Shown here: positions 1-64,000 of the stretch, piece by piece
Layout: each line of letters starts with the position of its first letter
How positions within the stretch are numbered: the first letter of the stretch is position 1
Origin: Parvivirga hydrogeniphila
GTDB taxonomy: Bacteria; Actinomycetota; Coriobacteriia; Anaerosomatales; Anaerosomataceae
DNA: 64,000 bases
Assembly (NCBI RefSeq): GCF_023371205.1
Contig: NZ_JAMCCO010000001.1
Coordinates: 1,050,662 to 1,114,661, forward strand
Direction: 5' to 3'
Notes under the pieces: model-generated
Databases searched by the model: none
The model's input: only the letters and a program-made list of their open reading frames with translations
Told to the model about the DNA's origin: nothing
Translations under genes and position numbers: made by a program

Positions 1-580
1 ATAGCGGCAGGGTTATACCGGTCCAGATGCCAGCGCTGTGGATTTTCCAGAATGTATTGGCGGACGGCGCCTAACGCCCGGTCATCCCGAATGATGTGTT
101 CGTAATAATTGCGTTGCCAGACACGCGCGCCGGGTGTGCCGCGCATTTGGTTGATGCAGCGTGTGACCGCGGATTTGAACGCCCGAACAATCGTCGGAAT
201 TGAACCGGGAACGGGCTTGCCAAATTGTTCCATGGTAGGGGCACGGCGGCGCGTAGGGGCACGGTGTTTCGTAGGGGCACGGCGGCGCCGTGCCCCTACG
301 TCATCGACGATCCAAATGATGCCGTGAATATGGTTGGGCATGACCACAAATTCGTCGGGGAACAATTCCATTTCGGTGCGGATCTCCGCGGAACGGAACC
401 ATTCTTCCCCACGATTCCGCCCCATTCGTTCAACACCATTTCCCCATCCACCACGCGGCCAAAGAGGGGCACGCGTTCGTGGGTGCAAATCGTCACGAAA
501 TACGCACCCGGTTGGGTGTAATCGTACCCCTTCAACCGAATGGGACGGCGATGGCGGCGTTCGGGGTTATACCGTGACAT
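1..580 (-). pseudogene. REP-associated tyrosine (Y1/HUH) transposase, frameshifted and cut by window edge
   Basis: The frame starts at ATG 580 with an SD-like GAGGAAG just upstream. It encodes the typical RAYT opening (MSRYNPERRHRRP, then GAYFVTICTHERVPLFG). A one-base loss in the C4 run at 407-410 (G4 on the coding strand) breaks the frame. Adding one G restores EEWFRSAEIR, MPNHIHGII (the His-x-His metal site, about 322-345) and the catalytic-Tyr region NYYEHIIRDDRA (about 85-120), ending at the window edge in QRWHLDRYNPAA. The family nicks and joins single-stranded DNA at palindromic REP repeats. An in-frame array of such repeats lies inside the gene at 235-299. The start overlaps the last 14 nt of hsdS. 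The break could be a real mutation or a homopolymer sequencing error. Confidence 0.8.
235..299. repeat. Three GTAGGGGCACGG units ending in a perfect hairpin, inside the transposase gene
   Basis: Two 18-nt direct units (235-252 and 253-270) begin with GTAGGGGCACGG. The third copy (271-299) continues into its own reverse complement: arms GTAGGGGCACGGCG and CGCCGTGCCCCTAC, 14 bp, with a 1-nt centre. The 18-nt period keeps the transposase frame open and encodes Arg-Ala-Pro-Thr repeats. The layout is that of REP/BIME palindromes mobilised by this transposase family. Confidence 0.85.
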
Positions 581-1922
581 GTTCTTCCTCAACGAATCGT
601 TTTACAAACTCCGCCGGCAATCGCACTTTCGCCGTCATCAGGTGGTGCAGCAGCGCCTTGAAGAGCCTCTCCAGCGCCTCCTTGCGCCTTTCTTCGGCCT
701 GGATCTTTTCGTCCACCGCGCGCAGGATGCAGGCGATTTCCTGCTGTTCGGGGATAGGGGGGAGGGGGAGGGGGAGTATTTGTAGCTTGCGTTTATTCAG
801 AGTTTTACCTTTCACGTATGCGTCGAGCAGAGCATCGTAATCGATGCTTTGTAGCAAAAAGAAGAGAAAGTCCTTTACTGCCCGTGCTTCCTCGGGAAAA
901 ATGGACGCGATGGCTTCGTTATGAACTGCTGGAATACCGAGAATTCCTACTTTCCCGATAGTTAGCTTAAAGCTCAACAGCAAAGTGTCTTCCGGCACGA
1001 AGGTATTGCCAAAGACTTCGTCGAAGGCTTCTTGCGAAATTTTCTCTTTAGTATCCTTTATGATGCCATTATTCAAGTCAGAAATAGAGACCCAAGGAAA
1101 TTCGCCTTGTTGCCAGTATCTTTTTTCTTTTCTTGCAGGTGTCCGTCCTAACTTTAGTTGTGCCACCTCCTCCAACCTCACCACCTGCCAGTGCGCTGGG
1201 ATGGGGCCGATTTCGGTCTCCTGCAGGGGGACTTGGTCGGCCTGGTCCACGGGGACGGGGCCGTAGGTGAAGAGGTGGCGCATGAGGCTCTTTTTCAGCT
1301 CCCGCGCGGCGGCGATGACCCGCTCGGTAGCCTCCTTCGCCTCCTGCACCGTGCGCAAAACATGGGCAATGGCGCGCTGTTCAGGGAGCGGGGGGAGGGG
1401 GATGGGGGCTTGGCTGAGCGCTTTCCATGATGTGCGCGGATGGTTCACACCTGTAGTGGTTGTAATGGCATGTTGTAGAACGAAAGTGGAGTGCATCCAA
1501 GAGGCCATGAAGTAACAATCCGACTTCTTTGGTATCAAGACAAGGATGTCGGTTGAGCATACCCCTTCCCATTCAGCAATGGCAGATTTATCGAGGTATG
1601 GGCGTAGCTTTCCATACAATACATCACCAGGTTTGAAAACAGCCTTTGCACTTTTGGTCTCATGTGCCGCTCCATAGCGCCGAATCCTGATTTCGCCTGA
1701 GTCTAAATGTTCAAGACCCACATATCGAGCATTAGGCGCATCTGAGGGCGAAATCGTACCCTTACGCAAAGCCGCCACCTCCCCCAACCGCACCACCCGC
1801 CAGTGCGCCGGCAGGGGGCCAAGTTCGGTCATGGGGTAGCCGTCGGGCAGGGGCGTGCCCGTGTCGGCTGCCCCTGGCTTGTGCTGTTTCTGGGATTCTA
1901 ACTTGTGCTCCAGCGAAGTCAT
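567..1922 (-). CDS. hsdS: Type I restriction-modification specificity subunit HsdS
   Basis: A 451-aa HsdS, the DNA-recognition subunit that directs HsdM to its bipartite target. It has two half-repeats. TRD1 spans about 35-175 and is followed by PLPPLPEQRAIAHVLRTVQE and a helix (about 176-215). TRD2 spans about 235-385 and is followed by PLPPIPEQQEIACILRAVDE and a second long helix. Each TRD opens with the matching phrase LGPLPAHWRVVRL or IGPIPAHWQVVRL. The start at 1922 is chosen because it gives a 4-nt ATGA overlap with the upstream ATPase gene; an ATG at 1964 is possible but less likely. The C-terminus EEEHVTV is encoded by the DNA that also provides the SD and start of the transposase, so the natural tail may have been altered by that insertion. 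Confidence 0.93.
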   Translation of the reverse strand: MTSLEHKLESQKQHKPGAADTGTPLPDGYPMTELGPLPAHWRVVRLGEVAALRKGTISPSDAPNARYVGLEHLDSGEIRIRRYGAAHETKSAKAVFKPGDVLYGKLRPYLDKSAIAEWEGVCSTDILVLIPKKSDCYFMASWMHSTFVLQHAITTTTGVNHPRTSWKALSQAPIPLPPLPEQRAIAHVLRTVQEAKEATERVIAAARELKKSLMRHLFTYGPVPVDQADQVPLQETEIGPIPAHWQVVRLEEVAQLKLGRTPARKEKRYWQQGEFPWVSISDLNNGIIKDTKEKISQEAFDEVFGNTFVPEDTLLLSFKLTIGKVGILGIPAVHNEAIASIFPEEARAVKDFLFFLLQSIDYDALLDAYVKGKTLNKRKLQILPLPLPPIPEQQEIACILRAVDEKIQAEERRKEALERLFKALLHHLMTAKVRLPAEFVKRFVEEEHVTV

Positions 1923-4414
1923 GGCAAATATTCCTTCCGAAGCGTCTTCAGGTCCCCAAGGCACTGCTTGAGATCCCCGGGAGGAGGCACCTGATGGTCA
2001 TGAGATCCCGGGTTTAGGCGCCTGCCGACGACGCGCAGCTTAGCGGGGTGTGACGAGTCCTTCGTTAGCAGTGGCTCAACGTCGGGGATCAGCTGGCCCA
2101 GCGTCTTGCCATCATAGTCGCTGACAGCTGCGGACAAGTCCCCTTTGTTTTGGCGCTTCTCGACCAGCTTCAGCTTGCAAAATCGCTCGGCAGCGTCCCG
2201 CAACCTCTGAGCGCCGATCTTGCGGATATCTGGATTTGGATTCGAGACGTACGGAGCGGCGCGCGCAAGCATGGCATCAAGCGTATCGCTTCGGTTCTCG
2301 ATGATTGCACCTTTGGCCGGATCGTGCAGACTCATGATAAAGGTGTCCAAGTCCAAATGCTTGTATCGTTCCTGGACGTCTTTCCACATGCGTTCATCAT
2401 GGGTGAGAAGGATCACCTGAATTCCGGAATGGTTCAGCTCAGCAAGAACCCGGTCGATGAAGAAGGCCCGGTGTTCCTCGTCGCTGGCGGGAACGGGATC
2501 ATCGAGGACCACAAAGCCCGTTCCCTCCCGAACACCGCGCGCGAGGAAGGCGGCGAGCCCGAGGCAGTTGAGCTGCGAGTCGCTGAAAACGGCGACCGCA
2601 TCGCGCAATACGCCCTGTGAATCTGCGGCGCCCGGATGGCCGAGACGCGCTTTCAGGTCGACGAATCGCCTGCCGGTGCCACCGCGTTCGACGCCGTGGA
2701 AGGATGTGAGTTCATCCGGCCTGAGAAGGTTCCACCAGCGAAGGATCTCCTGGCCGAGCTCTGAGAACTTGTCGTCCAGCACTTTGGCCTTAGCCCGGTC
2801 GATCTCCCGGATGGCCTCATCAACGTCGTGGTGGACTGCTCGATAGGCAGCCCGCTCGATAAACCAGTCGAGCAGGGATTCGCGGCTTTCACAGAGGTCG
2901 ATGACATCCTGCCAACCTTCCGTGCCTGACCGGCGATCGACTTCCTGCTTCAAGGTAACAACAAAAGGTTCGATGGCATTTTGGTAGCTATCTAAGGCCT
3001 TGTCGAACTGCTCGGCAGCGTGGAACAGCTGCGTGACCTTCTGGTTCAGCTTCTCGATCTTGGCTTCGTCGAGATCCTCAAGTCGCAGAGAGTCCAACAT
3101 CACCTGGAGGGCATTGGCCTTTTCCTGCACGCTTTCCCGTGCTTGTTTGAGGCCGGCAAGGGCTTCTTCCCATGGCGGCACCACAGCCTCGGCACGGTCG
3201 GCGAGAAGTTCTTCCAGGGCTTGCTTGTGGCGAGACCAATCCTGCTCCTGCCAGCTCATGGCCGAAGGGCAAGCGGCCTTTGCCTCGCGGATTGCGTTCT
3301 GCGCTACCGTGCGGAGGTTGTTCAAAACCCGATTAGCTTCTTGTCGGTGGCTTGCAAACTGAGCGTTTGTTTCGACCTTCTCCCGGATTACCCTGACCCG
3401 CTCAGGCGTAAGCGCTTGCGGTGTTTCGCAGATCGGGCAATCGACCGCCTCTTTGGCTGAAGCGATCTCGGGCAGGTTGAGCACCTCCTGAAACAGCCGC
3501 AGGAGTCGGGCTACTTCTTTGTCTACGGCACCCTTCGCGCGAAGGAATGCTTCGAGGGTGGGTTGAACCTCGGGTCGCACCCCCCATGAAGGGTGATTTC
3601 GGGGCGGGATGTCATCCATGGGGAAGGTCCGCGCACGCTGGTGACCCAAGAGGTCCTTGGCCGCAGCAAGCCGCGCATCGAACCCGTCCGGCACATCGCC
3701 GTGGTCAGCCAGAACTCGCGCAAGTGCTTCGCGCAGCGCTTCTTCTACGGCTTCTCTTGTCGGCTGAACGCTTTCGAGGGACGCCAGGTCGCTACCAAAT
3801 GTGGGATGCGATCGGCAACGTTCGTAAAGGGCCGATACCTCACTAACCGGCTCGGCAAGGCGATTTCTTGCCTGGGCGATCGCGTCCCGTATCTCCTCGA
3901 GATCCGAGACTTCCAGAAGCGCTTTGAAGTACTCGGAACGCTTCTGCGGTTCGGTGGAGACGACATATCGCAAGGTGTGGGGCATGAGCACCGGGGCTTC
4001 AAGCGGCGGTTGCGAAAGGCGGATGCCAATGGCTTGCAAGTCGTCGGCAGGCTTTCCGTCCACCTTCAAGTCGCTCTGACAGGGATCCCTACCTGTGTAG
4101 TCGCGCACGAGGCGACGCTCGACTCGATGCGTATGACCTTGTGTATCCTCGACTTGGGCGGCTACAAAGATTTCTTCGCCTTGAGGAAGACGGGCGTTCC
4201 GTAAAGCTTCGGCAAACTCACGCTTGGCACTGGCGACCATTTCACGGCGTACCGTCTTGCCCGTTAGCAGGAATTCGATGGCCTCGGCAAGACTCGTCTT
4301 GCCCTGGCTGTTCGGAGCCCAGATGACGGCCATCGGCCCGCCAAATTGGAGGGATTGGACCTGTGCGCCGTAGGCTCGGAAGCCCTTGATCTCAAGATTT
4401 CTGATCTTTGGCAT
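1919..4414 (-). CDS. Zinc-hook SMC/Rad50-like ATPase, RloC-type anticodon nuclease candidate
   Basis: 831 aa. The Walker A is split from the other ATPase motifs as in Rad50/SMC proteins: PNSQGKTS at 34-41, signature-like FSDSQLN at 610-616, Walker B FVVLDDP at 634-640 and an H-loop LLTHDE at 669-674. A coiled-coil insert carries a zinc-hook CPIC (C326/C329). The last about 100 residues form a separate domain with R-x3-E (R739/E743) and LNPGSHD (H805), the pattern of PrrC/RloC anticodon-nuclease or HEPN-like tails. PrrC and RloC are tRNA-cleaving toxins encoded within type I RM loci, and this gene sits between hsdM and hsdS. Nuclease activity is an inference. A general DNA-repair or SMC-type defence ATPase is the alternative. 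The gene overlaps the 60-aa gene upstream by 23 nt and hsdS downstream by 4 nt. Confidence 0.75.
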   Translation of the reverse strand: MPKIRNLEIKGFRAYGAQVQSLQFGGPMAVIWAPNSQGKTSLAEAIEFLLTGKTVRREMVASAKREFAEALRNARLPQGEEIFVAAQVEDTQGHTHRVERRLVRDYTGRDPCQSDLKVDGKPADDLQAIGIRLSQPPLEAPVLMPHTLRYVVSTEPQKRSEYFKALLEVSDLEEIRDAIAQARNRLAEPVSEVSALYERCRSHPTFGSDLASLESVQPTREAVEEALREALARVLADHGDVPDGFDARLAAAKDLLGHQRARTFPMDDIPPRNHPSWGVRPEVQPTLEAFLRAKGAVDKEVARLLRLFQEVLNLPEIASAKEAVDCPICETPQALTPERVRVIREKVETNAQFASHRQEANRVLNNLRTVAQNAIREAKAACPSAMSWQEQDWSRHKQALEELLADRAEAVVPPWEEALAGLKQARESVQEKANALQVMLDSLRLEDLDEAKIEKLNQKVTQLFHAAEQFDKALDSYQNAIEPFVVTLKQEVDRRSGTEGWQDVIDLCESRESLLDWFIERAAYRAVHHDVDEAIREIDRAKAKVLDDKFSELGQEILRWWNLLRPDELTSFHGVERGGTGRRFVDLKARLGHPGAADSQGVLRDAVAVFSDSQLNCLGLAAFLARGVREGTGFVVLDDPVPASDEEHRAFFIDRVLAELNHSGIQVILLTHDERMWKDVQERYKHLDLDTFIMSLHDPAKGAIIENRSDTLDAMLARAAPYVSNPNPDIRKIGAQRLRDAAERFCKLKLVEKRQNKGDLSAAVSDYDGKTLGQLIPDVEPLLTKDSSHPAKLRVVGRRLNPGSHDHQVPPPGDLKQCLGDLKTLRKEYLP

Positions 4415-4574
4415 CCTTCAACTCCTGCACCCTTTTTTCCAAGCGCGCCCTGAGTTCTTCATCGAGAACCCTAGACCAATCTTGTCTGTCGGCTTTCCTC
4501 AGCTGATCGACAAGCTCGTGGGCGAGGCTGTCGTGGGAGAGTTTTTCAAGCAGAAGATCGATGTTCCCGGTCAC
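4392..4574 (-). CDS. Small coiled-coil protein between hsdM and the zinc-hook ATPase
   Basis: A 60-aa charged, helix-rich protein (LLLEKLSHDSLAHELVDQLR, then RLEKRVQELKD). It starts with GTG at 4574 in a GTGA overlap with the hsdM stop and overlaps the ATPase gene start by 23 nt. The tight coupling on both sides makes it a real gene. I do not recognise the family. Its position suggests an accessory partner of the ATPase or of HsdM. Confidence 0.6.
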   Translation of the reverse strand: MTGNIDLLLEKLSHDSLAHELVDQLRKADRQDWSRVLDEELRARLEKRVQELKDAKDQKS

Positions 4575-6160
4575 GACTGATTACCCTTCAAAACCAATCC
4601 CAGCGTCCGTAGCACCCTATGCAATTCCCTGTCTGCCTCAGCGCGCTCCTCTTCGGCCTCCCGCAGCAGCACCACCGCCTCCTCCAGGGGCAGGACCTCC
4701 TCCTGGTCGTTCGTGGCCACGTAGCGGCTGGGCGAAAGGTTGTAGTCATTGCGCGCTGCCTCCTCCTTGCTGATGAGAGCCGAGATGCCTTCCTCGGCCC
4801 TCCAGTCGTGATAAAGGCCGGCGATTTTTTCCACGTGGTCGTCGGTCAGGTAGTTCTTGGGGCGCCCCTTGGCGAAGAGTTTGGAGGCGTTGATGAGCAT
4901 GACCTGGCCCGAATGCTTCTTCTTCCTGTTGATTACCAGAATGATGCCGGGTGCGGTGGTGTTGTAAAACAGGTTCTCGGGAAGCAACAGCACAGCTTCG
5001 ATGAGGTCGCGCTCCACAAAAGCCTTGCGGATGTCGCGCTCGCGGTTACTGCCCTGGTTGCCGCTCCCCCGACTGACCGCGCCGGTGTCCAGCACCACGG
5101 CCATGCGCCCCCGGTCGTTCAGGGAGGCCAGCATGTGCTGGAGCCAGGCCCAGTCGGCGCTGGAGGCGGGCGGAACGCCGAAGGAAAAGCGCTCGTAAGG
5201 GTCGTTTTCATAAAGCTCGGTGGGGAAGTTCTGGTTCCACATGGGATTGGCCACCACGAGGTCAAAGGTCAGAAGCCGACCTGCCGTCTCTTTGAAAGCG
5301 GGCTGGCGCATGGTGTCGCCCAGGCGGATATCGGCCTCCATATCGTGGATGACGGCGTTCATGCGGGCCATGGCGAAGGTGGCGGAGTTGATCTCCTGGC
5401 CGTAAAGGCGCAGGGGCGCGTGTTCGGGCGGCAGGCGACGGGGGCCGTTTTGCTGCACCCCGTGGGTTTCCAGCAGGCGCAGGTGGCACTTGATGAGCAA
5501 ACCACCGGAGCCGCAGGTGGGGTCGTAAACGGTCCTACCGGGCTCGGGATCCAGAATATGGGCCATAAGGATGGCCACCTCGCGCGGGGTGTAGAACTCT
5601 CCTGCGCTTTTCCCCTGCCCCTCGGCGAACTTACGCAGCAGGTACTCATAGGCGCGGCCAAGGATGTCCGGCTCCACGTCGTGGAGCCCCAGCCGATGGC
5701 GCGAGAGCACGTCCACGAGCCTGGCGAGGTACTCATCGGTTACGAGGCGCTGACCGGCAGTGGTGGCGTTGAAGTCCACAATGTCGATGACACCCTGCAG
5801 GCGTGGGTTCTCCCTTGCTACGGCTCTCACCGCGTCGGTGAGGAACTGGCCGAGCCCGGCCTGTCCGTGTCTACGAACGGACGGCCAGCGTGCGTTTTCG
5901 GGAATGTAGAAGCGAACCGAGCCGCGGCTACTCGCAATGATCCCCCGCCCCCGCTCCTCCTCCACGATGCGTGCTGCGACATCCCGGCTCCCGTATTCGT
6001 CGGCCAGGCGCTCAAGCTCGTCCTCGAACACATCGGATAGCCGTTTCAGAAAGACCAGCGGCAAGATGTAGTCCTTAAACTTCGGCGCTTCCACCGGCCC
6101 GCGAATGGCACAGGCCGCGTCCCACAACCAAGTCTCAAGCGTCGTAATGTCAAGCGGCAT
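4571..6160 (-). CDS. hsdM: Type I restriction-modification methyltransferase subunit HsdM
   Basis: A 529-aa N6-adenine methyltransferase that, with HsdS, modifies the type I target. The N-terminal helical domain (about 8-160) contains [27 protein letters not shown] is at 188-193, the SAM-binding motif [10 protein letters not shown] at 213-222 and catalytic motif IV NPMW at 305-308. In the last, the usual NPPF/Y has Met in the third position and Trp in the aromatic position. Ten nucleotides of the start overlap the 104-aa fragment upstream, and the stop overlaps the next gene by 4 nt, so translation is probably coupled. No HsdR gene is present in the window, so restriction must come from elsewhere, from Mrr, or be absent. 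Confidence 0.93.
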
Positions 6161-6464
6161 AGGGCAGTCCCTCCTTAGCTATCGTTCTAGAAAGGTCGGA
6201 CGTTGGTGCGGGGACTTCGCGGATCTCGCTTTGGTTTGTCTCCTTCTTCTTGTGTAAGCTCTCGGCGCGCTTCTCCATGAGCTCGTCGAAGTCGTCGGTC
6301 TTCTTGAGCAGACGCTCGGCCATCTCGTCGGAGATGACATAGGTGCTGACCAGCTGGCGGTCAGCAGCGGCCTCATCGGCATCCCGTAGCTGGACTACGG
6401 ACTCGATGGGCTCGAACTGGATCAGGTCACGGTATTTCACTGACGTATACGTCCGTTGATTCAC
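6150..6464 (-). pseudogene. Truncated BREX-type BrxC/DUF6079-like ATPase, N-terminal remnant
   Basis: 104 aa. The first about 50 residues ([20 protein letters not shown], then [15 protein letters not shown]) match, from memory, the conserved opening of the very large DUF6079-type P-loop ATPases of defence islands, here taken as the BREX-3 BrxC. After residue 52 the sequence changes to a charged unrelated stretch ([20 protein letters not shown]) and stops. No Walker motif is reached, although the full-length family exceeds 1000 residues. An in-frame internal deletion is the simplest reading. It begins 11 nt after mrr and overlaps hsdM by 11 nt, so it may survive because it couples translation of hsdM. 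The family call would need a profile search. Confidence 0.55.
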
Positions 6465-6475
6465 GCAGAGGCCAC

Positions 6476-7384
6476 CTAGGGCACCTCTTCGAAGAAGTCA
6501 CGATCCAACGATTTCAGCTCATAGACAGCTTTTACGGTCACGCCCAAATTGTGCTCGAGCATGAGCCGAGCGAGCTCTTCACCATCGATGAGGACTACCG
6601 TCGGATCCAGATGCCGGACGTAGTCCTGCGCATCCCTCGAGAAACTGGAAGTCGTAAAGAAGACCCCCTTCCTGGCTCTCTTTCCGTGTAACGCTCCTAC
6701 AAATCGCTGAATCTCCGGACGCCCAACAGGGTTGTCCCACTTTTTTGCCTGGATGTAGATCACATCAAGCCCCAGCTTGTCTTCATAGATGACCCCGTCG
6801 ATCCCCTCATCACCACTGCTTCCAATGACATCGGCTGCCTTCATCGATCGAGCGCCATACCCCATTTTCGTCAGAAGCCGCACGACCAATTGCTCGAAAA
6901 AAGCTGGGGAGACTTGACGAATTGTCTTCTTTAGCTCCTCGACCAGCATTTCTTGGTGATTGGAAAACGCCAGTTCTATCTCTTCAACAGGGTCCATATC
7001 GCCGCTTGCCTTTTCGTTCCTTTCATCTGTCCGGTGGCGGCTGGCATTCATGAATTCTCTGAATTCGCTGAACTGCATGAGGAACTGAACATCGATATGC
7101 CCAGGGCTCTGGGCGAGAACCTCCTTCCCTCGGTAAGTGATACGCACCGTTCCTCGACGTGGACTCTCCAGCAAACCTGCCTTCTTAAGGTAGGTCCGAG
7201 CCCATCCGACGCGGTTATCGAACACCGGCTGTTGACCTGAAGGAAGAAGCTGGCTACGTTCCTCGCTGGTCAAACCGAATTGCGCTGCAAGCTTCTCGAT
7301 GCACTGACGAATGCCATGTTCTTCACCATCCCTTAGTAGGTTCAGCAGCGGTAGCATCAAGGTCTGATAATCCGGGATGCTCAT
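6476..7384 (-). CDS. mrr: Mrr-type restriction endonuclease
   Basis: 302 aa, the size of E. coli Mrr, a type IV enzyme that cuts foreign or methylated DNA. An N-terminal winged-helix domain (about 1-90, [17 protein letters not shown]) is followed by a linker and a PD-(D/E)xK catalytic domain (about 155-290). [16 protein letters not shown] supplies the first acidic residue, GDEGIDGVI the catalytic Asp (D196), and YIQAKKW the QxK motif (Q212/K214). The start at 7384 aligns with the family's N-terminus and overlaps the brxF-like stop as ATGA; ATG 7390 is the alternative. Mrr beside a type I methylase that could modify the host's own DNA would need a target that avoids self-cutting. Confidence 0.9.
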
Positions 7385-7692
7385 TTCCATGCCTCCAAAA
7401 CGGGGAACTCTAAATCTCGAATGGGGTACCGCCGATATTCGGGGTGACTGGGCCCGGCATAGGTCAGGTAACCATCTACAATGGTCCCGTTCCAGGCGGC
7501 CACGACCGTCTTGTTCCGGGGCAATCCCTGAAGCAGACGCAAAGGATCCTGCTGTAACGCCCTCGCCGACACCTCCTTGAGCGCGGACGCCTTCCCGCTT
7601 CCCGCTGGGCCCACCATCAGGATCAGGCGGTGATAGAGGGAGCACACCTCGCCGATCTTTCGCAGGACCTGATTCGCCAAGGGCTCCGCCAT
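7381..7692 (-). pseudogene. brxF: BrxF-like P-loop protein of BREX type 3, internally deleted
   Basis: 103 aa. The start (LANQVLRKIGEVCSLYHRLILMVGPAGSGKAS) and the end (LQQDPLRLLQGLPRNKTVVAAWNGT, then PSHPEYRRYP) both match BrxF as I remember it, a protein of about 150 residues. The middle, which should carry the Walker B strand (family pattern LLDNIEILFD), is missing between SAR and ALQQ at about residue 44. Walker A is also altered: GSGKA replaces GSGKT. The protein is therefore unlikely to bind and hydrolyse ATP normally. Translation is coupled at both ends: TAATG with the HTH gene and ATGA with mrr. Confidence 0.65.
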
Positions 7693-7925
7693 TACTCGTT
7701 TCCTCCGTCTTTGACTCGGTCCTTCCCTGGCCCGCGCCATTCGGGCGTACCTTCGGTGCGTCCAAATCGGCTGTCCTGCCGATTTGTCGTATCGCCGAGC
7801 GTCTCTTCCAACCAGCGGTCAATGGCTTCCTTGCGGAAGCGCCAATGGCGGCCAATCTTCTGGCACGGGACTTTGCCTTCCCGAACGAGCTTGTAGAGCG
7901 TGGTCTTGGGAATCTTCAGATACAT
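7692..7925 (-). pseudogene. Excisionase-type HTH (MerR-like) protein, 5'-truncated at the island edge
   Basis: 77 aa from ATG 7925. YLKIPKTTLYKLVREGKVPC followed by KIGRHWRFRKEAIDRWLEE is the classical HTH_17/excisionase-family core. Members normally begin with about 10-15 more residues ending in EVAEYLKIPK; here the frame begins inside that helix (MYLKIPK). The break point is at the tRNA-Asn side of the island, so the first DNA-binding helix has probably been lost by insertion or recombination. An upstream extension to 7979 reads through the tRNA terminator and is not credible. The next gene starts at its stop codon (TAATG). Confidence 0.65.
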
Positions 7926-7928
7926 TAC

Positions 7929-7966
7929 CAAAAGCAAAGACCCCACCGGGTCATCCCGACGGGGTC
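7929..7966 (-). terminator. Intrinsic terminator of tRNA-Asn at the island boundary
   Basis: On the minus strand GACCCCGTCGGG and CCCGGTGGGGTC (7966-7939) form a 12-bp stem with two G-U pairs and an ATGA loop, followed by TTTGCTTTTGG. A smaller hairpin (CCGCC/GGCGG, 7983-7998) lies between it and the tRNA. The HTH gene begins 14 nt beyond the stem with no promoter of its own in that gap. Confidence 0.75.
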
Positions 7967-8007
7967 TCGCGCAAATCAAGAACCGCCAGAGTTGGCGGAT
8001 TGCAATC

Positions 8008-8083
<76 letters not shown>

Positions 8084-8095
8084 ACGGCGCACCGG

Positions 8096-8124
8096 ATTAT
8101 ACGGAAGCCGTATTGCAGCTGCAA
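8096..8124 (-). promoter_or_regulatory. Promoter of tRNA-Asn
   Basis: On the minus strand, -35 TTGCAG (8124-8119), a 17-nt spacer and a consensus -10 TATAAT (8101-8096) sit 12 nt before the tRNA 5' end at 8083. It may also feed the defence operon by read-through past the terminator. Confidence 0.75.
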
Positions 8125-8167
8125 CTCATGGCTGCGCAGCGGCGCTACCTTGCCGCCCGCGTTGCGG

Positions 8168-8173
8168 TACAAT
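8168..8173 (+). promoter_or_regulatory. Probable -10 element for tRNA-CAU
   Basis: TACAAT lies 15 nt before the tRNA. No good -35 is seen at 16-18 nt. The same GGTACAAT string precedes tRNA-Val. Confidence 0.4.
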
Positions 8174-8188
8174 CGGTGTCCGCCGGCC

Positions 8189-8263
8189 GGGCCCGTAGCT
8201 CAACGGTGGAGCAGGGGACTCATAATCCCTTGGTTGCAGGTTCGAATCCTGCCGGGCCCACCA
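8189..8263 (+). tRNA. tRNA with CAT anticodon, probably Ile2 (lysidine type)
   Basis: The acceptor GGGCCCG pairs with CGGGCCC and discriminator A plus encoded CCA end the gene. The anticodon stem-loop GGGGA CTCATAA TCCCT gives anticodon CAT. The anticodon-stem neighbourhood and CTTGGT variable loop resemble E. coli ileX more than elongator tRNA-Met, so I favour tRNA-Ile2, whose C34 is changed to lysidine by TilS. Elongator Met remains possible. Confidence 0.85.
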
Positions 8264-8369
8264 GTGCGGCAGGGGCGCATCGGCGCCAAGGAGGTGCACG
8301 ATCGGCCGTCGGATCGAGAGGCGCATCCGCGCCAGAGACGCAAAGCGAGAGCCGCTGCAGAGGATCCTC

Positions 8370-9404
8370 GTGGCAGCGGGCATCGTGGTGGTCATCTTCG
8401 GAGCGGCCGCTCTTTCGTCCGGCTGGCGTGCGGCGCACCGTATGAGCATCCTGGAGCCTGCGCCGGTAACGATGGTGAGCGAGCCCACCGCCCTCGCCAG
8501 CGTAGCAGCAAGCGGGTCCGTACCCGCAGGGCGCATCGAAGTGCCGAGCGTCGTCGGCATGACGCTGGAGGAGGCCCAGGCGCTCCTCGGCGCGGGAGGG
8601 CTCGCAGTGCGCGCGCTCGCGTCGCCTGCGGGCGAAACGACGCCGGGAGCGGTGCTGGAGCAGGATCCGGCGCCGGGAACGATCGTGGGACGGGATACCA
8701 CCATCACCGTGTGGTACGCATCGACGAGCGTGGGGTCGGCCACGGGCGGATCGAACGACCCCGACGCCGTGCGCCGTGCGCGATTCGTAGTCTGCATCGA
8801 TCCCGGTCACCAAGAGAAGGCCGACCTCGGGCGCGAGCCGATCGGGCCCGGTGCGAAACAGACCACGGCGAAGTGCGCAGCTCCGGCGTACGGGGTCGTG
8901 ACCGGCCAGAGCGAAGCCGAGGTGGCTCTCGAAATCGCCTTTGCAGTGAGGCGCGAGCTGGAGGCGCACGGAGCGAGGGTCGTTCTGACGAGGACAACGA
9001 ACGCGGTGGACATCTCGAACGCTGAGCGTGCGCGCATCGCGAACGAGTGCGGCGCGGACCTGTACGTCCGGATCCATGCGGGGTCGGACACCAACGGCGA
9101 CCTACGAGGCGTGCGCACCCTGTATCCGGCGGGAAATGAGTGGGTGGCAGGAATCACCGCCGCGAGCCGAACAGCTGCTCGCGAGATCCAGCGGTCTGTT
9201 GTGAACATGACGGGCGCACGCGACCTCGGGAGCGCAGGCCGAAACGACCTTGCTGGCTTCAACTGGTCCAGGGTGCCAGTCGTCCTCGTCGAGTGCGGGT
9301 ACTTGAGCAACCCGATCGAGGACCAGCGCCTCGCGACAGCTGCGTACCGCGCGACCGTCGCGCGCGGTATCGCTGCGGGTGTGTTACATTACTTGGCAAA
9401 GTAA
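8370..9404 (+). CDS. Membrane-anchored PASTA-domain N-acetylmuramoyl-L-alanine amidase
   Basis: 344 aa from GTG 8370. A hydrophobic anchor (about 1-18), a linker and one PASTA domain (about 52-118, IEVPSVVGMTLEEAQALL) are followed by an Amidase_3 domain (about 138-342). FVVCIDPGHQ supplies the first zinc His, GQSEAEVALEIAF the Glu region, DLYVRIHAGSD the second His, and VLVECGYLSNPIEDQ the catalytic Glu. It should cleave the amide between MurNAc and the stem peptide outside the membrane. A perfect SD AGGAGG (8289-8294) points not to this GTG but to an in-frame ATC at 8301. Starting there would add GRRIERRIRARDAKREPLQR, a basic cytoplasmic tail normal for such an anchor, so the true start may be non-canonical. 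Confidence 0.88.
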   Translation: MAAGIVVVIFGAAALSSGWRAAHRMSILEPAPVTMVSEPTALASVAASGSVPAGRIEVPSVVGMTLEEAQALLGAGGLAVRALASPAGETTPGAVLEQDPAPGTIVGRDTTITVWYASTSVGSATGGSNDPDAVRRARFVVCIDPGHQEKADLGREPIGPGAKQTTAKCAAPAYGVVTGQSEAEVALEIAFAVRRELEAHGARVVLTRTTNAVDISNAERARIANECGADLYVRIHAGSDTNGDLRGVRTLYPAGNEWVAGITAASRTAAREIQRSVVNMTGARDLGSAGRNDLAGFNWSRVPVVLVECGYLSNPIEDQRLATAAYRATVARGIAAGVLHYLAK

Positions 9405-9427
9405 CGGTGCGAGCAGCGGAGGGCGTC

Positions 9428-10174
9428 GTGGGGGGTTCGAAGGACGCCAGTGGGCGTGGCGATGGCAGCATCGCCCGAGCGGTGCGCATCGGTGTCGCGA
9501 CAGGTCTCGCGGTCGCCGTTGGCGTCATCGCACTGGTGGGCTATCTGCGCATCTCGGGTCGGCCCGTGCCGTTCAAGCGAACTCCGGACGTGTCCCGGGT
9601 GATCGTGGTCGTCGCGCTGCCTGGCGAGGACGGCGCTTTTGGCGCGCAAGTCATCTCAGAGGTCGATCTTCGCAGCGGTGCGATCGAGAGCATCGATCCG
9701 TCGATGGCAGTGAGCATTCCAGGGACGTCGTACTCCACGCTGCGAGACGCGTACCCGTTCGGCGGAGGAGAAGGCGTCGCAAAGGCGCTCGCGCGCGCAC
9801 GGGGAGAGCAGGCGATCCGGTACATGGTTCTCACGCACGACGCGGTGGAGCGCTCGCTCGCCGCGGAAAACGGCTTCGAGGTCGATCTTCCTGAGCCTAT
9901 GGCCGTATTCGATGGCGAGCGGCTCTACGAGTGGAGCGCCGGTCCGGTGCACGTCAGCACCGTGTCAGAGCTGCGTGCCATACTGAACGGAGCTGCGTAC
10001 CTGGATCGCGACGCCCGCGACGACGTGCTGCGCCAGATAGCGGAACGTGCCGCGTCGTGGCCGGGTCGGTATCCAGGAGGTGTCGCTGCTATAGCGAGAG
10101 ACGATGGGATAGAGACCGACTTGACCGAGGACGAACTGCGTGAGATGGCGGCAAGGTTGACAGATTCTGAGTGA
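9428..10174 (+). CDS. LytR-CpsA-Psr (LCP)-like membrane-anchored protein, active-site Arg missing
   Basis: 248 aa from GTG 9428 (SD GGAGGG 4 nt upstream; GTG 9407 is an alternative). There is one transmembrane helix (about 14-36, VRIGVATGLAVAVGVIALVG). The extracytoplasmic domain has the LCP layout: SRVIVVVALPGEDG, then IDPSMAVSIPGTSYSTLRDAYPFGGGEGVAKALA, then AIRYMVLTHDAVERSL. LCP enzymes move polymers from polyprenyl carriers to peptidoglycan and need the Arg of IPRDT; here it is IPGTS. It may be a non-catalytic relative. Its place between an amidase and a polysaccharide cluster fits a wall-polymer role. The family call rests on pattern only. Confidence 0.6.
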   Translation: MGGSKDASGRGDGSIARAVRIGVATGLAVAVGVIALVGYLRISGRPVPFKRTPDVSRVIVVVALPGEDGAFGAQVISEVDLRSGAIESIDPSMAVSIPGTSYSTLRDAYPFGGGEGVAKALARARGEQAIRYMVLTHDAVERSLAAENGFEVDLPEPMAVFDGERLYEWSAGPVHVSTVSELRAILNGAAYLDRDARDDVLRQIAERAASWPGRYPGGVAAIARDDGIETDLTEDELREMAARLTDSE

Positions 10175-10206
10175 CGGGCATCACCGGTACGAGATGGAGC
10201 TCGTGA

Positions 10207-10212
10207 TAGACT
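10207..10212 (+). promoter_or_regulatory. Possible extended -10 element
   Basis: TGATAGACT (10205-10213 region) looks like an extended -10 (TGA before TAGACT), 32 nt before the start of the next gene. No convincing -35 is seen. Confidence 0.25.
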
Positions 10213-10244
10213 ACCCGCGAGCGAACTGAAGGGGGTATCGAGCG

Positions 10245-11117
10245 ATGGATGATCAAAGCACCGGACATGGCAGCAAGCGCATCGTCGCTGCCGTGATCGC
10301 GTTCGTGGTGGTGATTGTCGCGTTCGGCGTCGCGTACGCGCTGCTGGGCGGCGCGGACCTCGTGGCTGACTTGTTCGGGGGCGGAACCCAGAAGCAGGCG
10401 ATCGAGAAGCCGAAGAGCGTGTCGGAGTCGAGCGGTACGACAGGAGCCGTGAGCGGCCTGAACGGCAACGGTCAAGTCTCAGAGAGCGTAGAACCATCGG
10501 AGGCCGTTGCATCAGAAGAGGCTTCGCCATCCTCGGGAAGCACCTCGGGGCAGACATCGAACAGCGTCTCAGGCGGTTCGACGTCTCCTGCGGTCTCGCC
10601 GCCGACTGCAGACCAGGCAGCCCGGATGTACTGGGAGCAGGTCGCGAGCCAGGAGCAGATCGGGAATCTGGTGCGCGGCAAGGTGAAGTCCATACGGTTC
10701 GGCACCGTCACCGTCTCAGGTGAGGCCGCCACGGTTCCGCTGACCGTGACCTACACCGACGGCTCAACGCTGTCGGGCAGGATGGTGCTTCGAAAGTACG
10801 GTACGGCGTGGTACTTCTCGAGCATCGCCCGTTCGGGGAACCCCCTCACAGTCACAACGGGCAAGTCGGCCGATCTTGCGGTGGTCAGCACCATCGTCAA
10901 CCAGCAGGCGAGCAACCAAGACCTTATCAGCGGCATCGTGAACGGAACGTACACGAGTTGCGCAGTGAACGGTGTGAGTTCGGGCTCCGGGACGGCGACG
11001 GTTCGAATCACGCTCTCTGGTGGCTCAGCCGCGCCGGTCGCTGGCCGGATCACCTGCATCAGCAAGGTCATCGACGGCACGAAGATGTGGTTCGTGACGT
11101 CCTTCGCGAAGAACTGA
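10245..11117 (+). CDS. Membrane-anchored protein with Ser/Gly-rich linker, function unknown
   Basis: 290 aa from ATG 10245 with SD AAGGGGG. A short cytoplasmic tail is followed by one transmembrane helix (about 13-36, VAAVIAFVVVIVAFGVAYALL), a low-complexity Ser/Gly/Glu-rich linker (about 58-122) and an extracytoplasmic domain (about 123-290) rich in beta-type alternation. The domain has two cysteines (YTSCAV and RITCIS) that could form a disulfide. I do not recognise the domain. The gene is co-directional with the amidase and LCP-like genes and lies 30 nt before the polysaccharide kinase gene, so a role in envelope assembly is likely but unproven. Confidence 0.8.
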   Translation: MDDQSTGHGSKRIVAAVIAFVVVIVAFGVAYALLGGADLVADLFGGGTQKQAIEKPKSVSESSGTTGAVSGLNGNGQVSESVEPSEAVASEEASPSSGSTSGQTSNSVSGGSTSPAVSPPTADQAARMYWEQVASQEQIGNLVRGKVKSIRFGTVTVSGEAATVPLTVTYTDGSTLSGRMVLRKYGTAWYFSSIARSGNPLTVTTGKSADLAVVSTIVNQQASNQDLISGIVNGTYTSCAVNGVSSGSGTATVRITLSGGSAAPVAGRITCISKVIDGTKMWFVTSFAKN

Positions 11118-11147
11118 GTCCCAGCGGCGAGAACCGGAGGAACCCGC

Positions 11148-12956
11148 GTGGAACTGCGCGACTACCTGGCTGTCATCCGTGCGCGGAAGTGGGTCATCAT
11201 CCAGGCGGCCGTGATCGTGACGATCACGGCCGTCATCGCGAGCCTGCTGATGCCGCCCGTGTACGAGGGCACGGCAAAGGTGCTGATCTCCGAGAAGGAC
11301 GCCGGGGCAGCCCTGCTGGGTCAAGTGTTCTCCGAGTTCTCGCAGCCCGAGCGCGGTCTGCAGACGCAGGTGCAGCTGATGCAGATCCGCCCGCTCCTGG
11401 AGAACACCATCCGTAAGCTCGGTCTGAAGATGACGCCTGAAGAGCTGCTCAAGAACGTCGAGATCAAAGGCGTTGGTCAGACGAACATCGTCGAAATCAC
11501 AGCAAAGTCACGGAAGGCCGAAACGGCGGCCGACATCGCCAACACGCTCGCGGACGAATTCGTCGCGTGGTCGAAGGACTACAAACGAGAGAGCATCCGT
11601 GCGGCCGCAGACGAGGTGGAGCGGCGGCTTGAGAGCGCCAAGCAGGAGATCCTCGATCTCGGCCGAGAGATACAGGAGAAGGGCAAGTCGGACGAGCTCG
11701 CGACGGAGCTCTCGATCGCGATCAACAGCTACACGGATCTCGCCGGACGGCTTGAGGAGCTGCGCATCCAAGAACAGCTCGAGCCGGGTTCTGGTCGGGT
11801 GGTGAGTCCGGCCGTGGTAGCTGCTGAGCCCGTCGAGCCTCGGCCTGTCCGCAACGGCGTGCTGGGACTTGCGGTCGGTCTGATCTTCGGACTCGGCATG
11901 GCATTCCTGTACGAGTATCTGGACGACACAGTGAAGAGCACCGAGCAGGTGGAAGAGATCCTTGGCGCGCCTGTGCTCGGGATCATACCGGCGGAGAAGA
12001 TCGAGAAGGACGAGAAGCGACGGCTTACGCTCGTCACGCATCCAGGTACGGCGGCAGCCGAGGCGTATCGCGTGCTCCGCAACTCTCTCGATTTCGTCAA
12101 CTTCCAGCACGACATCGCGTCGCTGATGATCACGAGCGCGGCGCCCGCCGAAGGGAAGTCCACGGTGGCGGCCAACCTCGCGGCCGGTCTCGCGCAAGCG
12201 GGCAAGAAGGTCGCCTACGTGAACTGCGACTTCCGCAAGCCCACCACGCATCATTTCTTCGCGGTGTCGAACAGCGTTGGTCTCTCGGACGTGCTTGCCG
12301 GCACCGTGAGCCTGAAAAGCGCTCTCCAGCGCGTGGGCGACGTCGGCGAGCTTCTCGTTTTGACGAGCGGCAAGCTGCCCCCGAATCCGAGCGAGCTGCT
12401 CGGCTCGGAGAAGATGCGCCTCATCGTTGAAGAGCTGAAGAATTGGGCCGACTGGGTGATCATCGATACGCCGCCGCTCCTGGCGGTTGCTGACGGCTCT
12501 GCGGTGGCGCGGTGGGCCGATGGGATTCTGTTCGTGTCGAAGGCCGGCGTCACTGCTCGGGGGGCCATCCGGCAGTCCGCGGAGCTTCTTCAGCAAGTGG
12601 GCGCCCGCGTGATCGGCGCTGTGGTCTGGGGGCTTGATTCATCAGCAGGTGGTTCGTCGTACTACTATGGCGGCAAAGGTTACGCCGGTTACTACCGCTA
12701 CGCTGACTACTACAAGCAGTACGCCGGGGACGAAGGTGGTTTTGTCCAGGGTGGGCACGGTGGTGGCAAGAGCGGCGCTCGTACGGGCGAAATCTACATC
12801 CCTCCGGTCAGTCCGATGCGGAAGTTCCTGGCAAGCGTCGGGCGCATCATGGCCGGGGTGCTCGCGTTCTTGGCCGTCGTTGCCATCGTCGCGGCCGTGG
12901 TCTACTTCGTGGACCAGGCGTTCGGTTGGGGCATCGTCCAAGGCTTGCTGAGGTGA
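11148..12956 (+). CDS. Wzz/BY-kinase fusion: polysaccharide chain-length regulator with tyrosine autokinase
   Basis: 602 aa from GTG 11148 (SD GGAGGAA). The Wzz domain has a first transmembrane helix (about 15-35), an extracytoplasmic coiled-coil part and a second helix (about 236-257). A BY-kinase domain follows: Walker A APAEGKST (332-339), Walker A' VNCDFRKP (358-365), Walker B VIIDTPP (437-443). A tyrosine cluster (SYYYGGKGYAGYYRYADYYK, about 504-523) is the usual autophosphorylation tail. Such proteins control export and chain length of capsule or exopolysaccharide. Unusually, the tail is followed by about 80 more residues with a third hydrophobic helix (about 565-588). The next gene, a polyprenyl sugar transferase, fits the pathway. 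Confidence 0.92.
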   Translation: MELRDYLAVIRARKWVIIQAAVIVTITAVIASLLMPPVYEGTAKVLISEKDAGAALLGQVFSEFSQPERGLQTQVQLMQIRPLLENTIRKLGLKMTPEELLKNVEIKGVGQTNIVEITAKSRKAETAADIANTLADEFVAWSKDYKRESIRAAADEVERRLESAKQEILDLGREIQEKGKSDELATELSIAINSYTDLAGRLEELRIQEQLEPGSGRVVSPAVVAAEPVEPRPVRNGVLGLAVGLIFGLGMAFLYEYLDDTVKSTEQVEEILGAPVLGIIPAEKIEKDEKRRLTLVTHPGTAAAEAYRVLRNSLDFVNFQHDIASLMITSAAPAEGKSTVAANLAAGLAQAGKKVAYVNCDFRKPTTHHFFAVSNSVGLSDVLAGTVSLKSALQRVGDVGELLVLTSGKLPPNPSELLGSEKMRLIVEELKNWADWVIIDTPPLLAVADGSAVARWADGILFVSKAGVTARGAIRQSAELLQQVGARVIGAVVWGLDSSAGGSSYYYGGKGYAGYYRYADYYKQYAGDEGGFVQGGHGGGKSGARTGEIYIPPVSPMRKFLASVGRIMAGVLAFLAVVAIVAAVVYFVDQAFGWGIVQGLLR

Positions 12957-13049
12957 TGGGGGACTGTCCGGAGCTGCGCACGATGTGTGCGGTCGACGGC
13001 CGGTTCGACGTGGCGCCACAGCGTGGAGCGTTCATCGCGGGGGAGCTGC

Positions 13050-14546
13050 ATGGCTGACAAGTCGCAAGAGCGTGACAGCGAAAGGGCCATGTGCGGTGCG
13101 CACAGACCCACGGAGTTCAGTCGGCGTAAGTGGACGATCATCGCAGCGCTCGCTGTGTCGGACGTCGTTGCGCTCTCAATGAGTGCAGCTCTCGCCACCT
13201 ATCTGAGATTCGAGACGTTCAACGCAAGGCTGGGAATCGAGCGCTTGCCGCAGAGTGCGTCGTACTACGAGGCGATGTGGGCGTTCGTGGCGCTTGCCGT
13301 GCTGGCGCTGTGGCGCGAGGGCCTCTACGATCTCGAGCGGCTCACCTGGGGCGCAGGGGAGTTCTCGCGCATCGCACGCGCCACGGCTCTCGCGGCTCTC
13401 GGGTTCGTGCTGCTGAGCTTCTGGCTCAAGCTGCCGGGTCTGTCGCGGGCGTGGTTGTTGCTCGTCACAGGCATCTCCTTCGCGGTCGTGTCGATTGGGC
13501 GGCTCGTTGTTCGCACCGTGCTGCGGGCGCTCAGGCGCCGGGGGGTGCTGCTGCGCACGGCCTTGATCGTGGGATCGAATCCTGAAGCGGCGGAGATCGC
13601 GCGCATCCTGCGCTTGCATCCGGAGGCAGGGCTAAGACCGGTGGGTTGCCTTGCCTCCAGCCATGCGGAGTTCTTGCCGCTGACGTACTGCGATGAGAAC
13701 ACGCCTATGCTCGGCGAGGCCCAGCAGCTGCGCGAGGTGGTTGCGGCTCACGCTATCGATACGGCCATCATCGCGACGACAGCATTCGACCACGAAATCG
13801 TCTCGCGCATGATCGCCGAGCTTCGTGATACCGGTGTCACCATACTGCTGTCCTCGGGGCTGTTCGACATCCTGACGTCGCGCGTGCTCGTCAAGGAGGT
13901 CGCCGGGGTCCCGCTCATCAGCGTGCGCTCCGTGTCGTTCTCTCCGCAGAACGCCATGATCAAGCGCGCGTTCGATCTGGTCATGGCCTCAGCGATCGTG
14001 GTGGCGGGAATGCCGTTGTGGCTGCTCATCGCCGCAGCGATCAGAATCGATTCTCCGGGGCCGGTGCTTTTCAAGCAGGAGCGGGTCGGACGGGGCGGGC
14101 GGCGCTTCCTGATGTACAAGTTCCGTTCTATGTTCCGCGACGCAGAGGAGCGCCTCGCAGAGGTGCTCGACGCCAACGAAGCGGACGGTCCGCTCTTCAA
14201 GATGAAGGACGATCCGCGCGTGACGCGTGTCGGCAAGTGGCTTCGCAGGTACTCGATAGACGAGTTCCCGCAGCTCTTGAACGTGCTGAAAGGCGAGATG
14301 TCCCTCGTGGGTCCACGTCCGCCTCTACCGCGCGAGACAGAGGCATACAGCGAGCGCGATTGGCAGCGTATGCAGGTCCTGCCGGGCATGACCGGGCTGT
14401 GGCAGGTCTCCGGGCGCTCTCACCTCACGTTCGAGGAGATGGTCCGTCTGGACCTCTTCTACATCGAGAATTGGAGCGTGACGTTCGACCTCGCGTTGAT
14501 GTTGCGGACGATCCCGGTCGTCCTCGGCGCGCGCGGGGCGTGGTGA
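13050..14546 (+). CDS. Polyprenyl-phosphate glycosyl-1-phosphate transferase (WbaP/CpsE type)
   Basis: 498 aa. ATG 13050 is chosen for its SD GGGGGAG; the upstream frame to 12987 lacks support. The N-terminal half has several transmembrane helices (about 27-150) and a CoA-binding-like domain (TALIVGSNPEAAEIARIL). The C-terminal bacterial sugar transferase domain (about 305-498) has KRAFDLVMAS, then SPGPVLFKQERVGRGGRRF, MYKFRSM, DEFPQLLNVLKGEMSLVGPRP and MTGLWQVSGRS. It loads the first sugar phosphate on undecaprenyl phosphate at the inner face of the membrane, starting a polysaccharide repeat unit. Confidence 0.94.
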   Translation: MADKSQERDSERAMCGAHRPTEFSRRKWTIIAALAVSDVVALSMSAALATYLRFETFNARLGIERLPQSASYYEAMWAFVALAVLALWREGLYDLERLTWGAGEFSRIARATALAALGFVLLSFWLKLPGLSRAWLLLVTGISFAVVSIGRLVVRTVLRALRRRGVLLRTALIVGSNPEAAEIARILRLHPEAGLRPVGCLASSHAEFLPLTYCDENTPMLGEAQQLREVVAAHAIDTAIIATTAFDHEIVSRMIAELRDTGVTILLSSGLFDILTSRVLVKEVAGVPLISVRSVSFSPQNAMIKRAFDLVMASAIVVAGMPLWLLIAAAIRIDSPGPVLFKQERVGRGGRRFLMYKFRSMFRDAEERLAEVLDANEADGPLFKMKDDPRVTRVGKWLRRYSIDEFPQLLNVLKGEMSLVGPRPPLPRETEAYSERDWQRMQVLPGMTGLWQVSGRSHLTFEEMVRLDLFYIENWSVTFDLALMLRTIPVVLGARGAW

Positions 14547-14573
14547 GGATTCGCGAGGAGAAGAGGAACAGCG

Positions 14574-15662
14574 ATGCGCGTCATCATCGTGATCGGAGCG
14601 CGACCGAACTTCGTCAAGGTCGGCCCGCTCGTCCCTGCGCTTACGGCCGCGGGCATCTCTGCCGACCTGGTGCATACAGGTCAGCACTACGATGCTGCGA
14701 TGTCCGACGTCTTCTTCGAGGACCTGCGCTTGCCTGAGCCGCGCTGGTACCTGGGAGTCGGGAGCGGGACCCATGCGACGCAGACAGCGGCAGCCATGGT
14801 GAAGCTTGAGGAGCTTCTGTCGGTCGAACGTCCGGACGCGCTCGTCGTGGTGGGCGACGTGAACTCCACTCTGGCGGGAGCGCTGGCGGCGGTGAAGCTC
14901 CACGTGCCCGTCGTTCACGTGGAAGCCGGACTGCGGTCACGAGACTTCTCCATGCCGGAGGAGGTCAACCGCCTCGTGACCGACCAGCTTTCAGCGCTGC
15001 TGCTGACGCCCGTCCGAGAAGCAGACGAGAACCTCAAAGGCGAGGGCATCGATCCCGCTCGCATCCGCTTCGTGGGAAACGTCATGGCGGAGAGCGTGCT
15101 TGAGCATCTCCCTCAGGCGCGCGAGCGCCGGGCGTGCGAGCGGTACGGTCTTGCCCGCGATGGATACGTGCTCGCCACGATCCATCGGCCGGAGAACACG
15201 GATCACCCGGAGCGGCTCGCAGAGATCGCTGCTGCCCTCAGAGAGTGTCCGCTGCCGGTGCTGTTCCCGGTTCATCCGCGCACGCGTCCGCGTGTGGCAG
15301 AGCACGGATTGGTGCCGGGAATGGAAGACGTGATACTCGCAGATCCCGTGGGCTACCTCGACATGCTTTCGCTTCAGGCCGACGCTGCGGCCGTCGTGAC
15401 GGACTCGGGCGGCGTGCAGGAGGAGGCGTGCATGCTCCACACCCCGTGCGTCACCGTTCGGCGGAGCACCGAGCGACGGATCACGATCGAGGTCGGGGCC
15501 AATCGGCTCGTCGGGGCGTGGCGCGACAAGATCCTCGCTGGTCTCGACGAAGCGCTGGCGAGCATGCGCGACTGGCCGGTTCCTGAACTGTGGGACGATC
15601 AGGTCTCCTCGCGGATCGCGCAGGCCCTGCTCGACGGTGTCGAGCCTCTCCCGGGGGTGTAA
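14574..15662 (+). CDS. wecB: UDP-N-acetylglucosamine 2-epimerase (non-hydrolysing)
   Basis: 362 aa, converting UDP-GlcNAc to UDP-ManNAc for wall or capsule polymers. Family motifs occur in order: GARPNFVKVGPL, HTGQHYD, VVGDVNSTLAGALAA, HVEAGLRS, PEEVNRLVTDQLS, TIHRPENTD, FPVHPRTR and VTDSGGVQEEA. ATG 14574 has a purine-rich SD (GAGGAGAAGAGGAA). The gene ends 2 nt before galE and follows the sugar transferase by 27 nt, so one transcript is likely. Confidence 0.95.
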   Translation: MRVIIVIGARPNFVKVGPLVPALTAAGISADLVHTGQHYDAAMSDVFFEDLRLPEPRWYLGVGSGTHATQTAAAMVKLEELLSVERPDALVVVGDVNSTLAGALAAVKLHVPVVHVEAGLRSRDFSMPEEVNRLVTDQLSALLLTPVREADENLKGEGIDPARIRFVGNVMAESVLEHLPQARERRACERYGLARDGYVLATIHRPENTDHPERLAEIAAALRECPLPVLFPVHPRTRPRVAEHGLVPGMEDVILADPVGYLDMLSLQADAAAVVTDSGGVQEEACMLHTPCVTVRRSTERRITIEVGANRLVGAWRDKILAGLDEALASMRDWPVPELWDDQVSSRIAQALLDGVEPLPGV

Positions 15663-15664
15663 GG

Positions 15665-16645
15665 ATGCGAGTGCTTGTGACCGGGGGTGCGGGCTACGTC
15701 GGCAGCATCAGCGTGCGGCGCCTCCTGGACGCAGGCCACGAGGTGGTGGTGCTCGATTCGTTGGAGCGCGGACACCGGTGGGCGGTGGACGACCGTGCGG
15801 AGCTCGTGGTGGGCGATGTAGGAGATGCAGAGGCGGTCCGCGCCGCGGTGTGCTGCGTGGACGCAGTCCTGCACTGCGCGGGATACATCGACGTCGCCGA
15901 GTCGGTTCGTGAGCCTGAGCGGTATTTCGAGAACAACGCTGAGCGCCCGAAGACGCTGCTGCACGCGATGCGGGATGCACGGGTCGATGCGCTCGTCTTC
16001 TCTTCCACGGCGGCGGTCTACGGTGAGCCCGATGTGGTGCCGATCCCTGAAGACGCCCCGCTGCGTCCTGTGAACCCGTACGGCGAGAGCAAGCGCCTGT
16101 TCGAGAGGTCCCTGGCAGAAGCGGAAGATACGTGGGGGCTTCGGTCGATGTCGCTTCGGTACTTCAATGTTGCGGGCGCCATGCCGGACGCAACGCTTGG
16201 CGAGGCGCACGATCCAGAGACGCACATCGTCCCGCGGATCTTCGCTGCGATCCGCGACGGCGCCGGTTCGTTTACCGTCTTCGGCAACGACTATCCGACC
16301 CCCGACGGCACGTGCATCCGGGACTACATCCACGTGTGCGACCTGGCAGATGCCCATGTGCGCGCGCTCGAGTATCTTGCGAGCGGCGGCCGAAGCGCCA
16401 TCTGCAACCTCGGCACAGGGCGCGGGTGGTCGAATCTCGAAGTCGTTCGCGCCTGTGCAGAGGTGGCAGGCACCAAGATCGCGGTGTCGTTCGGTCCTCG
16501 ACGGCCAGGGGACCCAGCGGTGCTCGTCGCCAAGCCTGGGCGAGCGGCCGAGCTGTTGGGGTGGTCGGCGCACCGGAGCGACCTGAAGACGATCGTCGGC
16601 GATTCGTGGCGCTGGGCGTGCCGCGGGACAGGAGGCGTCTCGTGA
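15665..16645 (+). CDS. galE: UDP-glucose 4-epimerase (GalE-like SDR)
   Basis: 326 aa from ATG 15665, 2 nt after wecB. An extended short-chain dehydrogenase: NAD-binding TGGAGYVGS (residues 7-15), DxxD region GDVGDAEAV, active site SSTAAVYGEP with YGESK (Tyr/Lys pair), and C-terminal GRRPGD-like substrate loop (GPRRPGDPAVLVA). The sequence RDYIHVCDLADAHV is typical of GalE. It interconverts UDP-Glc/Gal or the N-acetyl forms; which one cannot be told here. It supplies the polysaccharide pathway. Confidence 0.9.
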   Translation: MRVLVTGGAGYVGSISVRRLLDAGHEVVVLDSLERGHRWAVDDRAELVVGDVGDAEAVRAAVCCVDAVLHCAGYIDVAESVREPERYFENNAERPKTLLHAMRDARVDALVFSSTAAVYGEPDVVPIPEDAPLRPVNPYGESKRLFERSLAEAEDTWGLRSMSLRYFNVAGAMPDATLGEAHDPETHIVPRIFAAIRDGAGSFTVFGNDYPTPDGTCIRDYIHVCDLADAHVRALEYLASGGRSAICNLGTGRGWSNLEVVRACAEVAGTKIAVSFGPRRPGDPAVLVAKPGRAAELLGWSAHRSDLKTIVGDSWRWACRGTGGVS

Positions 16646-16731
16646 CGTGAGGCTCTCGATGTCAGTGTCTTGCGCTAGTCTGTTGGATGTCCCATAGCCA
16701 GAACAGCGGTTGTGTGTGAAAGGGGAGGGTC

Positions 16732-18921
16732 ATGCGTACACATCCCGGATGCAGAGCCATCGTGGCGGTATTCGTCACGCTGATGTGCGTCAGTCAAGCA
16801 GGTCTGCCGAGGGCGGCGGCCATGTCGGCAGCTCCGGTAAGACCTGTCGGCGGCGAAGGCAAGCCGGCCGCGCAAGCGATCCGAAAAGGAGCGTCCGCCG
16901 TCGTATCGGGGGGCGGGATCGATCCGTGCGCGCTCCCGGGCGCCGTGGATCTTCCTGCGTCGCCTGTCGCCGGCGAGCTGGATGCGGCCACGAAGGTCGC
17001 GGACGTGTATCGCGTGTCTCTGAGCGGAGGCGTGCGCTTCGCGTGCACACTCGAAGGCGACGCGGGCCTCGATGCGGACGTGTACGTGTTTCCGTCGGGC
17101 GCGACGGAGATCGACCCATCGGCCGCGTACGCAGGCACGGTCGGAGATGCCTTCCCGAAGACGCTTACGTTCGACGTGCGGCCTGGGGCAGATAGCGACT
17201 ACTACATCGTCGTGCGAACGGTCAGCGGCAAAGGCACGTACGCTCTCGCTTGGTCGACGTGCGCGATGCCTGGTTCGGCAGACGACGACATAGCCGGGAC
17301 GGCCCTTCCCAGCAGGGACGGCGCGCTTTCGGGCGCTTTGTCGTGGCCGACAGACACGTACGACGTCTTCAGTATCGATATGGCGCAAGGAGAGCGCATC
17401 GAAGCGACGCTGCACGGCCCTGGTGGATGCGATTATGACGTGCTGCTGTATGGGCCGAGCGCGACGAGCGTGTACACAGACCTGCCGGTGGCTGGCTCGG
17501 CCGGGTCCGGACCGGACGAGCGGCTGCTCCACGATGTCATGGCCGGAGAAGGGGGGACCTACTTCCTCGCCGTTCGCTCGGTTCGAGGGTCGGGTGAGTA
17601 TGGGCTTGTGTGGGCTGTTTCCAAGATTCCGGAGGGTGCGTGGGAAGACTTCGATACGGCACCGGTGCTCACGGACTCTTCGGGGGCTCTGCTCGGGACG
17701 CTCGATCGCTCTAGCGATGTGAACGACGTCTTCAAGGTGTCGTTAAGCGCTGGGCAGCGCCTGAGCGTGCTGCTTGACGCTGAGTCCGGAACGGACTTCG
17801 ATCTGTACCTGCACTCACCGGACGGATCGCGCGTCTTGGCGTTCGCGAACGGATCAGCGTATCCGGAGTTGCTGATCTTCGATGGTGCGTCCGATGGTAT
17901 GTACTTCATCGAGGTGCGCGCGTTCAGCGGAGCTGGTGCATATCGGTTGGAGTGGTCGATCGGGGCCACGCCGGTGTTCTCCTCCGCTGAGAGGCTCTCA
18001 GGGGCTGATCGGTACCTCACGGCCGTAGCGGTCTCCAAAGCCACGTTTCCTGCAGGGTCCGCGGCCTCCGTTGTGCTCGCGAGCGGGGAGGTGTTCCCCG
18101 ACGCACTGTGTGCTTCTGCGCTCGCCGGATGCCTCGATTCGCCGGTCCTGCTCACGCGAGGGACCTCATTGCCGGCTGCAGTGCTTGCCGAGATCGGGCG
18201 TCTCGGAGCCGGACGAGTGTACATCGTCGGTGGGCCTGCAGTCGTGTCGGACGGTGTGAAGACCGCACTTGCGCAGGCCGGTCTCACGGTGGAGCGCGTG
18301 TACGGGTCTGACCGATACGACACCGCGAAGGCGGTCGCTGCCAAGGTGCGCGCGCTCAGAGGCACGTCGTTCGGCGCCCAGGCGTTCCTGGTACGCGGTG
18401 ACCAGTTCCCTGACGCGCTGTCTGCATCGGCGGCTGCGTGGGCATTGAAGATGCCCATCCTGCTGACGCGGTCGACGGTGCTGCACCCGTCGGCGCGGGC
18501 GGCCATCGTGGCGAACGGCATCAGAGACGTGTACATCGTCGGTGGCACCGGGGCGGTCTCCGACGCGGTGAAGGGAGAGGTCAGCGGTCTTGTGAGCGGA
18601 GCGGTGCAGAGACTTGCTGGTCAAGACCGGTATGCCACGGCCAAGGCGGTCGCCGCATACTCGCTCAGGTACTACTGGCTCGAGCCGAGCGTCGTGTACG
18701 TGGCACGGGGCGATCAGTTCCCCGATGCTCTTGGTGGCGGAGTTGCGGCCGGCAAACAGAATGCGGCGCTCTTGCTTACCGATCCGAAGACTCTAAGTCC
18801 AGCAACGCGCGAGTACCTTGGTGCGAACAAGGGCGTGATCACGGCAGGGCGCATCGTCGGAGGAACAGCGGCGGTCTCCGATGGCGTCAAGGCTGAAATC
18901 GAGGGCGTATTGAAGCCGTAG
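16732..18921 (+). CDS. Secreted surface protein with PPC-like domains and three CW_binding_2 repeats
   Basis: 729 aa from ATG 16732 (SD GGGAGGG). A signal peptide (about 1-30, ending PRAAA) is followed by three tandem beta-domains of the pre-peptidase C-terminal type (about 70-175, 185-300, 310-415; each with KVSLSAGQRLS-like and DFDLYLHSPDG-like strands). Three CW_binding_2 (PF04122) repeats follow (about 420-515, 515-622, 623-729), each with RLSGADRYLTA-type, GEVFPDAL-type and VYIVGGPAVVS-type motifs. These repeats anchor proteins non-covalently to wall teichoic-type polymers. No catalytic domain is seen, so it is probably an S-layer-like or adhesin protein. Confidence 0.9.
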   Translation: MRTHPGCRAIVAVFVTLMCVSQAGLPRAAAMSAAPVRPVGGEGKPAAQAIRKGASAVVSGGGIDPCALPGAVDLPASPVAGELDAATKVADVYRVSLSGGVRFACTLEGDAGLDADVYVFPSGATEIDPSAAYAGTVGDAFPKTLTFDVRPGADSDYYIVVRTVSGKGTYALAWSTCAMPGSADDDIAGTALPSRDGALSGALSWPTDTYDVFSIDMAQGERIEATLHGPGGCDYDVLLYGPSATSVYTDLPVAGSAGSGPDERLLHDVMAGEGGTYFLAVRSVRGSGEYGLVWAVSKIPEGAWEDFDTAPVLTDSSGALLGTLDRSSDVNDVFKVSLSAGQRLSVLLDAESGTDFDLYLHSPDGSRVLAFANGSAYPELLIFDGASDGMYFIEVRAFSGAGAYRLEWSIGATPVFSSAERLSGADRYLTAVAVSKATFPAGSAASVVLASGEVFPDALCASALAGCLDSPVLLTRGTSLPAAVLAEIGRLGAGRVYIVGGPAVVSDGVKTALAQAGLTVERVYGSDRYDTAKAVAAKVRALRGTSFGAQAFLVRGDQFPDALSASAAAWALKMPILLTRSTVLHPSARAAIVANGIRDVYIVGGTGAVSDAVKGEVSGLVSGAVQRLAGQDRYATAKAVAAYSLRYYWLEPSVVYVARGDQFPDALGGGVAAGKQNAALLLTDPKTLSPATREYLGANKGVITAGRIVGGTAAVSDGVKAEIEGVLKP

Positions 18922-18950
18922 CAGGACTTCCCCTCGAGGAAAAGACACGG

Positions 18951-18956
18951 TACAAT
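18951..18956 (+). promoter_or_regulatory. Probable -10 element of tRNA-Val
   Basis: TACAAT 25 nt before the tRNA, with a weak TTCCCC (18928-18933) at the -35 position (17-nt spacer). Confidence 0.45.
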
Positions 18957-18981
18957 CCCTTCGCTGCCTCAGGCAGCGGAC

Positions 18982-19056
18982 GGGCGATTAGCTCAGTGGG
19001 AGAGCGCTTCCTTCACACGGAAGAAGTCGCAGGTTCAAATCCTGCATCGCCCACCA
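18982..19056 (+). tRNA. tRNA-Val (CAC)
   Basis: The acceptor GGGCGAT pairs with ATCGCCC, and discriminator A and encoded CCA close it. The anticodon arm CTTCC TTCACAC GGAAG gives anticodon CAC. The T-arm is GCAGG TTCAAAT CCTGC. Confidence 0.97.
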
Positions 19057-19062
19057 GATGAG

Positions 19063-19095
19063 AAACGGCCCCGCGCATGCGCGGGGCCGTTTGTT
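19063..19095 (+). terminator. Intrinsic terminator after tRNA-Val
   Basis: AAACGGCCCCGCGCA and its exact reverse complement form a 30-nt perfect palindrome followed by GTTTG. It should end the tRNA transcript and insulate the nuo promoter. Confidence 0.8.
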
Positions 19096-19109
19096 TGCAG
19101 GACTTGGCT

Positions 19110-19127
19110 TTGTAACAATGTTTACAA
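19110..19127 (+). promoter_or_regulatory. Candidate Rex operator upstream of nuoA
   Basis: TTGTAACAATGTTTACAA is an 18-bp imperfect palindrome of the form TTGT-N10-ACAA, the pattern bound by the redox sensor Rex. Rex senses NADH/NAD+ and represses nuo genes in other actinobacteria. The site overlaps the -35 box of the nuo promoter, a position expected for repression. Confidence 0.55.
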
Positions 19128-19150
19128 GCGAAGACTGGCCGTGATATATG
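19121..19150 (+). promoter_or_regulatory. nuo operon promoter
   Basis: -35 TTTACA (19121-19126), an 18-nt spacer and -10 TATATG (19145-19150), giving a leader of about 120 nt. The -35 lies inside the candidate Rex site. Confidence 0.5.
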
Positions 19151-19224
19151 TGCACCATTGCGACTGGCGACGGAGCCTCTGCGTAGTGATCAGCAGGAGT
19201 TGTGCGTGCGAGGTCGAAGGTGCT

Positions 19225-19242
19225 TGTAACCGTAGTTACGCA
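19225..19242 (+). promoter_or_regulatory. Second, weaker TTGTAAC palindrome in the nuo leader
   Basis: TTGTAACCGTAGTTACGC repeats the first half of the upstream operator and contains the perfect inverted repeat GTAAC-CGTA-GTTAC. It could be an auxiliary Rex site or simply an RNA hairpin in the leader. Confidence 0.25.
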
Positions 19243-19277
19243 CTCGCGATCGGATCCTCATCGGGGGTGAAGGGGTA

Positions 19278-19627
19278 GTGCAGGAGACGTCGGCCGTTCT
19301 GTTCGCTGCAGGACTGGTCCTTGGGCCGGCAGCGTTCCTCATGGTGCTTCTCGGCCTGCAGCGCCTCCTTGCGCCGAGCCGGCCTGATGAGGTGAAGCAG
19401 AGCGCATTCGAGTGCGGCATCCCGCAGGCCGACACGCCGTGGAAACCGTTCAACGTACGGTTCGCTGGCATCGCAGCGCTGTTCGTGATCTTCGACGTGG
19501 AAAGCGTGCTGCTGTTCGCCGTGGCGCCGCGCGTGAGAGGGTCTGCCATCGGTGTCGTGGAGGTCAGTGCATTCGCTGCTCTCGTCGCTGTCGGCCTGCT
19601 CTACGCCTGGAAGAAGGACCTGCTGTC

Positions 19628-19640
<13 letters not shown>
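19278..19640 (+). CDS. nuoA: Complex I subunit NuoA
   Basis: 120 aa from GTG 19278 (SD AAGGGG). Three transmembrane helices frame the conserved loop [15 protein letters not shown], whose Cys marks the Q-site loop of NuoA, and [23 protein letters not shown]. It is a membrane-arm subunit next to the quinone site. First gene of the nuo operon; the next gene starts 13 nt before its stop. Confidence 0.95.
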
Positions 19641-20238
<598 letters not shown>

Positions 20239-20242
<4 letters not shown>

Positions 20243-20700
20243 GGATCGAGGAGCTGCGCGAGCGCGTGTGCGCGATGTACCCGGACCTGTGCCCGCTGTT
20301 CTCCATCGAGTTCGGCGACGGAACGATCGCCGTCCCTCGTGAGCGGATCCACGCGGCTGCGGCCGACCTGAAAGACATGGGGTTCGACCGCCTCGGGATG
20401 GTCACCGCGGTCGATCGAGGCGACGAGTTCGAAGTCGTGTATCGCCTGCAATCGCGGCGTCTCGCTGCAGGCATGTTCTTGAAGACGGCCGTCCCGTACT
20501 CGGAGCCGACGGTTCCCACCATGTGCGACCTCTGGCCGGCGGCGAACTGGCAGGAGCGCGAGGTCTACGACCTGTTCGGCATCATCTTCGAAGGACACCC
20601 GGACCTGCGCCGGATCCTCCTCCCGGAGGACTGGGTGGGGCACCCGCTGCGCAAGGACTACGAGGACGAGCGGATCATCCGCAGGCCGGACTACATCTAG
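20239..20700 (+). CDS. nuoC: Complex I subunit NuoC
   Basis: 153 aa from GTG 20239. The conserved 30-kDa-subunit end is present: [33 protein letters not shown], then GHPLRKDY. It is part of the peripheral arm and is separate from NuoD here, not fused. The start lies in the GTGA overlap with nuoB. Confidence 0.94.
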
Positions 20701-20709
20701 GTGGCGACG

Positions 20710-21807
20710 ATGGCGACGGAAGAACTCACGTTGAACATCGGCCCATCGCACCCCTCAACCCATGGGGTGTGTCGGCTGATCGTTCGCCTTGACGGCGAGA
20801 TCGTCACGCACGTCGAGCCCGTCATCGGACACTTGCATCGCGGTATCGAGAAGATGGCGGAGAACCGCACGTACCTGCAGGTGGTGCCGCTCACCGACCG
20901 CCTCGACTACGTGGGTTCGATGTACGCGAACTGGGCCTACTGCCGTGCCGTCGAACGGCTTGCTGGCATCCGCGTCCCAGAGCGAGCGGAGTACATCCGG
21001 GTGATCGTCTGCGAGCTCCAGCGCATCGCGAGCCACATGATGGGCATCGGCTCGAGCGCATCAGATACTGGGGCGACGTCGGCCTTCCTGTACGCCTTCG
21101 TGCAGCGAGAGATGGTTGTCGACCTGTTCGAAGCGCTCTGCGGGGCACGGCTGACGTACAACTACGTGCGTCCGGGCGGCGTTGCGTTCGACCTGCCAGA
21201 CGGCTGGGTCGAGCAGTGCCGCGCTTTCGTCGCTCAACATCCGGCCGCCATGCTCGAGATCGACGAGTTCTTCTTCGGGAACGCGATCGCGCGTGCCCGT
21301 CTCAAAGGAATCGGCGTGCTCGATGCCGAGACCGCCGTAGCGTGGGGCGTCTCCGGGCCATCTGCGCGCGGCTCCAGCGTTGACTGGGATTTGCGCCGCG
21401 ACGATCCGTACTCCGTCTACCCGAGGTTCGACTTCGACGTTCCGCTGGGATCCAACGGCGATTGTTACGACCGAGCGCGCGTGCGGCTGTGGGAGTGCAT
21501 CGAGAGCTGCCGCATCATCGAGCAGGCCCTCGACCAGATGGAGCCCGGTCCCATCATGGCAGATGGGCTGCCGCGGCTTCTCGCCCCACGGCCGGGCGAT
21601 GCGTACGATCACATCGAGAGCGCTCGCGGCTCGCTCGGCGTGTACCTTGTGAGCGACGGCTCGGCGCGCCCGTACCGGATGAAGGTCCGCTCTCCCGCGT
21701 TCTGTAACTTGGCCGTGCTTCCCCAGATCGCCGTTGGTCACACGCTCTCTGACCTGCTCGTGATTCTCGGCTCTCTCGATCCGGTCTTCGGGGAGGTCGA
21801 CCGATGA
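20710..21807 (+). CDS. nuoD: Complex I subunit NuoD
   Basis: 365 aa. ATG 20710 is favoured by SD AGGTGG 5 nt away; GTG 20701 would add three residues. The 49-kDa subunit signatures NIGPSHPSTHGVCRL (quinone-site loop His), GHLHRGIEKMAE and the C-terminal GSLDPVFGEVDR are all present. With NuoB it builds the quinone pocket. It overlaps nuoH by 4 nt (ATGA). Confidence 0.95.
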   Translation: MATEELTLNIGPSHPSTHGVCRLIVRLDGEIVTHVEPVIGHLHRGIEKMAENRTYLQVVPLTDRLDYVGSMYANWAYCRAVERLAGIRVPERAEYIRVIVCELQRIASHMMGIGSSASDTGATSAFLYAFVQREMVVDLFEALCGARLTYNYVRPGGVAFDLPDGWVEQCRAFVAQHPAAMLEIDEFFFGNAIARARLKGIGVLDAETAVAWGVSGPSARGSSVDWDLRRDDPYSVYPRFDFDVPLGSNGDCYDRARVRLWECIESCRIIEQALDQMEPGPIMADGLPRLLAPRPGDAYDHIESARGSLGVYLVSDGSARPYRMKVRSPAFCNLAVLPQIAVGHTLSDLLVILGSLDPVFGEVDR

Positions 21808-22754
21808 CGTCGTTCCTGCTGGGTCTTGCCTGGGGCATCGCTGGGGTGCTCGTGATCGCTGGCGGCGCGGTCATCGGCGTGTGGTGGGAGCGCAAGGTCG
21901 CAGGCCGGATACAGCTGCGCTACGGTCCACAGCAGATCGGCCCTGCCGGTTCGCTGCAGATGATCGCCGACGTGCCGAAACTGCTCTTCAAGGAAGACGT
22001 CGTGCCGTTGGCTGCCGATCGCCCGCTCTTCAAGTGGGCCCCGCTCGCAGTCTTCGCACCCGTCGCTGCCGCGATGGCCGTGATCCCGTTCGTGAAAGGG
22101 TGGGCGCCCTTCGACACGAGCGTGGGCATCCTCTTCTTCTTGGCCGTGCCGTCGTTGGAAGTGGTCGCCATCCTGGTCGCAGCGTGGGCGCAGCGCAACA
22201 CGTACTCCGCGCTCGGCGGTCTGCGCGCCGCATCGCAGATGATCGCGTACGAGGTGCCGCGTGCGCTGTCGGTGGCTCCGCTCGTGCTGCTCGCCGGATC
22301 GCTCAGGCCGGTGGACGTCGTGGGTTCCTGGCGATGGTGGTGGCTCCCGCTGCTGGCGCTTGGGTTCCTCGTGTATGTCATCGCGTCCATCGCTGAGATG
22401 AACCGCGGCCCGTTCGATCTGCCTGAGGCCGAGTCCGAACTGGTGGCGGGCTACTTCTCCGACTACTCCGGTATGCGCTGGGCCATCTTCATGATGGCCG
22501 AGTACGGGGCGATCATCACTGCGAGCCTCTTCGCTGCGGCGACGTTCCTTGGATGCGGGTGGCCGTTCGACGGAGCCGTCGGTGTGGTCGCGCTGATCGC
22601 CAAGACAGCGCTTCTAGTCACCGTGGTGATGTGGGCGAAGTGGACGCTTCCGCGCGTCCGTCAAGACCAGCTGCTGCGGTTCTGCTGGACGGTGCTCGTG
22701 CCTGCCGCTCTCGTGCAGCTCGCGATCGTCGGGGTGGTGCTTCCGTGGCTGTGA
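21804..22754 (+). CDS. nuoH: Complex I subunit NuoH
   Basis: 316 aa with about eight transmembrane helices. It has the family loops ERKVAGRIQLRYGPQQIGP, EMNRGPFDLPEAESELVAGY and WAKWTLPRVRQDQL. It links the quinone pocket to the proton-pumping arm. The last 4 nt (GTGA) hold the start of the fused NuoI gene. Confidence 0.95.
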   Translation: MTSFLLGLAWGIAGVLVIAGGAVIGVWWERKVAGRIQLRYGPQQIGPAGSLQMIADVPKLLFKEDVVPLAADRPLFKWAPLAVFAPVAAAMAVIPFVKGWAPFDTSVGILFFLAVPSLEVVAILVAAWAQRNTYSALGGLRAASQMIAYEVPRALSVAPLVLLAGSLRPVDVVGSWRWWWLPLLALGFLVYVIASIAEMNRGPFDLPEAESELVAGYFSDYSGMRWAIFMMAEYGAIITASLFAAATFLGCGWPFDGAVGVVALIAKTALLVTVVMWAKWTLPRVRQDQLLRFCWTVLVPAALVQLAIVGVVLPWL

Positions 22755-24787
22755 GAGATGAGTTCCCGAAGGTCCCAGAGAGCGTCTCGGGGCTTCCTGG
22801 TGAGAAGCAGGGCCTTGTGCAGGCGGCGAAGTCGATAGCCAAGGGCTTCTCGATCACCGTGAAGGCTGCCGCCACCACGCCGCTGACGGTGAAGTACCCG
22901 AAGGAGCGGTTGACGCTGAGCCCGAGGTGGCGCGGCCCGCTCGCGTTGCGCGGGGTGCTCGGTAGGGACGAGGTCCCGCTGTTGAGAGCGCCCTCGTTCG
23001 AGTACAACGAACTGATCGACGGCCTGTACCGGAAAGACCGTCTCCCGCCCTGCGTCGGGAATTGCCCGGCGAACGTGGACGCTCGCGGACAGGCGTACCT
23101 CATCGCGGACAATCGCGTCGCAGAGGCGTACGAGCTCGTGCGCGACCGCAACATCCTGCCTGGAGTGCTCGGCCGCATCTGCCACCACCCGTGCGAAAGC
23201 GCGTGCAAGCGCAACTTCTACGACGAGCCGATCGCCATCCGTCCGCTGCACCGGTTCGCGTTCGAGGAGTACCGGAAGATCCGGCACGAGCGCGTCTCGC
23301 CGCTTCCGCGGACGCAGGGCAAGAGCGTGTGCATCATCGGGTCAGGCCCGTCTGGGCTTGCTGCGGCGTACGACCTGCTGAAACTCGGCTATCGCGTCGT
23401 CATGTACGAGCGCGAACGCAAGCCAGGAGGCGCGCTCAACACGGGTGTCCCGGCATACCGCCTGCCGCGCGAGGTCCTCTACGAGGAGATCGACGACATC
23501 GTCGGTCTGGGGCTGGAATTGAACACCGGCGTCGAGGTCGGCAAGGACGTGCCGCTTGCGAAGCTCATGCGAGAGCACGATGCTGTTCTGCTCGCCGTCG
23601 GTCTCCAGCAGAGCAGGCTGCTGCCCATTCCGGGCACGGACGCCGAAGGTGTCGTGGGGGCGCTCGAATTCCTGTGGTCCGCGAACTTCAAGCATGATGC
23701 TGGCGTCCGCGGCAAGCGGGTGCTCGTCATCGGCGGCGGCAACGTCGCAGTGGACGTCGCGCGGTGCGCGTTGCGCGTGGGAGCAGCCGAGGTGAAGCTC
23801 GCATGCCTGGAGTCCGAGAACGAGATGCCCTGCCACCCATGGGAGATCGCGGAGGCGCTGGACGAGGGCGTGACGGCCCTGTGCTCGCTCGGTCCGGAAG
23901 AGGTGCTCACGAAGCAGCACCAGGTCGTCGGCATGCGCATGCGATCGTGCCTCTCGGTATTCGACGAGGCCGGTCGGTTCGCACCGAAGTTCGGCGACGA
24001 GACCACGGACATCGCTGCAGACGTCATCGTCTTCGCAATAGGGCAGGCCCCGAAGATCGACTCGCTCATCGCGGGTACCGAGCTCCTCGTGAGCGGGCGG
24101 GGCCAGCTCGTCGTGGACGGCACGCTCTTCACGACCTCGGTCGAGGGCGTGTTCGCGTGCGGCGAGATCGTCACGGGGCCGGGCAGCGCCATCGGCTCGA
24201 TCGCCACGGGCCACGAGGCGGCGACATCGATCCACCGGTACCTTCAGGGGATGGCGCTCGACGGCGACCGCGTAGCGCGCCCCGTGCCGGTGTATCCGAA
24301 GCACGCGTCGGCGGACACGCGCGGCATCGAGTCCAACCGGCGGCGCGCCGAGATGCCGGTCGCAGACCCCGCTGAGCGTGCGACGGACTTCAGGCAGGTG
24401 GAGCTCGGACTGACGCGGCAGGAGGCGATGGCCGAGGCCATGCGTTGCTTGCGGTGCGAGTCCGAGATCTGCGTCGGATGCACGTTCTGCGCTCGGACGT
24501 GCCCCGACTACGCCATCACCGTCGAGCGTGTCGACGAAGCGGGCGCCCGATGCCTGACGCGGTACGATCTCGACTTGTCCAAGTGCTGCTTCTGCGGACT
24601 GTGTGCTGAGCAGTGCCCGACGAAGGCGCTTCACCACACCGGCCAATACGAGCTGTCGTTCTGGCATCGTGACCTGATGGTCTTCGATAAGGGCGAGATG
24701 CTGCGGCCGCCGACAGGCACGCGTGCCACTGGCAGAGACGGCATCTCGCCGCCCGGGTGTCCGGTACCGCGAAGGGAGGGCGAATGA
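22751..24787 (+). CDS. NuoI split by a GltD/NfnB-like FAD oxidoreductase: fused complex I electron-input subunit
   Basis: 678 aa from GTG 22751 (GTGA overlap with nuoH; GTG 22745 is possible). Residues 21-70 look like the NuoI N-terminus (SIAKGFSITVKAAATTPLTV, then YPKERLTLSPRWRGPLAL). Then comes a complete GltD-like unit: Fer4_20 cysteines C101, C105, C144, C148 and C152; FAD fold IGSGPSGLAAA (196-206); NAD(P) fold GGGNVAVDVARCA (328-340). The MRCLRCE motif (564-570) leads straight into the NuoI ferredoxin core: C574/C577/C580/C584 and C613/C615/C618/C622 (C612 is an extra Cys; which one binds is unclear), closing with GQYELSFWHRDLMVFDKGEML. After the NAD(P) fold the usual YRR pair is CLES, which argues for NADH over NADPH. 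The operon has no other nuoI and no nuoEFG, so this protein probably feeds electrons into N6/N2. Confidence 0.92.
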   Translation: MRDEFPKVPESVSGLPGEKQGLVQAAKSIAKGFSITVKAAATTPLTVKYPKERLTLSPRWRGPLALRGVLGRDEVPLLRAPSFEYNELIDGLYRKDRLPPCVGNCPANVDARGQAYLIADNRVAEAYELVRDRNILPGVLGRICHHPCESACKRNFYDEPIAIRPLHRFAFEEYRKIRHERVSPLPRTQGKSVCIIGSGPSGLAAAYDLLKLGYRVVMYERERKPGGALNTGVPAYRLPREVLYEEIDDIVGLGLELNTGVEVGKDVPLAKLMREHDAVLLAVGLQQSRLLPIPGTDAEGVVGALEFLWSANFKHDAGVRGKRVLVIGGGNVAVDVARCALRVGAAEVKLACLESENEMPCHPWEIAEALDEGVTALCSLGPEEVLTKQHQVVGMRMRSCLSVFDEAGRFAPKFGDETTDIAADVIVFAIGQAPKIDSLIAGTELLVSGRGQLVVDGTLFTTSVEGVFACGEIVTGPGSAIGSIATGHEAATSIHRYLQGMALDGDRVARPVPVYPKHASADTRGIESNRRRAEMPVADPAERATDFRQVELGLTRQEAMAEAMRCLRCESEICVGCTFCARTCPDYAITVERVDEAGARCLTRYDLDLSKCCFCGLCAEQCPTKALHHTGQYELSFWHRDLMVFDKGEMLRPPTGTRATGRDGISPPGCPVPRREGE

Positions 24788-25278
24788 GCGCCCAGATCGC
24801 CGGGCTTGCGCTCGCCATCGCGCTCACCGTCGTGGGCGCTATCGGTGCTGTCCTTGTGCGGGAGGTCATGCGCGCGATGATCTCGCTTGGGGCGTTCCTC
24901 TTCGGCGTCGCTGCGATGTACGCGTACCTGGGATACAGCTTCCTTGCTGTCGCGCAGGTGTTCGTGTACGTCGGCGGCGTCCTCGTCCTGATGGTGTTCG
25001 CGGTGATGACTGCGCGGCGCGCTGATTCCGAACGCCCGGCGCTTGTGAGCCGTCACGACGTCGGCTCGGCGGCCGTGGCTGCTGGCGTCGGCGCGATGCT
25101 GTTCTTGAGCTTGCGCACGGCGTTCGCGGGATCGGCCGTGGCGGTGTCGGCGAATTCGTCCGACCTCGCAGCGGAGCTCTTGGGCCCCCGGCTCGTCGCG
25201 TTCGAGGCAGCAGGCGTGTTCCTGCTCGTAGCGCTGGTCGCGGTGGGGGTCATCGTGAAAGGCGGGGAGGACCGATGA
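24784..25278 (+). CDS. nuoJ: Complex I subunit NuoJ
   Basis: 164 aa, five predicted transmembrane helices. The NuoJ core SFLAVAQVFVYVGGVLVLMVFAVM includes the pi-bulge helix. It starts at ATG 24784 in an ATGA overlap with the fused NuoI gene and ends in an ATGA overlap with nuoK. Confidence 0.93.
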   Translation: MSAQIAGLALAIALTVVGAIGAVLVREVMRAMISLGAFLFGVAAMYAYLGYSFLAVAQVFVYVGGVLVLMVFAVMTARRADSERPALVSRHDVGSAAVAAGVGAMLFLSLRTAFAGSAVAVSANSSDLAAELLGPRLVAFEAAGVFLLVALVAVGVIVKGGEDR

Positions 25279-25571
25279 TCGCGCTTGGGCTTTCGTGCGC
25301 GCTGTTCTCGCTGGGGCTCTACGCGGTCCTGAGCAGACGGGACGTCATCGGCGTGCTCGTCGGCGTCGAGGTGATGATGGGCGCAGGCAGTCTGCTGCTC
25401 GCGACGCTCGGCGCGGCAGCGGGGGCAGCGTCCGGCACCGTGCAGGCGATCGGCGCGTTGCTGCTGGTGGTCGCGGCGGGCGAGGCCGCGGTAGGGCTCG
25501 CGCTCTTGCTGGCGCTGTACCGGACCTCAGGTCGCACCAGGATCGACGAGCTGAACGAGGTGAGCGGGTGA
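25275..25571 (+). CDS. nuoK: Complex I subunit NuoK
   Basis: 98 aa, three transmembrane helices. Conserved GVEVMMGAGSLLL and AAGEAAVGLALLLALYR carry the two buried Glu residues of the proton path. Coupled to nuoJ (ATGA) and nuoL (TGATG). Confidence 0.93.
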   Translation: MIALGLSCALFSLGLYAVLSRRDVIGVLVGVEVMMGAGSLLLATLGAAAGAASGTVQAIGALLLVVAAGEAAVGLALLLALYRTSGRTRIDELNEVSG

Positions 25572-27382
25572 TGGGCGTTCTTGCGGCTGCCATCGGGCTC
25601 CCGCTCGCTCTCGCGCTGGTCATCGCGCTTGGCGGTGCGCGAGCGGTGCGCGTCACGCAGGTGCTCGCGCTCGCAGGGCCGATCGGCGCTCTGATCGCCG
25701 GCGTCGAGCTCGTGGGCCGGGTGCGCCACGGCGCCACGGTCTCGCTCATGGGGGGAGGGCAGAGCGCAGGATCCGCGACGGGCGTCCTGTTCGGCTTCAC
25801 CGGAGACGCGCTCGGTGCGCTCATGCTTGTTGTGGTCGGCGTGGTCGCGGCGTGCGTCGTCGCGTTCTCGTGGGGCTACATGGCTCACGAAACGGGGCGT
25901 CCGCGGTACTTCGCAGTGCTGATGCTGTTTGTGGCGGCGATGTCGATCCTCGTGCTCGCCGACAACCTCGTGACGCTCTTCGTGGGATGGGAGCTCGTCG
26001 GGGCGTGCTCGTACCTGCTCATCGGCTTCTGGTACCGCAAGCCGGCCGCGACGAGCGCGGCGATCAAGGCCTTCATGACGACACGCGTGGGCGACGTGGC
26101 GATGCTCGCCGGCATGGCGCTTCTGTGGAGCCGCGCACAGACGCTCGACTTCAACGGGATCTTCGCCTCGGTCCCGACGCTGCCCGCGGGCGCGGTGACC
26201 GCGTCAGCGCTGCTCCTGTTCGTCGGAGCGGCGGGGAAATCAGCGCAGTTCCCGCTCCACATCTGGTTGCCGGACGCGATGGAAGGACCGACGCCGATCT
26301 CCGCGCTCATACACGCCGCGACGATGGTGGCTGCGGGCGTCTTCCTCGTGGCTCGCACGTGGCCGCTCTTCGCGGCGAGCGGCGCTGCGCGGACGACCAT
26401 GTTGGGGGTGGGGGTGCTGACGGCGGCGTACGCGGCGGTCGTGGCCTTGGCGCAAACGGACATGAAGAAGATGCTCGCGTACTCCACGATAAGCCAGCTC
26501 GGGTTCATGTTCGCGGCGCTCGGCGCTGGAGCGTGGGGCGCGGCGATGTTCCACCTGACGACGCACGCCGCGTTCAAGGCGCTGCTGTTCTTGGCGGCGG
26601 GCAGCGTCATCCATGGGGCTGCGACGCAAGACATCCGCGGGATGGGCGGGCTTGCACGGTCCATGCCGGTGACGGCCGCCTGCTGGACGGCGGGCGCTCT
26701 GGCGCTCTCGGGCTGGTGGCCGTTCGCGGGATTCTTCTCGAAAGACGCTGTCGTGGCGGCCGTGGGCGAGGTCTCGCCATTCGCCTCAGCAGTGCTCCTC
26801 GCGACGAGCGCAGTGACTGCGTTGTACATCTGGCGCGCGACGGCCTCCGCGTTCTTCGGCGAGCCGCGCGGCGAGAAGCACGCGCACGAGTCAGGCAGCA
26901 CGATGACGGCGCCGCTGGTGCTGCTCGCAGCGGGGGCCCTCGTGCTGGGATGGGCAGGCAGGCCGCTGCTCGAGCTCGTAGGCGCGCAGGAGGCGCACGC
27001 GAGCGCAGCGATGATCGCGAGCGCCGTGGTAGCGGTCGCTGCTGGCACTGCTGCCGCGTTCGCGTGGTCCTCGCGTGACGCTGGGCGCAATGAGGCCTTC
27101 GCGGCCGGCCGGACGTGGGAGCTCCTGCGAAGCGGACTTGGCGTGGACGGAGCGATCCAGGCGATCGCGGTCCGGCCGGTGTTGGCAGTGGCTCGCTGGG
27201 TGGAAAGCACCGGGGATCGTCGCATCATCGATTGGGCGGCCGAGGGGCTCGGCAGGGCCGCGACCGCGATCGGCGGTGCGCTGGCTGCGCTCCAGACCGG
27301 TGAGACGGACGTCTACGCGTCGTTCGTGGCGGTCGGTTTCGTCGTGCTTTCCGCGATCGTGCTGTGGGCAGGAGGGCGGTGA
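25571..27382 (+). CDS. nuoL: Complex I proton-pumping subunit NuoL
   Basis: 603 aa, near the usual 610, with about 15-16 transmembrane helices. Key pump motifs: WELVGACSYLLIGFWY (Glu), GAAGKSAQFPLHIWLPDAMEGPTPISALIHAATMV (Lys and His-rich segment), and KKMLAYSTISQLGFM. The C-terminal part holds the amphipathic lateral-helix region. It starts at ATG 25571, overlapping the nuoK stop by 1 nt. Confidence 0.94.
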   Translation: MGVLAAAIGLPLALALVIALGGARAVRVTQVLALAGPIGALIAGVELVGRVRHGATVSLMGGGQSAGSATGVLFGFTGDALGALMLVVVGVVAACVVAFSWGYMAHETGRPRYFAVLMLFVAAMSILVLADNLVTLFVGWELVGACSYLLIGFWYRKPAATSAAIKAFMTTRVGDVAMLAGMALLWSRAQTLDFNGIFASVPTLPAGAVTASALLLFVGAAGKSAQFPLHIWLPDAMEGPTPISALIHAATMVAAGVFLVARTWPLFAASGAARTTMLGVGVLTAAYAAVVALAQTDMKKMLAYSTISQLGFMFAALGAGAWGAAMFHLTTHAAFKALLFLAAGSVIHGAATQDIRGMGGLARSMPVTAACWTAGALALSGWWPFAGFFSKDAVVAAVGEVSPFASAVLLATSAVTALYIWRATASAFFGEPRGEKHAHESGSTMTAPLVLLAAGALVLGWAGRPLLELVGAQEAHASAAMIASAVVAVAAGTAAAFAWSSRDAGRNEAFAAGRTWELLRSGLGVDGAIQAIAVRPVLAVARWVESTGDRRIIDWAAEGLGRAATAIGGALAALQTGETDVYASFVAVGFVVLSAIVLWAGGR

Positions 27383-28830
27383 CGGTGACGCTCCTTGCGC
27401 TGATCGTGCTTCCGTTCGCAGGCGCCCTCGTCGTCGCGCTTGCCGGCGAGCGGGTCGTCCGGTCGCGAGCGCTCGCGCTCGCAGTCGCGCTCGTCGAATG
27501 CGCTGTGGCGACCCTGGCCATCGCGGACATGGCAGGCCGCTCGGTACCGTCGCTGTCGTGGGCGCCCGGAGGCGTCCTGGGCGCTGTCCCGCTCTCGCTC
27601 GGGCTCGATGGGCTGAGCGCCCCGCTCGTGGCGCTCACTGCGGGTCTCTCGCTTGTCGCCGTCCTCGCGTCGTGGGGAGTCGAGGATCGGCCGCGAGCGC
27701 ACCACGCGCTGCTGCTCGCGCTGGAAGGCGCTGTGGTGGCAGTCTTCCTCGCAGCAGACCTCGTCATGTTCTATGTGGCCTGGGAAGCGGTGCTCATCCC
27801 GATGTACTTCTTGATCGGTCTGTGGGGACACGAGCACCGCCAGCACGCGGCGATGAAGTTCTTCCTCTTCACGTTCGTGGGCTCGGCGCTCATGCTCGTG
27901 GGGATCCTCATCGTGATAAGCAACCTCGGCACGACGGTGTTGGCCGACGTCCCGCGGGTGCTTCCACGCACGACGCAGAACCTCGTGTTCTGGCTGATGG
28001 CAGCCGGCATGCTCGTGAAGCTGCCCGCGTTCCCGCTACACACCTGGCTTCCGGACGCCCACGTGGAAGCTCCCACCGCCGGCTCGATCATGCTCGCTGG
28101 AGTGCTGCTCAAGATGGGCGGATACGGCCTGATGCGTGTGGCCGCACCGCTTGCGCCGGCCGCATTCGCGGACGCAGCGCCTGTCCTCTTCGCGCTCGGG
28201 GCGATCGGCGTCGTGTACGGTGCGCTGGCAGCGCTCGCACAGACCGACCTGAAGCGCCTCGTCGCGTACTCGTCTGTCGCACACATGGGATTCGTGCTCG
28301 TCGCGCTTGCCGCTGGTTCTGAGAGCGGGTATGTCGCCGCGATGCTCGTCATGGTGAGCCACGGGCTTGTGGCCGGCCTGTCGTTCTTCCTGGTGGGTTC
28401 GCTCGCTGAACGGACGCACACGAGGAGCATCCCCGATATTGGAGGTCTGGCGACGACGATCCCGCGCTGGTCGGTCGTCTTCGTGTTCGCGGCCCTGGCC
28501 AGTCTGGGGCTTCCAGCACTGTCGGGGTTCCCAGGCGAGCTCCTGTCGGTCCTGGAGGGGTTCCGGGTCTTCGGGTGGTGGACGCTGGCCGTCATCGTGG
28601 GCGTTCTTCTAGCAGCGACCTACAATCTGTACGCCGTGCGATCGGTCGTCTACGGAGAACCGATGGAGTGCTGGGCGTCACTGACTGACATCGGAGCGCG
28701 CGAGATGCTGGCGGCTGCCCCGCTCGTGGCGGGCATCGTCGCGCTCGGCGTGTGGCCGAGAATCCTCACTGCGGTGACCGCGCCGGCGGCGCAGGCGATC
28801 GTGCTGCTGATCCAAGGGGGTGCGCGGTGA
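27379..28830 (+). CDS. nuoM: Complex I proton-pumping subunit NuoM
   Basis: 483 aa, about 14 transmembrane helices. VAWEAVLIPMYFLIGLWG carries the pump Glu, KLPAFPLHTWLPDAHVEAPT and KRLVAYSSVAHMGFV the lysine sites. GTG 27379 gives a GTGA overlap with nuoL, while GTG 27385 sits at a better distance from SD AGGAGG (27370-27375), so the first two residues are uncertain. Confidence 0.94.
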   Translation: MTVTLLALIVLPFAGALVVALAGERVVRSRALALAVALVECAVATLAIADMAGRSVPSLSWAPGGVLGAVPLSLGLDGLSAPLVALTAGLSLVAVLASWGVEDRPRAHHALLLALEGAVVAVFLAADLVMFYVAWEAVLIPMYFLIGLWGHEHRQHAAMKFFLFTFVGSALMLVGILIVISNLGTTVLADVPRVLPRTTQNLVFWLMAAGMLVKLPAFPLHTWLPDAHVEAPTAGSIMLAGVLLKMGGYGLMRVAAPLAPAAFADAAPVLFALGAIGVVYGALAALAQTDLKRLVAYSSVAHMGFVLVALAAGSESGYVAAMLVMVSHGLVAGLSFFLVGSLAERTHTRSIPDIGGLATTIPRWSVVFVFAALASLGLPALSGFPGELLSVLEGFRVFGWWTLAVIVGVLLAATYNLYAVRSVVYGEPMECWASLTDIGAREMLAAAPLVAGIVALGVWPRILTAVTAPAAQAIVLLIQGGAR

Positions 28831-30290
28831 GCGCCCTGTCGAGCATAAGCGGCATGCTGTGGCTTCCCGGCGCAGCGGTGCTTGCGGCCGGTGCTGCAGC
28901 ACTCCTCGTGGATGCGTTCGGGCGACCTGGGCTCGGCACGGCGCTCGTCGGTGCCGCTGCTGTGCTGGCGTCCGTGCTGTGTGCCGCGAGCGCCTCGGAC
29001 GGGACCATCGCCGAAGTAGTGCCGGGCATCCTTGGCGGCGGAGGGCTCGCGGGCGCGGCCGCCGTGATCTACCTCCTCTCAGCAGCGTCGCTCGTGACGG
29101 GGCTGCGGAACGTGCCTGGATCCCGTCGCGGCGGGGTCGCCGCGCTGATCGGTGTGGCGGCGGTGGCGTCCCAAGCGCTCGCCGGTGCTGCAGATGCGCT
29201 CGTCATGGCCATCGCGCTCGAGACCATCGCCATCGCGAGTTTCGGGATCGTGGCCGCTGGCCGCGGGAAGGCATCGCGCGAAGTCGCGATCCGGTACTTC
29301 GTACAGGCGTCGGTGGCCGTCGGACTCCTCGTCTTCGGCCTTGCGGGCATCGTCGGCCTCGGGGGAGGCGCCACCGGCTACAACGAGCTCGTGCAGGCGA
29401 TGTCGTCTGCGCCTGCCGCCGCGGCAAGCGTCCTCGGCGTGCTGCTCTTGGCCGCCCTCGCGTTCAAGGCCGGTGCATTCCCGTTCCACTCGTGGGTTCC
29501 CGACGTGTACGGGGTTCTCGAGCCGGAAGCCGCCGTGTTCGTCGCAGGCGCACCGAAGATCGCCGCGGTCCTCGCGCTGTGGTTGCTGTTCGCACGAAGC
29601 GTGTGGGCAGGCGAGGCGTTCCGCAACGTGAGCGTCGCGATCGGTGTCGCCGCTGCCGCATCGATCATCGTCGGCAACTTCGGTGCTCTCAAGCAGCGCG
29701 ATCTCGGCAGGATGCTCGGCTATTCGGCGATCGCACAGGTCGGATACGCGCTTATCGGTGTTTCCTCCCGAGCAGTCGGCACCCCGCTTCTCGTCGTCTC
29801 ATATGCGGCGGCCGTCGCTGTGGCGTTCGGGTGCCTCGCAGCGCTCAGGTCCGAAGCGGGGGATCAGGCCACGCTCGAGAGCGTTGCTGGCGTGGCGTTG
29901 AAGCGTCCCGTCCTGGCTGGGACGACCGCCGTTGCCATGCTTTCCCTTACGGGCGTGCCGCTGACGGTCGGGTTCCTCGGCAAACTGTTCGTGTTCTACG
30001 GCGCCGTCTCAGGGGGCTGGACGTGGCTCGCGCTCATCGGCGCGATCGGCTCCGTCGTGTCCTTCGGCTACTACGGACGGGTCATCCAAGCGATGTACTT
30101 CGCTGAGCCTATTGCGGCACCGGATGAAACGTCGCAGAGCGGCGCTGCACCGTTCGACTCAGCATCGCCATCGCCTACCGGTCGCGCACGCGTGTGGCCG
30201 TTCGCGATACTGGCAGCGATGCTCGTCGCGGCGGGAACAGTCCCGCTCGTGACCGGTTTCGAGTGGCTGCTTCGCCTGTTCACGGTGTAG
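28827..30290 (+). CDS. nuoN: Complex I proton-pumping subunit NuoN
   Basis: 487 aa, about 14 transmembrane helices. ALETIAIASFGIVA carries the pump Glu. KAGAFPFHSWVPDVYGVLEP and QRDLGRMLGYSAIAQVGYALIG give the lysine sites. Last gene of the operon; GTGA overlap with nuoM. A 220-nt gap with a promoter, hairpins and a terminator follows. Confidence 0.93.
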   Translation: MSALSSISGMLWLPGAAVLAAGAAALLVDAFGRPGLGTALVGAAAVLASVLCAASASDGTIAEVVPGILGGGGLAGAAAVIYLLSAASLVTGLRNVPGSRRGGVAALIGVAAVASQALAGAADALVMAIALETIAIASFGIVAAGRGKASREVAIRYFVQASVAVGLLVFGLAGIVGLGGGATGYNELVQAMSSAPAAAASVLGVLLLAALAFKAGAFPFHSWVPDVYGVLEPEAAVFVAGAPKIAAVLALWLLFARSVWAGEAFRNVSVAIGVAAAASIIVGNFGALKQRDLGRMLGYSAIAQVGYALIGVSSRAVGTPLLVVSYAAAVAVAFGCLAALRSEAGDQATLESVAGVALKRPVLAGTTAVAMLSLTGVPLTVGFLGKLFVFYGAVSGGWTWLALIGAIGSVVSFGYYGRVIQAMYFAEPIAAPDETSQSGAAPFDSASPSPTGRARVWPFAILAAMLVAAGTVPLVTGFEWLLRLFTV

Positions 30291-30316
30291 CCGCGGGCGT
30301 TGATCGGAACCAAGTA

Positions 30317-30345
30317 TTGCGTTTGCTGAACGGCCGTGCTACGAT
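30317..30345 (+). promoter_or_regulatory. Promoter of candidate small RNA
   Basis: -35 TTGCGT (30317-30322), a 17-nt spacer and -10 TACGAT (30340-30345). The expected start, 7 nt on, is G30352, exactly the first base of a hairpin. Confidence 0.5.
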
Positions 30346-30351
30346 GTGCGC

Positions 30352-30417
30352 GGTTGCTCCGGCAACCCCCTTACCCCTGAGCCTCAAGGTGCCGGCCTTG
30401 GGGCTCCCCCTTTTTCT
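30352..30417 (+). ncRNA. Candidate C-rich small RNA of about 65 nt
   Basis: Between the promoter and the T-run there are two hairpins and no credible reading frame. Hairpin 1 is GGTTGC-TCCG-GCAACC (30352-30367). A single-stranded C-rich linker (CCCTTACCCCT) follows. Hairpin 2 is GAGCCTCAAGG/CCTTGGGGCTC (30379-30405, one G-U pair), and then CCCCCTTTTT. The C-rich linker could pair with Shine-Dalgarno sequences, as in known C-rich Gram-positive small RNAs. I do not recognise a family. It could also be a leader attenuator for the gene at 30513. Confidence 0.45.
30379..30416 (+). terminator. Intrinsic terminator between nuoN and the 85-aa gene
   Basis: An 11-bp stem with loop TGCCGG followed by CCCCCTTTTT. 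It can end both the small RNA and nuo transcripts. Confidence 0.75.
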
Positions 30418-30439
30418 GGGGTGCAGTCACAGGCTCCTT

Positions 30440-30477
30440 CGCTTCGAGCGCTCACGTTTCTCCGCTTCGAGCGCTCA
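30440..30477 (+). repeat. Tandem CGCTTCGAGCGCTCA boxes
   Basis: The same 15-nt string occurs at 30440-30454 and 30463-30477, spaced 23 nt start to start (about two helical turns). Each contains the palindromes CGCTTCGAGCG and GAGCGCTC. They lie just before the 85-aa gene and look like paired operator sites. Confidence 0.45.
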
Positions 30478-30512
30478 AGTCGCTGCTTCGTCGTGCCGAT
30501 ACTTGCCACATC

Positions 30513-30770
30513 ATGATCATCTCCGACGAACAAGTCCGCTGCGCTGCCGCATACTTGCGGACGCGCCGGGACATCTCGATGATGGCGGCTCGCCCCAGCA
30601 ACGTCGACGGCACCCTCGTGTCTCGTGCGGTCGAGGTAGCGTTGGCGGCGCCGGAGATCCGGAGCGACCGCATCGCGCAGGCTGCGTACGTCGCGGAGGG
30701 TTATCTCCCGAACGCGGAGTCCGTCGCGACGAAGCTGCTCGGCAGGGTGATCTCAGACAGAATTCGCTGA
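30513..30770 (+). CDS. Small protein with FlgM-like C-terminus
   Basis: 85 aa from ATG 30513, without a clear SD. The second half (APEIRSDRIAQAAYVAEGYL, then AESVATKLLGRVI) resembles the sigma-binding helix pair of anti-sigma-28 factor FlgM. No flagellar genes are in the window. A small anti-sigma-type regulator is possible, but the match is short. The codon composition is like its neighbours, and the tandem boxes upstream support it being expressed. Confidence 0.5.
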   Translation: MIISDEQVRCAAAYLRTRRDISMMAARPSNVDGTLVSRAVEVALAAPEIRSDRIAQAAYVAEGYLPNAESVATKLLGRVISDRIR

Positions 30771-30854
30771 GCCTATTGTCTGCGCGGCGATCTCTGCGTT
30801 GCTGCCGCCCTCTGCTAGCATGGTGGCGGCATCATCTACGCTGAGGAGGCGTTC

Positions 30855-31139
30855 GTGCCGCAACGCATCGTTCGGCTGCTGCTCACCGCGTGCATGGATC
30901 TGCTCGTGCTCGTCGCCGTTGCAGCGACCGCTGGCATGGTCGTGCGCTTCTTCGGATCGCTCGCCTCGTCAGCTCTCGGGGAGTCCGTGCTTCCTATCTT
31001 GGCTGCCGTGCGTCTGCCGCTGGGTCTCGGGGGTATCAAGACTCCGTACGGCGGCATCTTCGACCTGGACGCCGCTGCAACCGTTGCAGCGGCCTTGTTC
31101 GTGGAGTGGGCGCTCGCCGGCGTGCGGCGGCGTTCGTGA
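30855..31139 (+). CDS. Small membrane protein, possibly YggT-like
   Basis: 94 aa from GTG 30855 (SD GAGGAGG). Two hydrophobic helices (about 7-35 and 72-90) flank a loop with RLPLGLGGIKTPYGGIFDLDAA, which recalls the second half of YggT-family membrane proteins. The identification is tentative. It ends 12 nt before the pilB-like gene and may be co-transcribed with it. Confidence 0.6.
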   Translation: MPQRIVRLLLTACMDLLVLVAVAATAGMVVRFFGSLASSALGESVLPILAAVRLPLGLGGIKTPYGGIFDLDAAATVAAALFVEWALAGVRRRS

Positions 31140-31151
31140 GCGGAGGGTTAC

Positions 31152-32813
31152 GTGGCCTACACGCGAGAGAAGCTCGGTGAGATCCTCATCAGAGCCGGCC
31201 TAATCACTCAAGAGCAGCTGGACGCAGCGCTGGCGGTGCAAGCGGTCGAGGGCGGCAAGCTCGGGCAGATCCTCGTGCGGCAGCTCGTGCTGGACGAGGA
31301 CGAGATCGCGCAGACGCTCGCAGAGCAGAAGGGCCTTGAATACGTGCGCCTGACGTCGTTCCCGATCGACAGGGAGGCGGTCACGCAGATTCCTGAGAGG
31401 CTCGCACGCCGGAGGCTCGTGATCCCCATCGCGTACCGCGGCGACGCGCTGGTGCTCGCCATGGCAGATCCGCTTGACGTCGAGGCCCTCGACGACGTAC
31501 GGCTGCGCTCCGGGCGCGAGGTGGTGCCGGTCGTGGCGACGCCGACGCAGATCCAGTACGCGATCGAGAAGTACCTGGCCTCAGCAGACGCGCTCCAAGA
31601 CGTGGTAGAGGCAGTGCCGGAGGACGAGGAAGAGACGGTTGCAGTCGAAGAGGACGCGCCTGTCGTGCGGCTCGTCAATCAGATCATCCGTGAGGCGGTC
31701 GTGGACGGTGCGAGCGACATCCACGTCGAGCCAGGCGAGCATGCGGTCCGCGTCCGCTTCCGGGTGGACGGCGTCCTGCACGAACGCATGCAGCTGCCGC
31801 TCTCGGTGCGGCCCGGCCTGACGTCGCGTGTGAAGATCATGGCCGACATGGACATCTCGGAGCGCCGACGGCCACAGGACGGCAGGATCGCCGTCACCGT
31901 GAACGGTCGGCCTGTCGACATCCGGGTGGCGACCCTCCCGACGCCTGCGGGAGAAAGCATCGTCCTTCGCATCCTCAACCACGATGTGAGCCTGAAGACG
32001 CTCGAGGACCTGGGGATGGGCGCCGACCACCTTGAGACGATGCGCCGGTTCCTCGCCCGCCCTTGGGGAGCGGTGCTCGTCTCTGGGCCCACCGGCTCGG
32101 GCAAGACGACCACTCTGTACGCGGGGATATCGCGTATCAACGAGCCCGCCCGGAAGATCATCACCATCGAAGACCCGATCGAATACCGGATCGCTGGCAT
32201 CACGCAGATGAGCGTGAATCCTGGCATCGGCCTCACGTTCGCTGCGCTCCTTCGCACGGTGCTCCGTGCCGACCCGGACGTGGTCCTGGTAGGCGAGATC
32301 CGCGACCCCGAGACGGCCGAGATCGCTATCAGGGCGGCCCTCACAGGACACCTTGTGCTCTCGTCTATCCACACGAACGACGCCCCCTCGGCCCTCACTC
32401 GGCTGGTCGACATGGACGTGGAGCCGTACATCACCTCGTCGGCTCTCGTCGGCGTCGTCGCGCAGCGTCTGGCGAGGCGGTTGTGCCCCACGTGCAAGAA
32501 GCGCTACAAGGTGACGCCGGAGACCGCTCTCGCTGCCGGGTTCAGCGAAGAGGAGGTCGGTTCGGGGCTTCGGCTGTACAAGGCGGTGGGGTGCGACGAG
32601 TGCGCGGGCACGGGGTACCGCGGCCGCGTCGGGTTGTTCGAGATCATGGAGATGGACGAGGACCTGCAGCGCTTGTTCTTGCGAGAGGCGCCCGCGGAGC
32701 AGCTGCGCGTCGCTGCGCTCCAGGCGGGGATGCGCTCGCTTCGTCGAGACGCGCTCGACAAGGTGAAAGCGGGTGTGACCTCCCTAGACGAGGTCGCCCG
32801 CGTCGTCGTGTGA
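31152..32813 (+). CDS. pilB: GspE/PilB-family secretion ATPase, standalone
   Basis: 553 aa from GTG 31152. An N-terminal MshEN domain (about 1-145; GEILIRAGLITQEQLDAAL) precedes the ATPase: Walker A GPTGSGKTT, Asp box with TIEDPIEYR, Walker B VLVGEIRDPETAEIA, His box HTNDAPSALTRL. A zinc motif follows (CPTCKKRY, then CDECAGTGYRGR). PilB-type ATPases drive assembly of type IV pili or type II secretion. No pilC, pilM or prepilin genes are near, so partners must be elsewhere. MshEN domains often bind cyclic di-GMP. The stop overlaps a possible GTG start of deoB. Confidence 0.92.
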   Translation: MAYTREKLGEILIRAGLITQEQLDAALAVQAVEGGKLGQILVRQLVLDEDEIAQTLAEQKGLEYVRLTSFPIDREAVTQIPERLARRRLVIPIAYRGDALVLAMADPLDVEALDDVRLRSGREVVPVVATPTQIQYAIEKYLASADALQDVVEAVPEDEEETVAVEEDAPVVRLVNQIIREAVVDGASDIHVEPGEHAVRVRFRVDGVLHERMQLPLSVRPGLTSRVKIMADMDISERRRPQDGRIAVTVNGRPVDIRVATLPTPAGESIVLRILNHDVSLKTLEDLGMGADHLETMRRFLARPWGAVLVSGPTGSGKTTTLYAGISRINEPARKIITIEDPIEYRIAGITQMSVNPGIGLTFAALLRTVLRADPDVVLVGEIRDPETAEIAIRAALTGHLVLSSIHTNDAPSALTRLVDMDVEPYITSSALVGVVAQRLARRLCPTCKKRYKVTPETALAAGFSEEEVGSGLRLYKAVGCDECAGTGYRGRVGLFEIMEMDEDLQRLFLREAPAEQLRVAALQAGMRSLRRDALDKVKAGVTSLDEVARVVV

Positions 32814-32830
32814 TAGAAGGGCGGCCGATC

Positions 32831-34042
32831 GTGGACAGTGTCGGAGTGCGCGCGCCGCGCGCGATCGTCGTGGTGCTCGACAGCGTGGGCGCGGGGGCCT
32901 TGCCCGATGCCGCTGCGTACGGCGACGAGGGATCCAACACGCTTGCGAACACCGCGCGAGCGGTCGGTGGGTTGCGCATGCCGAACCTCGGACGAATGGG
33001 TCTCGGCAACGTGACGGAGGTCCTCGGCGTTCCGCCCACGGACGACCCGGAGGCATCGTGGGGCAAATGTCGCGAGCGGTCTGCCGGAAAGGACACCACG
33101 ACTGGCCACTGGGAGATGATGGGGCTCGTGCTCGAGCGCCCGTTCCCGACATACCCGGACGGTTTCCCCGATGAGGTGATCGAGGAGTTCGTGCGCAGGA
33201 CGGGTGTGCCGGGAGTGCTCGGCAACAAGGCGGCGAGCGGCACGGAGATCATCCAGGAGTACGGAGACGAACACGTCAAGAGCGGCAAGCCTATCGTCTA
33301 CACCTCAGCCGACTCGGTGTTTCAGGTGGCCGCGCACGAAGAGGCGTTCGGGCTGGAGAGGCTGTACGAGGTGTGCGCCATCGCTCGCGAGATGCTGACG
33401 GGAGAGCACTGCGTCGGGCGCGTGATCGCGCGTCCGTTCGTGGGTCCGCACGAGTCCGGGCTGTACGTGAGGACGCACCGCCGCCGCGACTACGCGGTGA
33501 GGCCCTTCGAGCCGACAGTGCTCGACGTCCTGCGCGAGAACGGCCACCGGGTGTTCGGGGTAGGCAAGATCGGTGACATCTTCGCATGGCAGGGCGTGGA
33601 CTCCTCGCCGCACGTGACGGACAACATGGACGCGCTCGACAAGCTCCTCGAGGAGGTCCGGCGGCCTGACGACGGCTTCGTGTTCGCGAATCTGGTCGAT
33701 TTCGACATGCTGTGGGGGCATCGCAACGATGCTGAAGCGTACGCGCGAGGTCTTGAGGCCGTGGACGCGCGGATTCCCGGAATCCTGGACGCAATGGTCC
33801 CTGGCGACCTGCTCATCATCACAGCCGATCACGGCTGCGATCCCACGACGCCGTCGACCGACCACAGTCGGGAGTACACGCCGTTGATTGCGAAGATCAA
33901 GGGCATCGATGCGGGTCGCGACCTCGGCACGCGTACGACCTTCGGAGACATCGGCGAGACCGTGCTGGATTTCTACGGCCTTGCCGGAGCGTGCGGTCGT
34001 GGAACGTCGTTTCTCGATGAGGTGAGGGGAGCCGGTTCGTGA
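32831..34042 (+). CDS. deoB: Phosphopentomutase
   Basis: 403 aa, of the alkaline-phosphatase superfamily. It moves the phosphate of ribose/deoxyribose between C1 and C5. VVVLDSVGAGALPDA (metal Asp), GKDTTTGHWEMMG (catalytic Thr region), NLVDFDMLWGHRND and ITADHGCDPTT, then TDHSREYTP (metal ligands) are all present. GTG 32831 is chosen; GTG 32810 (GTGA overlap with pilB) would add seven residues. It overlaps deoA by 4 nt, so nucleoside salvage is coupled. Confidence 0.95.
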   Translation: MDSVGVRAPRAIVVVLDSVGAGALPDAAAYGDEGSNTLANTARAVGGLRMPNLGRMGLGNVTEVLGVPPTDDPEASWGKCRERSAGKDTTTGHWEMMGLVLERPFPTYPDGFPDEVIEEFVRRTGVPGVLGNKAASGTEIIQEYGDEHVKSGKPIVYTSADSVFQVAAHEEAFGLERLYEVCAIAREMLTGEHCVGRVIARPFVGPHESGLYVRTHRRRDYAVRPFEPTVLDVLRENGHRVFGVGKIGDIFAWQGVDSSPHVTDNMDALDKLLEEVRRPDDGFVFANLVDFDMLWGHRNDAEAYARGLEAVDARIPGILDAMVPGDLLIITADHGCDPTTPSTDHSREYTPLIAKIKGIDAGRDLGTRTTFGDIGETVLDFYGLAGACGRGTSFLDEVRGAGS

Positions 34043-35340
34043 GAAGCATCGTCGAGCTTATCGAGTGGAAGCGCGACGGCAACCGGCATACGGAAGCCGA
34101 CATCGCGCGTATCGTTGAGGCGTTCACCAGCGGCGAGATGCCTGATTACCAGATGGCGGCCTGGCTGATGGCGGCGTTCCTGCGCGGGCTGGACGGAGAC
34201 GAGACCGTGTGGCTGACGCGCGCCATGCGCGATTCCGGTCGCGTCGTGGACCTCAGCAGCGTGGATGCGCCGGTCGCAGACAAACACTCGACCGGCGGCG
34301 TCGGTGACAAGACGACCCTCGTGCTCGCGCCGCTCGTGGCGTCCTGCGGCGTCGCGGTCGCCAAGATGAGCGGTCGCGGACTCGGCCATACAGGGGGCAC
34401 GCTGGACAAACTGGAATCGATCCCGGGGTTCAGCGTCGAGATGGACGTTGAAGACTTCGTCGAGCAGGTGCGGCGCGTGGGCATCGCGGTGATCGCCCAA
34501 AGCCCCGAGATCTGCCCCGCAGACAAGAAGATGTACGCGCTTCGGGACGTGACGGGCACCGTTCCGAGCATACCGCTCATCGTGAGCTCCATCCTGTCGA
34601 AGAAGGCCGCGGGGGGCGCGTCGGCCATCGTGCTCGACGTGAAGACCGGCTCGGGCGCGTTCATGAAGACGGAAGAGGAGGCGCGCGCGTTGGCTCGCGA
34701 GCTGCAGCGGGTCGGCCGGGCACTGGGGCTCAAGGTGCAGTGCGTCGTGAGCGACATGGACCAGCCGCTCGGACGCGCTGTCGGGAATGCGCTCGAGGTG
34801 TGCGAGGCCGTGCGCACGCTGCACGGCGAGGGGCCGGAGGACCTCACAGAGCTGTGTCTTGAGCTCGGGGCCCGCATGCTGCGGCTTGCCGGCGTCGTCG
34901 TGCATGACGCAGAGGGCCGATCGCGCGTCGAGCAGGCGCTGGCCGACGGCAGCGCGCTCGAGGCCTTCCGGCGCTGGGTGGCCGCGCAAGGCGGCGACCC
35001 GCGTGTGGCTGACGATCCGGAGGTCCTCCCGCGCTCGGATTACTCCACGGTCCTTTCTGCGGAACGCGACGGATTCGTCGTAGGGTTCGACGCCGAGGCG
35101 GTCGGAAGGGCGGCGGTCGCTCTCGGCGCCGGTCGGGAGACGAAGGAGGACCGCGTGGACCCGGGCGCAGGGATCGTGCTCGCCGTGAAGCGGGGAGACC
35201 GGGTCGTGCGCGGCGATGCGATCGCGACGCTGTACGCGTCGAGCGTCGAGCGCCTGGAGATGGGTCTGGAGCGCCTGCGTGAAGCAGTGCGCGTCGCATC
35301 TGAGCTGCCCGCGCCGTCTGCGCTCTTCCACGAGGTGTGA
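34039..35340 (+). CDS. deoA: Pyrimidine-nucleoside (thymidine) phosphorylase
   Basis: 433 aa from GTG 34039. The family signature SGRGLGHTGGTLDKLESIPG and KHSTGGVGDKTTL (phosphate site) are intact. It splits thymidine, deoxyuridine or uridine into base and (deoxy)ribose-1-phosphate, the substrate of deoB upstream. Coupled by GTGA overlaps on both sides. Confidence 0.94.
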   Translation: MRSIVELIEWKRDGNRHTEADIARIVEAFTSGEMPDYQMAAWLMAAFLRGLDGDETVWLTRAMRDSGRVVDLSSVDAPVADKHSTGGVGDKTTLVLAPLVASCGVAVAKMSGRGLGHTGGTLDKLESIPGFSVEMDVEDFVEQVRRVGIAVIAQSPEICPADKKMYALRDVTGTVPSIPLIVSSILSKKAAGGASAIVLDVKTGSGAFMKTEEEARALARELQRVGRALGLKVQCVVSDMDQPLGRAVGNALEVCEAVRTLHGEGPEDLTELCLELGARMLRLAGVVVHDAEGRSRVEQALADGSALEAFRRWVAAQGGDPRVADDPEVLPRSDYSTVLSAERDGFVVGFDAEAVGRAAVALGAGRETKEDRVDPGAGIVLAVKRGDRVVRGDAIATLYASSVERLEMGLERLREAVRVASELPAPSALFHEV

Positions 35341-38072
35341 CTGTGAGCCGGCGTCTCGCAACGAGCGGGAGCCGGGTCCCGCACATCGTGGTGGGGCACG
35401 CCAACCCGGACTTCGACGCGTACGGCGCGATGGTGGCGGCGACGAAGCTCTCGCCAGGGTCGAAGGCGGTCTTCCTCGGAAGCCAGAACCCGAACGTGCG
35501 CGAGTTCCACAATCTGCACGCGGAGTTCCTCGAGTTCGTGGAGCTGCGAGACGTCGACCTTTCGTCCGTCGAACGCGTGACGATGGTGGACACGAGGGAC
35601 CCGTCGCGCCTCGGCGAGATGGAGGAGGTCGTGAGGCGCTCTGGGGTCCAAGTGGTCGTGTACGACCACCACCCGGCAGCCGTAGGCGATATCGAAGGTG
35701 CGGAGGAACACTGCATGCCTGTCGGCGCCACCACCTCGATCCTCGTCCACGAGATCCGAGACCGCGGCATCCCGATCACGCCTCTCGAGGCGAGCGTGTT
35801 GCTGCTGGGCATCCACGAAGACACGGGCTCTCTCACCTACGTGAGCGCGACTGCCTACGACGCCGATGCGGTGGCGTTCCTCATGGCGGCAGGCGCGGAC
35901 CTGGAGGTCGTGAACCAGTTCCTCACGCGAACGCTCACGCCCGAGCAGAAGGCGCTGCTCACGCGGCTCATCGACACGCTCGAGGTGTGGGACGCCAACG
36001 GTCAGCCGATCGCTGTCGGCTGGGCAGAGAGCGTTGAGTACGTGGATTCCGCGAGCGTCATCACGCACCACCTGTGTGACGACATGGGGTATCGGGTGGC
36101 GATGGCCGTGATCGCCATGCCGGACCGGGTCCACGTGGTGGCCAGGTCGCGTGTGAGCGAGGTCGACGTGGGTCGGGTGCTCGAACGGCTGGGCGGGGGC
36201 GGGCATCCGCTCGCGGCGTCGGCGGCGATCAAAGGGGCGACCGTGAGCGAGGTCCTTCGACGACTGAAGGATGCAGCTCTTGACGTGGTGAGGCCGCCCG
36301 CGACCGCGCGAGACATCATGACCTCCCCGGTGCGCACGGTGACGCCCGACACGACGATGGACGAGGCAGGGCGCATCATGGAGCGGTGGGGCCACGGGGC
36401 GCTGCCAGTGACGGACGGCGGGCGTCTCGTGGGCATGGTCACGCGCAAGGACGTCGACAAGGCGCGGCGCCACAAGCTCGCGCACGCTCCCGTGCGCGGC
36501 TTCATGTCGCGCGAGCCCCTTTTCGTGGGTCCAGAGACGTCGCTGGAGACGCTGCAGAGCCTGCTCTCGCAGACAGGTGTCGGCCGCGTGCCGGTGACGG
36601 ATGACGGCAGCATCGTCGGCATCGTCACGCGCAAGGATCTGCTGCGCGCCTTCCATGGCGAGCGGTACACGGACAAGAAGGCGACGATTGCGCGCTCGCA
36701 GGCGTCTGCACGCTTCATGACGTCCTTCCAAGACGTGCTGCCGGAGCGCATCCGAGACGTGGTCGTGGAGATCGGCCGCATGGCGCACGAGCGCGGTGTG
36801 CGCGCACACGTCGTGGGAGGTTTCGTGCGAGACATGCTTCTGGCGAGGCCGAACCTGGACGTGGACATCGTCGTCGAGGGCGACGGCCTCGCGTTCGCAG
36901 AGCACGTCGCGGAAGCGACGGGCTGGCGCATCCGGGTGCACAAGCGCTTCGGCACCGCGGTGCTCATCATCGACCGGGGGCTTCACGTGGACGTGACGAG
37001 TGCGCGTGCTGAGTACTACACCCGGCCGGGCGCCCTTCCTACCGTCGAGCGCTCATCGCTTCGGCAGGACCTCTTCCGCCGGGACTTCTCGATCAACGCG
37101 ATGGCGGCGTCCATCACGCCGGATTCGTTCGGACAGATCGCCGACCCGTTCGGCGGGCTTGCTGACCTCGAGCGTGGGGTCGTGCGGGCGCTGCACTCGC
37201 TCTCGTTCGTCGAGGACCCGACGCGCGTGCTGCGTGCCGCGAGGTTCGCCGTGAAGTTCGGCTTCCGCATCGATGCCTCCACCGAAGCGCTTCTCAAGCA
37301 GGCTGTGGAGATGGACATGCTCGCCGAGGTCTCGGGCGCTCGGCTGCGGGAGGAGCTGCTCGACATAGTCGACGAGGAGCGCGCCGCACAGGTCTTCGGC
37401 CGCCTTGCGGAGCTGGGCGCGCTCGGCGGGCTTGTCCCCGACGGGGTCCCGCCGGCAGACGTGCAGCCTGTCGTCGCGGCCGCGGCCGAAGCGTACGAGG
37501 ATCTTGCCGCGCGGTTCTCCGACCCGGTGCGCCGGAGGGTCGTCCTGGTCGCAGCGCTGGTGTCGCGTGCGTCCAAGGCTGCAGCCGAGCGGTGGCTCAG
37601 GCGGATGCGCTTCGGCAAGGAGTACGCCGCGCCGGCGCTCGCGATCGTGGAGCGCGGCCAGGGCACCCTCCGTGCACTCAGAGACCGGCGGCCGATGCGC
37701 GACAGCCGGATCTACTCGCTGGTCGGCGCGTTGCCGCCCGAAGCGGTCGTGTGCCTTTGGGCCGCCGCCGTGGACCCGGTGCCACGCGAGCGCATCGGAC
37801 GGTATGTCGACGTGCTGAGCCGCGTGCGCCCTGCCGTCACAGGCGACGACCTCGTGGCGATGGGATTCAAGCCGGGCCGGGCGTTCTCTGCTATCCTTGC
37901 CCAGGCGCTCGCGGACCGCCTCGATGGCAAAGCGGTCGGGCGCGAGGCGGAGCTGAAGAACCTCGAACACATCGCGAAGCGATGGAAGCGGATGCACCCC
38001 GAGGAGGCCGATGGATCTGACGTCGCTCGTCGTCCGGTTCGCGCTCGTCGTGCCGGCGATCGTCTTCCATGA
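35337..38072 (+). CDS. DHH phosphoesterase-CBS-CBS-tRNA nucleotidyltransferase fusion
   Basis: 911 aa from GTG 35337. DHH domain (about 15-165): HANPDFDA, DHHP (110-113), GIHEDTGSLTY. DHHA1 (about 215-305): GGGGHPLAASA. Two CBS domains (about 321-375 and 384-440). Class II nucleotidyltransferase (about 465-911): GGFVRD (494-499), LDVDIVVEGDG (507-517) with the two catalytic Asp, RRDFSINAM, and EDPTRVLRAARFA. It adds CCA, or only A, to tRNA 3' ends. Which one cannot be told here, but the three tRNAs in the window already encode CCA, so repair is likely. The DHH part may act as an exonuclease on nanoRNA or tRNA ends. The last 62 nt overlap the M50 gene. Confidence 0.92.
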   Translation: MTVSRRLATSGSRVPHIVVGHANPDFDAYGAMVAATKLSPGSKAVFLGSQNPNVREFHNLHAEFLEFVELRDVDLSSVERVTMVDTRDPSRLGEMEEVVRRSGVQVVVYDHHPAAVGDIEGAEEHCMPVGATTSILVHEIRDRGIPITPLEASVLLLGIHEDTGSLTYVSATAYDADAVAFLMAAGADLEVVNQFLTRTLTPEQKALLTRLIDTLEVWDANGQPIAVGWAESVEYVDSASVITHHLCDDMGYRVAMAVIAMPDRVHVVARSRVSEVDVGRVLERLGGGGHPLAASAAIKGATVSEVLRRLKDAALDVVRPPATARDIMTSPVRTVTPDTTMDEAGRIMERWGHGALPVTDGGRLVGMVTRKDVDKARRHKLAHAPVRGFMSREPLFVGPETSLETLQSLLSQTGVGRVPVTDDGSIVGIVTRKDLLRAFHGERYTDKKATIARSQASARFMTSFQDVLPERIRDVVVEIGRMAHERGVRAHVVGGFVRDMLLARPNLDVDIVVEGDGLAFAEHVAEATGWRIRVHKRFGTAVLIIDRGLHVDVTSARAEYYTRPGALPTVERSSLRQDLFRRDFSINAMAASITPDSFGQIADPFGGLADLERGVVRALHSLSFVEDPTRVLRAARFAVKFGFRIDASTEALLKQAVEMDMLAEVSGARLREELLDIVDEERAAQVFGRLAELGALGGLVPDGVPPADVQPVVAAAAEAYEDLAARFSDPVRRRVVLVAALVSRASKAAAERWLRRMRFGKEYAAPALAIVERGQGTLRALRDRRPMRDSRIYSLVGALPPEAVVCLWAAAVDPVPRERIGRYVDVLSRVRPAVTGDDLVAMGFKPGRAFSAILAQALADRLDGKAVGREAELKNLEHIAKRWKRMHPEEADGSDVARRPVRARRAGDRLP

Positions 38073-38661
38073 GGTCGCGCACGGGTACGCGGCGCTCGCG
38101 CTCGGCGACACCACGGCGAAAGATGCGCACAGGCTGAGCCTGAACCCGCTCAAGCACATCGATCCGTTCGGCACGGTCCTGCTTCCGCTGCTCATGACGG
38201 CGACGCTGGGGTTCGGATTCGGGTACGCCAAGCCGGTGCCGGTGAACCCGTGGCGCTTTCGCGGCGACCGGCGCGTCGGGATGGCGCTCACCGGCATCGC
38301 AGGGCCCGGCGCGAACCTCGCGATGGCGCTCGTGGCGGCAGGAGTCGTCCGTGTGCTCGGCGGCGTGTCCGGCGCGCTCGCGGAAATCCTCTGGACGGCG
38401 GCCTATGCGTTTTGCATGGTCAACCTCGCGCTGATGTTCTTCAACCTCATCCCGATCCCGCCGTTCGACGGATCGCGGCTGCTTTTGCCGTTCTTGTCCC
38501 GGCGCGGCCTTGCGCTCTACCAGGACCTCGAGCGGTACGGTTTCGTCATCGTCATCGCGCTGCTTATGCTGCCACCGCAGGTCTTCCACGTGGACCTTCT
38601 CGGGGTCTACCTCGACGCCACGCTCGTGCCCGTGCTGCGGCTGCTCACCGGCGTCGCGTAA
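38011..38661 (+). CDS. Site-2 protease-like M50 membrane metalloprotease
   Basis: 216 aa from ATG 38011 (SD GAGGAGG). Zinc motif HEVAH (about residue 20) sits in the first transmembrane helix and the third ligand in NLIPIPPFDGSRLL. It is the short form without a PDZ domain, related to B. subtilis YwhC. It probably cuts membrane proteins within the bilayer; the substrate is unknown. It starts inside the end of the preceding gene. Confidence 0.9.
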   Translation: MDLTSLVVRFALVVPAIVFHEVAHGYAALALGDTTAKDAHRLSLNPLKHIDPFGTVLLPLLMTATLGFGFGYAKPVPVNPWRFRGDRRVGMALTGIAGPGANLAMALVAAGVVRVLGGVSGALAEILWTAAYAFCMVNLALMFFNLIPIPPFDGSRLLLPFLSRRGLALYQDLERYGFVIVIALLMLPPQVFHVDLLGVYLDATLVPVLRLLTGVA

Positions 38662-38715
38662 GCAGCGCTGCTGTATCATGTGCACGTCCTTGTTGCCGTC
38701 TTGAGGAAGGCGTCG

Positions 38716-39720
38716 ATGCGCAAACGTCGCGTGCTCACTGGCTATCGTCCGACCGGCAGGCTGACGCTCGGCCACTGGTTCGGCAACCTCATGAACATGC
38801 GCGAGATGCAGGACCAGTACGAGGCGTACTACTTCGTCGCGGACTGGCATGCGCTGACGAGCGACTGGCAGGACACCTCCGCCGTGCGCCGGTTCACAGA
38901 AGAGATGGTCCTGGACTGGCTGGCCGCCGGCATCGACCCCGACAAGGCCACGATCTACCGCCAGTCCGATGTCCCTGAGGTCGCCGAGCTCACGCTGTAC
39001 CTCTCGATGGTGACGCCGATGTCGTGGCTGGAGCGCGTGCCGAGCTACAAGGAACAGCGCGAGCAAATCAGCGACAAGGACCTCGGGAACGTCGGGTTCT
39101 TCCTGTATCCGCTCATGCAGGCAGCAGACATCACGATCGTGAAGGCTGACCTGGTTCCGGTAGGGGAGGACCAGGCCCCGCACCTGGAGCTGACCCGTGA
39201 GATCGTGCGGCGCTTCAACGGCACGTACGGCGAGCTTCTCGTGGAGCCGCAGGCGGTGATTCCGAAAGAGGGAGCGCGTGTCCCGGGCACCGACGGCCGG
39301 AAGATGTCCAAGAGCTACGGCAACGCGATCTACCTCTCCGAGAGCGCCGAGGAGACGGCCGCCAAGGTGCGCGGCATGGTCACCGACCCGGCGCGCAAAC
39401 TGAAGACCGACCCGGGCAACCCGGACATCTGCCCGCTGCACCAGATCCACCGGCTCGTCGGAGACCCCTCTGTCGTCGCCGAGTTCGATCGGTGCTGCCG
39501 CGTGGCCGAGTGCGGCTGCGTGGCGCACAAGGCGAGGATGGCCGAGGACCTGAACGCGTACCTCTCCGAGTTCCGTGCGCGCCGCGCGGAGCTTGCCCAG
39601 AAGCGCGACCTCGCGTGGGACGTGCTCTTTGCTGGCGCCGAGCGCATCCGGCCGGCGATCGACGAGCTGATGGGGGCCGTCCGCGAAGCCATGCACGTGG
39701 ACGCGCCGTCCTCGCGATGA
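38716..39720 (+). CDS. trpS: Tryptophanyl-tRNA synthetase
   Basis: 334 aa from ATG 38716 (SD GAGGAAGG). Class I synthetase: TGRLTLGHWFGN (HIGH motif), GEDQAPHLELTREI and GRKMSKSYGN (KMSKS loop). It charges tRNA-Trp. A TATCAT string (38674-38679) could be a -10 element. A C-terminal Cys-rich piece (CCRVAECGCVAHK) is typical of this subgroup. ATGA overlap with scpA. Confidence 0.96.
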   Translation: MRKRRVLTGYRPTGRLTLGHWFGNLMNMREMQDQYEAYYFVADWHALTSDWQDTSAVRRFTEEMVLDWLAAGIDPDKATIYRQSDVPEVAELTLYLSMVTPMSWLERVPSYKEQREQISDKDLGNVGFFLYPLMQAADITIVKADLVPVGEDQAPHLELTREIVRRFNGTYGELLVEPQAVIPKEGARVPGTDGRKMSKSYGNAIYLSESAEETAAKVRGMVTDPARKLKTDPGNPDICPLHQIHRLVGDPSVVAEFDRCCRVAECGCVAHKARMAEDLNAYLSEFRARRAELAQKRDLAWDVLFAGAERIRPAIDELMGAVREAMHVDAPSSR

Positions 39721-40466
39721 GCTACACGGTCAAGACACAGACGTTCGAAGGGCCGTTCGACCTGCTCCTGTCGCTCGTCGCACGGCAGAAGGTGGACGTG
39801 CGGGAGCTGACGATCGCGGAGATCGCCGACCAGTACCTCGCGCACCTGCAGGAGATGCAGGACCTCGACTTGGAGGTGGCGAGCGACTTCTTGCTGGTCG
39901 CCGCAACGCTGCTCGAGCTCAAGGCGCTCTCGCTGCTGCCTCGGGAGACCGCTCCTGAGATCGGTCCAGACGAGGACCTCTCGCCCGACGAGGCCCGTGA
40001 GCTGCTCGTGGCGCGGCTGCTCGCGTACAAGCAGTTCAAGAACGCCGCTGCCGAGCTCGCCGCACGGTTCGAGGCAGAATCGCGCATGCATCCGCGCGCC
40101 GCGGCGCTCGAAGAGCCGTTCCTCGGGCTCATGCCGGACTACCTCGAGGGCGTGACGCTCCACACGCTTGCGGTCACGTGTGCCGACCTGCTGCACCGCC
40201 GCGAGGTGTTCTTGCTGGAGGCGGAACACGTCGCAGCGGCGCCGATCCCTGTCGAAACGCACGTCGAAGCCATCCGACGGATCCTCGCCAAGCGCAAGCG
40301 CACGACGTTCCGGGAAGTCGTCCCCGGCAGCGCTCGACCAGCGGAAGTCGTCGTCGCGTTCCTCGCCATCTTGGAGCTCTACAAGCGTGACGAGGTGCGC
40401 CTCATCCAGGACGAGATCTTCGGGGAGATCGTCATCGAGTCTGTGAAGAAGGGGTTGTTCTCATGA
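39717..40466 (+). CDS. scpA: Segregation and condensation protein A (kleisin)
   Basis: 249 aa from ATG 39717 (ATGA with trpS). The kleisin N-terminus FEGPFDLLLSLVARQKVDV, then IAEIADQYLAHLQ and LLVAATLLELKAL binds the SMC neck. The C-terminal winged helix ends VIESVKKGLFS. It forms the SMC-ScpAB condensin with the next gene (ATGA overlap). Confidence 0.95.
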   Translation: MSYTVKTQTFEGPFDLLLSLVARQKVDVRELTIAEIADQYLAHLQEMQDLDLEVASDFLLVAATLLELKALSLLPRETAPEIGPDEDLSPDEARELLVARLLAYKQFKNAAAELAARFEAESRMHPRAAALEEPFLGLMPDYLEGVTLHTLAVTCADLLHRREVFLLEAEHVAAAPIPVETHVEAIRRILAKRKRTTFREVVPGSARPAEVVVAFLAILELYKRDEVRLIQDEIFGEIVIESVKKGLFS

Positions 40467-41092
40467 GGGAAAGCGACCTTTTGCGCGGACCTGTCGAGGC
40501 GCTGCTGTTCGTCACCGACGAGCCGATCAGCGTGTCGCGCATGGCCAAGGTGCTGGAAGCGACGGAGCGCGACGTCGCCGAGACGCTGCGTGCCCTGCAA
40601 GAGGAGTACGCGACCGACGAGCGCGGGTTCCAGCTCCGCGAGGTCGCGGGAGGCTGGCGTCTGTACACCCACCCGGCGTATCACGAACAGGTGGAGCGGC
40701 TCGTCCTGTCGTGGGACACCCGGCGGCTGTCGCAGGCCGCGCTCGAAGCGCTCGCGGTCATCGCGTACCGTCAGCCCGTGAGCCGGCACGGCGTGAACGC
40801 GATCCGTGGCGTCAACAGCGAAGCCGTCATCGCGTCGCTCATGGAGAAGGGGCTCGTCCGGGAGGTCGGTCGCGACAAGGACGCCGGAAACGCCATCCTG
40901 TACGGCACGACGCAGGCGTTCCTGGAGCGGTTCGGGCTCAAGGACATCTCCGAGCTGCCGCCGCTCGAGGAGTTCGCTCCCGACCCGTCGACGGAGCGCG
41001 CGATCCGCGAGCGGCTGTCGGCCATCGACGGCGCGGCGCTGTTCGAGGAAGCGGACGAGAGCGATGACGACGAAGAGCCCGACGAGAAGTGA
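40463..41092 (+). CDS. scpB: Segregation and condensation protein B
   Basis: 209 aa from ATG 40463. Two winged-helix units: PVEALLFVTDEPISVSRMAKVL and SQAALEALAVIAYRQPVSRHGVNAIRGVNSE. An acidic tail (EEADESDDDEEPDE) ends the protein, and the last 29 nt overlap the next gene. Confidence 0.95.
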   Translation: MRESDLLRGPVEALLFVTDEPISVSRMAKVLEATERDVAETLRALQEEYATDERGFQLREVAGGWRLYTHPAYHEQVERLVLSWDTRRLSQAALEALAVIAYRQPVSRHGVNAIRGVNSEAVIASLMEKGLVREVGRDKDAGNAILYGTTQAFLERFGLKDISELPPLEEFAPDPSTERAIRERLSAIDGAALFEEADESDDDEEPDEK

Positions 41093-41846
41093 CATCGTCG
41101 GCGACGACGGGTCCCTGCGCGCCGAGCGGCTGCAGAAGTTCCTCTCGCGCGCGGGCGTGGCGTCCCGGCGGGCCGCTGAGGAGATGATCGCGGCGGGGCG
41201 CGTGCGCGTGAACGGCGAGGTCGTCACAGCGATGGGCGTGAAAGTCGTGCCAGAGGTCGACGTGGTCGAGGTGGACGGCGTCGTCGTCGCGCCGCCACAG
41301 ACGCACCTCTACCTCATGCTGAACAAACCGGCAGGGTACGTGACGACGCTCAAGGACCCGCTCGGACGGCCCATCGTGGCCGACCTGCTTCCGGATCTTG
41401 GCAGGCGCGTGTTCCCGGTCGGGAGGCTCGATGCAGAGACGACCGGCCTTCTGCTGCTCACGGACGACGGCGAGTTCGCGCAGATGCTCATGCACCCGAG
41501 GTTCCACGTCCCGAAGACCTACCTCGCCCGAGTCGAGGGGCACCCTTCGGAGCGTTCGCTTCAGAAGCTGAGAGACGGTGTCGTGCTCGCCGATGGTCCG
41601 ACCAGGCCGGCGGACGTGACGCTTTTGGAGCTCCGCGAAGGAAGCGCGATCGTGCGCATCACGATACGCGAAGGGCGCAAGCGGCAGGTGCGGCGGATGT
41701 TCCGCCATGTCGGCCACCCGGTCATCGACCTGCACCGTGAGCGCATCGGTCCTGTCGCCTTGGGCGACCTGCCTGCGGGTGCAACGCGGGCATTGGAGCC
41801 GCACGAGGTCGCTGCGCTGATGAGCGCTGCCGAGACGGGAGCGTGA
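41064..41846 (+). CDS. rluB: Ribosomal large-subunit pseudouridine synthase RluB/RsuA family
   Basis: 260 aa from ATG 41064. An S4 RNA-binding domain (about 18-75, RLQKFLSRAGVASRRAAEEM) precedes the synthase domain: MLNKPAGYVTTLKDP, then FPVGRLDAETTGLLLLTDDGE with the catalytic Asp, and EGRKRQVRRMF. It modifies 23S rRNA, probably at the RluB site. The scpA-scpB-rluB order is widespread in Gram-positive bacteria. Confidence 0.94.
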   Translation: MTTKSPTRSDIVGDDGSLRAERLQKFLSRAGVASRRAAEEMIAAGRVRVNGEVVTAMGVKVVPEVDVVEVDGVVVAPPQTHLYLMLNKPAGYVTTLKDPLGRPIVADLLPDLGRRVFPVGRLDAETTGLLLLTDDGEFAQMLMHPRFHVPKTYLARVEGHPSERSLQKLRDGVVLADGPTRPADVTLLELREGSAIVRITIREGRKRQVRRMFRHVGHPVIDLHRERIGPVALGDLPAGATRALEPHEVAALMSAAETGA

Positions 41847-41847
41847 G

Positions 41848-42423
41848 ATGGGTCTTACGGTGCTTACCGGCGGCACACGAAGCGGCAAGTCGTCCGCAGC
41901 GGTCGTGCGTGCGGCCCAAACCGGGTTGCCGGTCGTCGTCGCTGTTGCGGGCATCGCCGACGGCGACCCCGAGATGGCCGCGCGCATCGAGGCGCACCGC
42001 AGGTCCCGGCCTGCCGCCTGGCGGGTCCTCGAAGTCGCCGGCGTCAGCCCGTCCGAGTGGCTGGCTGCGGTCGATCCGCAGGAGTGCCTGCTGGTGGACT
42101 GCCTCGGCATGATGCTCGCGTCGCTTCTGTGGGGAACAGGCGATGACCCCGACCGGATCTCGCCGGCGGCAGCCACCGAGGTCGCGCACGCGATCGTCGA
42201 TGCGCTCGTCGCACGAGAGGGCGAGACGATCGTCGTGACGAACGAAGTCGGGTGGGGCGTCGTTCCCGCCTACCCGTCCGGTCGCGCGTTCGCCGACGCG
42301 CTCGGGAGCGCGAACCGGCGGTTGGTGGACGCGGCGGAGCGCGCCTTTCTCGTAGTGTGCGGGAGGCTGCTCGACCTGAAAGCGCTCCCGACCGCAGTAC
42401 CTAGGACTGACGAGGGAGTGTGA
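41848..42423 (+). CDS. cobU: Adenosylcobinamide kinase / phosphate guanylyltransferase
   Basis: 191 aa from ATG 41848, 1 nt after rluB. Walker A GGTRSGKSS (8-16), VDCLGMMLAS and VTNEVGWGVVPAYPSGRAFADALG are diagnostic. It phosphorylates adenosylcobinamide and adds GMP to make AdoCbi-GDP. No cobalamin riboswitch is visible in front, so this cob set is probably read from the scp/rluB transcript. Confidence 0.94.
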   Translation: MGLTVLTGGTRSGKSSAAVVRAAQTGLPVVVAVAGIADGDPEMAARIEAHRRSRPAAWRVLEVAGVSPSEWLAAVDPQECLLVDCLGMMLASLLWGTGDDPDRISPAAATEVAHAIVDALVAREGETIVVTNEVGWGVVPAYPSGRAFADALGSANRRLVDAAERAFLVVCGRLLDLKALPTAVPRTDEGV

Positions 42424-42424
42424 G

Positions 42425-43498
42425 ATGGCCGACGTGCGTGGAAGCGTGCTCGACGAGATCGAGAGGATCGTGCCGCTCGACTCCGCGTGGCGCGCCGCTG
42501 CGTGGGAGCGGCTGGACGCTCTCACGAAGCCACCCCGCAGCTTGGGGCGCCTCGAAACGGTCGCCGCGCAGATCGCAGGAGTGCAGGGCACCGTGACGCC
42601 GTCATCGCGTCCTGCAGCCGTCGTCGTGTTCGCCGGCGACCACGGCGTTGCGGCGCACGGCGTTTCGGCGTACCCGCAAGAAGTCACGGCGCAGATGGTC
42701 TACAACTTCGCGGCCGGCGGAGCGGCCATCAACCAGATCGCACGGTCGGCCGGTGCCGACCTCGTCGTCTACGACGTGGGCGTCGCTGCACCGCTCGACG
42801 GAGCTCCGGGTGTCCGCCACGCGAAGGTACGGGCGGGCACGGCCGACATGACGCTCGGGCCGGCGATGACGCTGGACGAGGCCGTTCAGGCGCTCGAGGT
42901 CGGGTTCCGTGCCGCTCGTGAACTCATCGAGAGCGGTATGCGCGTGATCGCGATCGGTGAGATGGGCATCGGCAACACGACCGCCGCGACGGCGCTCGCG
43001 TGTGCGCTCGTCCCGGCCGAACCTGCTGACGTCGTGGGGCCAGGGACCGGCCTCGACGAGCACGGCATCGCCCGCAAGCAGGCGGCGGTGGAGCGGGCGC
43101 TCGCCGTGAACTCGGCTACGGCGGCGGACCCCCTCGGCGCCCTCGCTGCAGTGGGCGGTCTGGAGATCGCAGCGATGGCGGGTGCCGTGCTGGGGTGTGC
43201 TCGGCACGGCGCGGTGGCGCTCGTCGACGGCTTCATCTCGACCGCCGCTGCGCTCGTGGCCGTGCGCCTCGCGCCTGCGAGCGCCGGGTACCTCGTCGCC
43301 TCGCACCGCTCTCGCGAGCGCGGCCACGCTGTGCTTTTGGAGGCGATCGGGGCAGAGCCGTTGCTCGACCTCGACCTTCGCTTGGGCGAGGCGAGCGGCG
43401 CTGCACTCGCGCTTCCGCTGCTCGACGCCGCGTGCGCGGTGATCGGCGGCATGGCGACCTTTGAAGAAGCAGGTGTGAGCAAGGCCGAGGGGTCATGA
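42425..43498 (+). CDS. cobT: Nicotinate-nucleotide-dimethylbenzimidazole phosphoribosyltransferase
   Basis: 357 aa from ATG 42425. Motifs: TKPPRSLGRLE, VFAGDHGVAAHGVSAYPQEVT, GEMGIGNTTAATAL and DGFISTAAALVAV. It activates the lower-ligand base as alpha-ribazole phosphate. It overlaps cobS by 4 nt. Confidence 0.95.
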   Translation: MADVRGSVLDEIERIVPLDSAWRAAAWERLDALTKPPRSLGRLETVAAQIAGVQGTVTPSSRPAAVVVFAGDHGVAAHGVSAYPQEVTAQMVYNFAAGGAAINQIARSAGADLVVYDVGVAAPLDGAPGVRHAKVRAGTADMTLGPAMTLDEAVQALEVGFRAARELIESGMRVIAIGEMGIGNTTAATALACALVPAEPADVVGPGTGLDEHGIARKQAAVERALAVNSATAADPLGALAAVGGLEIAAMAGAVLGCARHGAVALVDGFISTAAALVAVRLAPASAGYLVASHRSRERGHAVLLEAIGAEPLLDLDLRLGEASGAALALPLLDAACAVIGGMATFEEAGVSKAEGS

Positions 43499-44232
43499 GC
43501 GCGCTTTCTGGGCTTCGCGAGGCGTTTGGGTGGCTCACCGTCCTGCCGGTGCGTCCGGAAGGCGACAGCGACCCGGTGCCGTGGTTCTCGTGGATCGGCG
43601 GCGTGGTGGGTGCGGTGGGGGCCGGCGTTGCGTTCAGCGTTTCACGTGCGGCGCGAGGGGACCTCGGCTGCCTTCTCGCGGGCGTGTCGCTGGTTGCGGC
43701 GTGGGCGACGGTCACCGGCATGCTGCACCTCGACGGACTTGCTGATGCCGCAGACGCACGCGCCGCTGGCCGAGACCGCGAACGCAGGCTTGCAATCATG
43801 CGCGATAGCCGCATCGGGTCGTATGGGGCGGCCACGCTCGTTCTCACGCTGATGCTGCAGGCCGCCGCAGGGGCCGTCGTCGTCTCGCATGCGCAGTGGT
43901 GGACGATCGTCTGGGCTTCCATCGCGGCCCGATTCGGAGGGTCGGTCGCCCTATGCACGCTCGCTCCTGCTCGCCGAGACGGCCTCGCCGTCCGGCTTGC
44001 CTCCCGCCGGCCGATCCCTGTGCTGGTTGCCGGAGCGATCCCGGTCGCAGCGTTGGCGGTCGTGCTGTCCGGGCACGACCCTCTGGCCCTCATAGTCGGA
44101 CTGGCCGCCGCACTGGCCGTGCCGCGGGCGCTCGCTCGGCCCGTCGGCGGAATCACAGGCGACCTCATCGGAGCAGGGATCGTGCTCACCGAGACCGCCA
44201 CACTGCTCGCGTCTGCGCTGGCTGGACGGTAA
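43495..44232 (+). CDS. cobS: Cobalamin synthase (adenosylcobinamide-GDP ribazoletransferase)
   Basis: 245 aa, polytopic membrane protein. The family start GLREAFGWLTVLPV and the catalytic loop MLHLDGLADAADA, then MRDSRIGSYGA are present. It joins AdoCbi-GDP to alpha-ribazole at the membrane. ATGA overlap with cobT. Confidence 0.94.
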   Translation: MSALSGLREAFGWLTVLPVRPEGDSDPVPWFSWIGGVVGAVGAGVAFSVSRAARGDLGCLLAGVSLVAAWATVTGMLHLDGLADAADARAAGRDRERRLAIMRDSRIGSYGAATLVLTLMLQAAAGAVVVSHAQWWTIVWASIAARFGGSVALCTLAPARRDGLAVRLASRRPIPVLVAGAIPVAALAVVLSGHDPLALIVGLAAALAVPRALARPVGGITGDLIGAGIVLTETATLLASALAGR

Positions 44233-44241
44233 GGTTGTCGC

Positions 44242-44865
44242 ATGGCGCGGATCGCAGTGATACGGCATCCTGAGACGCAGGCGAACGTTGAGCGCCGCTA
44301 CATCGCCGCGACCGACTCTCCCTGGACGGAGGAGGGCCGCAACCAGGCCAAGGCGCTCGTCTCGTTCGTCGAGAAGGCACGTCCTGATACGGTGTGGAGC
44401 TCACCAGCGCCTCGGGCGCTGAAGGCGGCACACGCAGCCACACCGTGCGCCGTTCCGCTTCGGGTCGTGGAAGAGTTGCAGGAGATCGGCTTCGGTGCTG
44501 CGGAAGGACTCACGTTCGACGAGGCGCGTTCGCTGGGTCTGGAGATCCGCTACCTGCCATCGGTGCCTCAGGCAGGGACGGCGACGGTGCCCGAGCCGAC
44601 CGGGGAGATTGCGCCCGGAGGCGAACGGTGGGAGGACTTCCTCGCGCGCGTACGCGCTGTCCGCAACGCGTTGATCGAGGCCGACCGGACCGTGTGCGTG
44701 TTCACGCACGGCGGCACAGGCAGAGCGCTCGTGGCGTCGCTCCTCGGGCTGCCGCCTGAAGCGATGTGGGCCTTCGCGCTCCCCACGGGCGGTGTCGCCG
44801 AGATCGCTGCGGAGAGGGGTCATGCCACCCTGGTGCGGCTCTTCCGGCCACGGGCTGATGTGTGA
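44242..44865 (+). CDS. cobC: Histidine-phosphatase-family protein, probable alpha-ribazole phosphatase CobC
   Basis: 207 aa, 9 nt after cobS, from ATG 44242. Histidine phosphatase fold: IRHPETQAN at the N-terminus (catalytic His), R59 region SSPAPRALKAA, Glu in LQEIGFGAAEG, and second His in VFTHGGTGRAL. The family start is nearly always RHG; here Gly is Pro, a change next to the phosphohistidine. By context it removes phosphate from alpha-ribazole-5'-phosphate or adenosylcobalamin phosphate. A general phosphoglycerate-mutase-like role is the alternative. Confidence 0.85.
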   Translation: MARIAVIRHPETQANVERRYIAATDSPWTEEGRNQAKALVSFVEKARPDTVWSSPAPRALKAAHAATPCAVPLRVVEELQEIGFGAAEGLTFDEARSLGLEIRYLPSVPQAGTATVPEPTGEIAPGGERWEDFLARVRAVRNALIEADRTVCVFTHGGTGRALVASLLGLPPEAMWAFALPTGGVAEIAAERGHATLVRLFRPRADV

Positions 44866-44944
44866 GGTTGCGTGGGCTGGTTTGCTCGCGTGTCGCAACC
44901 GCCTTGCGCGTGGCTTCCCGGTAGGGGACAATCTCACGCAACCT
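44865..44944 (+). promoter_or_regulatory. Promoter of the hisC-aro operon within an inverted repeat
   Basis: -35 TTGCGC (44904-44909), a 17-nt spacer and -10 GACAAT (44927-44932) lie 30 nt before hisC. The element is bracketed by AGGTTGCGTG (44865-44874) and its exact reverse complement CACGCAACCT (44935-44944). A third copy of the arm, CGCAACC, is at 44894-44900. The arrangement looks regulatory. Confidence 0.5.
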
Positions 44945-44961
44945 GCAGCCGAGGAGCGGGT

Positions 44962-46062
44962 GTGGCCATCGACGACATCATCAGACCGGACCTCGAGCCG
45001 CTCGTCCCGTACGCGCCAGGGCTGCGCGCAAGCCAGGTGCGCGAGCAGGCTGGCGTGGACACGGTGCTGAAACTGTCGAGCAACGAGCACCCGTGCGGTC
45101 CCTTTCCGACGGCAATGGCAGCGATGCGGGCCGTCCTGCCCCGCCTGAACCGCTATCCGGACGGGGCGTGCGCGGCGCTCAAAGAGAAGCTCGCGCGTCG
45201 CCTTGGCGTGGACACCGAGACCCTCGTCATCGGCAACGGCAGCAACGAGGTGCTGCGACTGATTGCGCAGGCGGTTCTGCGGCCCGGCGACGAGGTCGTG
45301 TTCGCGTGGCCGTCCTTCGTCGTGTACCCGATGGTGGCCGCAATCTTCGGCGGCGTCGCCGTGCGGGTGCCCCTCGCCGATGGGGACGTGCACGACCTGG
45401 AGGCAATCCTCGATGCAATCACGCCGCGGACGCGCATCGTCTTCCTCTGCAACCCCAACAACCCCACGGGAACCATCTACGGCAAGGACGCGTTCGCACG
45501 TTTCATGGAGCGCGTGCCGGATCACGTGCTGGTCGTCGTGGACGAGGCGTACTTCGAGTTCGTGACGTCGCCAGAGTTTCCCGATGCGCTCACCTGGTTC
45601 GACGGCGAGAGGCCGCTTGCGGTCTGCCGGACCTTTTCCAAGATGTACTCGCTTGCAGGGCTGCGCGTCGGCTACGCGGTCATGCCACCGGTTCTCGCGC
45701 GCGCCATCGACAAGGTCCGGGAGCCGTTCAACGTGAACACCGTGGCGCAAGTGGCGGCGTACTACTCGCTGGACGACGAGGCCGAGGTGCGGCGGCGTCG
45801 GGCCGAGAACCAGGAACAGAAGACCTACCTCTATTCGTGCTTCGACCGGCTCGGCATCACGTACGCGCCGTCGGAGACGAATTTCGTGTACGTGCACACC
45901 TCCCAGCCGGTCGAAGCGTTCCAGGCGCTGCTCGCCGAAGGGGTCATCGTGCGGGACTTCGGGACGAGCCCTGCGCTGCGGGTGACCGTCGGCACGCCGT
46001 CCGACACCGAGCGCACGATCCGGGCCTTCGAGGCCGCAGCCGCCAAACTCGGCCACATCTGA
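44962..46062 (+). CDS. hisC: Histidinol-phosphate / aromatic amino acid aminotransferase
   Basis: 366 aa from GTG 44962 (SD GAGGAGCGGG). PLP type I fold: LSSNEHPCGP, GNGSNEVLRL, CNPNNPTGTIY, VVVDEAYFEF and the PLP lysine in RTFSKMYSLAGLRVGY. It is followed by DAHP synthase, tyrA and aroA, and no other his gene is near. As with hisC beside tyrA-aroA in B. subtilis, it probably makes Tyr/Phe from their keto acids as well as, or instead of, its histidine step. CobD, a related fold in cobalamin loci, is less likely because of the promoter separating it from the cob genes. Confidence 0.88.
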   Translation: MAIDDIIRPDLEPLVPYAPGLRASQVREQAGVDTVLKLSSNEHPCGPFPTAMAAMRAVLPRLNRYPDGACAALKEKLARRLGVDTETLVIGNGSNEVLRLIAQAVLRPGDEVVFAWPSFVVYPMVAAIFGGVAVRVPLADGDVHDLEAILDAITPRTRIVFLCNPNNPTGTIYGKDAFARFMERVPDHVLVVVDEAYFEFVTSPEFPDALTWFDGERPLAVCRTFSKMYSLAGLRVGYAVMPPVLARAIDKVREPFNVNTVAQVAAYYSLDDEAEVRRRRAENQEQKTYLYSCFDRLGITYAPSETNFVYVHTSQPVEAFQALLAEGVIVRDFGTSPALRVTVGTPSDTERTIRAFEAAAAKLGHI

Positions 46063-46109
46063 GTCCGCGCACGCGGACTGCGCATCGTCACACGAAGGGG
46101 TGAGGCACC

Positions 46110-47135
46110 GTGCTCATCGTCATGCGGGATCACGCGACGCGCGAGGAGATCGATCACGTCGTCGCGCTTCTGAAGGAGGCCGGCGCCGAGGCGCATCTCT
46201 CGCGCGGCGAGGTGAAGACCATCATCGGGGTCATCGGCGACCGCGAGGTGATGTACTCCCTCGAACTGGAAGGCCTGCCCGGTGTCGAGCAGGTCGTCCG
46301 GGTCCTCAAGCCGTACAAGCTCGTCTCTCGGGACTTCCAGCCGGAAGACACGGTCGTGTGCGTCGGGTCGGCCGCTATCGGCGGCTCCTCGTTCGCAGTG
46401 ATCGCCGGGCCGTGCTCGGTGGAGACGGAAGAGCAGGTCCTGAAGACCGCGCGCGCCGTGAAAGTGGCAGGCGCGACGATACTCCGAGGAGGCGCGTTCA
46501 AGCCACGCACCAGCCCATACGCGTTCCAGGGGCTCGGCGTGGAAGGGCTTCGGCTCCTGCGGGCGGCTGCCGACGACGTGGGGCTTCCGATGGTGACCGA
46601 GGTGCTGGACGTGCGCGACGCCGAGACGGTCGCCGAGTACGCGGACATGCTGCAAGTAGGCGCACGGAACATGCAGAACTTCATGATGCTCGAGGAGCTC
46701 GGCAGGCTGCGCAAGCCGGTGCTTCTCAAGCGGGGCCTGTCTGCCACGATAGAGGAGGTCCTCTCCGCGGCGGAGTACGTCTTGAAAGGCGGCAACCGCG
46801 ACGTCGTGCTCTGCGAGCGCGGCATCAGGACTTTCGAGACCTATACGCGCAACACGCTCGATCTGGCCGCGGTCTCCGCTCTCAAGACGCTCACCCATCT
46901 GCCGGTGATCGCCGACCCGTCGCACGGCACCGGCAGGCGCGACCTCGTGCGGCCGATGTGCCGGGCCGCGCTTGCCGCTGGTGCCGACGGCGTGATGGTG
47001 GAGGTCCACATCGACCCAGAGCACGCGCGGTGCGACGGCCCGCAGTCGCTCACGCCTGAGATGTTCGCCGACCTTGTTGCGGAGCTGCGTCCGCTCGCCT
47101 CGATTGTCGGGCGCAGCGTGGGAACGGAGGCGTGA
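46110..47135 (+). CDS. aroF: 3-deoxy-7-phosphoheptulonate (DAHP) synthase, type I-beta
   Basis: 341 aa from GTG 46110 (SD AAGGGGTGAGG). An N-terminal ferredoxin-like regulatory domain (about 1-70) precedes the barrel: [46 protein letters not shown], and metal site [13 protein letters not shown]. It joins PEP and erythrose-4-phosphate, the first shikimate step. The N-terminal domain is that of the Tyr/Phe-inhibited Thermotoga-type enzyme. Confidence 0.95.
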
Positions 47136-47136
47136 C

Positions 47137-48255
47137 GTGCTGGAACGGGTCGCCGTCATCGGGCTCGGGCTGATCGGCGGGTCGGTCGCGGCCGCCACGC
47201 GCCGAATGGCGGACGCACCGCACGTGACGGGGGTGGACCGCGACGCGTGCACCTGCGAACGCGCCCGTGAGGCTCGCATCGTCGATACGGCCGTGCCTGC
47301 CGACCGGGCGCGAGAGGGCCGGCTGTTCGGTCCGGGGTCGTTCGACCTCGTGGTCGTCTGCACGCCCGTGGACGCAGCGCTGGAATGGATGGACGTGCTT
47401 GCGCACGACGGGTTCGACGGCATCGTCACGGACGTCTGCTCCACCAAGTCCGCCATCGTCGAACATGCTGCCCGCCTCGACCCTCCGTTCACCTTCATCG
47501 GCGGGCATCCGATGGCGGGCTCGGAGCGCAGCGGCATCGACGCCGCCACTGCGAGCCTGTTCGACGGCGCGTACTGGGTGCTCACGCCGACGAGCGCGAC
47601 GCCTGCGTCCGCGTACCGGACGCTCCACGAGTTCGTGACGGCGCTTGGGGCGCGCTCGATCGTGATCCCCCCGGAGGCGCACGACGAGGCCGTCGCGCTC
47701 ATCAGCCACGTTCCCCACGTCACCGCCGCAGCTCTCGTATCGCTCGTCGCGGAGCAGCCGGCAGGTCACGATGCGCTGCGTCTTGCGGCGGGCGGCTTCA
47801 AGGATATGACGCGCATCGCTGCCGGCAGCCCGGAGCTGTGGACCGGCATCTGTATGGAGAACGCCGAGCCTATCGCGGAAGGGCTGGCGCGGCTTGCGGC
47901 TCTCATCCTCCGCTTCCGTGAGGCGGTACAGAGCCGCGACGACCGCCGCATCCGCTCGTTGCTTTCGGAGGCCGCCGAAGTCAGGCGGTCGCTGCCGGCT
48001 CGCTGGGTCCCAGAGAGTGCGGCGCTCTACGAGCTCGCGATCCCGATGCGCGACCGTCCCGGCGTCATCAGCGAGATCACCACGCTCGTCGGGCGCGTCG
48101 GATGCAACATCGAGGACGTGGAGATCGATCACGTCTCCGAGGACAGCGCGGTCCTGCGGCTCGTGCTGACTGACGAGGGCGACCGTGACCGGCTCGTGAG
48201 CGACCTGCTCGCCGGCGGCTACGAGCCGACGCTCCGGCTTCTCGGGGAGGGCTGA
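47137..48255 (+). CDS. tyrA: Prephenate dehydrogenase with C-terminal ACT domain
   Basis: 372 aa from GTG 47137, 1 nt after aroF. NAD-binding [11 protein letters not shown] (8-18), [25 protein letters not shown] (catalytic His region) and [11 protein letters not shown]. An ACT domain (about 295-372; [17 protein letters not shown]) probably binds Tyr for feedback control. It makes 4-hydroxyphenylpyruvate for HisC upstream. Confidence 0.95.
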
Positions 48256-48256
48256 G

Positions 48257-49561
48257 GTGGACGTCACGATCGAGCCAGCAGGCGCACCGCTTCGCGGGAG
48301 CATCCGCGTGCCGAGCGACAAGTCGATCTCGCACAGAGCGGTGCTCTTCGCCGCGATGGCCGAGGGAACGAGCGTGCTTTGCGACGTGCTCGACGCGTAC
48401 GACGTGCGCTCGACGATCAGCGCCGTGAGCGCGCTCGGCGCTGGCGTGGCGACGCGGCCTGGCGCCGACGGGCTCGACGTCGTCGTCCAGGGCTGGGGCG
48501 CGCGCGGTCCGCATGCCCCGGCGGGGCCCATCGACTGCGGGAACAGCGGCACCACCGCGAGGCTGCTCATGGGCGTGCTCGCCGGGTATCCGCTCGCTGT
48601 GCGTCTTGTCGGCGACGCTTCGTTGAGCCGTCGGCCGATGCGACGGGTCACCGATCCGCTGGAGCGGATGGGGGCGCGGTTCTGCGTGAGCGGATCCGGC
48701 ACGCTGCCGATCGAGGTCCACGGCGGCGACCTGGTCGGGTGCGACCACACGCTCGGCGTGGCGAGCGCGCAGGTTAAAAGCGCGCTTCTGCTGGCTGGGC
48801 TTCACGCGCGCGGCGTCACGCGCGTGACAGAACCGGCGCCGAGCCGCGACCACACGGAGCGCCTGTTGCCGGCCTTCGGAGCCGATCTTGTCCGGGAGTC
48901 CTCCACGTGCGTGCGCCTCAGCGGGCCGCAGGACCTCGTCGCGACCGACGTCCCGGTCCCGGCAGACCCGTCGTCGGCCGCCTTCCTCATCGTGGCGGCG
49001 CTGCTCGTTCCTGGAAGCGAGGTCGTCTTCCGCGACGTGTGCTTGAACCCGACGCGCACGGGCTTTTTCGAGGTCCTGCGGCGCATGGGTGCCGACATCA
49101 CCGTCGTGCGCTCTCGCAGAAGCGGGGGAGAGGACGTCGGCGACGTCGCCGTGCGACACAGCGGCGCGCTTCGCGGCACGACGGTGGTTCCTGAGGAGGT
49201 CCCGAGCCTCATCGACGAGGTGCCCGTGCTCGCCGTGGCTGCGACGGCCGCCGAGGGAGCCACGCGTTTCTGTTCGGTGGGCGAGCTTCGCGTCAAGGAG
49301 TCGGACCGCTTCGACGCCATCGTCGGCGGGCTGCAGGCGATGGGGGCGCGCGCGTACGCGGACGGTGACGACCTCGTGGTTGAGGGTCCGGCACGGCTTC
49401 AGGGGGCCAGCGTCTCGTCGCGCGGGGACCACCGGCTCGCGATGGCGTTCGCGGTCGCGGGACTCGCAGCGCAGGAGCCCGTCCGCATCCGGGCGTTCGA
49501 AGCCGTGGAGATATCCTATCCGCGGTTCCTCGACGACCTCGCGCGGCTGGCTGCCGGCTGA
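48257..49561 (+). CDS. aroA: EPSP synthase (3-phosphoshikimate 1-carboxyvinyltransferase)
   Basis: 434 aa from GTG 48257, 1 nt after tyrA. Motifs: PSDKSISHRAVLFAAMAEG, DCGNSGTTARLLMG, LSRRPMRRV, and C-terminal RVKESDRFDAI and GDHRLAMAFAVA. It adds enolpyruvate to shikimate-3-phosphate. Last gene of the hisC-aroF-tyrA-aroA unit. Confidence 0.96.
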   Translation: MDVTIEPAGAPLRGSIRVPSDKSISHRAVLFAAMAEGTSVLCDVLDAYDVRSTISAVSALGAGVATRPGADGLDVVVQGWGARGPHAPAGPIDCGNSGTTARLLMGVLAGYPLAVRLVGDASLSRRPMRRVTDPLERMGARFCVSGSGTLPIEVHGGDLVGCDHTLGVASAQVKSALLLAGLHARGVTRVTEPAPSRDHTERLLPAFGADLVRESSTCVRLSGPQDLVATDVPVPADPSSAAFLIVAALLVPGSEVVFRDVCLNPTRTGFFEVLRRMGADITVVRSRRSGGEDVGDVAVRHSGALRGTTVVPEEVPSLIDEVPVLAVAATAAEGATRFCSVGELRVKESDRFDAIVGGLQAMGARAYADGDDLVVEGPARLQGASVSSRGDHRLAMAFAVAGLAAQEPVRIRAFEAVEISYPRFLDDLARLAAG

Positions 49562-49577
49562 GCGGCGCTTCGGGAGT

Positions 49578-49585
49578 GATAGAAT
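49578..49585 (+). promoter_or_regulatory. Possible extended -10 promoter of cmk
   Basis: TGATAGAAT gives TAGAAT (49580-49585) with a TG one base upstream, 30 nt before cmk. No clear -35 is seen, as expected for extended -10 promoters. Confidence 0.35.
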
Positions 49586-49615
49586 CCGTCGGTGGTTCGA
49601 TCGCGAAGGAGAGTG

Positions 49616-50287
49616 ATGATCGTCGCCATCGATGGGCCGGCGGCATCCGGCAAGTCCACCGTGGCGCGCGCGCTGGCGCGGCGCCTCGGCTTCCGGTACC
49701 TCGACACGGGGGCGATGTACCGGGCAGTGGCTGAAGAGGCGCTCGAACAGGGCGTCTCTCTCGACGACGCCGCTGCGCTGGCCGAGCTCGCGCACGCCGC
49801 CATGATCGCGTTCGAGTACGCCGGCGACGACCCCGTTTACCGGCGCATCACCGTCCGTGGCCGTGACGTCACGGTCGCGATCCGCACGCCGGAGGTGGAC
49901 GCCGCGGTGAGCGCCGTTGCACGGATTCCTGAGGTCCGCTCGGCGATGGTTGCTGAGCAGCGTCGTTGTGCGGCCGGGTCGGACATCGTCGTGGAGGGCC
50001 GTGACATCGGGACCGTGGTCTTTCCAGACGCTGAAGTCAAGGTGTACCTCACCGCCTCTGCACGCGAGCGGGCTGCTCGGCGTCTGAAGGACCGCGCCGG
50101 TGCGGGGTACGAGGCAACGTTGGAAGATGTGGTCTCCGACATCGCCCGCCGCGATGAGGTGGACACTACGCGCGAGACGAGCCCGCTCACCGTCGCTGAA
50201 GACGCGGTGACTGTCGACACCACGGGGCGTACCGTCGACGAGGTCGTCGAGGCCATCGAGCGGCTCGTGCACGTGCGGAGGCCGTGA
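49616..50287 (+). CDS. cmk: Cytidylate kinase
   Basis: 223 aa from ATG 49616 (SD AAGGAGAG). Walker A GPAASGKSTVA (7-17), FRYLDTGAMYRAVA, and VEGRDIGTVVFPDA, then KVYLTASARERAARR. It phosphorylates CMP/dCMP. The cmk-plsC-ispH-DUF512-der order is typical of Gram-positive anaerobes. Overlaps plsC at TGATG. Confidence 0.96.
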   Translation: MIVAIDGPAASGKSTVARALARRLGFRYLDTGAMYRAVAEEALEQGVSLDDAAALAELAHAAMIAFEYAGDDPVYRRITVRGRDVTVAIRTPEVDAAVSAVARIPEVRSAMVAEQRRCAAGSDIVVEGRDIGTVVFPDAEVKVYLTASARERAARRLKDRAGAGYEATLEDVVSDIARRDEVDTTRETSPLTVAEDAVTVDTTGRTVDEVVEAIERLVHVRRP

Positions 50288-50913
50288 TGTGGCTCGGGCG
50301 CGCCCTTCGCTTCGTCGGCCGACCGCTCATGCGGCTGGCCTTCCGCGTCCGCGACGTCGGCCGTGAGCACGTGCCGCGGTCGGGCGGAGCCGTGCTTGCG
50401 GGCAATCACCGCTCGTACATGGATCCGGTGATCCTGTGGTGCGTCGCCCCTCGCCACGTCCACTTCATGGCGAAGAAGGAGCTCTTCTCTGGGCTTCTCG
50501 GCTGGGCGCTCCCACGTCTGTGGGCATTCCCCGTGGACCGCTCGGGCGCCGACCGCGCCGCTCTCGCGACCGCCGCGCAGCTTCTCTCGAGCGGCGAGCT
50601 CGTCGGGATCTTCCCGGAAGGGACCCGTCAGGACTCGGATGAGCTCGGAAGCGCACGGGGCGGGGCGGCGTTCGTCGCGCTGCGCGCGGGCGTGCCGATC
50701 GTGCCTGTCGGCATCGCGGGCACGGATCGTGTGTGGCCGCGCGGTCAGCGTCTCCCGAGACTTCGGCGCGTCACGGTGGTGTACGGAGCGCCCATCGCCG
50801 TCGCGGACTTTCCGAAGGACGGTTCGCGCCGGGACCAGATCGACGCGCTCAGCCGGCGTATCATGGAACGGATCGGCGAGTGCGTCGAGCGAGCGAAGGA
50901 GCTCAACGGATGA
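50287..50913 (+). CDS. plsC: 1-acyl-sn-glycerol-3-phosphate acyltransferase
   Basis: 208 aa from ATG 50287 (GTG 50284 also possible). AGNHRSYMDP carries the catalytic H-x4-D, GIFPEGTRQD the glycerophosphate-binding motif and VPIVPVGIAG the third block. It makes phosphatidic acid at the membrane and pairs with plsY and gpsA downstream. ATGA overlap with ispH. Confidence 0.94.
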   Translation: MWLGRALRFVGRPLMRLAFRVRDVGREHVPRSGGAVLAGNHRSYMDPVILWCVAPRHVHFMAKKELFSGLLGWALPRLWAFPVDRSGADRAALATAAQLLSSGELVGIFPEGTRQDSDELGSARGGAAFVALRAGVPIVPVGIAGTDRVWPRGQRLPRLRRVTVVYGAPIAVADFPKDGSRRDQIDALSRRIMERIGECVERAKELNG

Positions 50914-51749
50914 AGGTCATCGTCGCTGAGCACGCCGGCGTCTGCTACGGCGTGGAACGCGCACTGCGCCTCGCTCACGAGGCCGCGGCGACCGGGGCTG
51001 CAGTGCACACGCTCGGTCCGCTCATCCACAATCCCCAGGCGGTCGAGGAGCTCAAGACGATGGGGGTCGAGGTCGCCGATGGCGTGGAGGACATCGCGTC
51101 CGGGACAGTCGTCGTCCGCTCGCACGGCGTTCCTCCGGCGGTCATCGCGCGCGCAGAAGAGCGCGGTCTCCGGGTCGTCGATGCCACCTGCCCGTTCGTC
51201 TCGACGGCGCAACGCCACGCTGCCGACCTCGCGGAGCACGGCTACACCGTCGTGATCGTAGGGGAGGCGGACCATCCGGAAGTCGAAGGCATCGTGGCCC
51301 ATGCGGGGGGCGAGGCCATCGTCGTGGAAGACGCCCGATCGCTGCCCGAGCGTCTGCCGTCGAAGCGCGTGGGCGTGGTGGTGCAGACGACGCAGACCGC
51401 ACAGCGGCTCGAAGACGTCGTATGCGCGTTGCTGCCGCGGACCTCGGAGCTGCGCGTATTCAACACCATCTGCAGCGCCACCACCAAACGGCAGAAGGCC
51501 GCGCGCGAGCTGGCGCGGACCGTAGATGCCATGGTGGTCGTCGGCGGGCACAACTCCGGTAACACCACGCGGCTCGCTGAGATCTGCCGAGAAGAGAATC
51601 CGAACGTCCACCACATCGAGACGCCGGAAGAGATCGACCCCGCCTGGTTCGACCGCGCACGCGTCGTGGGCGTGACGGCCGGAGCGTCCACGCCGAGCGA
51701 CCAGATCGACCGCATCGTTGACGCCATCGAGCGGATGGGCGATGCCTGA
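50910..51749 (+). CDS. ispH: 4-hydroxy-3-methylbut-2-enyl diphosphate reductase
   Basis: 279 aa from ATG 50910. The three cluster cysteines are C12 (HAGVCYGV), C94 (VDATCPFV) and C188 (FNTICSAT). TTQT and VVGGHNSGNTTRLAEIC line the substrate site. Last step of the MEP pathway to IPP and DMAPP. Its last 8 nt overlap the next gene. Confidence 0.96.
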   Translation: MKVIVAEHAGVCYGVERALRLAHEAAATGAAVHTLGPLIHNPQAVEELKTMGVEVADGVEDIASGTVVVRSHGVPPAVIARAEERGLRVVDATCPFVSTAQRHAADLAEHGYTVVIVGEADHPEVEGIVAHAGGEAIVVEDARSLPERLPSKRVGVVVQTTQTAQRLEDVVCALLPRTSELRVFNTICSATTKRQKAARELARTVDAMVVVGGHNSGNTTRLAEICREENPNVHHIETPEEIDPAWFDRARVVGVTAGASTPSDQIDRIVDAIERMGDA

Positions 51750-53046
51750 GCGCCGATACGGCGAGCCCGAGCACATCGGCGGGCGGATCGCTCGCGTGAG
51801 GTTCGGCAGCCCGGCGTGGCATGCGGGCCTGAGGCCAGGCGACCGCGTCGTCTCAGTCAACGGCCGTCCGGTCGTCGACCTCCTGGACTGGCAGTGGGCG
51901 ACAGCCGAGGATCCCCTCGAGGTGGAGGTCGACCGTGACGAGGCGCGGCGCACGGTGGTGCTCAGCACTGGCTCCCGTCCTTTGGGGGTCGAGTTCGAAG
52001 GGGCCCTCTTCGACGGCGTCAGGCAGTGCAGCAACGCGTGCAGCTTCTGCTTCGTCGCGCAACTGCCTCGAGGGCTGCGTCGCTCGCTTTACGTGCGCGA
52101 CGACGACTACCGGCTCTCGTTCCTGCACGGCAACTTCATCACGCTCACGAACCTCACAGACGAGGACGTGCGCAGGATCATCGAGCAGCGCTTGAGCCCC
52201 CTTCACGTGTCGTTACATGCCGTGGATCTGGAGGTTCGACGCCGCTTGATCGCGCCTCGCGGTGAGGATCGAGCGCTTGAACGGCTCGACGAGCTGCTCG
52301 CAGGCGGCATCGTGATCCACGTGCAGGTGGTCGCCGTTCCGGGAGTCAACGACGGGGATGTGCTGCGTCAGACGCTCGAGCACCTGGCGCCGCGCGAGAA
52401 CGTGGCGTCGGTGGGCGTCGTGCCGCTCGGCTTCACCAAGCACCAGCACCGGTTCTCGACGTCGTACGACGCGCGCGGCGCTGACGAGACGATCGCCCTG
52501 GTGCACGAGTTCCAGGCGCGCGCACGGCCCGTGCGCGGGACATCGTGGGTGTACGCGGCCGACGAGCTCTACCTGCTCGCGCGCGCTGAGATACCGCCTG
52601 CGGAGTACTACGACGGGTTTCCGCAGTACGAGAACGGCATCGGGCTCGTGAGGAGCTTCGTCGACGAGTTCGAGGCGGCGCCGCCGGCTCTTGCATCGCG
52701 CGGCGCGAGGGTCGTCCTGGTCACCGGCACGATGTTCGCGCCCGTCTTGTCTGGTCTGGTACGGCGCATCCCTGGCGCCGAGCGGATAGACGTCTTGGCC
52801 GTTGAGAACGGTCTTCTTGGCGGGAACGTCGCCGTCACCGGTCTTCTCTCCGGTGACGACATCGCGCGCGCCATCGTCGCTCACGGCGGTCGGGGTACAT
52901 ACCTGGTGCCCGACATCGTGCTAAACTCCGACGCGCTCACCCTGGATGACATGACGGTGCGCGACATCGGCCGTCGGTCGCGCGCTCGCGTCCGTGCCGT
53001 CGGCTCGACTGCCGGCGATCTTGCGCGAGCGCTCGCGCACCTGTAG
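51742..53046 (+). CDS. DUF512 radical-SAM family protein with PDZ-like N-terminus
   Basis: 434 aa from ATG 51742. A PDZ-like segment (about 12-60, AWHAGLRPGDRVVSVNGRPV) is followed by a cysteine motif C96-x3-C100-x2-C103 (QCSNACSFCFVAQLP), then YVRDDDYRLSFLHGNFITLTNLTDEDVRRI and a long C-terminal DUF512 part (VLVTGTMFAP, then VTGLLSGDDIA). The family is widely conserved beside der in Firmicutes and actinobacteria. Its reaction is not established, to my knowledge; it may serve iron-sulfur or tRNA/protein modification. ORF end is 10 nt before der. Confidence 0.9.
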   Translation: MPERRYGEPEHIGGRIARVRFGSPAWHAGLRPGDRVVSVNGRPVVDLLDWQWATAEDPLEVEVDRDEARRTVVLSTGSRPLGVEFEGALFDGVRQCSNACSFCFVAQLPRGLRRSLYVRDDDYRLSFLHGNFITLTNLTDEDVRRIIEQRLSPLHVSLHAVDLEVRRRLIAPRGEDRALERLDELLAGGIVIHVQVVAVPGVNDGDVLRQTLEHLAPRENVASVGVVPLGFTKHQHRFSTSYDARGADETIALVHEFQARARPVRGTSWVYAADELYLLARAEIPPAEYYDGFPQYENGIGLVRSFVDEFEAAPPALASRGARVVLVTGTMFAPVLSGLVRRIPGAERIDVLAVENGLLGGNVAVTGLLSGDDIARAIVAHGGRGTYLVPDIVLNSDALTLDDMTVRDIGRRSRARVRAVGSTAGDLARALAHL

Positions 53047-53056
53047 GGAGGACCGC

Positions 53057-54364
53057 ATGGCGTTGCCGCTCGTGGCCGTGGTCGGCCGCCCGAACGTCGG
53101 CAAGTCGACGTTCGTAAATCGCATAGCACAACGCCAAGACGCCATCGTGCACGAGGCGCGCGGCGTGACGCGCGACAGGAGCTACCATCGCGCGGACTGG
53201 AACGGCACAGAGTTCATGCTCATCGACACCGGCGGCATCGAGCTTCAGACCGACGATGCCTTCGGTCCGTCGATCCGCGCACAGGCGGTCCGTGCAGCGG
53301 CAGAAGCCGACGCCATCGTGTTCCTCGTCGACGGCAAGACCGGTCTTGCTCCCGGTGACGATGACGTGGCTGCGCTGCTCCGTCGCACAGACAAGCCGGT
53401 GTTCCTCGTCGTGAACAAGGTCGACGACCCGTCGCGAGAGGAGGCCGTCCACGAGTTCTGGGGGCTCGGGCTCGGGCAGCCGTGGCCGGTGTCGGCGCTG
53501 CACGGTCACGGCACGGGCGACCTGCTGGATGCCATCGTCGAGACGCTCCCGACCGAGACTGCCGCCGAGACGGTCGAGGCGATCGACATCGCGATCATCG
53601 GCCGGCCGAACGCCGGCAAGTCCTCGCTCTACAACCGCCTTATCGGCGTCGAGCGCGCGATCGTCTCCGACGTCGCTGGAACGACCCGCGATGCGATCGA
53701 CACCATCGTCGAGCGCGACGGCCTCACGCTGCGGCTCATCGACACGGCCGGCCTACGCCGCAAGTCCCAGATCGATGACTCCGTCGAGTACTACGGGTTC
53801 GTCCGCGCCATGCGCGCCATCGACCAGGCTCAGGTGGCCCTGCTCGTGATCGACGCCACGCTCGGTGTCACTGACCAGGACCAGCGCGTCGCGCGCTTCG
53901 CTGAGGAGCGAGGCTGCGGCATCATCGTGCTGCTGAACAAGTGGGACGTCGTGTCCGGTCCGGACCGTAAGCACGAGATCGCTGAGCAGGCAGGGGAGAA
54001 GCTCGGATTCATCTCGTACGCTCCTGTCCTGCGCGTGAGCGCTCTGACGGGAGCGGGGACCGGCAGGATCTTCGACGCCGTGAAGGCGGTGTCGGAGGCG
54101 TACTCGCAGCACATCCCCACGAGCCAGCTCAACCGTCTGCTCACCGACATCAAGGCGACCGGTCACACGGTAAGCAAAGGGCGGAGGCATCTGAAGCTCG
54201 CGTACGTCACCCAGACGCGCAGCCAACCGCCGGAGTTCACCTTCTTCGTGAACCACCCGGACCTCGTCGAGCCGTCGTACGAGCGCTACCTGGAGAACCG
54301 GCTGCGCGAGACCTTCAACCTCACCGGCACGCCGATACGATTGGCGTTCAGGAAGAAAGCGTGA
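53057..54364 (+). CDS. der: Ribosome biogenesis GTPase Der (EngA)
   Basis: 435 aa from ATG 53057 (SD GGGAGGA). Two tandem GTPase domains: G1 GRPNVGKST (about 11-19), DTGG and NKVD; then G1 GRPNAGKSS (about 181-189), DTAGLRRKSQ and NKWD. The C-terminal KH-like domain ends with LTGTPIRLAFRKK. It acts in 50S subunit assembly. Confidence 0.96.
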   Translation: MALPLVAVVGRPNVGKSTFVNRIAQRQDAIVHEARGVTRDRSYHRADWNGTEFMLIDTGGIELQTDDAFGPSIRAQAVRAAAEADAIVFLVDGKTGLAPGDDDVAALLRRTDKPVFLVVNKVDDPSREEAVHEFWGLGLGQPWPVSALHGHGTGDLLDAIVETLPTETAAETVEAIDIAIIGRPNAGKSSLYNRLIGVERAIVSDVAGTTRDAIDTIVERDGLTLRLIDTAGLRRKSQIDDSVEYYGFVRAMRAIDQAQVALLVIDATLGVTDQDQRVARFAEERGCGIIVLLNKWDVVSGPDRKHEIAEQAGEKLGFISYAPVLRVSALTGAGTGRIFDAVKAVSEAYSQHIPTSQLNRLLTDIKATGHTVSKGRRHLKLAYVTQTRSQPPEFTFFVNHPDLVEPSYERYLENRLRETFNLTGTPIRLAFRKKA

Positions 54365-54365
54365 C

Positions 54366-55004
54366 GTGGACGTCTGGGTGCGCATAGCCGCCGTTGTCGC
54401 TATCGGGCTGGCGCTGGGCAGCCTCCCGTTCGCCGTCATCGTGAGCCGCCTGTTCTTCAGGACGGACGTCCGTCAGCACGGCAGCGGGAACCCTGGCGCG
54501 ACGAACGTCTTCAGGACCTTCGGCCCGGCGGCCGGTATCGCCGTGCTCGTGCTGGACGTCGCGAAAGGTGCCGCGGCAGTCGCGATCGCTCGCGTGGTCT
54601 TGTCAGGTGTCGGCGAGCGGCCGCACGACTGGGGGCTCGTCGCCTGCGCGCTCGCCGCGATCGCGGGCCACTCGTTCTCGCCGTTCATCGGATTCCGGGG
54701 CGGGAAAGGCGTCGCTACCGCGGCCGGAGCCGTGAGTGTCATCATGCCGACCGGCGCCCTCGTCCTCCTCGTGACGTTCTTGACCGTTCTTCTGGTGGGT
54801 CGGATGGTGTCGCTCGCCTCGGTCGTCCTCGCGCTCGAGTTCCCGATGCTGGTCATCATCATGTACGGCGACAGGACGGCCCTCGTGCTGCTTGGATTCG
54901 CAGCGGGCGCCCTCGTGTTCTGGCGTCACCACTCGAACATCCGTCGCATCATGCGCGGGGAAGAGCCGCGGCTGGGCCGCGTTCGTGAGGCGGTGCCCGC
55001 ATGA
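54366..55004 (+). CDS. plsY: Acyl-phosphate:glycerol-3-phosphate acyltransferase
   Basis: 212 aa from GTG 54366, 1 nt after der. Multi-spanning membrane protein with HGSGNPGATNVFR, DVAKGAAAV, GHSFSPFIGFRGGKGVATAAG and HHSNIRRIMRGEEPRLG. It acylates glycerol-3-phosphate made by GpsA, encoded next (ATGA overlap). Confidence 0.95.
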   Translation: MDVWVRIAAVVAIGLALGSLPFAVIVSRLFFRTDVRQHGSGNPGATNVFRTFGPAAGIAVLVLDVAKGAAAVAIARVVLSGVGERPHDWGLVACALAAIAGHSFSPFIGFRGGKGVATAAGAVSVIMPTGALVLLVTFLTVLLVGRMVSLASVVLALEFPMLVIIMYGDRTALVLLGFAAGALVFWRHHSNIRRIMRGEEPRLGRVREAVPA

Positions 55005-56020
55005 CGCGCGTCGCGATCGTGGGAGCAGGCTCGTGGGGCACGGCCATGGCCGCCCTTCTCGGAGGCAAAGGCCTCTCGGTCACGCTGTGGGCGCGCGACC
55101 CTGAAGCGGCAGCGCGCATATCCTCGGAGCACCGCAACCCGCGCCACCTGAGCTCGGTGGCTCTCCCTGAGGCGGTCAGCGGGACATCCTCGGTCGAGGC
55201 CGCGGTCCACGGCGCAGACGTCGTGGTCGTGGCCACGCCGTCGCACGCAGTGAGGAGCATCGCAGAAGCCATGCGGGACGCGCTGGCGCCCACGACGCCC
55301 GTCGTGTCCCTCGCCAAAGGACTCGAGCGCGAGACCCTCCTTCGCATGACCGAGGTGCTCTCAGAGGTCCTCGGCGGGACGACGCGTATCGCGGCGCTCT
55401 CTGGGCCGAACCACGCTGAGGAGGTGAGCGTCGGCATCCCGTCGGCGTCGGTGGTGGCCGCGTACGACGAGACGCTCGGCCTTGCGTTGCGCGAGATCTT
55501 CTCCGCGCCGACCTTCCGCGTGTACACGAACCCGGACGTGGTCGGCGTGGAGATCGCTGCAGCCACGAAGAACGTCATCGCCATCGCTGCGGGCATATCG
55601 GACGGTCTCGGATACGGTGACAACACCAAGGCCACGCTCATGACGCGAGGGCTTGCCGAGATGGCGCGGCTCGGCACGCACCTCGGCGCCAACCCTCTCA
55701 CGTACATGGGGCTCGCCGGCGTCGGTGACCTCATCGCGACGTGCACCTCGCGCCACAGCCGCAATCGCGGGCTCGGCGAGCACGTCGCGCACGGTGGGAC
55801 CGTCGAGAGCTACGCGGCCAAGACCCACATGGTCGCCGAGGGGGCGCTCGCGTGCATCGCGGTCGATGAGCTCGGAAGGCGCGTCGGCGTGGACATGCCC
55901 ATCACGCACCAGGTCCGCGCTATCCTGTACGAGGGAGCGTCCGTTTCGAGCGCCGCTGATGCGCTCATGGGACGCGAGGCCAAAGACGAGCTTCACGGGA
56001 TGGGGCTCGTCGAGGACTAG
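55001..56020 (+). CDS. gpsA: Glycerol-3-phosphate dehydrogenase [NAD(P)+]
   Basis: 339 aa from ATG 55001. NAD(P)-binding GAGSWGTAMAALL, then TPSHAVR, SLAKGLE, LSGPNHAEEV, and the catalytic Lys in AATKNVIAIAAGISDGLGYGDNTKA; C-terminal GLAGVGDLIATCTSRHSRNR. Makes G3P for the PlsY/PlsC path. Confidence 0.96.
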   Translation: MTRVAIVGAGSWGTAMAALLGGKGLSVTLWARDPEAAARISSEHRNPRHLSSVALPEAVSGTSSVEAAVHGADVVVVATPSHAVRSIAEAMRDALAPTTPVVSLAKGLERETLLRMTEVLSEVLGGTTRIAALSGPNHAEEVSVGIPSASVVAAYDETLGLALREIFSAPTFRVYTNPDVVGVEIAAATKNVIAIAAGISDGLGYGDNTKATLMTRGLAEMARLGTHLGANPLTYMGLAGVGDLIATCTSRHSRNRGLGEHVAHGGTVESYAAKTHMVAEGALACIAVDELGRRVGVDMPITHQVRAILYEGASVSSAADALMGREAKDELHGMGLVED

Positions 56021-56028
56021 GAGGCAGC

Positions 56029-56700
56029 GTGTCGAACGTCCTGATCGCCCCATCGATCCTGTCGGCAGACTTCGCCGACCTCGGCAGCGCGATACGGGCG
56101 GTGGAACGCGCGGGCGCAGACCTCATCCACGTCGACGTGATGGACGGCCACTTCGTCCCGAACCTCACCGTCGGTCCCCCGGTCGTCAGGGCCCTCAAGC
56201 GCATCGCGCACGTTCCCCTCGACGTGCACCTCATGATCGACAACCCCGACGACACGGTGCAGTGGTACCTGGACGCCGGGGCGGACATCGTGGTCGTCCA
56301 CGTCGAAGCGTGCCGCCACGTCCATCGCGTCGTCCGCTCCATCAAGGAGGCCGGACGAGGCGCCGGCGTCTCGCTCAACCCGGGCACACCGCTCTCGTTC
56401 GTGGAACCCGTGCTTCAGGAGGTCGACCAGGTGCTCGTCATGAGCGTGGATCCCGGCTTCGGCGGACAAGCGTTCATCCCGGCGTCCCTGGAAAGGATCC
56501 ACGAGCTGACACGCATGATCGCGTCGACCGGCAGCGCCGCCCGGATCGCAGTCGACGGCGGCATCGATGGTGGCACGGCGCGCGCGGTCGTCGAGGCGGG
56601 GGCCACGCTGCTCGTGGCGGGAAACGCCATCTTCAGCGCGCAGGACCCTGGCGCTGCGCTCGTCGATCTCAGGACGGCCGCCACAACGGCGGTTTGCTGA
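56029..56700 (+). CDS. rpe: Ribulose-phosphate 3-epimerase
   Basis: 223 aa from GTG 56029 (SD TAGGAGG). Barrel with IAPSILSADFADL, HVDVMDGHFVPNLTVGPPVV, LDVHLMI, SVDPGFGGQAFIP and VDGGIDGGTA. Interconverts Ru5P and Xu5P. The promoter of the riboflavin operon begins inside its last codons. Confidence 0.96.
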   Translation: MSNVLIAPSILSADFADLGSAIRAVERAGADLIHVDVMDGHFVPNLTVGPPVVRALKRIAHVPLDVHLMIDNPDDTVQWYLDAGADIVVVHVEACRHVHRVVRSIKEAGRGAGVSLNPGTPLSFVEPVLQEVDQVLVMSVDPGFGGQAFIPASLERIHELTRMIASTGSAARIAVDGGIDGGTARAVVEAGATLLVAGNAIFSAQDPGAALVDLRTAATTAVC

Positions 56701-56722
56701 GCGGCCGACCGGGTGGTAGCAT
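56694..56722 (+). promoter_or_regulatory. Promoter of the riboflavin operon
   Basis: -35 TTGCTG (56694-56699), a 17-nt spacer and -10 TAGCAT (56717-56722), giving a start at about 56729, right at the first base of the riboswitch P1 stem. Confidence 0.65.
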
Positions 56723-56729
56723 ACGGGTG

Positions 56730-56845
56730 CTTTCTTCAGGGCGGGGTGCAAGTCCCCACCGGCGGTGACAGCCCGCGAACCCCGAGAGGGGCCGAACCGG
56801 TGAGATCCCGGTGCCGACGGTGACAGTCCGGACGGGAGAAGGAAG
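56730..56845 (+). promoter_or_regulatory. FMN riboswitch (RFN element), translational type
   Basis: The conserved RFN core is intact: TTCAGGGCGGGGTGCAAGTC, ACCGGCGGTGACAGCCCGCG, ACCGGTGAGATCCCGGTGCC, then GACGGTGACAGTCCGGACGG and GAGAAGG. P1 pairs CTTTCTTC (56730-56737) with GAAGGAAG (56838-56845), one G-U pair. The 3' strand of P1 is itself the ribD Shine-Dalgarno (AAGGAAGG, 56839-56846), so FMN binding should hide the ribosome site directly. No terminator hairpin with a T-run follows. Confidence 0.95.
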
Positions 56846-56857
56846 GTCGAGCAAGGC

Positions 56858-57997
56858 GTGAGCCTGTTCTTTGACGACGCACAGCGCATCGACGACCCGA
56901 TGCTTCGCCGTGCGTACGAACTCGCTGAACGCGGTCGCGGTACGACGAGCCCCAACCCGCTCGTGGGCTGCGTGCTGGTGCGCCACGGGCGCATCGTCGG
57001 CGAAGGCTTCCACGCGCGTGCGGGAGAGGACCACGCGGAGATCGTCGCGCTCAAGACCGCTGGCGCCGAGGCGTCTGGCGCCACAGCGTACGTCACGCTC
57101 GAACCGTGCAACCACTTCGGAAAGACGCCGCCGTGCACGCCAGCGCTCGTCCGGGCCGGCGTGCGCGAGGTCGTCATCGGGATGCGGGACCCCAACCCTG
57201 ACGTCACCGGCAACGGCGCGGAGGCGCTCGAGCAGGCAGGCGTCGTCGTGCGCTTCGCGCCCGATCCGGGCCCGTTCGAGCGCCAGAACGAGGCGTGGTT
57301 GCACCGGATACGCACCGGCAGGCCGTTCGTGACCGTGAAGGTGGCCCTTTCGCTCGATGGCAAGCCGGCCCTGCGGGTCAACAGGCGCGCGCGGATCACC
57401 GGTGCTGGCGGTGCGAGAGCCACGATGATGCTTCGCGCGCGGTCGACCGCCGTCGCTGTCGGCGCATCGACCGCCGCGATCGACGACCCCGCGCTCACGG
57501 TCCGCGATGCGAGCGGTCGGCCCACGAAGCGGCAACCGCGGCGCCTCGTCATCGCCCGGACCTCTGTCCCTGCGCCACGGCTCGGCATGCTCGAAGACGG
57601 CCTCGGTCCCGTGGCGCTGGTGGTCTCGGAGCGGGCCGATGCGCGGCAGGTGGACGCGTTCCGGGCGGCAGGAGGCGATGTCGTCTTCTACGAGTACGCG
57701 TCCGGCATCGACGGCGCGCTTCGCGCGATCGCTGCGTACGGCGTGGACGACGTGCTCGTTGAACCGGGGCCTGCGCTTCTCACGGCCTTGCACCGTGCGG
57801 AGGCGATCGACCGGCTCGCGGTGGTGACTGCGGGGGGATTCGCTGGCAATGCGGCGCCTCCGTCGTACCTGGGTCCCGCAGACGCCGCGGGTGCGGATCT
57901 TCGCGCCGTGTACCGTGCCGAGGAGTCCGCCGTGTTCGATGAGGACGTCGTCGTCGTGTGGGTGCCTCGCGCCCGCGACGCTGAGAGGAGCGAGTGA
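56858..57997 (+). CDS. ribD: Riboflavin biosynthesis deaminase/reductase RibD
   Basis: 379 aa from GTG 56858. N-terminal deaminase: TSPNPLVGCVLV, DHAEIVAL (zinc His and catalytic Glu) and TLEPCNHFGKTPPCTPAL. C-terminal reductase (about 150-379): VTVKVALSLDGK, GASTAAIDDPALTVR and VLVEPGPALLTAL. The reductase glycine motif usually reads EGG; here it is EPG. It carries out two successive steps of the pathway in the cytoplasm. Last 3 nt overlap ribE. Confidence 0.95.
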   Translation: MSLFFDDAQRIDDPMLRRAYELAERGRGTTSPNPLVGCVLVRHGRIVGEGFHARAGEDHAEIVALKTAGAEASGATAYVTLEPCNHFGKTPPCTPALVRAGVREVVIGMRDPNPDVTGNGAEALEQAGVVVRFAPDPGPFERQNEAWLHRIRTGRPFVTVKVALSLDGKPALRVNRRARITGAGGARATMMLRARSTAVAVGASTAAIDDPALTVRDASGRPTKRQPRRLVIARTSVPAPRLGMLEDGLGPVALVVSERADARQVDAFRAAGGDVVFYEYASGIDGALRAIAAYGVDDVLVEPGPALLTALHRAEAIDRLAVVTAGGFAGNAAPPSYLGPADAAGADLRAVYRAEESAVFDEDVVVVWVPRARDAERSE

Positions 57998-58662
57998 TGT
58001 TCACGGGTCTTGTCGAGTGCGAGGGCGTCGTCACGCGAGCTGAGCGCATCGGGAACAGCATGCGCCTGGAGGTCTACGCGCCCGAGTTCGGCCGCGACAT
58101 GGCCATCGGCGACTCGGTCGCGGTGGACGGCGTGTGCCTCACCATCGTGAAGTTCATCCGTGGAGCGTTCTTGACCGATGTCAGCGGCGAGACGCTCGAG
58201 CGGACGACCCTCGGCTCCCTCGTGCAGGGCGCCAAGGTGAACCTGGAGCGTGCGTTGCGGCTGTCCGACCGCCTCGGCGGCCACATCGTCACCGGGCACG
58301 TGGACGGCATCGGGAAGGTCGAGCTCAGGCAGCCGGCCGGTGGCTACACGGTCTACCAGTTCGGGGCACCGCCTGCGGTGATGGAGTACGTCGTCGAGAA
58401 GGGATCCATCGCCGTCGACGGCATCTCGCTAACGGTCGCTCGCGTGGGAGAGCGAGGCTTCACGGCGGCGGTCATCCCGCAGACCGAGCAGGTCACGACG
58501 CTCAAGGACAAGCCCATCGGAGCGCCTGTGAACCTGGAAGCGGACGTGCTCGGGAAGTACGTCAAGCGGTTCGTGGACGCGTACGTATCGCCGTCGGACG
58601 CTGCTGCTCCGCCGAAGCGCGGCCTTGCGGACCTGCTGCGCGAGCTCGCAGAAGGCCGATGA
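57997..58662 (+). CDS. ribE: Riboflavin synthase alpha chain
   Basis: 221 aa from ATG 57997 (TGATG). Two lumazine-binding repeats: MFTGLVECEGVV, then SVAVDGVCLTIV; and GHIVTGHVDGIGKV, then SIAVDGISLTVA. It dismutates 6,7-dimethyl-8-ribityllumazine into riboflavin. The C-terminus extends slightly (SDAAAPPKRGLADLLRELAE) past the usual length. Confidence 0.95.
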   Translation: MFTGLVECEGVVTRAERIGNSMRLEVYAPEFGRDMAIGDSVAVDGVCLTIVKFIRGAFLTDVSGETLERTTLGSLVQGAKVNLERALRLSDRLGGHIVTGHVDGIGKVELRQPAGGYTVYQFGAPPAVMEYVVEKGSIAVDGISLTVARVGERGFTAAVIPQTEQVTTLKDKPIGAPVNLEADVLGKYVKRFVDAYVSPSDAAAPPKRGLADLLRELAEGR

Positions 58663-58687
58663 TGTGCCGTTGTCACGAGGAGGTCGC

Positions 58688-59920
58688 ATGAGCAGCCCGT
58701 TTTCGAGCATCGAAGAGGCGCTCGAGGAGATTCGCGCTGGGCGCATGGTGATCGTGGTCGACGACGAAGACCGCGAGAACGAGGGCGACTTCGTGATGGC
58801 CGCCGAGAAGGTGACGCCGGACGCCATCAACTTCATGGCGCAGCACGGGCGCGGGCTGATCTGCCTGCCGATGACCGGCGAACGTCTGGATGAGCTGAAG
58901 ATCCCGCCCATGACGAGCGTCAACACCTCGGCGCAGCAGACGGCGTTCCACGTCTCGATCGGCGCGAAGGGCCGGATCACGACCGGCATCTCTGCTGCGG
59001 ACCGCGCTGCGACGATCCTGGCGGCGATCGACCCGGCGACACAGCCTGAGGACATCTCCATGCCGGGGCACGTCTTCCCGCTTCGCGCGCGGCCCGGCGG
59101 CGTGCTCGAGCGGGCAGGGCACACCGAGGCCGCTGTCGACCTCGCGCGTTTGGCGGGGCTGTACCCTGCAGGCGTCATCTGCGAGATCCTCAACCCCGAC
59201 GGGACGATGGCCCGCCGCCCCGAGCTCGAGAAGGTCGCTGAGCGATTCGGGCTGAAGATGATCACCGTCGCCGATCTCATCCGCTATCGCCGCCGAACAG
59301 AACGCCTCGTCGAGCGGGTCGCCACGGTGAGCCTTCCGACGCGCTTCGGAGAGTTCGTCGCGCACGGGTACCGGTCGCTCGTGGACGACTCGACCCACGT
59401 CGCGCTCGTGTGCGGCGAGGTCGCTGGCGAGAAGGACGTGCTGGTGCGCGTGCACTCGGAGTGCCTCACCGGGGACGTCTTCCACTCGCTGCGGTGCGAC
59501 TGTGGGGCGCAGCTCGAAGAAGCCATGCGGCGCATCCAAGAAGAAGGACGGGGCGTGCTGCTGTACATCGTCGGACACGAAGGACGCGGCATCGGGCTCG
59601 CGGAGAAGCTTCGGGCGTATGAGCTCCAGGAGCAGGGGCTCGACACCGTCGAGGCGAACGAGGCGCTCGGCTATCCGGCGGACCTGCGGGACTACGGCAT
59701 CGGCGCCCAGATACTCGCGGACCTCGGGCTTACAAGCATGCGCCTCATGACCAACAATCCGACGAAGATCGTCGGGCTCGAGGCGTACGGGCTGACCGTG
59801 ACAGAGGCGGTGCCGCTGCAGGTGGGATGCACGGTGCAAAACGTCCGGTACCTCAAGGCGAAGAAGGACAAGATGTCGCACCGGCTCGATCTGCCGGTGG
59901 ACCTGACGGAAGGGGAGTGA
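58688..59920 (+). CDS. ribBA: Bifunctional DHBP synthase / GTP cyclohydrolase II
   Basis: 410 aa from ATG 58688. DHBP synthase (about 1-203): [50 protein letters not shown] cyclohydrolase II (about 208-410): [20 protein letters not shown] (zinc cysteines), [16 protein letters not shown] and [16 protein letters not shown]. It provides both precursors of lumazine. Confidence 0.96.
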
Positions 59921-59922
59921 CC

Positions 59923-60384
59923 ATGGCCATCTTCGAGGGCGACCTGGTCGGGCACGGTCTGAAGATCGGGATCGTGGTGAGCCGCTTCAACGAGCTTCTG
60001 TCGTCCAAGCTCCTGTCCGGGGCACTGGACGCGCTGACGCGGCACGGCGTGGCCGAGGAGGACGTCGACGTCGCGTGGGTTCCCGGAGCGTTCGAGATCC
60101 CGCTCGTCGCGAAGCGCATGGCCGCAAGCGGCCGGTACGACGCGGTCCTCGCACTCGGCGTGGTGATACGAGGCGGGACGCCGCACTTCGAGTACGTGGC
60201 GGCCGAAGTCTCCAAGGGCGTGGCGAAGGCGTCGCTCGACACAGGCGTGCCCGTGATCTTCGGTGTCGTGACCGCCGACACCATCGAGCAAGCGGTGGAG
60301 CGCTCTGGCACCAAGGCGGGCAACAAGGGCTGGGACGCAGCGCTGGCCGGCATCGAGATGGCGAAGCTGCTCGCCAGCGTGTAG
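59923..60384 (+). CDS. ribH: 6,7-dimethyl-8-ribityllumazine synthase
   Basis: 153 aa from ATG 59923, 2 nt after rib[53 protein letters not shown] (catalytic His) and [15 protein letters not shown], then GNKGWDAA. Completes the operon; a hairpin follows at 60397. Confidence 0.96.
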
Positions 60385-60396
60385 CCCGAAGCGAGC

Positions 60397-60428
60397 GAGA
60401 GGCCCGATGCGTGCGCATCGGGCCTCTC
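60397..60428 (+). terminator. Strong hairpin ending the riboflavin operon
   Basis: GAGAGGCCCGATGC-GTGC-GCATCGGGCCTCTC is a perfect 14-bp stem with a 4-nt loop, 12 nt after ribH. There is no T-run, so it may be a weak terminator, a 3'-end protector, or bidirectional. Confidence 0.65.
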
Positions 60429-60717
60429 CATGAGCAGTCCAGCGGGTTCTCGCCACCCTGTGGCTGTCAACCATGGACGCTTGCTCCCTCGGGGGACACG
60501 CACGATACCAGCCCGGCTGGCCAGGCACAAGCGAAGGTGTGTTCGTTTCGACGAACGGCACCTGATGTGCGGCAAACGGCTCGTTCTGCGAGACGAGCGC
60601 ATCGCGCGTCCGCACTGCATCGTCGCGGCTCCGGGTGCGTCGACGAACGCAGTGCAGCGCAGCCGCATCGGGTGATGTACTCTTGTCACGCGACGCCGTT
60701 GGAAGGGAGGAGCGCGA
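60429..60717. other. Intergenic region with small palindromes, no gene recognised
   Basis: About 290 nt hold no convincing gene; an 81-codon plus-strand frame lacks family features. Visible items are a hairpin CCAGCC-C-GGCTGG (60508-60520) and the palindrome GTTCGT-TTCG-ACGAAC (60541-60556). A possible promoter for the next gene (TACTCT near 60677) is weak. SD GGGAGGA lies at about 60705. Confidence 0.5.
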
Positions 60718-61434
60718 ATGACCGAGGATGATATCGGGCGAGACCCGGCCGAGCAGCGCCACACGGTGTTGAATGTCTTCGGGCTCACGCTCGAGGTGAG
60801 CAACCCGCGCCTTGCCGAGCTGTTGACGATGGATGCGCGGGAAGCGCTCACAAGCGACGTGCGCGACCTTCTCGGTGGGAGCCCGAACGAGGACGACTCT
60901 GGCGACGACCTTGGAGTCTCCGAGGAAGTCGTTCCCGTGCCCGATGCCCGCGAGGCCCGTGAGGAGCGGCAGCGCAAAGAGTTCCGCGAGCGCGTCCGGG
61001 AAGCGGGGGAGCGGCTCGGGTTCGACGTCAGACAGGACGGGTCGTGGGTGTCACCCACCGGTATCGTCGTGCTCGCGCGCGACCTCCCGGGAAGCGTGAC
61101 CCTGGCAGCGGCAGCGCACTTCGTGAAGCATCTCGAAGAGGTCGCCGCCCGCGCGAGCCAGCCCGAGCGTACGTCCGTCCTGTTCGTGGTGAAGGACCGG
61201 GACGCGGCCGACGTCGTGAGGGTCGCCATCCGCCAGGCGCGCGCTCACAGCCTCATGCGGGTCGCCACCCTCGACGACATCGAGGAGCTCGCCCGGCTCG
61301 TCGCGAACGGCGTTGCCGCACACGAGCACGCCCTTGCCATCATCGCTCCGATCGCGGCCGTCGACGTGGGCGAGGTCCTTGCGGTGCTGCGTGTGGCCAG
61401 GGCTGCGCGCGAGGCAGACCAGCGAGATGCGTGA
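60718..61434 (+). CDS. Conserved-looking cytoplasmic protein of unknown function
   Basis: 238 aa from ATG 60718 with SD GGAAGGGAGGAG. Three parts: an N-terminal segment (about 15-60), an acidic/charged linker with a helix (about 55-100, REERQRKEFRERVREAGERL), and an alpha/beta domain (about 100-238; SVLFVVKDRDAADVVRVAIR, then LMRVATLDDIEELARLV). The last part vaguely recalls restriction-endonuclease-like folds, but no catalytic D-ExK is evident. It is not in an operon with strong functional clues; the PHP phosphatase starts 40 nt on. Confidence 0.75.
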   Translation: MTEDDIGRDPAEQRHTVLNVFGLTLEVSNPRLAELLTMDAREALTSDVRDLLGGSPNEDDSGDDLGVSEEVVPVPDAREAREERQRKEFRERVREAGERLGFDVRQDGSWVSPTGIVVLARDLPGSVTLAAAAHFVKHLEEVAARASQPERTSVLFVVKDRDAADVVRVAIRQARAHSLMRVATLDDIEELARLVANGVAAHEHALAIIAPIAAVDVGEVLAVLRVARAAREADQRDA

Positions 61435-61473
61435 GGCCGGTGGCTATCTTTGTTGCGAGGCGCCGGTGATGCC

Positions 61474-62289
61474 GTGATCGACATGCACGTCCACACCTGG
61501 CGATGCCGTCACGGGCACGGCACGGCTGCGGAGTACGTGAAGGCCGCCGCTCGCCGCGGCATCAGCGTCCTCGGGTTCGCGGAGCACCTGCCTCTGCCCG
61601 AAGAGCTTCTTACGCGCGATCCGCAGGCGGTCTCGTACGCGATGCCCGGCGCCGAGCTTCCGGAGTATCTCGCTGAGGTCCGCGTTGCGGCGGAGTCGTC
61701 TGCTGCTTCGGGAGGCCCACGCGTCCTGCTCGGCCTCGAGGTCGACCTGCATCCAGGCAACGAAGAGCATGTGCGGCAGATGCTCTCAGGCATCGAGGTC
61801 GACTTCGTGCTCGGAAGCGTGCACTACATCGACGGATGGGCGTTCGACGACCCGGACCGGCAGGACGGCTACGAACGCTGGTCCACTGACGCGCTGTGGG
61901 AGCGGTACTTCGCGGACCTTATCGCAGCCGTGCGCTCTGGACTCGCCGATGTCATCGCGCACGCAGACCTCGTGAAGAAGTTCTGCCGCCTCCCCGCGCG
62001 CGATCCGTTTGAGCTGTACGCGGCGTTCGCGGAAGCGGCGGCTGATGCCGGGGCGGCCGTCGAGGTCAGCACGGCGGGTCTTCGCAAGCCGTGCGCTGAG
62101 ATCTACCCGAGTGAGGCGCTCCTGCGGATGCTCCACGACCGCGGCGTGCCTGTGACCATCGGGTCGGACGCGCACGCACCGAGCGAGGTCGGGCACGCCT
62201 ATGAGCAGGCCGTCGAGGCGCTTCGGCGCGTCGGGTACCGGTCGGCGGTCATCGTCGCTGGGCGACGCATGGAGGAGGTGTCCCTGTGA
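61474..62289 (+). CDS. PHP-domain phosphatase, histidinol-phosphatase family
   Basis: 271 aa from GTG 61474; TTG 61450 would add eight residues. PHP metal motifs: DMHVHTWRCRHG, GFAEHLPLP, LGLEVDLHP, VLGSVHYIDGWAF, IAHADLVKKF and TIGSDAHAPSEVG. The size and spacing fit HisK-type histidinol-phosphatases (HIS2/PHP). No histidine genes lie beside it, so another phospho-substrate is possible. Its stop overlaps the Nif3-like gene (GTGA). Confidence 0.85.
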   Translation: MIDMHVHTWRCRHGHGTAAEYVKAAARRGISVLGFAEHLPLPEELLTRDPQAVSYAMPGAELPEYLAEVRVAAESSAASGGPRVLLGLEVDLHPGNEEHVRQMLSGIEVDFVLGSVHYIDGWAFDDPDRQDGYERWSTDALWERYFADLIAAVRSGLADVIAHADLVKKFCRLPARDPFELYAAFAEAAADAGAAVEVSTAGLRKPCAEIYPSEALLRMLHDRGVPVTIGSDAHAPSEVGHAYEQAVEALRRVGYRSAVIVAGRRMEEVSL

Positions 62290-63380
62290 CCGTCTGTGTC
62301 GGCGAACTCGCCGCGATGCTCGCTCGTCGCTTTCCGCTTTCGTGGGCCGAGCCGTGGGACCGCGTCGGCCTCAGGATCGGGGATCCGGACCAGCCGGTCG
62401 AGCGCGTGTACGTCGCGCTCGATGCCACGATCGCATCGATCCGTGAAGCAGCGCGGAGCGGATGCCAGGTCCTCGTCACGCACCACCCGCCGTTCCTCGC
62501 CGACGTTTCGGCCATCGTTGCGGACGATCCTGCCGGAGCCATCGTGGCGGAGGCGCTTCGGTTAGGAGTCGCCGTGATCAGCGAGCACACGAACCTCGAC
62601 CGCTCCCCCGAAGGCCGCGTGGCGCTCGCTCGAGCGTGCGGGTTCACCGGCATGGAACCGCTCGAGCAGGGGACAGAAGAGCTCGACCTCGTGACGGTGT
62701 ACGCCCCCGAAGGCTCGGAGGGTCGCATCATCGATGCGATGGCCGCGGCCGGAGCCGGACGGATCGGCATGTACGAGCGGTGCTCGTTCTCAGCGCCTGG
62801 CATCGGGACGTTCACGCCGCTTCCTGGCTCGTCGCCGGCCGTGGGCGGGCACGAGGCAACGGCCGCTGCCGAGGTGCGCGTGGAGATGGTCGCACCTCGT
62901 GGCGACGGTGGACGCGTGGCCTGCGCAGCGCGAGCAGTGCACCCGTACGAGGAGCCGCTCATCACGGTGACCCGCGTGACCAGGCCTCGCGCGCAGGCTT
63001 CTCTCGGGGCCGTTGGCGACATTCCGGCGACGACTCTTGACGGCCTGGCGGCCGTGGTCGCGAAGCGCCTCGGAGTGCCCGTGCGCATCTGGGGCGAGGC
63101 CGGCGACCCCGTTCGTCGGGTCGCGTTCGCGAACGGGTCCGGCGGGTCTCTCATCGGTGCCGCGTGCGCTGCGGGCGCAGACGTCCTGGTGCTCGGCGAG
63201 GTGCGGTATCATGACGCCCTGGCGGCGCTCGAATCCGGCCTTCGCATCCTGGAGGCCGGGCACGACGCGACCGAGTATCCGTTGGTCGGTGTGCTTGCGA
63301 GCGTCGTCGAGACCATCGTCGGCGCCCAGGCCGTGGTGCAGGAACCGAGGTCGATACGATGGCGGGTGACGGGATCGTGA
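62286..63380 (+). CDS. Nif3-like dinuclear metal centre protein (DUF34)
   Basis: 364 aa from GTG 62286. Metal-binding blocks: PWDRVGLRIGD, VLVTHHPPFL (His pair), SEHTNLDRSPEG and C-terminal VLVLGEVRYHDALAALESG, GHDATEYP. The longer form has an inserted CutA1-like domain (about 130-235; VTVYAPEGSEGRIIDAMAAAGAGRIGMY). Often annotated as GTP cyclohydrolase I type 2, though function is unsettled. It precedes the zinc-ribbon gene, a pairing common in actinobacteria. Confidence 0.92.
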   Translation: MTVCVGELAAMLARRFPLSWAEPWDRVGLRIGDPDQPVERVYVALDATIASIREAARSGCQVLVTHHPPFLADVSAIVADDPAGAIVAEALRLGVAVISEHTNLDRSPEGRVALARACGFTGMEPLEQGTEELDLVTVYAPEGSEGRIIDAMAAAGAGRIGMYERCSFSAPGIGTFTPLPGSSPAVGGHEATAAAEVRVEMVAPRGDGGRVACAARAVHPYEEPLITVTRVTRPRAQASLGAVGDIPATTLDGLAAVVAKRLGVPVRIWGEAGDPVRRVAFANGSGGSLIGAACAAGADVLVLGEVRYHDALAALESGLRILEAGHDATEYPLVGVLASVVETIVGAQAVVQEPRSIRWRVTGS

Positions 63381-64000
63381 CTGATGCGGCACAGGCCACG
63401 CGGCTTCTCGAGCTCGGAGAGACGGACCTGGAGATAGCCCGGCTCACCAAGGAGCTGGACGAGCTGCCCGTCAAGACCGAGCTTCTGCGCCTGCGGCACA
63501 AGCTCAAGGAGCTCGACGCGCTGCGCGAGAAGGCGGACGCATTCGTTGCAGCCGCCGAGCGTGAGATCAAGCGCCTCGAAGACGAGATCGCGCAGATCGA
63601 CGCGCACATCGCTGCGGCGAAGACGCAGGCCAGCAGCGCCGGCTCGAACCACAAGGAGATCCAGAACCTCCTTCGCGAAGCAGACGCTCTTGGCCGTCAG
63701 AAAGACAAGAAGGAGACCGAGCTCGTCGACGCGATGGAGCGGGCGGAGGCCGGGGAGACCAAGCGCTCAGAGATCGATGCGCTCATCACCAAGGCCCGCG
63801 AGAAGGAGGCCCGCCTCGTGGAGGAGTACCGGGCCGCAGGCGGCGAGCTCAAGCGGCGCATCGCGCAGGCCGAGGCCAGGCGGGCGTCGCTCGCCTCGTC
63901 GCTCGACGCCGCGCTTCTTGCACGGTACGAGGCGGTACGCGACGCCAAGCACGGCATCGGCGTCGGCCGCTTCGATGAGGGGCGCTGTTCGGTGTGCCGC
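63377..64000 (+). CDS. Coiled-coil zinc-ribbon protein (C4-type), truncated by window end
   Basis: 208 codons are visible from GTG 63377 (GTGA overlap with the Nif3-like gene), open to the window edge. A long helical hairpin (about 5-180; LARLTKELDELPVK-type and KRLEDEIAQIDAHIAAAK heptads) leads into CSVCR, the first half of the C-terminal zinc ribbon (zf-RING_7 family). These proteins may bind nucleic acids; the precise role is unknown. Confidence 0.88.
   Translation, partial: MTDAAQATRLLELGETDLEIARLTKELDELPVKTELLRLRHKLKELDALREKADAFVAAAEREIKRLEDEIAQIDAHIAAAKTQASSAGSNHKEIQNLLREADALGRQKDKKETELVDAMERAEAGETKRSEIDALITKAREKEARLVEEYRAAGGELKRRIAQAEARRASLASSLDAALLARYEAVRDAKHGIGVGRFDEGRCSVCR

Follow-up and report, generated by a model that had tools for sequence, protein, structure and literature searches.

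In Parvivirga hydrogeniphila Es71-Z0120 (order Anaerosomatales, class Coriobacteriia; genome of 1,840,996 bases in 9 contigs), the nuoI slot of an 11-subunit complex I operon is filled by a single uninterrupted reading frame in which a GltD/NfnB-type flavoprotein is nested between the two parts of NuoI. We consider it likely that this chimeric NuoI acts both as the N6a/N6b subunit of the complex and as its own NADH dehydrogenase. The insert would then explain how, in these anaerobic bacteria, electrons reach a complex I (the proton-pumping enzyme of the respiratory chain) that is missing its normal NADH-binding subunits.

Architecture of the fusion gene

Coordinates are those of the window, the whole 64,000-nucleotide stretch of DNA that was analysed. 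The parts of the gene are:

22745..24787, + strand: NuoI-flavoprotein nested fusion, 680 aa, GTG start at 22745 assigned by homology (22751 in the sequence-only reading)
22745..22954, + strand: NuoI N-terminal part (residues 1-70), helix 20-42 plus T..YP.E...S.RWRG.L.L, from the NuoI HMM, the PDB profile and the AlphaFold2 helix
22955..23044, + strand: linker (residues 71-100), [RK]GV[LM]G...[YF]N..I......LPPC, alike in the translations of groups A and B (defined below)
23045..23278, + strand: Fer4_20 domain (Pfam PF14691, E 2.4e-18), cysteines 103, 107, 146, 150 and 154 plus His169
23324..24211, + strand: FAD and NAD(P)H Rossmann domains (Pyr_redox_2, Pfam PF07992 at full length; StnC/NfnABC fold match)
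23804..23812, + strand: C354-L355-E356 nucleotide motif, from alignment to 9bov and 8oh5; Y-R-R in NADPH-type relatives
24434..24457, + strand: EAMRCLRC motif (C568, C571), an additional cysteine pair of GltD type immediately ahead of the NuoI clusters, both cysteines invariant
24440..24709, + strand: C-terminal NuoI portion bearing the N6a and N6b motifs (C576, 579, 582, 586; C614, 617, 620, 624), from TIGR01971 and the PDB profile

An initial reading of the sequence had proposed one gene of 678 aa from 22751. The single gene stands; its start is more likely the GTG at 22745, giving 680 aa, because the orthologues share a common 'MAV/VAV' N-terminus. By a few bases it runs over the nuoH stop (22752-22754) at one end and the nuoJ start (ATG 24784) at the other, as is expected of neighbours in an operon.

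Pfam names Fer4_20, a complete Pyr_redox_2 and Fer4_7 in the protein and leaves the N-terminal 70 residues unnamed. The flavoprotein portion covers residues 97-560 and the resumed NuoI residues 565-655; the segment from RxxGRHxL to the first cluster motif, a short stretch in ordinary NuoI, extends over ~500 residues in the fusion. A nested NuoI/GltD-type/NuoI order, as opposed to an end-to-end one, had been claimed at the outset and was recovered with Pfam, the NuoI HMM, TIGR01971 and the PDB profiles. Two details of that claim were revised. The GltD-type unit, described as full, does contain Fer4_20 and a full-length Pyr_redox_2, but its Fer4_20 keeps five cysteines rather than the full NfnB set; and NuoI does resume, but not exactly at its [4Fe-4S] motifs, as EAMRCLRC precedes the clusters.

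A single-chain AlphaFold2 model (mean pLDDT 79.7) is confident in the flavoprotein and has low pLDDT in the NuoI flanks, with the N-terminal helix visible. Its best PDB fold matches are NfnABC-A (Z 45) and StnC (Z 44), followed by NfnB, GltD and DPD; NuoI chains are not among the whole-model matches listed, but flavoprotein domains fill the list, so their absence from it carries no weight. The best PDB sequence match of the flavoprotein is 9bov (1.8e-91). The likeness to NfnB noted earlier thus holds as homology, but the closest solved relatives are of the StnC/NfnABC-A type and not NfnB itself.

The flanks of the insert are NuoI

The N-terminal flank was compared with an HMM of the NuoI N-half, for which 30 ordinary actinobacterial proteins were used. 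The N-terminus of the window fusion scores 36.1 bits, with 9.3 as the highest value among 3,050 shuffled N-termini, and the HMM matches 61 of 61 fusion N-termini. A profile of the fusion N-termini retrieved only NuoI/NDUFS8 chains from the PDB (E 4.2e-10 down to 0.13), which confirms the initial assignment of the first ~70 residues. The C-terminal profile likewise retrieved NuoI/NDUFS8 chains (~1e-23), aligned past both ferredoxin motifs into the NuoI tail. When the cluster motifs alone are counted in this profile, polyferredoxins slightly outscore NuoI. The NuoI features present comprise the N-terminal helix with T..YP.E...RwRG, the two CxxCxxCxxxCP motifs followed by a NuoI-specific tail, and the position between nuoH and nuoJ, which had been recognised from the start. 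A generic PRK12771-type ferredoxin tail in place of NuoI was rejected, as the match of the tail profile to NuoI/NDUFS8 continues past the clusters and PRK12771 relatives have no NuoI N-terminus.

The TIGR01971 NuoI model scores 88.4 bits at residues 570-649, and the whole fusion stays below the curated cut-off of 113 bits because the insert interrupts the model, which makes the protein a chimera containing NuoI and not a plain NuoI. Its best NCBIfam match, NF009410/PRK12771 over residues 95-628, reaches 455 bits against a curated cut-off of 516 bits, and scores with GltD (glutamate synthase small subunit) lie far below the curated cut-offs. Scores below the cut-offs of both NuoI and the nearest flavoprotein models are as expected of a chimera.

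Operon and genome setting

The window operon reads nuoABCDH-[I]-JKLMN with the fusion in the nuoI slot, a gene order matched in other genomes. Its remaining genes are:

19278..19640, + strand: nuoA (Pfam PF00507)
19628..20242, + strand: nuoB (Pfam PF01058), N2 ligands present (CC, GNC, GCPPRPE)
20239..20700, + strand: nuoC (Pfam PF00329), start approximate
20701..21807, + strand: nuoD, no CxxC motif of [NiFe] hydrogenases
21804..22754, + strand: nuoH (Pfam PF00146)
24784..25278, + strand: nuoJ (Pfam PF00499), start read from the sequence
25275..25571, + strand: nuoK, open reading frame, reference in the genome comparison
25568..27382, + strand: nuoL, start approximate, open reading frame with matches in other genomes
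27364..28830, + strand: nuoM, open reading frame with matches in other genomes
28830..30290, + strand: nuoN, start approximate, open reading frame with matches in other genomes

Pfam confirmation covers nuoA-D, H and J. Identity as an Ech/Mbh-like hydrogenase instead of complex I was rejected, since NuoD has no CxxC. The absence of NuoE/F/G, as originally claimed, was borne out: no NuoF-family match was obtained in the 99.99% complete genome, where the controls were detected, and none of the three subunits is encoded in the window operon. The operon also contains no plain NuoI, the sole other NuoI of the genome sitting in a second nuo locus (L152), and no other candidate input subunit.

The available parts of the published genome description list two Nuo loci, NuoACDHJKLM and NuoNMLKJIHDCBA, note the absence of NuoEFG, and do not mention the insert (PMC9686372). 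Because the second locus, with its plain NuoI, fits NuoNMLKJIHDCBA, the window locus probably corresponds to NuoACDHJKLM, the entry that lacks NuoI. The same paper detected no quinones in either of its two isolates (PMC9686372), although the genome contains a futalosine-pathway homologue, a VitK2_biosynth (MqnA/MqnD) gene.

Distribution of the fusion

In-frame, full-length orthologues with 60-93% identity are present in dozens of independent genomes. Sixty of the 69 sampled Anaerosomatales genomes carry the fusion, at full length except for two copies cut by contig ends; the other nine have only plain-NuoI-type matches. No fusion was found in the sampled genomes from the rest of Coriobacteriia, where two matches lack the NuoI N-terminus. 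Outside Anaerosomatales, nuoI-slot fusions occur in an Elusimicrobia bin (L058), in Candidatus Geothermocultor (L059, Aquicultoria) and in L061, and the actinobacterial families f31, f45, f46 and f54 have the fusion in the nuoI slot of a nuo operon, ordered nuoBCD-[fusion]-AHJK in f31 and f45. Full-span matches, known from match span alone, were also obtained in f74, f78, f88, f93, f96 and f98 among 396 Actinomycetota genomes, so that about ten actinobacterial families beyond Anaerosomatales have the fusion. Family f46 contains both fused (L153-L157) and plain NuoI (L163 and L166, 159-168 aa), in the same operon order and with similar flanks.

Cofactor ligands and the nucleotide motif

A tree of the flavoprotein portion divides the fusions into group A (Anaerosomatales, L058, L059, L061 and L161), group B (f46) and group C (f31 and f45). 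Fifteen cysteines are common to 21 of 21 aligned fusions: the five of Fer4_20, C568 and C571, and the eight of the NuoI motifs. This continuous set of conserved cofactor ligands would put the flavin unit beside N6a/N6b, where it had first been proposed to lie. Position 169 is His in group A, Lys in groups B and C, and Glu in the genome's own NfnB-like protein (L002). Its equivalence to K170 of StnC was read from the alignment; the ligand of the FAD-proximal cluster is Lys170 in StnC and Glu in NfnB (PMC10482914). R239, the N5-contacting arginine, is conserved.

The nucleotide motif is C-L-E in group A (M-L-E in L161, S-L-E in a few rows) and Y-R-R in group B, in L160 and in L002. Where a Rossmann domain has an acidic residue here instead of arginines, NADH is usually the cofactor. 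Since C-L-E has an acidic residue where NADPH-type relatives have arginines, NADH selectivity is predicted for the Parvivirga lineage and NADPH-like selectivity for the lineages with Y-R-R, which would narrow the NAD(P)H originally suggested as substrate to NADH in this lineage.

Phylogeny of the insert

A single fusion clade was rejected by the flavoprotein tree (AU p 0.01). Domain-wise trees were made by a quick method from short alignments and give modest support for A with B: the two groups come together in the Fer4_20 tree (SH-aLRT 80) and lie inside a wider clade of A, B and PRK12771 in the FAD-domain tree, and the NAD(P)-domain tree places B and L160 with NfnB/GltD-type sequences. Because A and B are joined in Fer4_20 and resemble each other in the linker after RxRG, but the NAD(P) domain of B goes with NfnB/GltD-type sequences, these data suggest a single framework with a swapped nicotinamide domain rather than independent insertion; repeated insertion at the same site is an alternative that could also account for them. 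In a tree of the partner subunits NuoBCDH, the plain L163 and L166 fall among the fused f46 (group B) members, so that loss or regain of the fusion has also happened. The L158 and L159 fusions have no NAD(P) domain (Pyr_redox_2 matched over 1-121 of 291 in L158) but retain FAD and clusters, and by this loss the inserted unit would not always be a nucleotide oxidoreductase.

Based on these results we speculate, holding the idea as evenly balanced, that such enzymes form a 'flavo-complex I' class: an 11-subunit docking platform whose NuoI carries the nucleotide-oxidising module as an exchangeable cartridge, with the donor changed by recombination. Under the same even weighting and jointly with that idea, the changes within this one framework may include a swap of the nicotinamide domain between NADH and NADPH types (group B), deletion of that domain (L158/L159) and gain or loss of the whole cartridge (plain L163/L166).

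A model of electron input

In our model, the two NuoI parts, the N-terminal helix and the C-terminal half with its two clusters, would adopt the ordinary NuoI fold and dock on NuoB, NuoD and NuoH. The flavoprotein, inserted in the loop immediately ahead of the N6a motif, would occupy the attachment site used by NuoG/NuoF in 14-subunit enzymes. NADH would reduce FAD, from which electrons would pass to a [4Fe-4S] cluster on C107/C146/C150/C154, with His169 near, and then to a second cluster putatively using C103, C568 and C571. From there they would travel through N6a, N6b and N2 to quinone, a transfer linked to proton pumping. Taking the insert as the input is the simplest reading, because there is no NuoF-family match in the genome and no other candidate in the operon. 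We count for it the nuoI slot in many lineages, the NuoI flanks, the 15 shared cysteines, the lack of a plain NuoI in the window operon, the pairs of plain and fused proteins within one family, the N2 motifs of NuoB, the lack of CxxC in NuoD, and the GltD modules of StnC and NfnABC-A that feed a NuoG-type cluster chain (PMC10482914). Against it we count the quinones undetected in the isolates (PMC9686372), the low pLDDT of the NuoI flanks, the NAD(P)-less L158/L159 and the sub-cut-off scores.

The direction may also be reversed, with quinol and the proton-motive force reducing NAD+. Complex I is generally reversible, a point in favour of such operation. We regard it as possible, although less likely, that the same enzyme runs mainly this way, menaquinol from the H2-uptake hydrogenase or from formate oxidation driving NAD+ reduction for biosynthesis: P. 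hydrogeniphila possesses an uptake hydrogenase of group 1i and grows with Fe(III) on either H2 or formate (PMC9686372), but the fusion is kept in many uncultured relatives whose lifestyles are uncharacterised.

More doubtful is a role of ferredoxin as donor of the complex, with the inserted flavoprotein as a side branch that also moves electrons between ferredoxin and NAD(P). L158/L159, with FAD and clusters but no NAD(P) domain, and the plain-NuoI complexes of sister genomes fit this idea, as does the proposal of reduced ferredoxin as donor for complexes without NuoEFG (PMC9686372); however, the insert is not mentioned in the available parts of that source, and Anaerosomatales and most other lineages have a complete NAD(P) domain with a conserved nucleotide motif.

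An electron-bifurcating or confurcating complex I, in which NADH and ferredoxin take part and FAD splits or merges electrons as in NfnB, had been raised at first and now appears very improbable. Homology to NfnB and the conserved R239 would suit it, but StnC has that arginine without bifurcating (PMC10482914); moreover, the Glu ligand that bifurcating NfnB uses for its FAD-proximal [4Fe-4S] is replaced by His or Lys (here His169) and the operon has no NfnA-like partner, both of which argue against it. An assembly or gene-calling artefact joining two genes, for which nothing was found in favour, is refuted by the full-length in-frame orthologues in many independent genomes and has a negligible probability, in accord with the initial view of one genuine gene.

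We found no report of a NuoI-GltD fusion in the open-licence literature. No shared protein that donates electrons to the 11-subunit complex I has been found, and what feeds it is recognised as an open problem (PMC11238625). If the chimeric NuoI does serve as NADH dehydrogenase of its own complex, the donor would be joined to it covalently and could be read directly from the gene of a cultivated strain. Complex I would then have a second way of taking electrons from NADH, unrelated to the first, and structural studies would gain a simpler input arm made of one chain; NADH-like, NADPH-like, domain-less and insert-free versions are available in nature for comparison.

Comparison with known systems

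In StnC of StnABC, the Sporomusa-type transhydrogenase (8oh5), and in subunit A of NfnABC (9bov, 9n5u), a complex-I-type iron-sulphur chain likewise encloses a GltD-type FAD/NAD(P) unit together with its [4Fe-4S] clusters; in StnC this chain is NuoG-like (PMC10482914). StnC, like the fusion, has no Glu ligand for the proximal cluster. In StnC/NfnABC-A, however, the host chain is NuoG/FdhF-like and belongs to a soluble transhydrogenase, whereas the fusion has NuoI as its host and lies in an operon for a membrane complex I; the NuoG-like [2Fe-2S] and FdhF-like domains are not found in the fusion, whose flanks are NuoI. StnC is also NADPH-type, in contrast to the NADH-like motif of the Parvivirga lineage. 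By analogy, StnC is the mechanistic precedent: there, within a different host subunit of a different complex, a GltD module passes electrons to a chain of complex-I-type clusters.

The closest free-standing relatives of the insert are the PRK12771/NF009410 flavoproteins, which share the C-terminal two-cluster layout and the CLE motif but start at about residue 97 of the fusion, without the NuoI N-terminus. The 11-subunit complex I of Desulfitobacterium hafniense (nuoABCDHIJKLMN) matches the window operon in gene order and subunits and likewise has no NuoEFG; that complex has no known direct electron donor (PMC11238625), whereas in the fusion complex a putative input flavoprotein is built into NuoI. 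With the 14-subunit complex I the window operon shares the Q and P modules; there, input is through NuoE/F/G, in place of which the fusion complex would use an unrelated flavin fold.

Plain and fused forms of NuoI

The actinobacterial family f46 has nuo operons that share one and the same gene order and carry either the fusion, in which a GltD/NfnB-type flavoprotein is nested inside NuoI (loci L153-L157), or a plain NuoI:
L163, 7839-8342, plain NuoI
L166, 8319-8795, plain NuoI
These loci are natural pairs with and without the insert inside a single family. A further fusion, resembling those of f46 (group B of the flavoprotein tree), has a single in-frame TGA within the match (G525:C30:18934-20853), possibly marking a pseudogene or a sequencing error.

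The NAD(P)-binding domain has been lost from two fusions, which retain the FAD domain, Fer4_20 and the NuoI parts:
L158, 2560-4068, 503-aa fusion
L159, 5611-7119, 503-aa fusion
The operon order at both is nuoBCD-[fusion]-AHJK, and L, M and a second L were also read at L159. The nuo operon of an Elusimicrobia bin (L058, contig DHVG01000002.1), like its fusion, falls with those of Actinomycetota, the nearest being G621 (57% identity); either lateral transfer or mis-binning would account for this.

The genome of the window

Elsewhere in this genome, and in the window upstream of the nuo operon, are:
L152 (G000:C2), 4318-14467, another complete nuo operon (nuoABCDHIJKLMN)
L191, G000:C2:405174-405941, VitK2_biosynth (MqnA/MqnD) gene
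window 16732-18921, 729-aa secreted-looking protein (by eye only)
NuoI of L152 is plain (160 aa), and no input gene was recognised adjoining that operon. The 1.84 Mb genome is predicted to encode two different complex I-like enzymes. The L191 gene contrasts with the non-detection of quinones in the isolate (PMC9686372). By eye only, repeats of the 729-aa protein resemble cell-wall-binding repeat 2.

No NuoF-family gene was found in the window's genome. In several relatives (for example G033:C50, G029:C198, G026:C30 and G025:C15), a gene for a PRK12771-type flavoprotein, the closest free-standing relative of the insert, lies about 10 kb or less from a NuoF-family gene, and together these perhaps specify another bifurcating complex.
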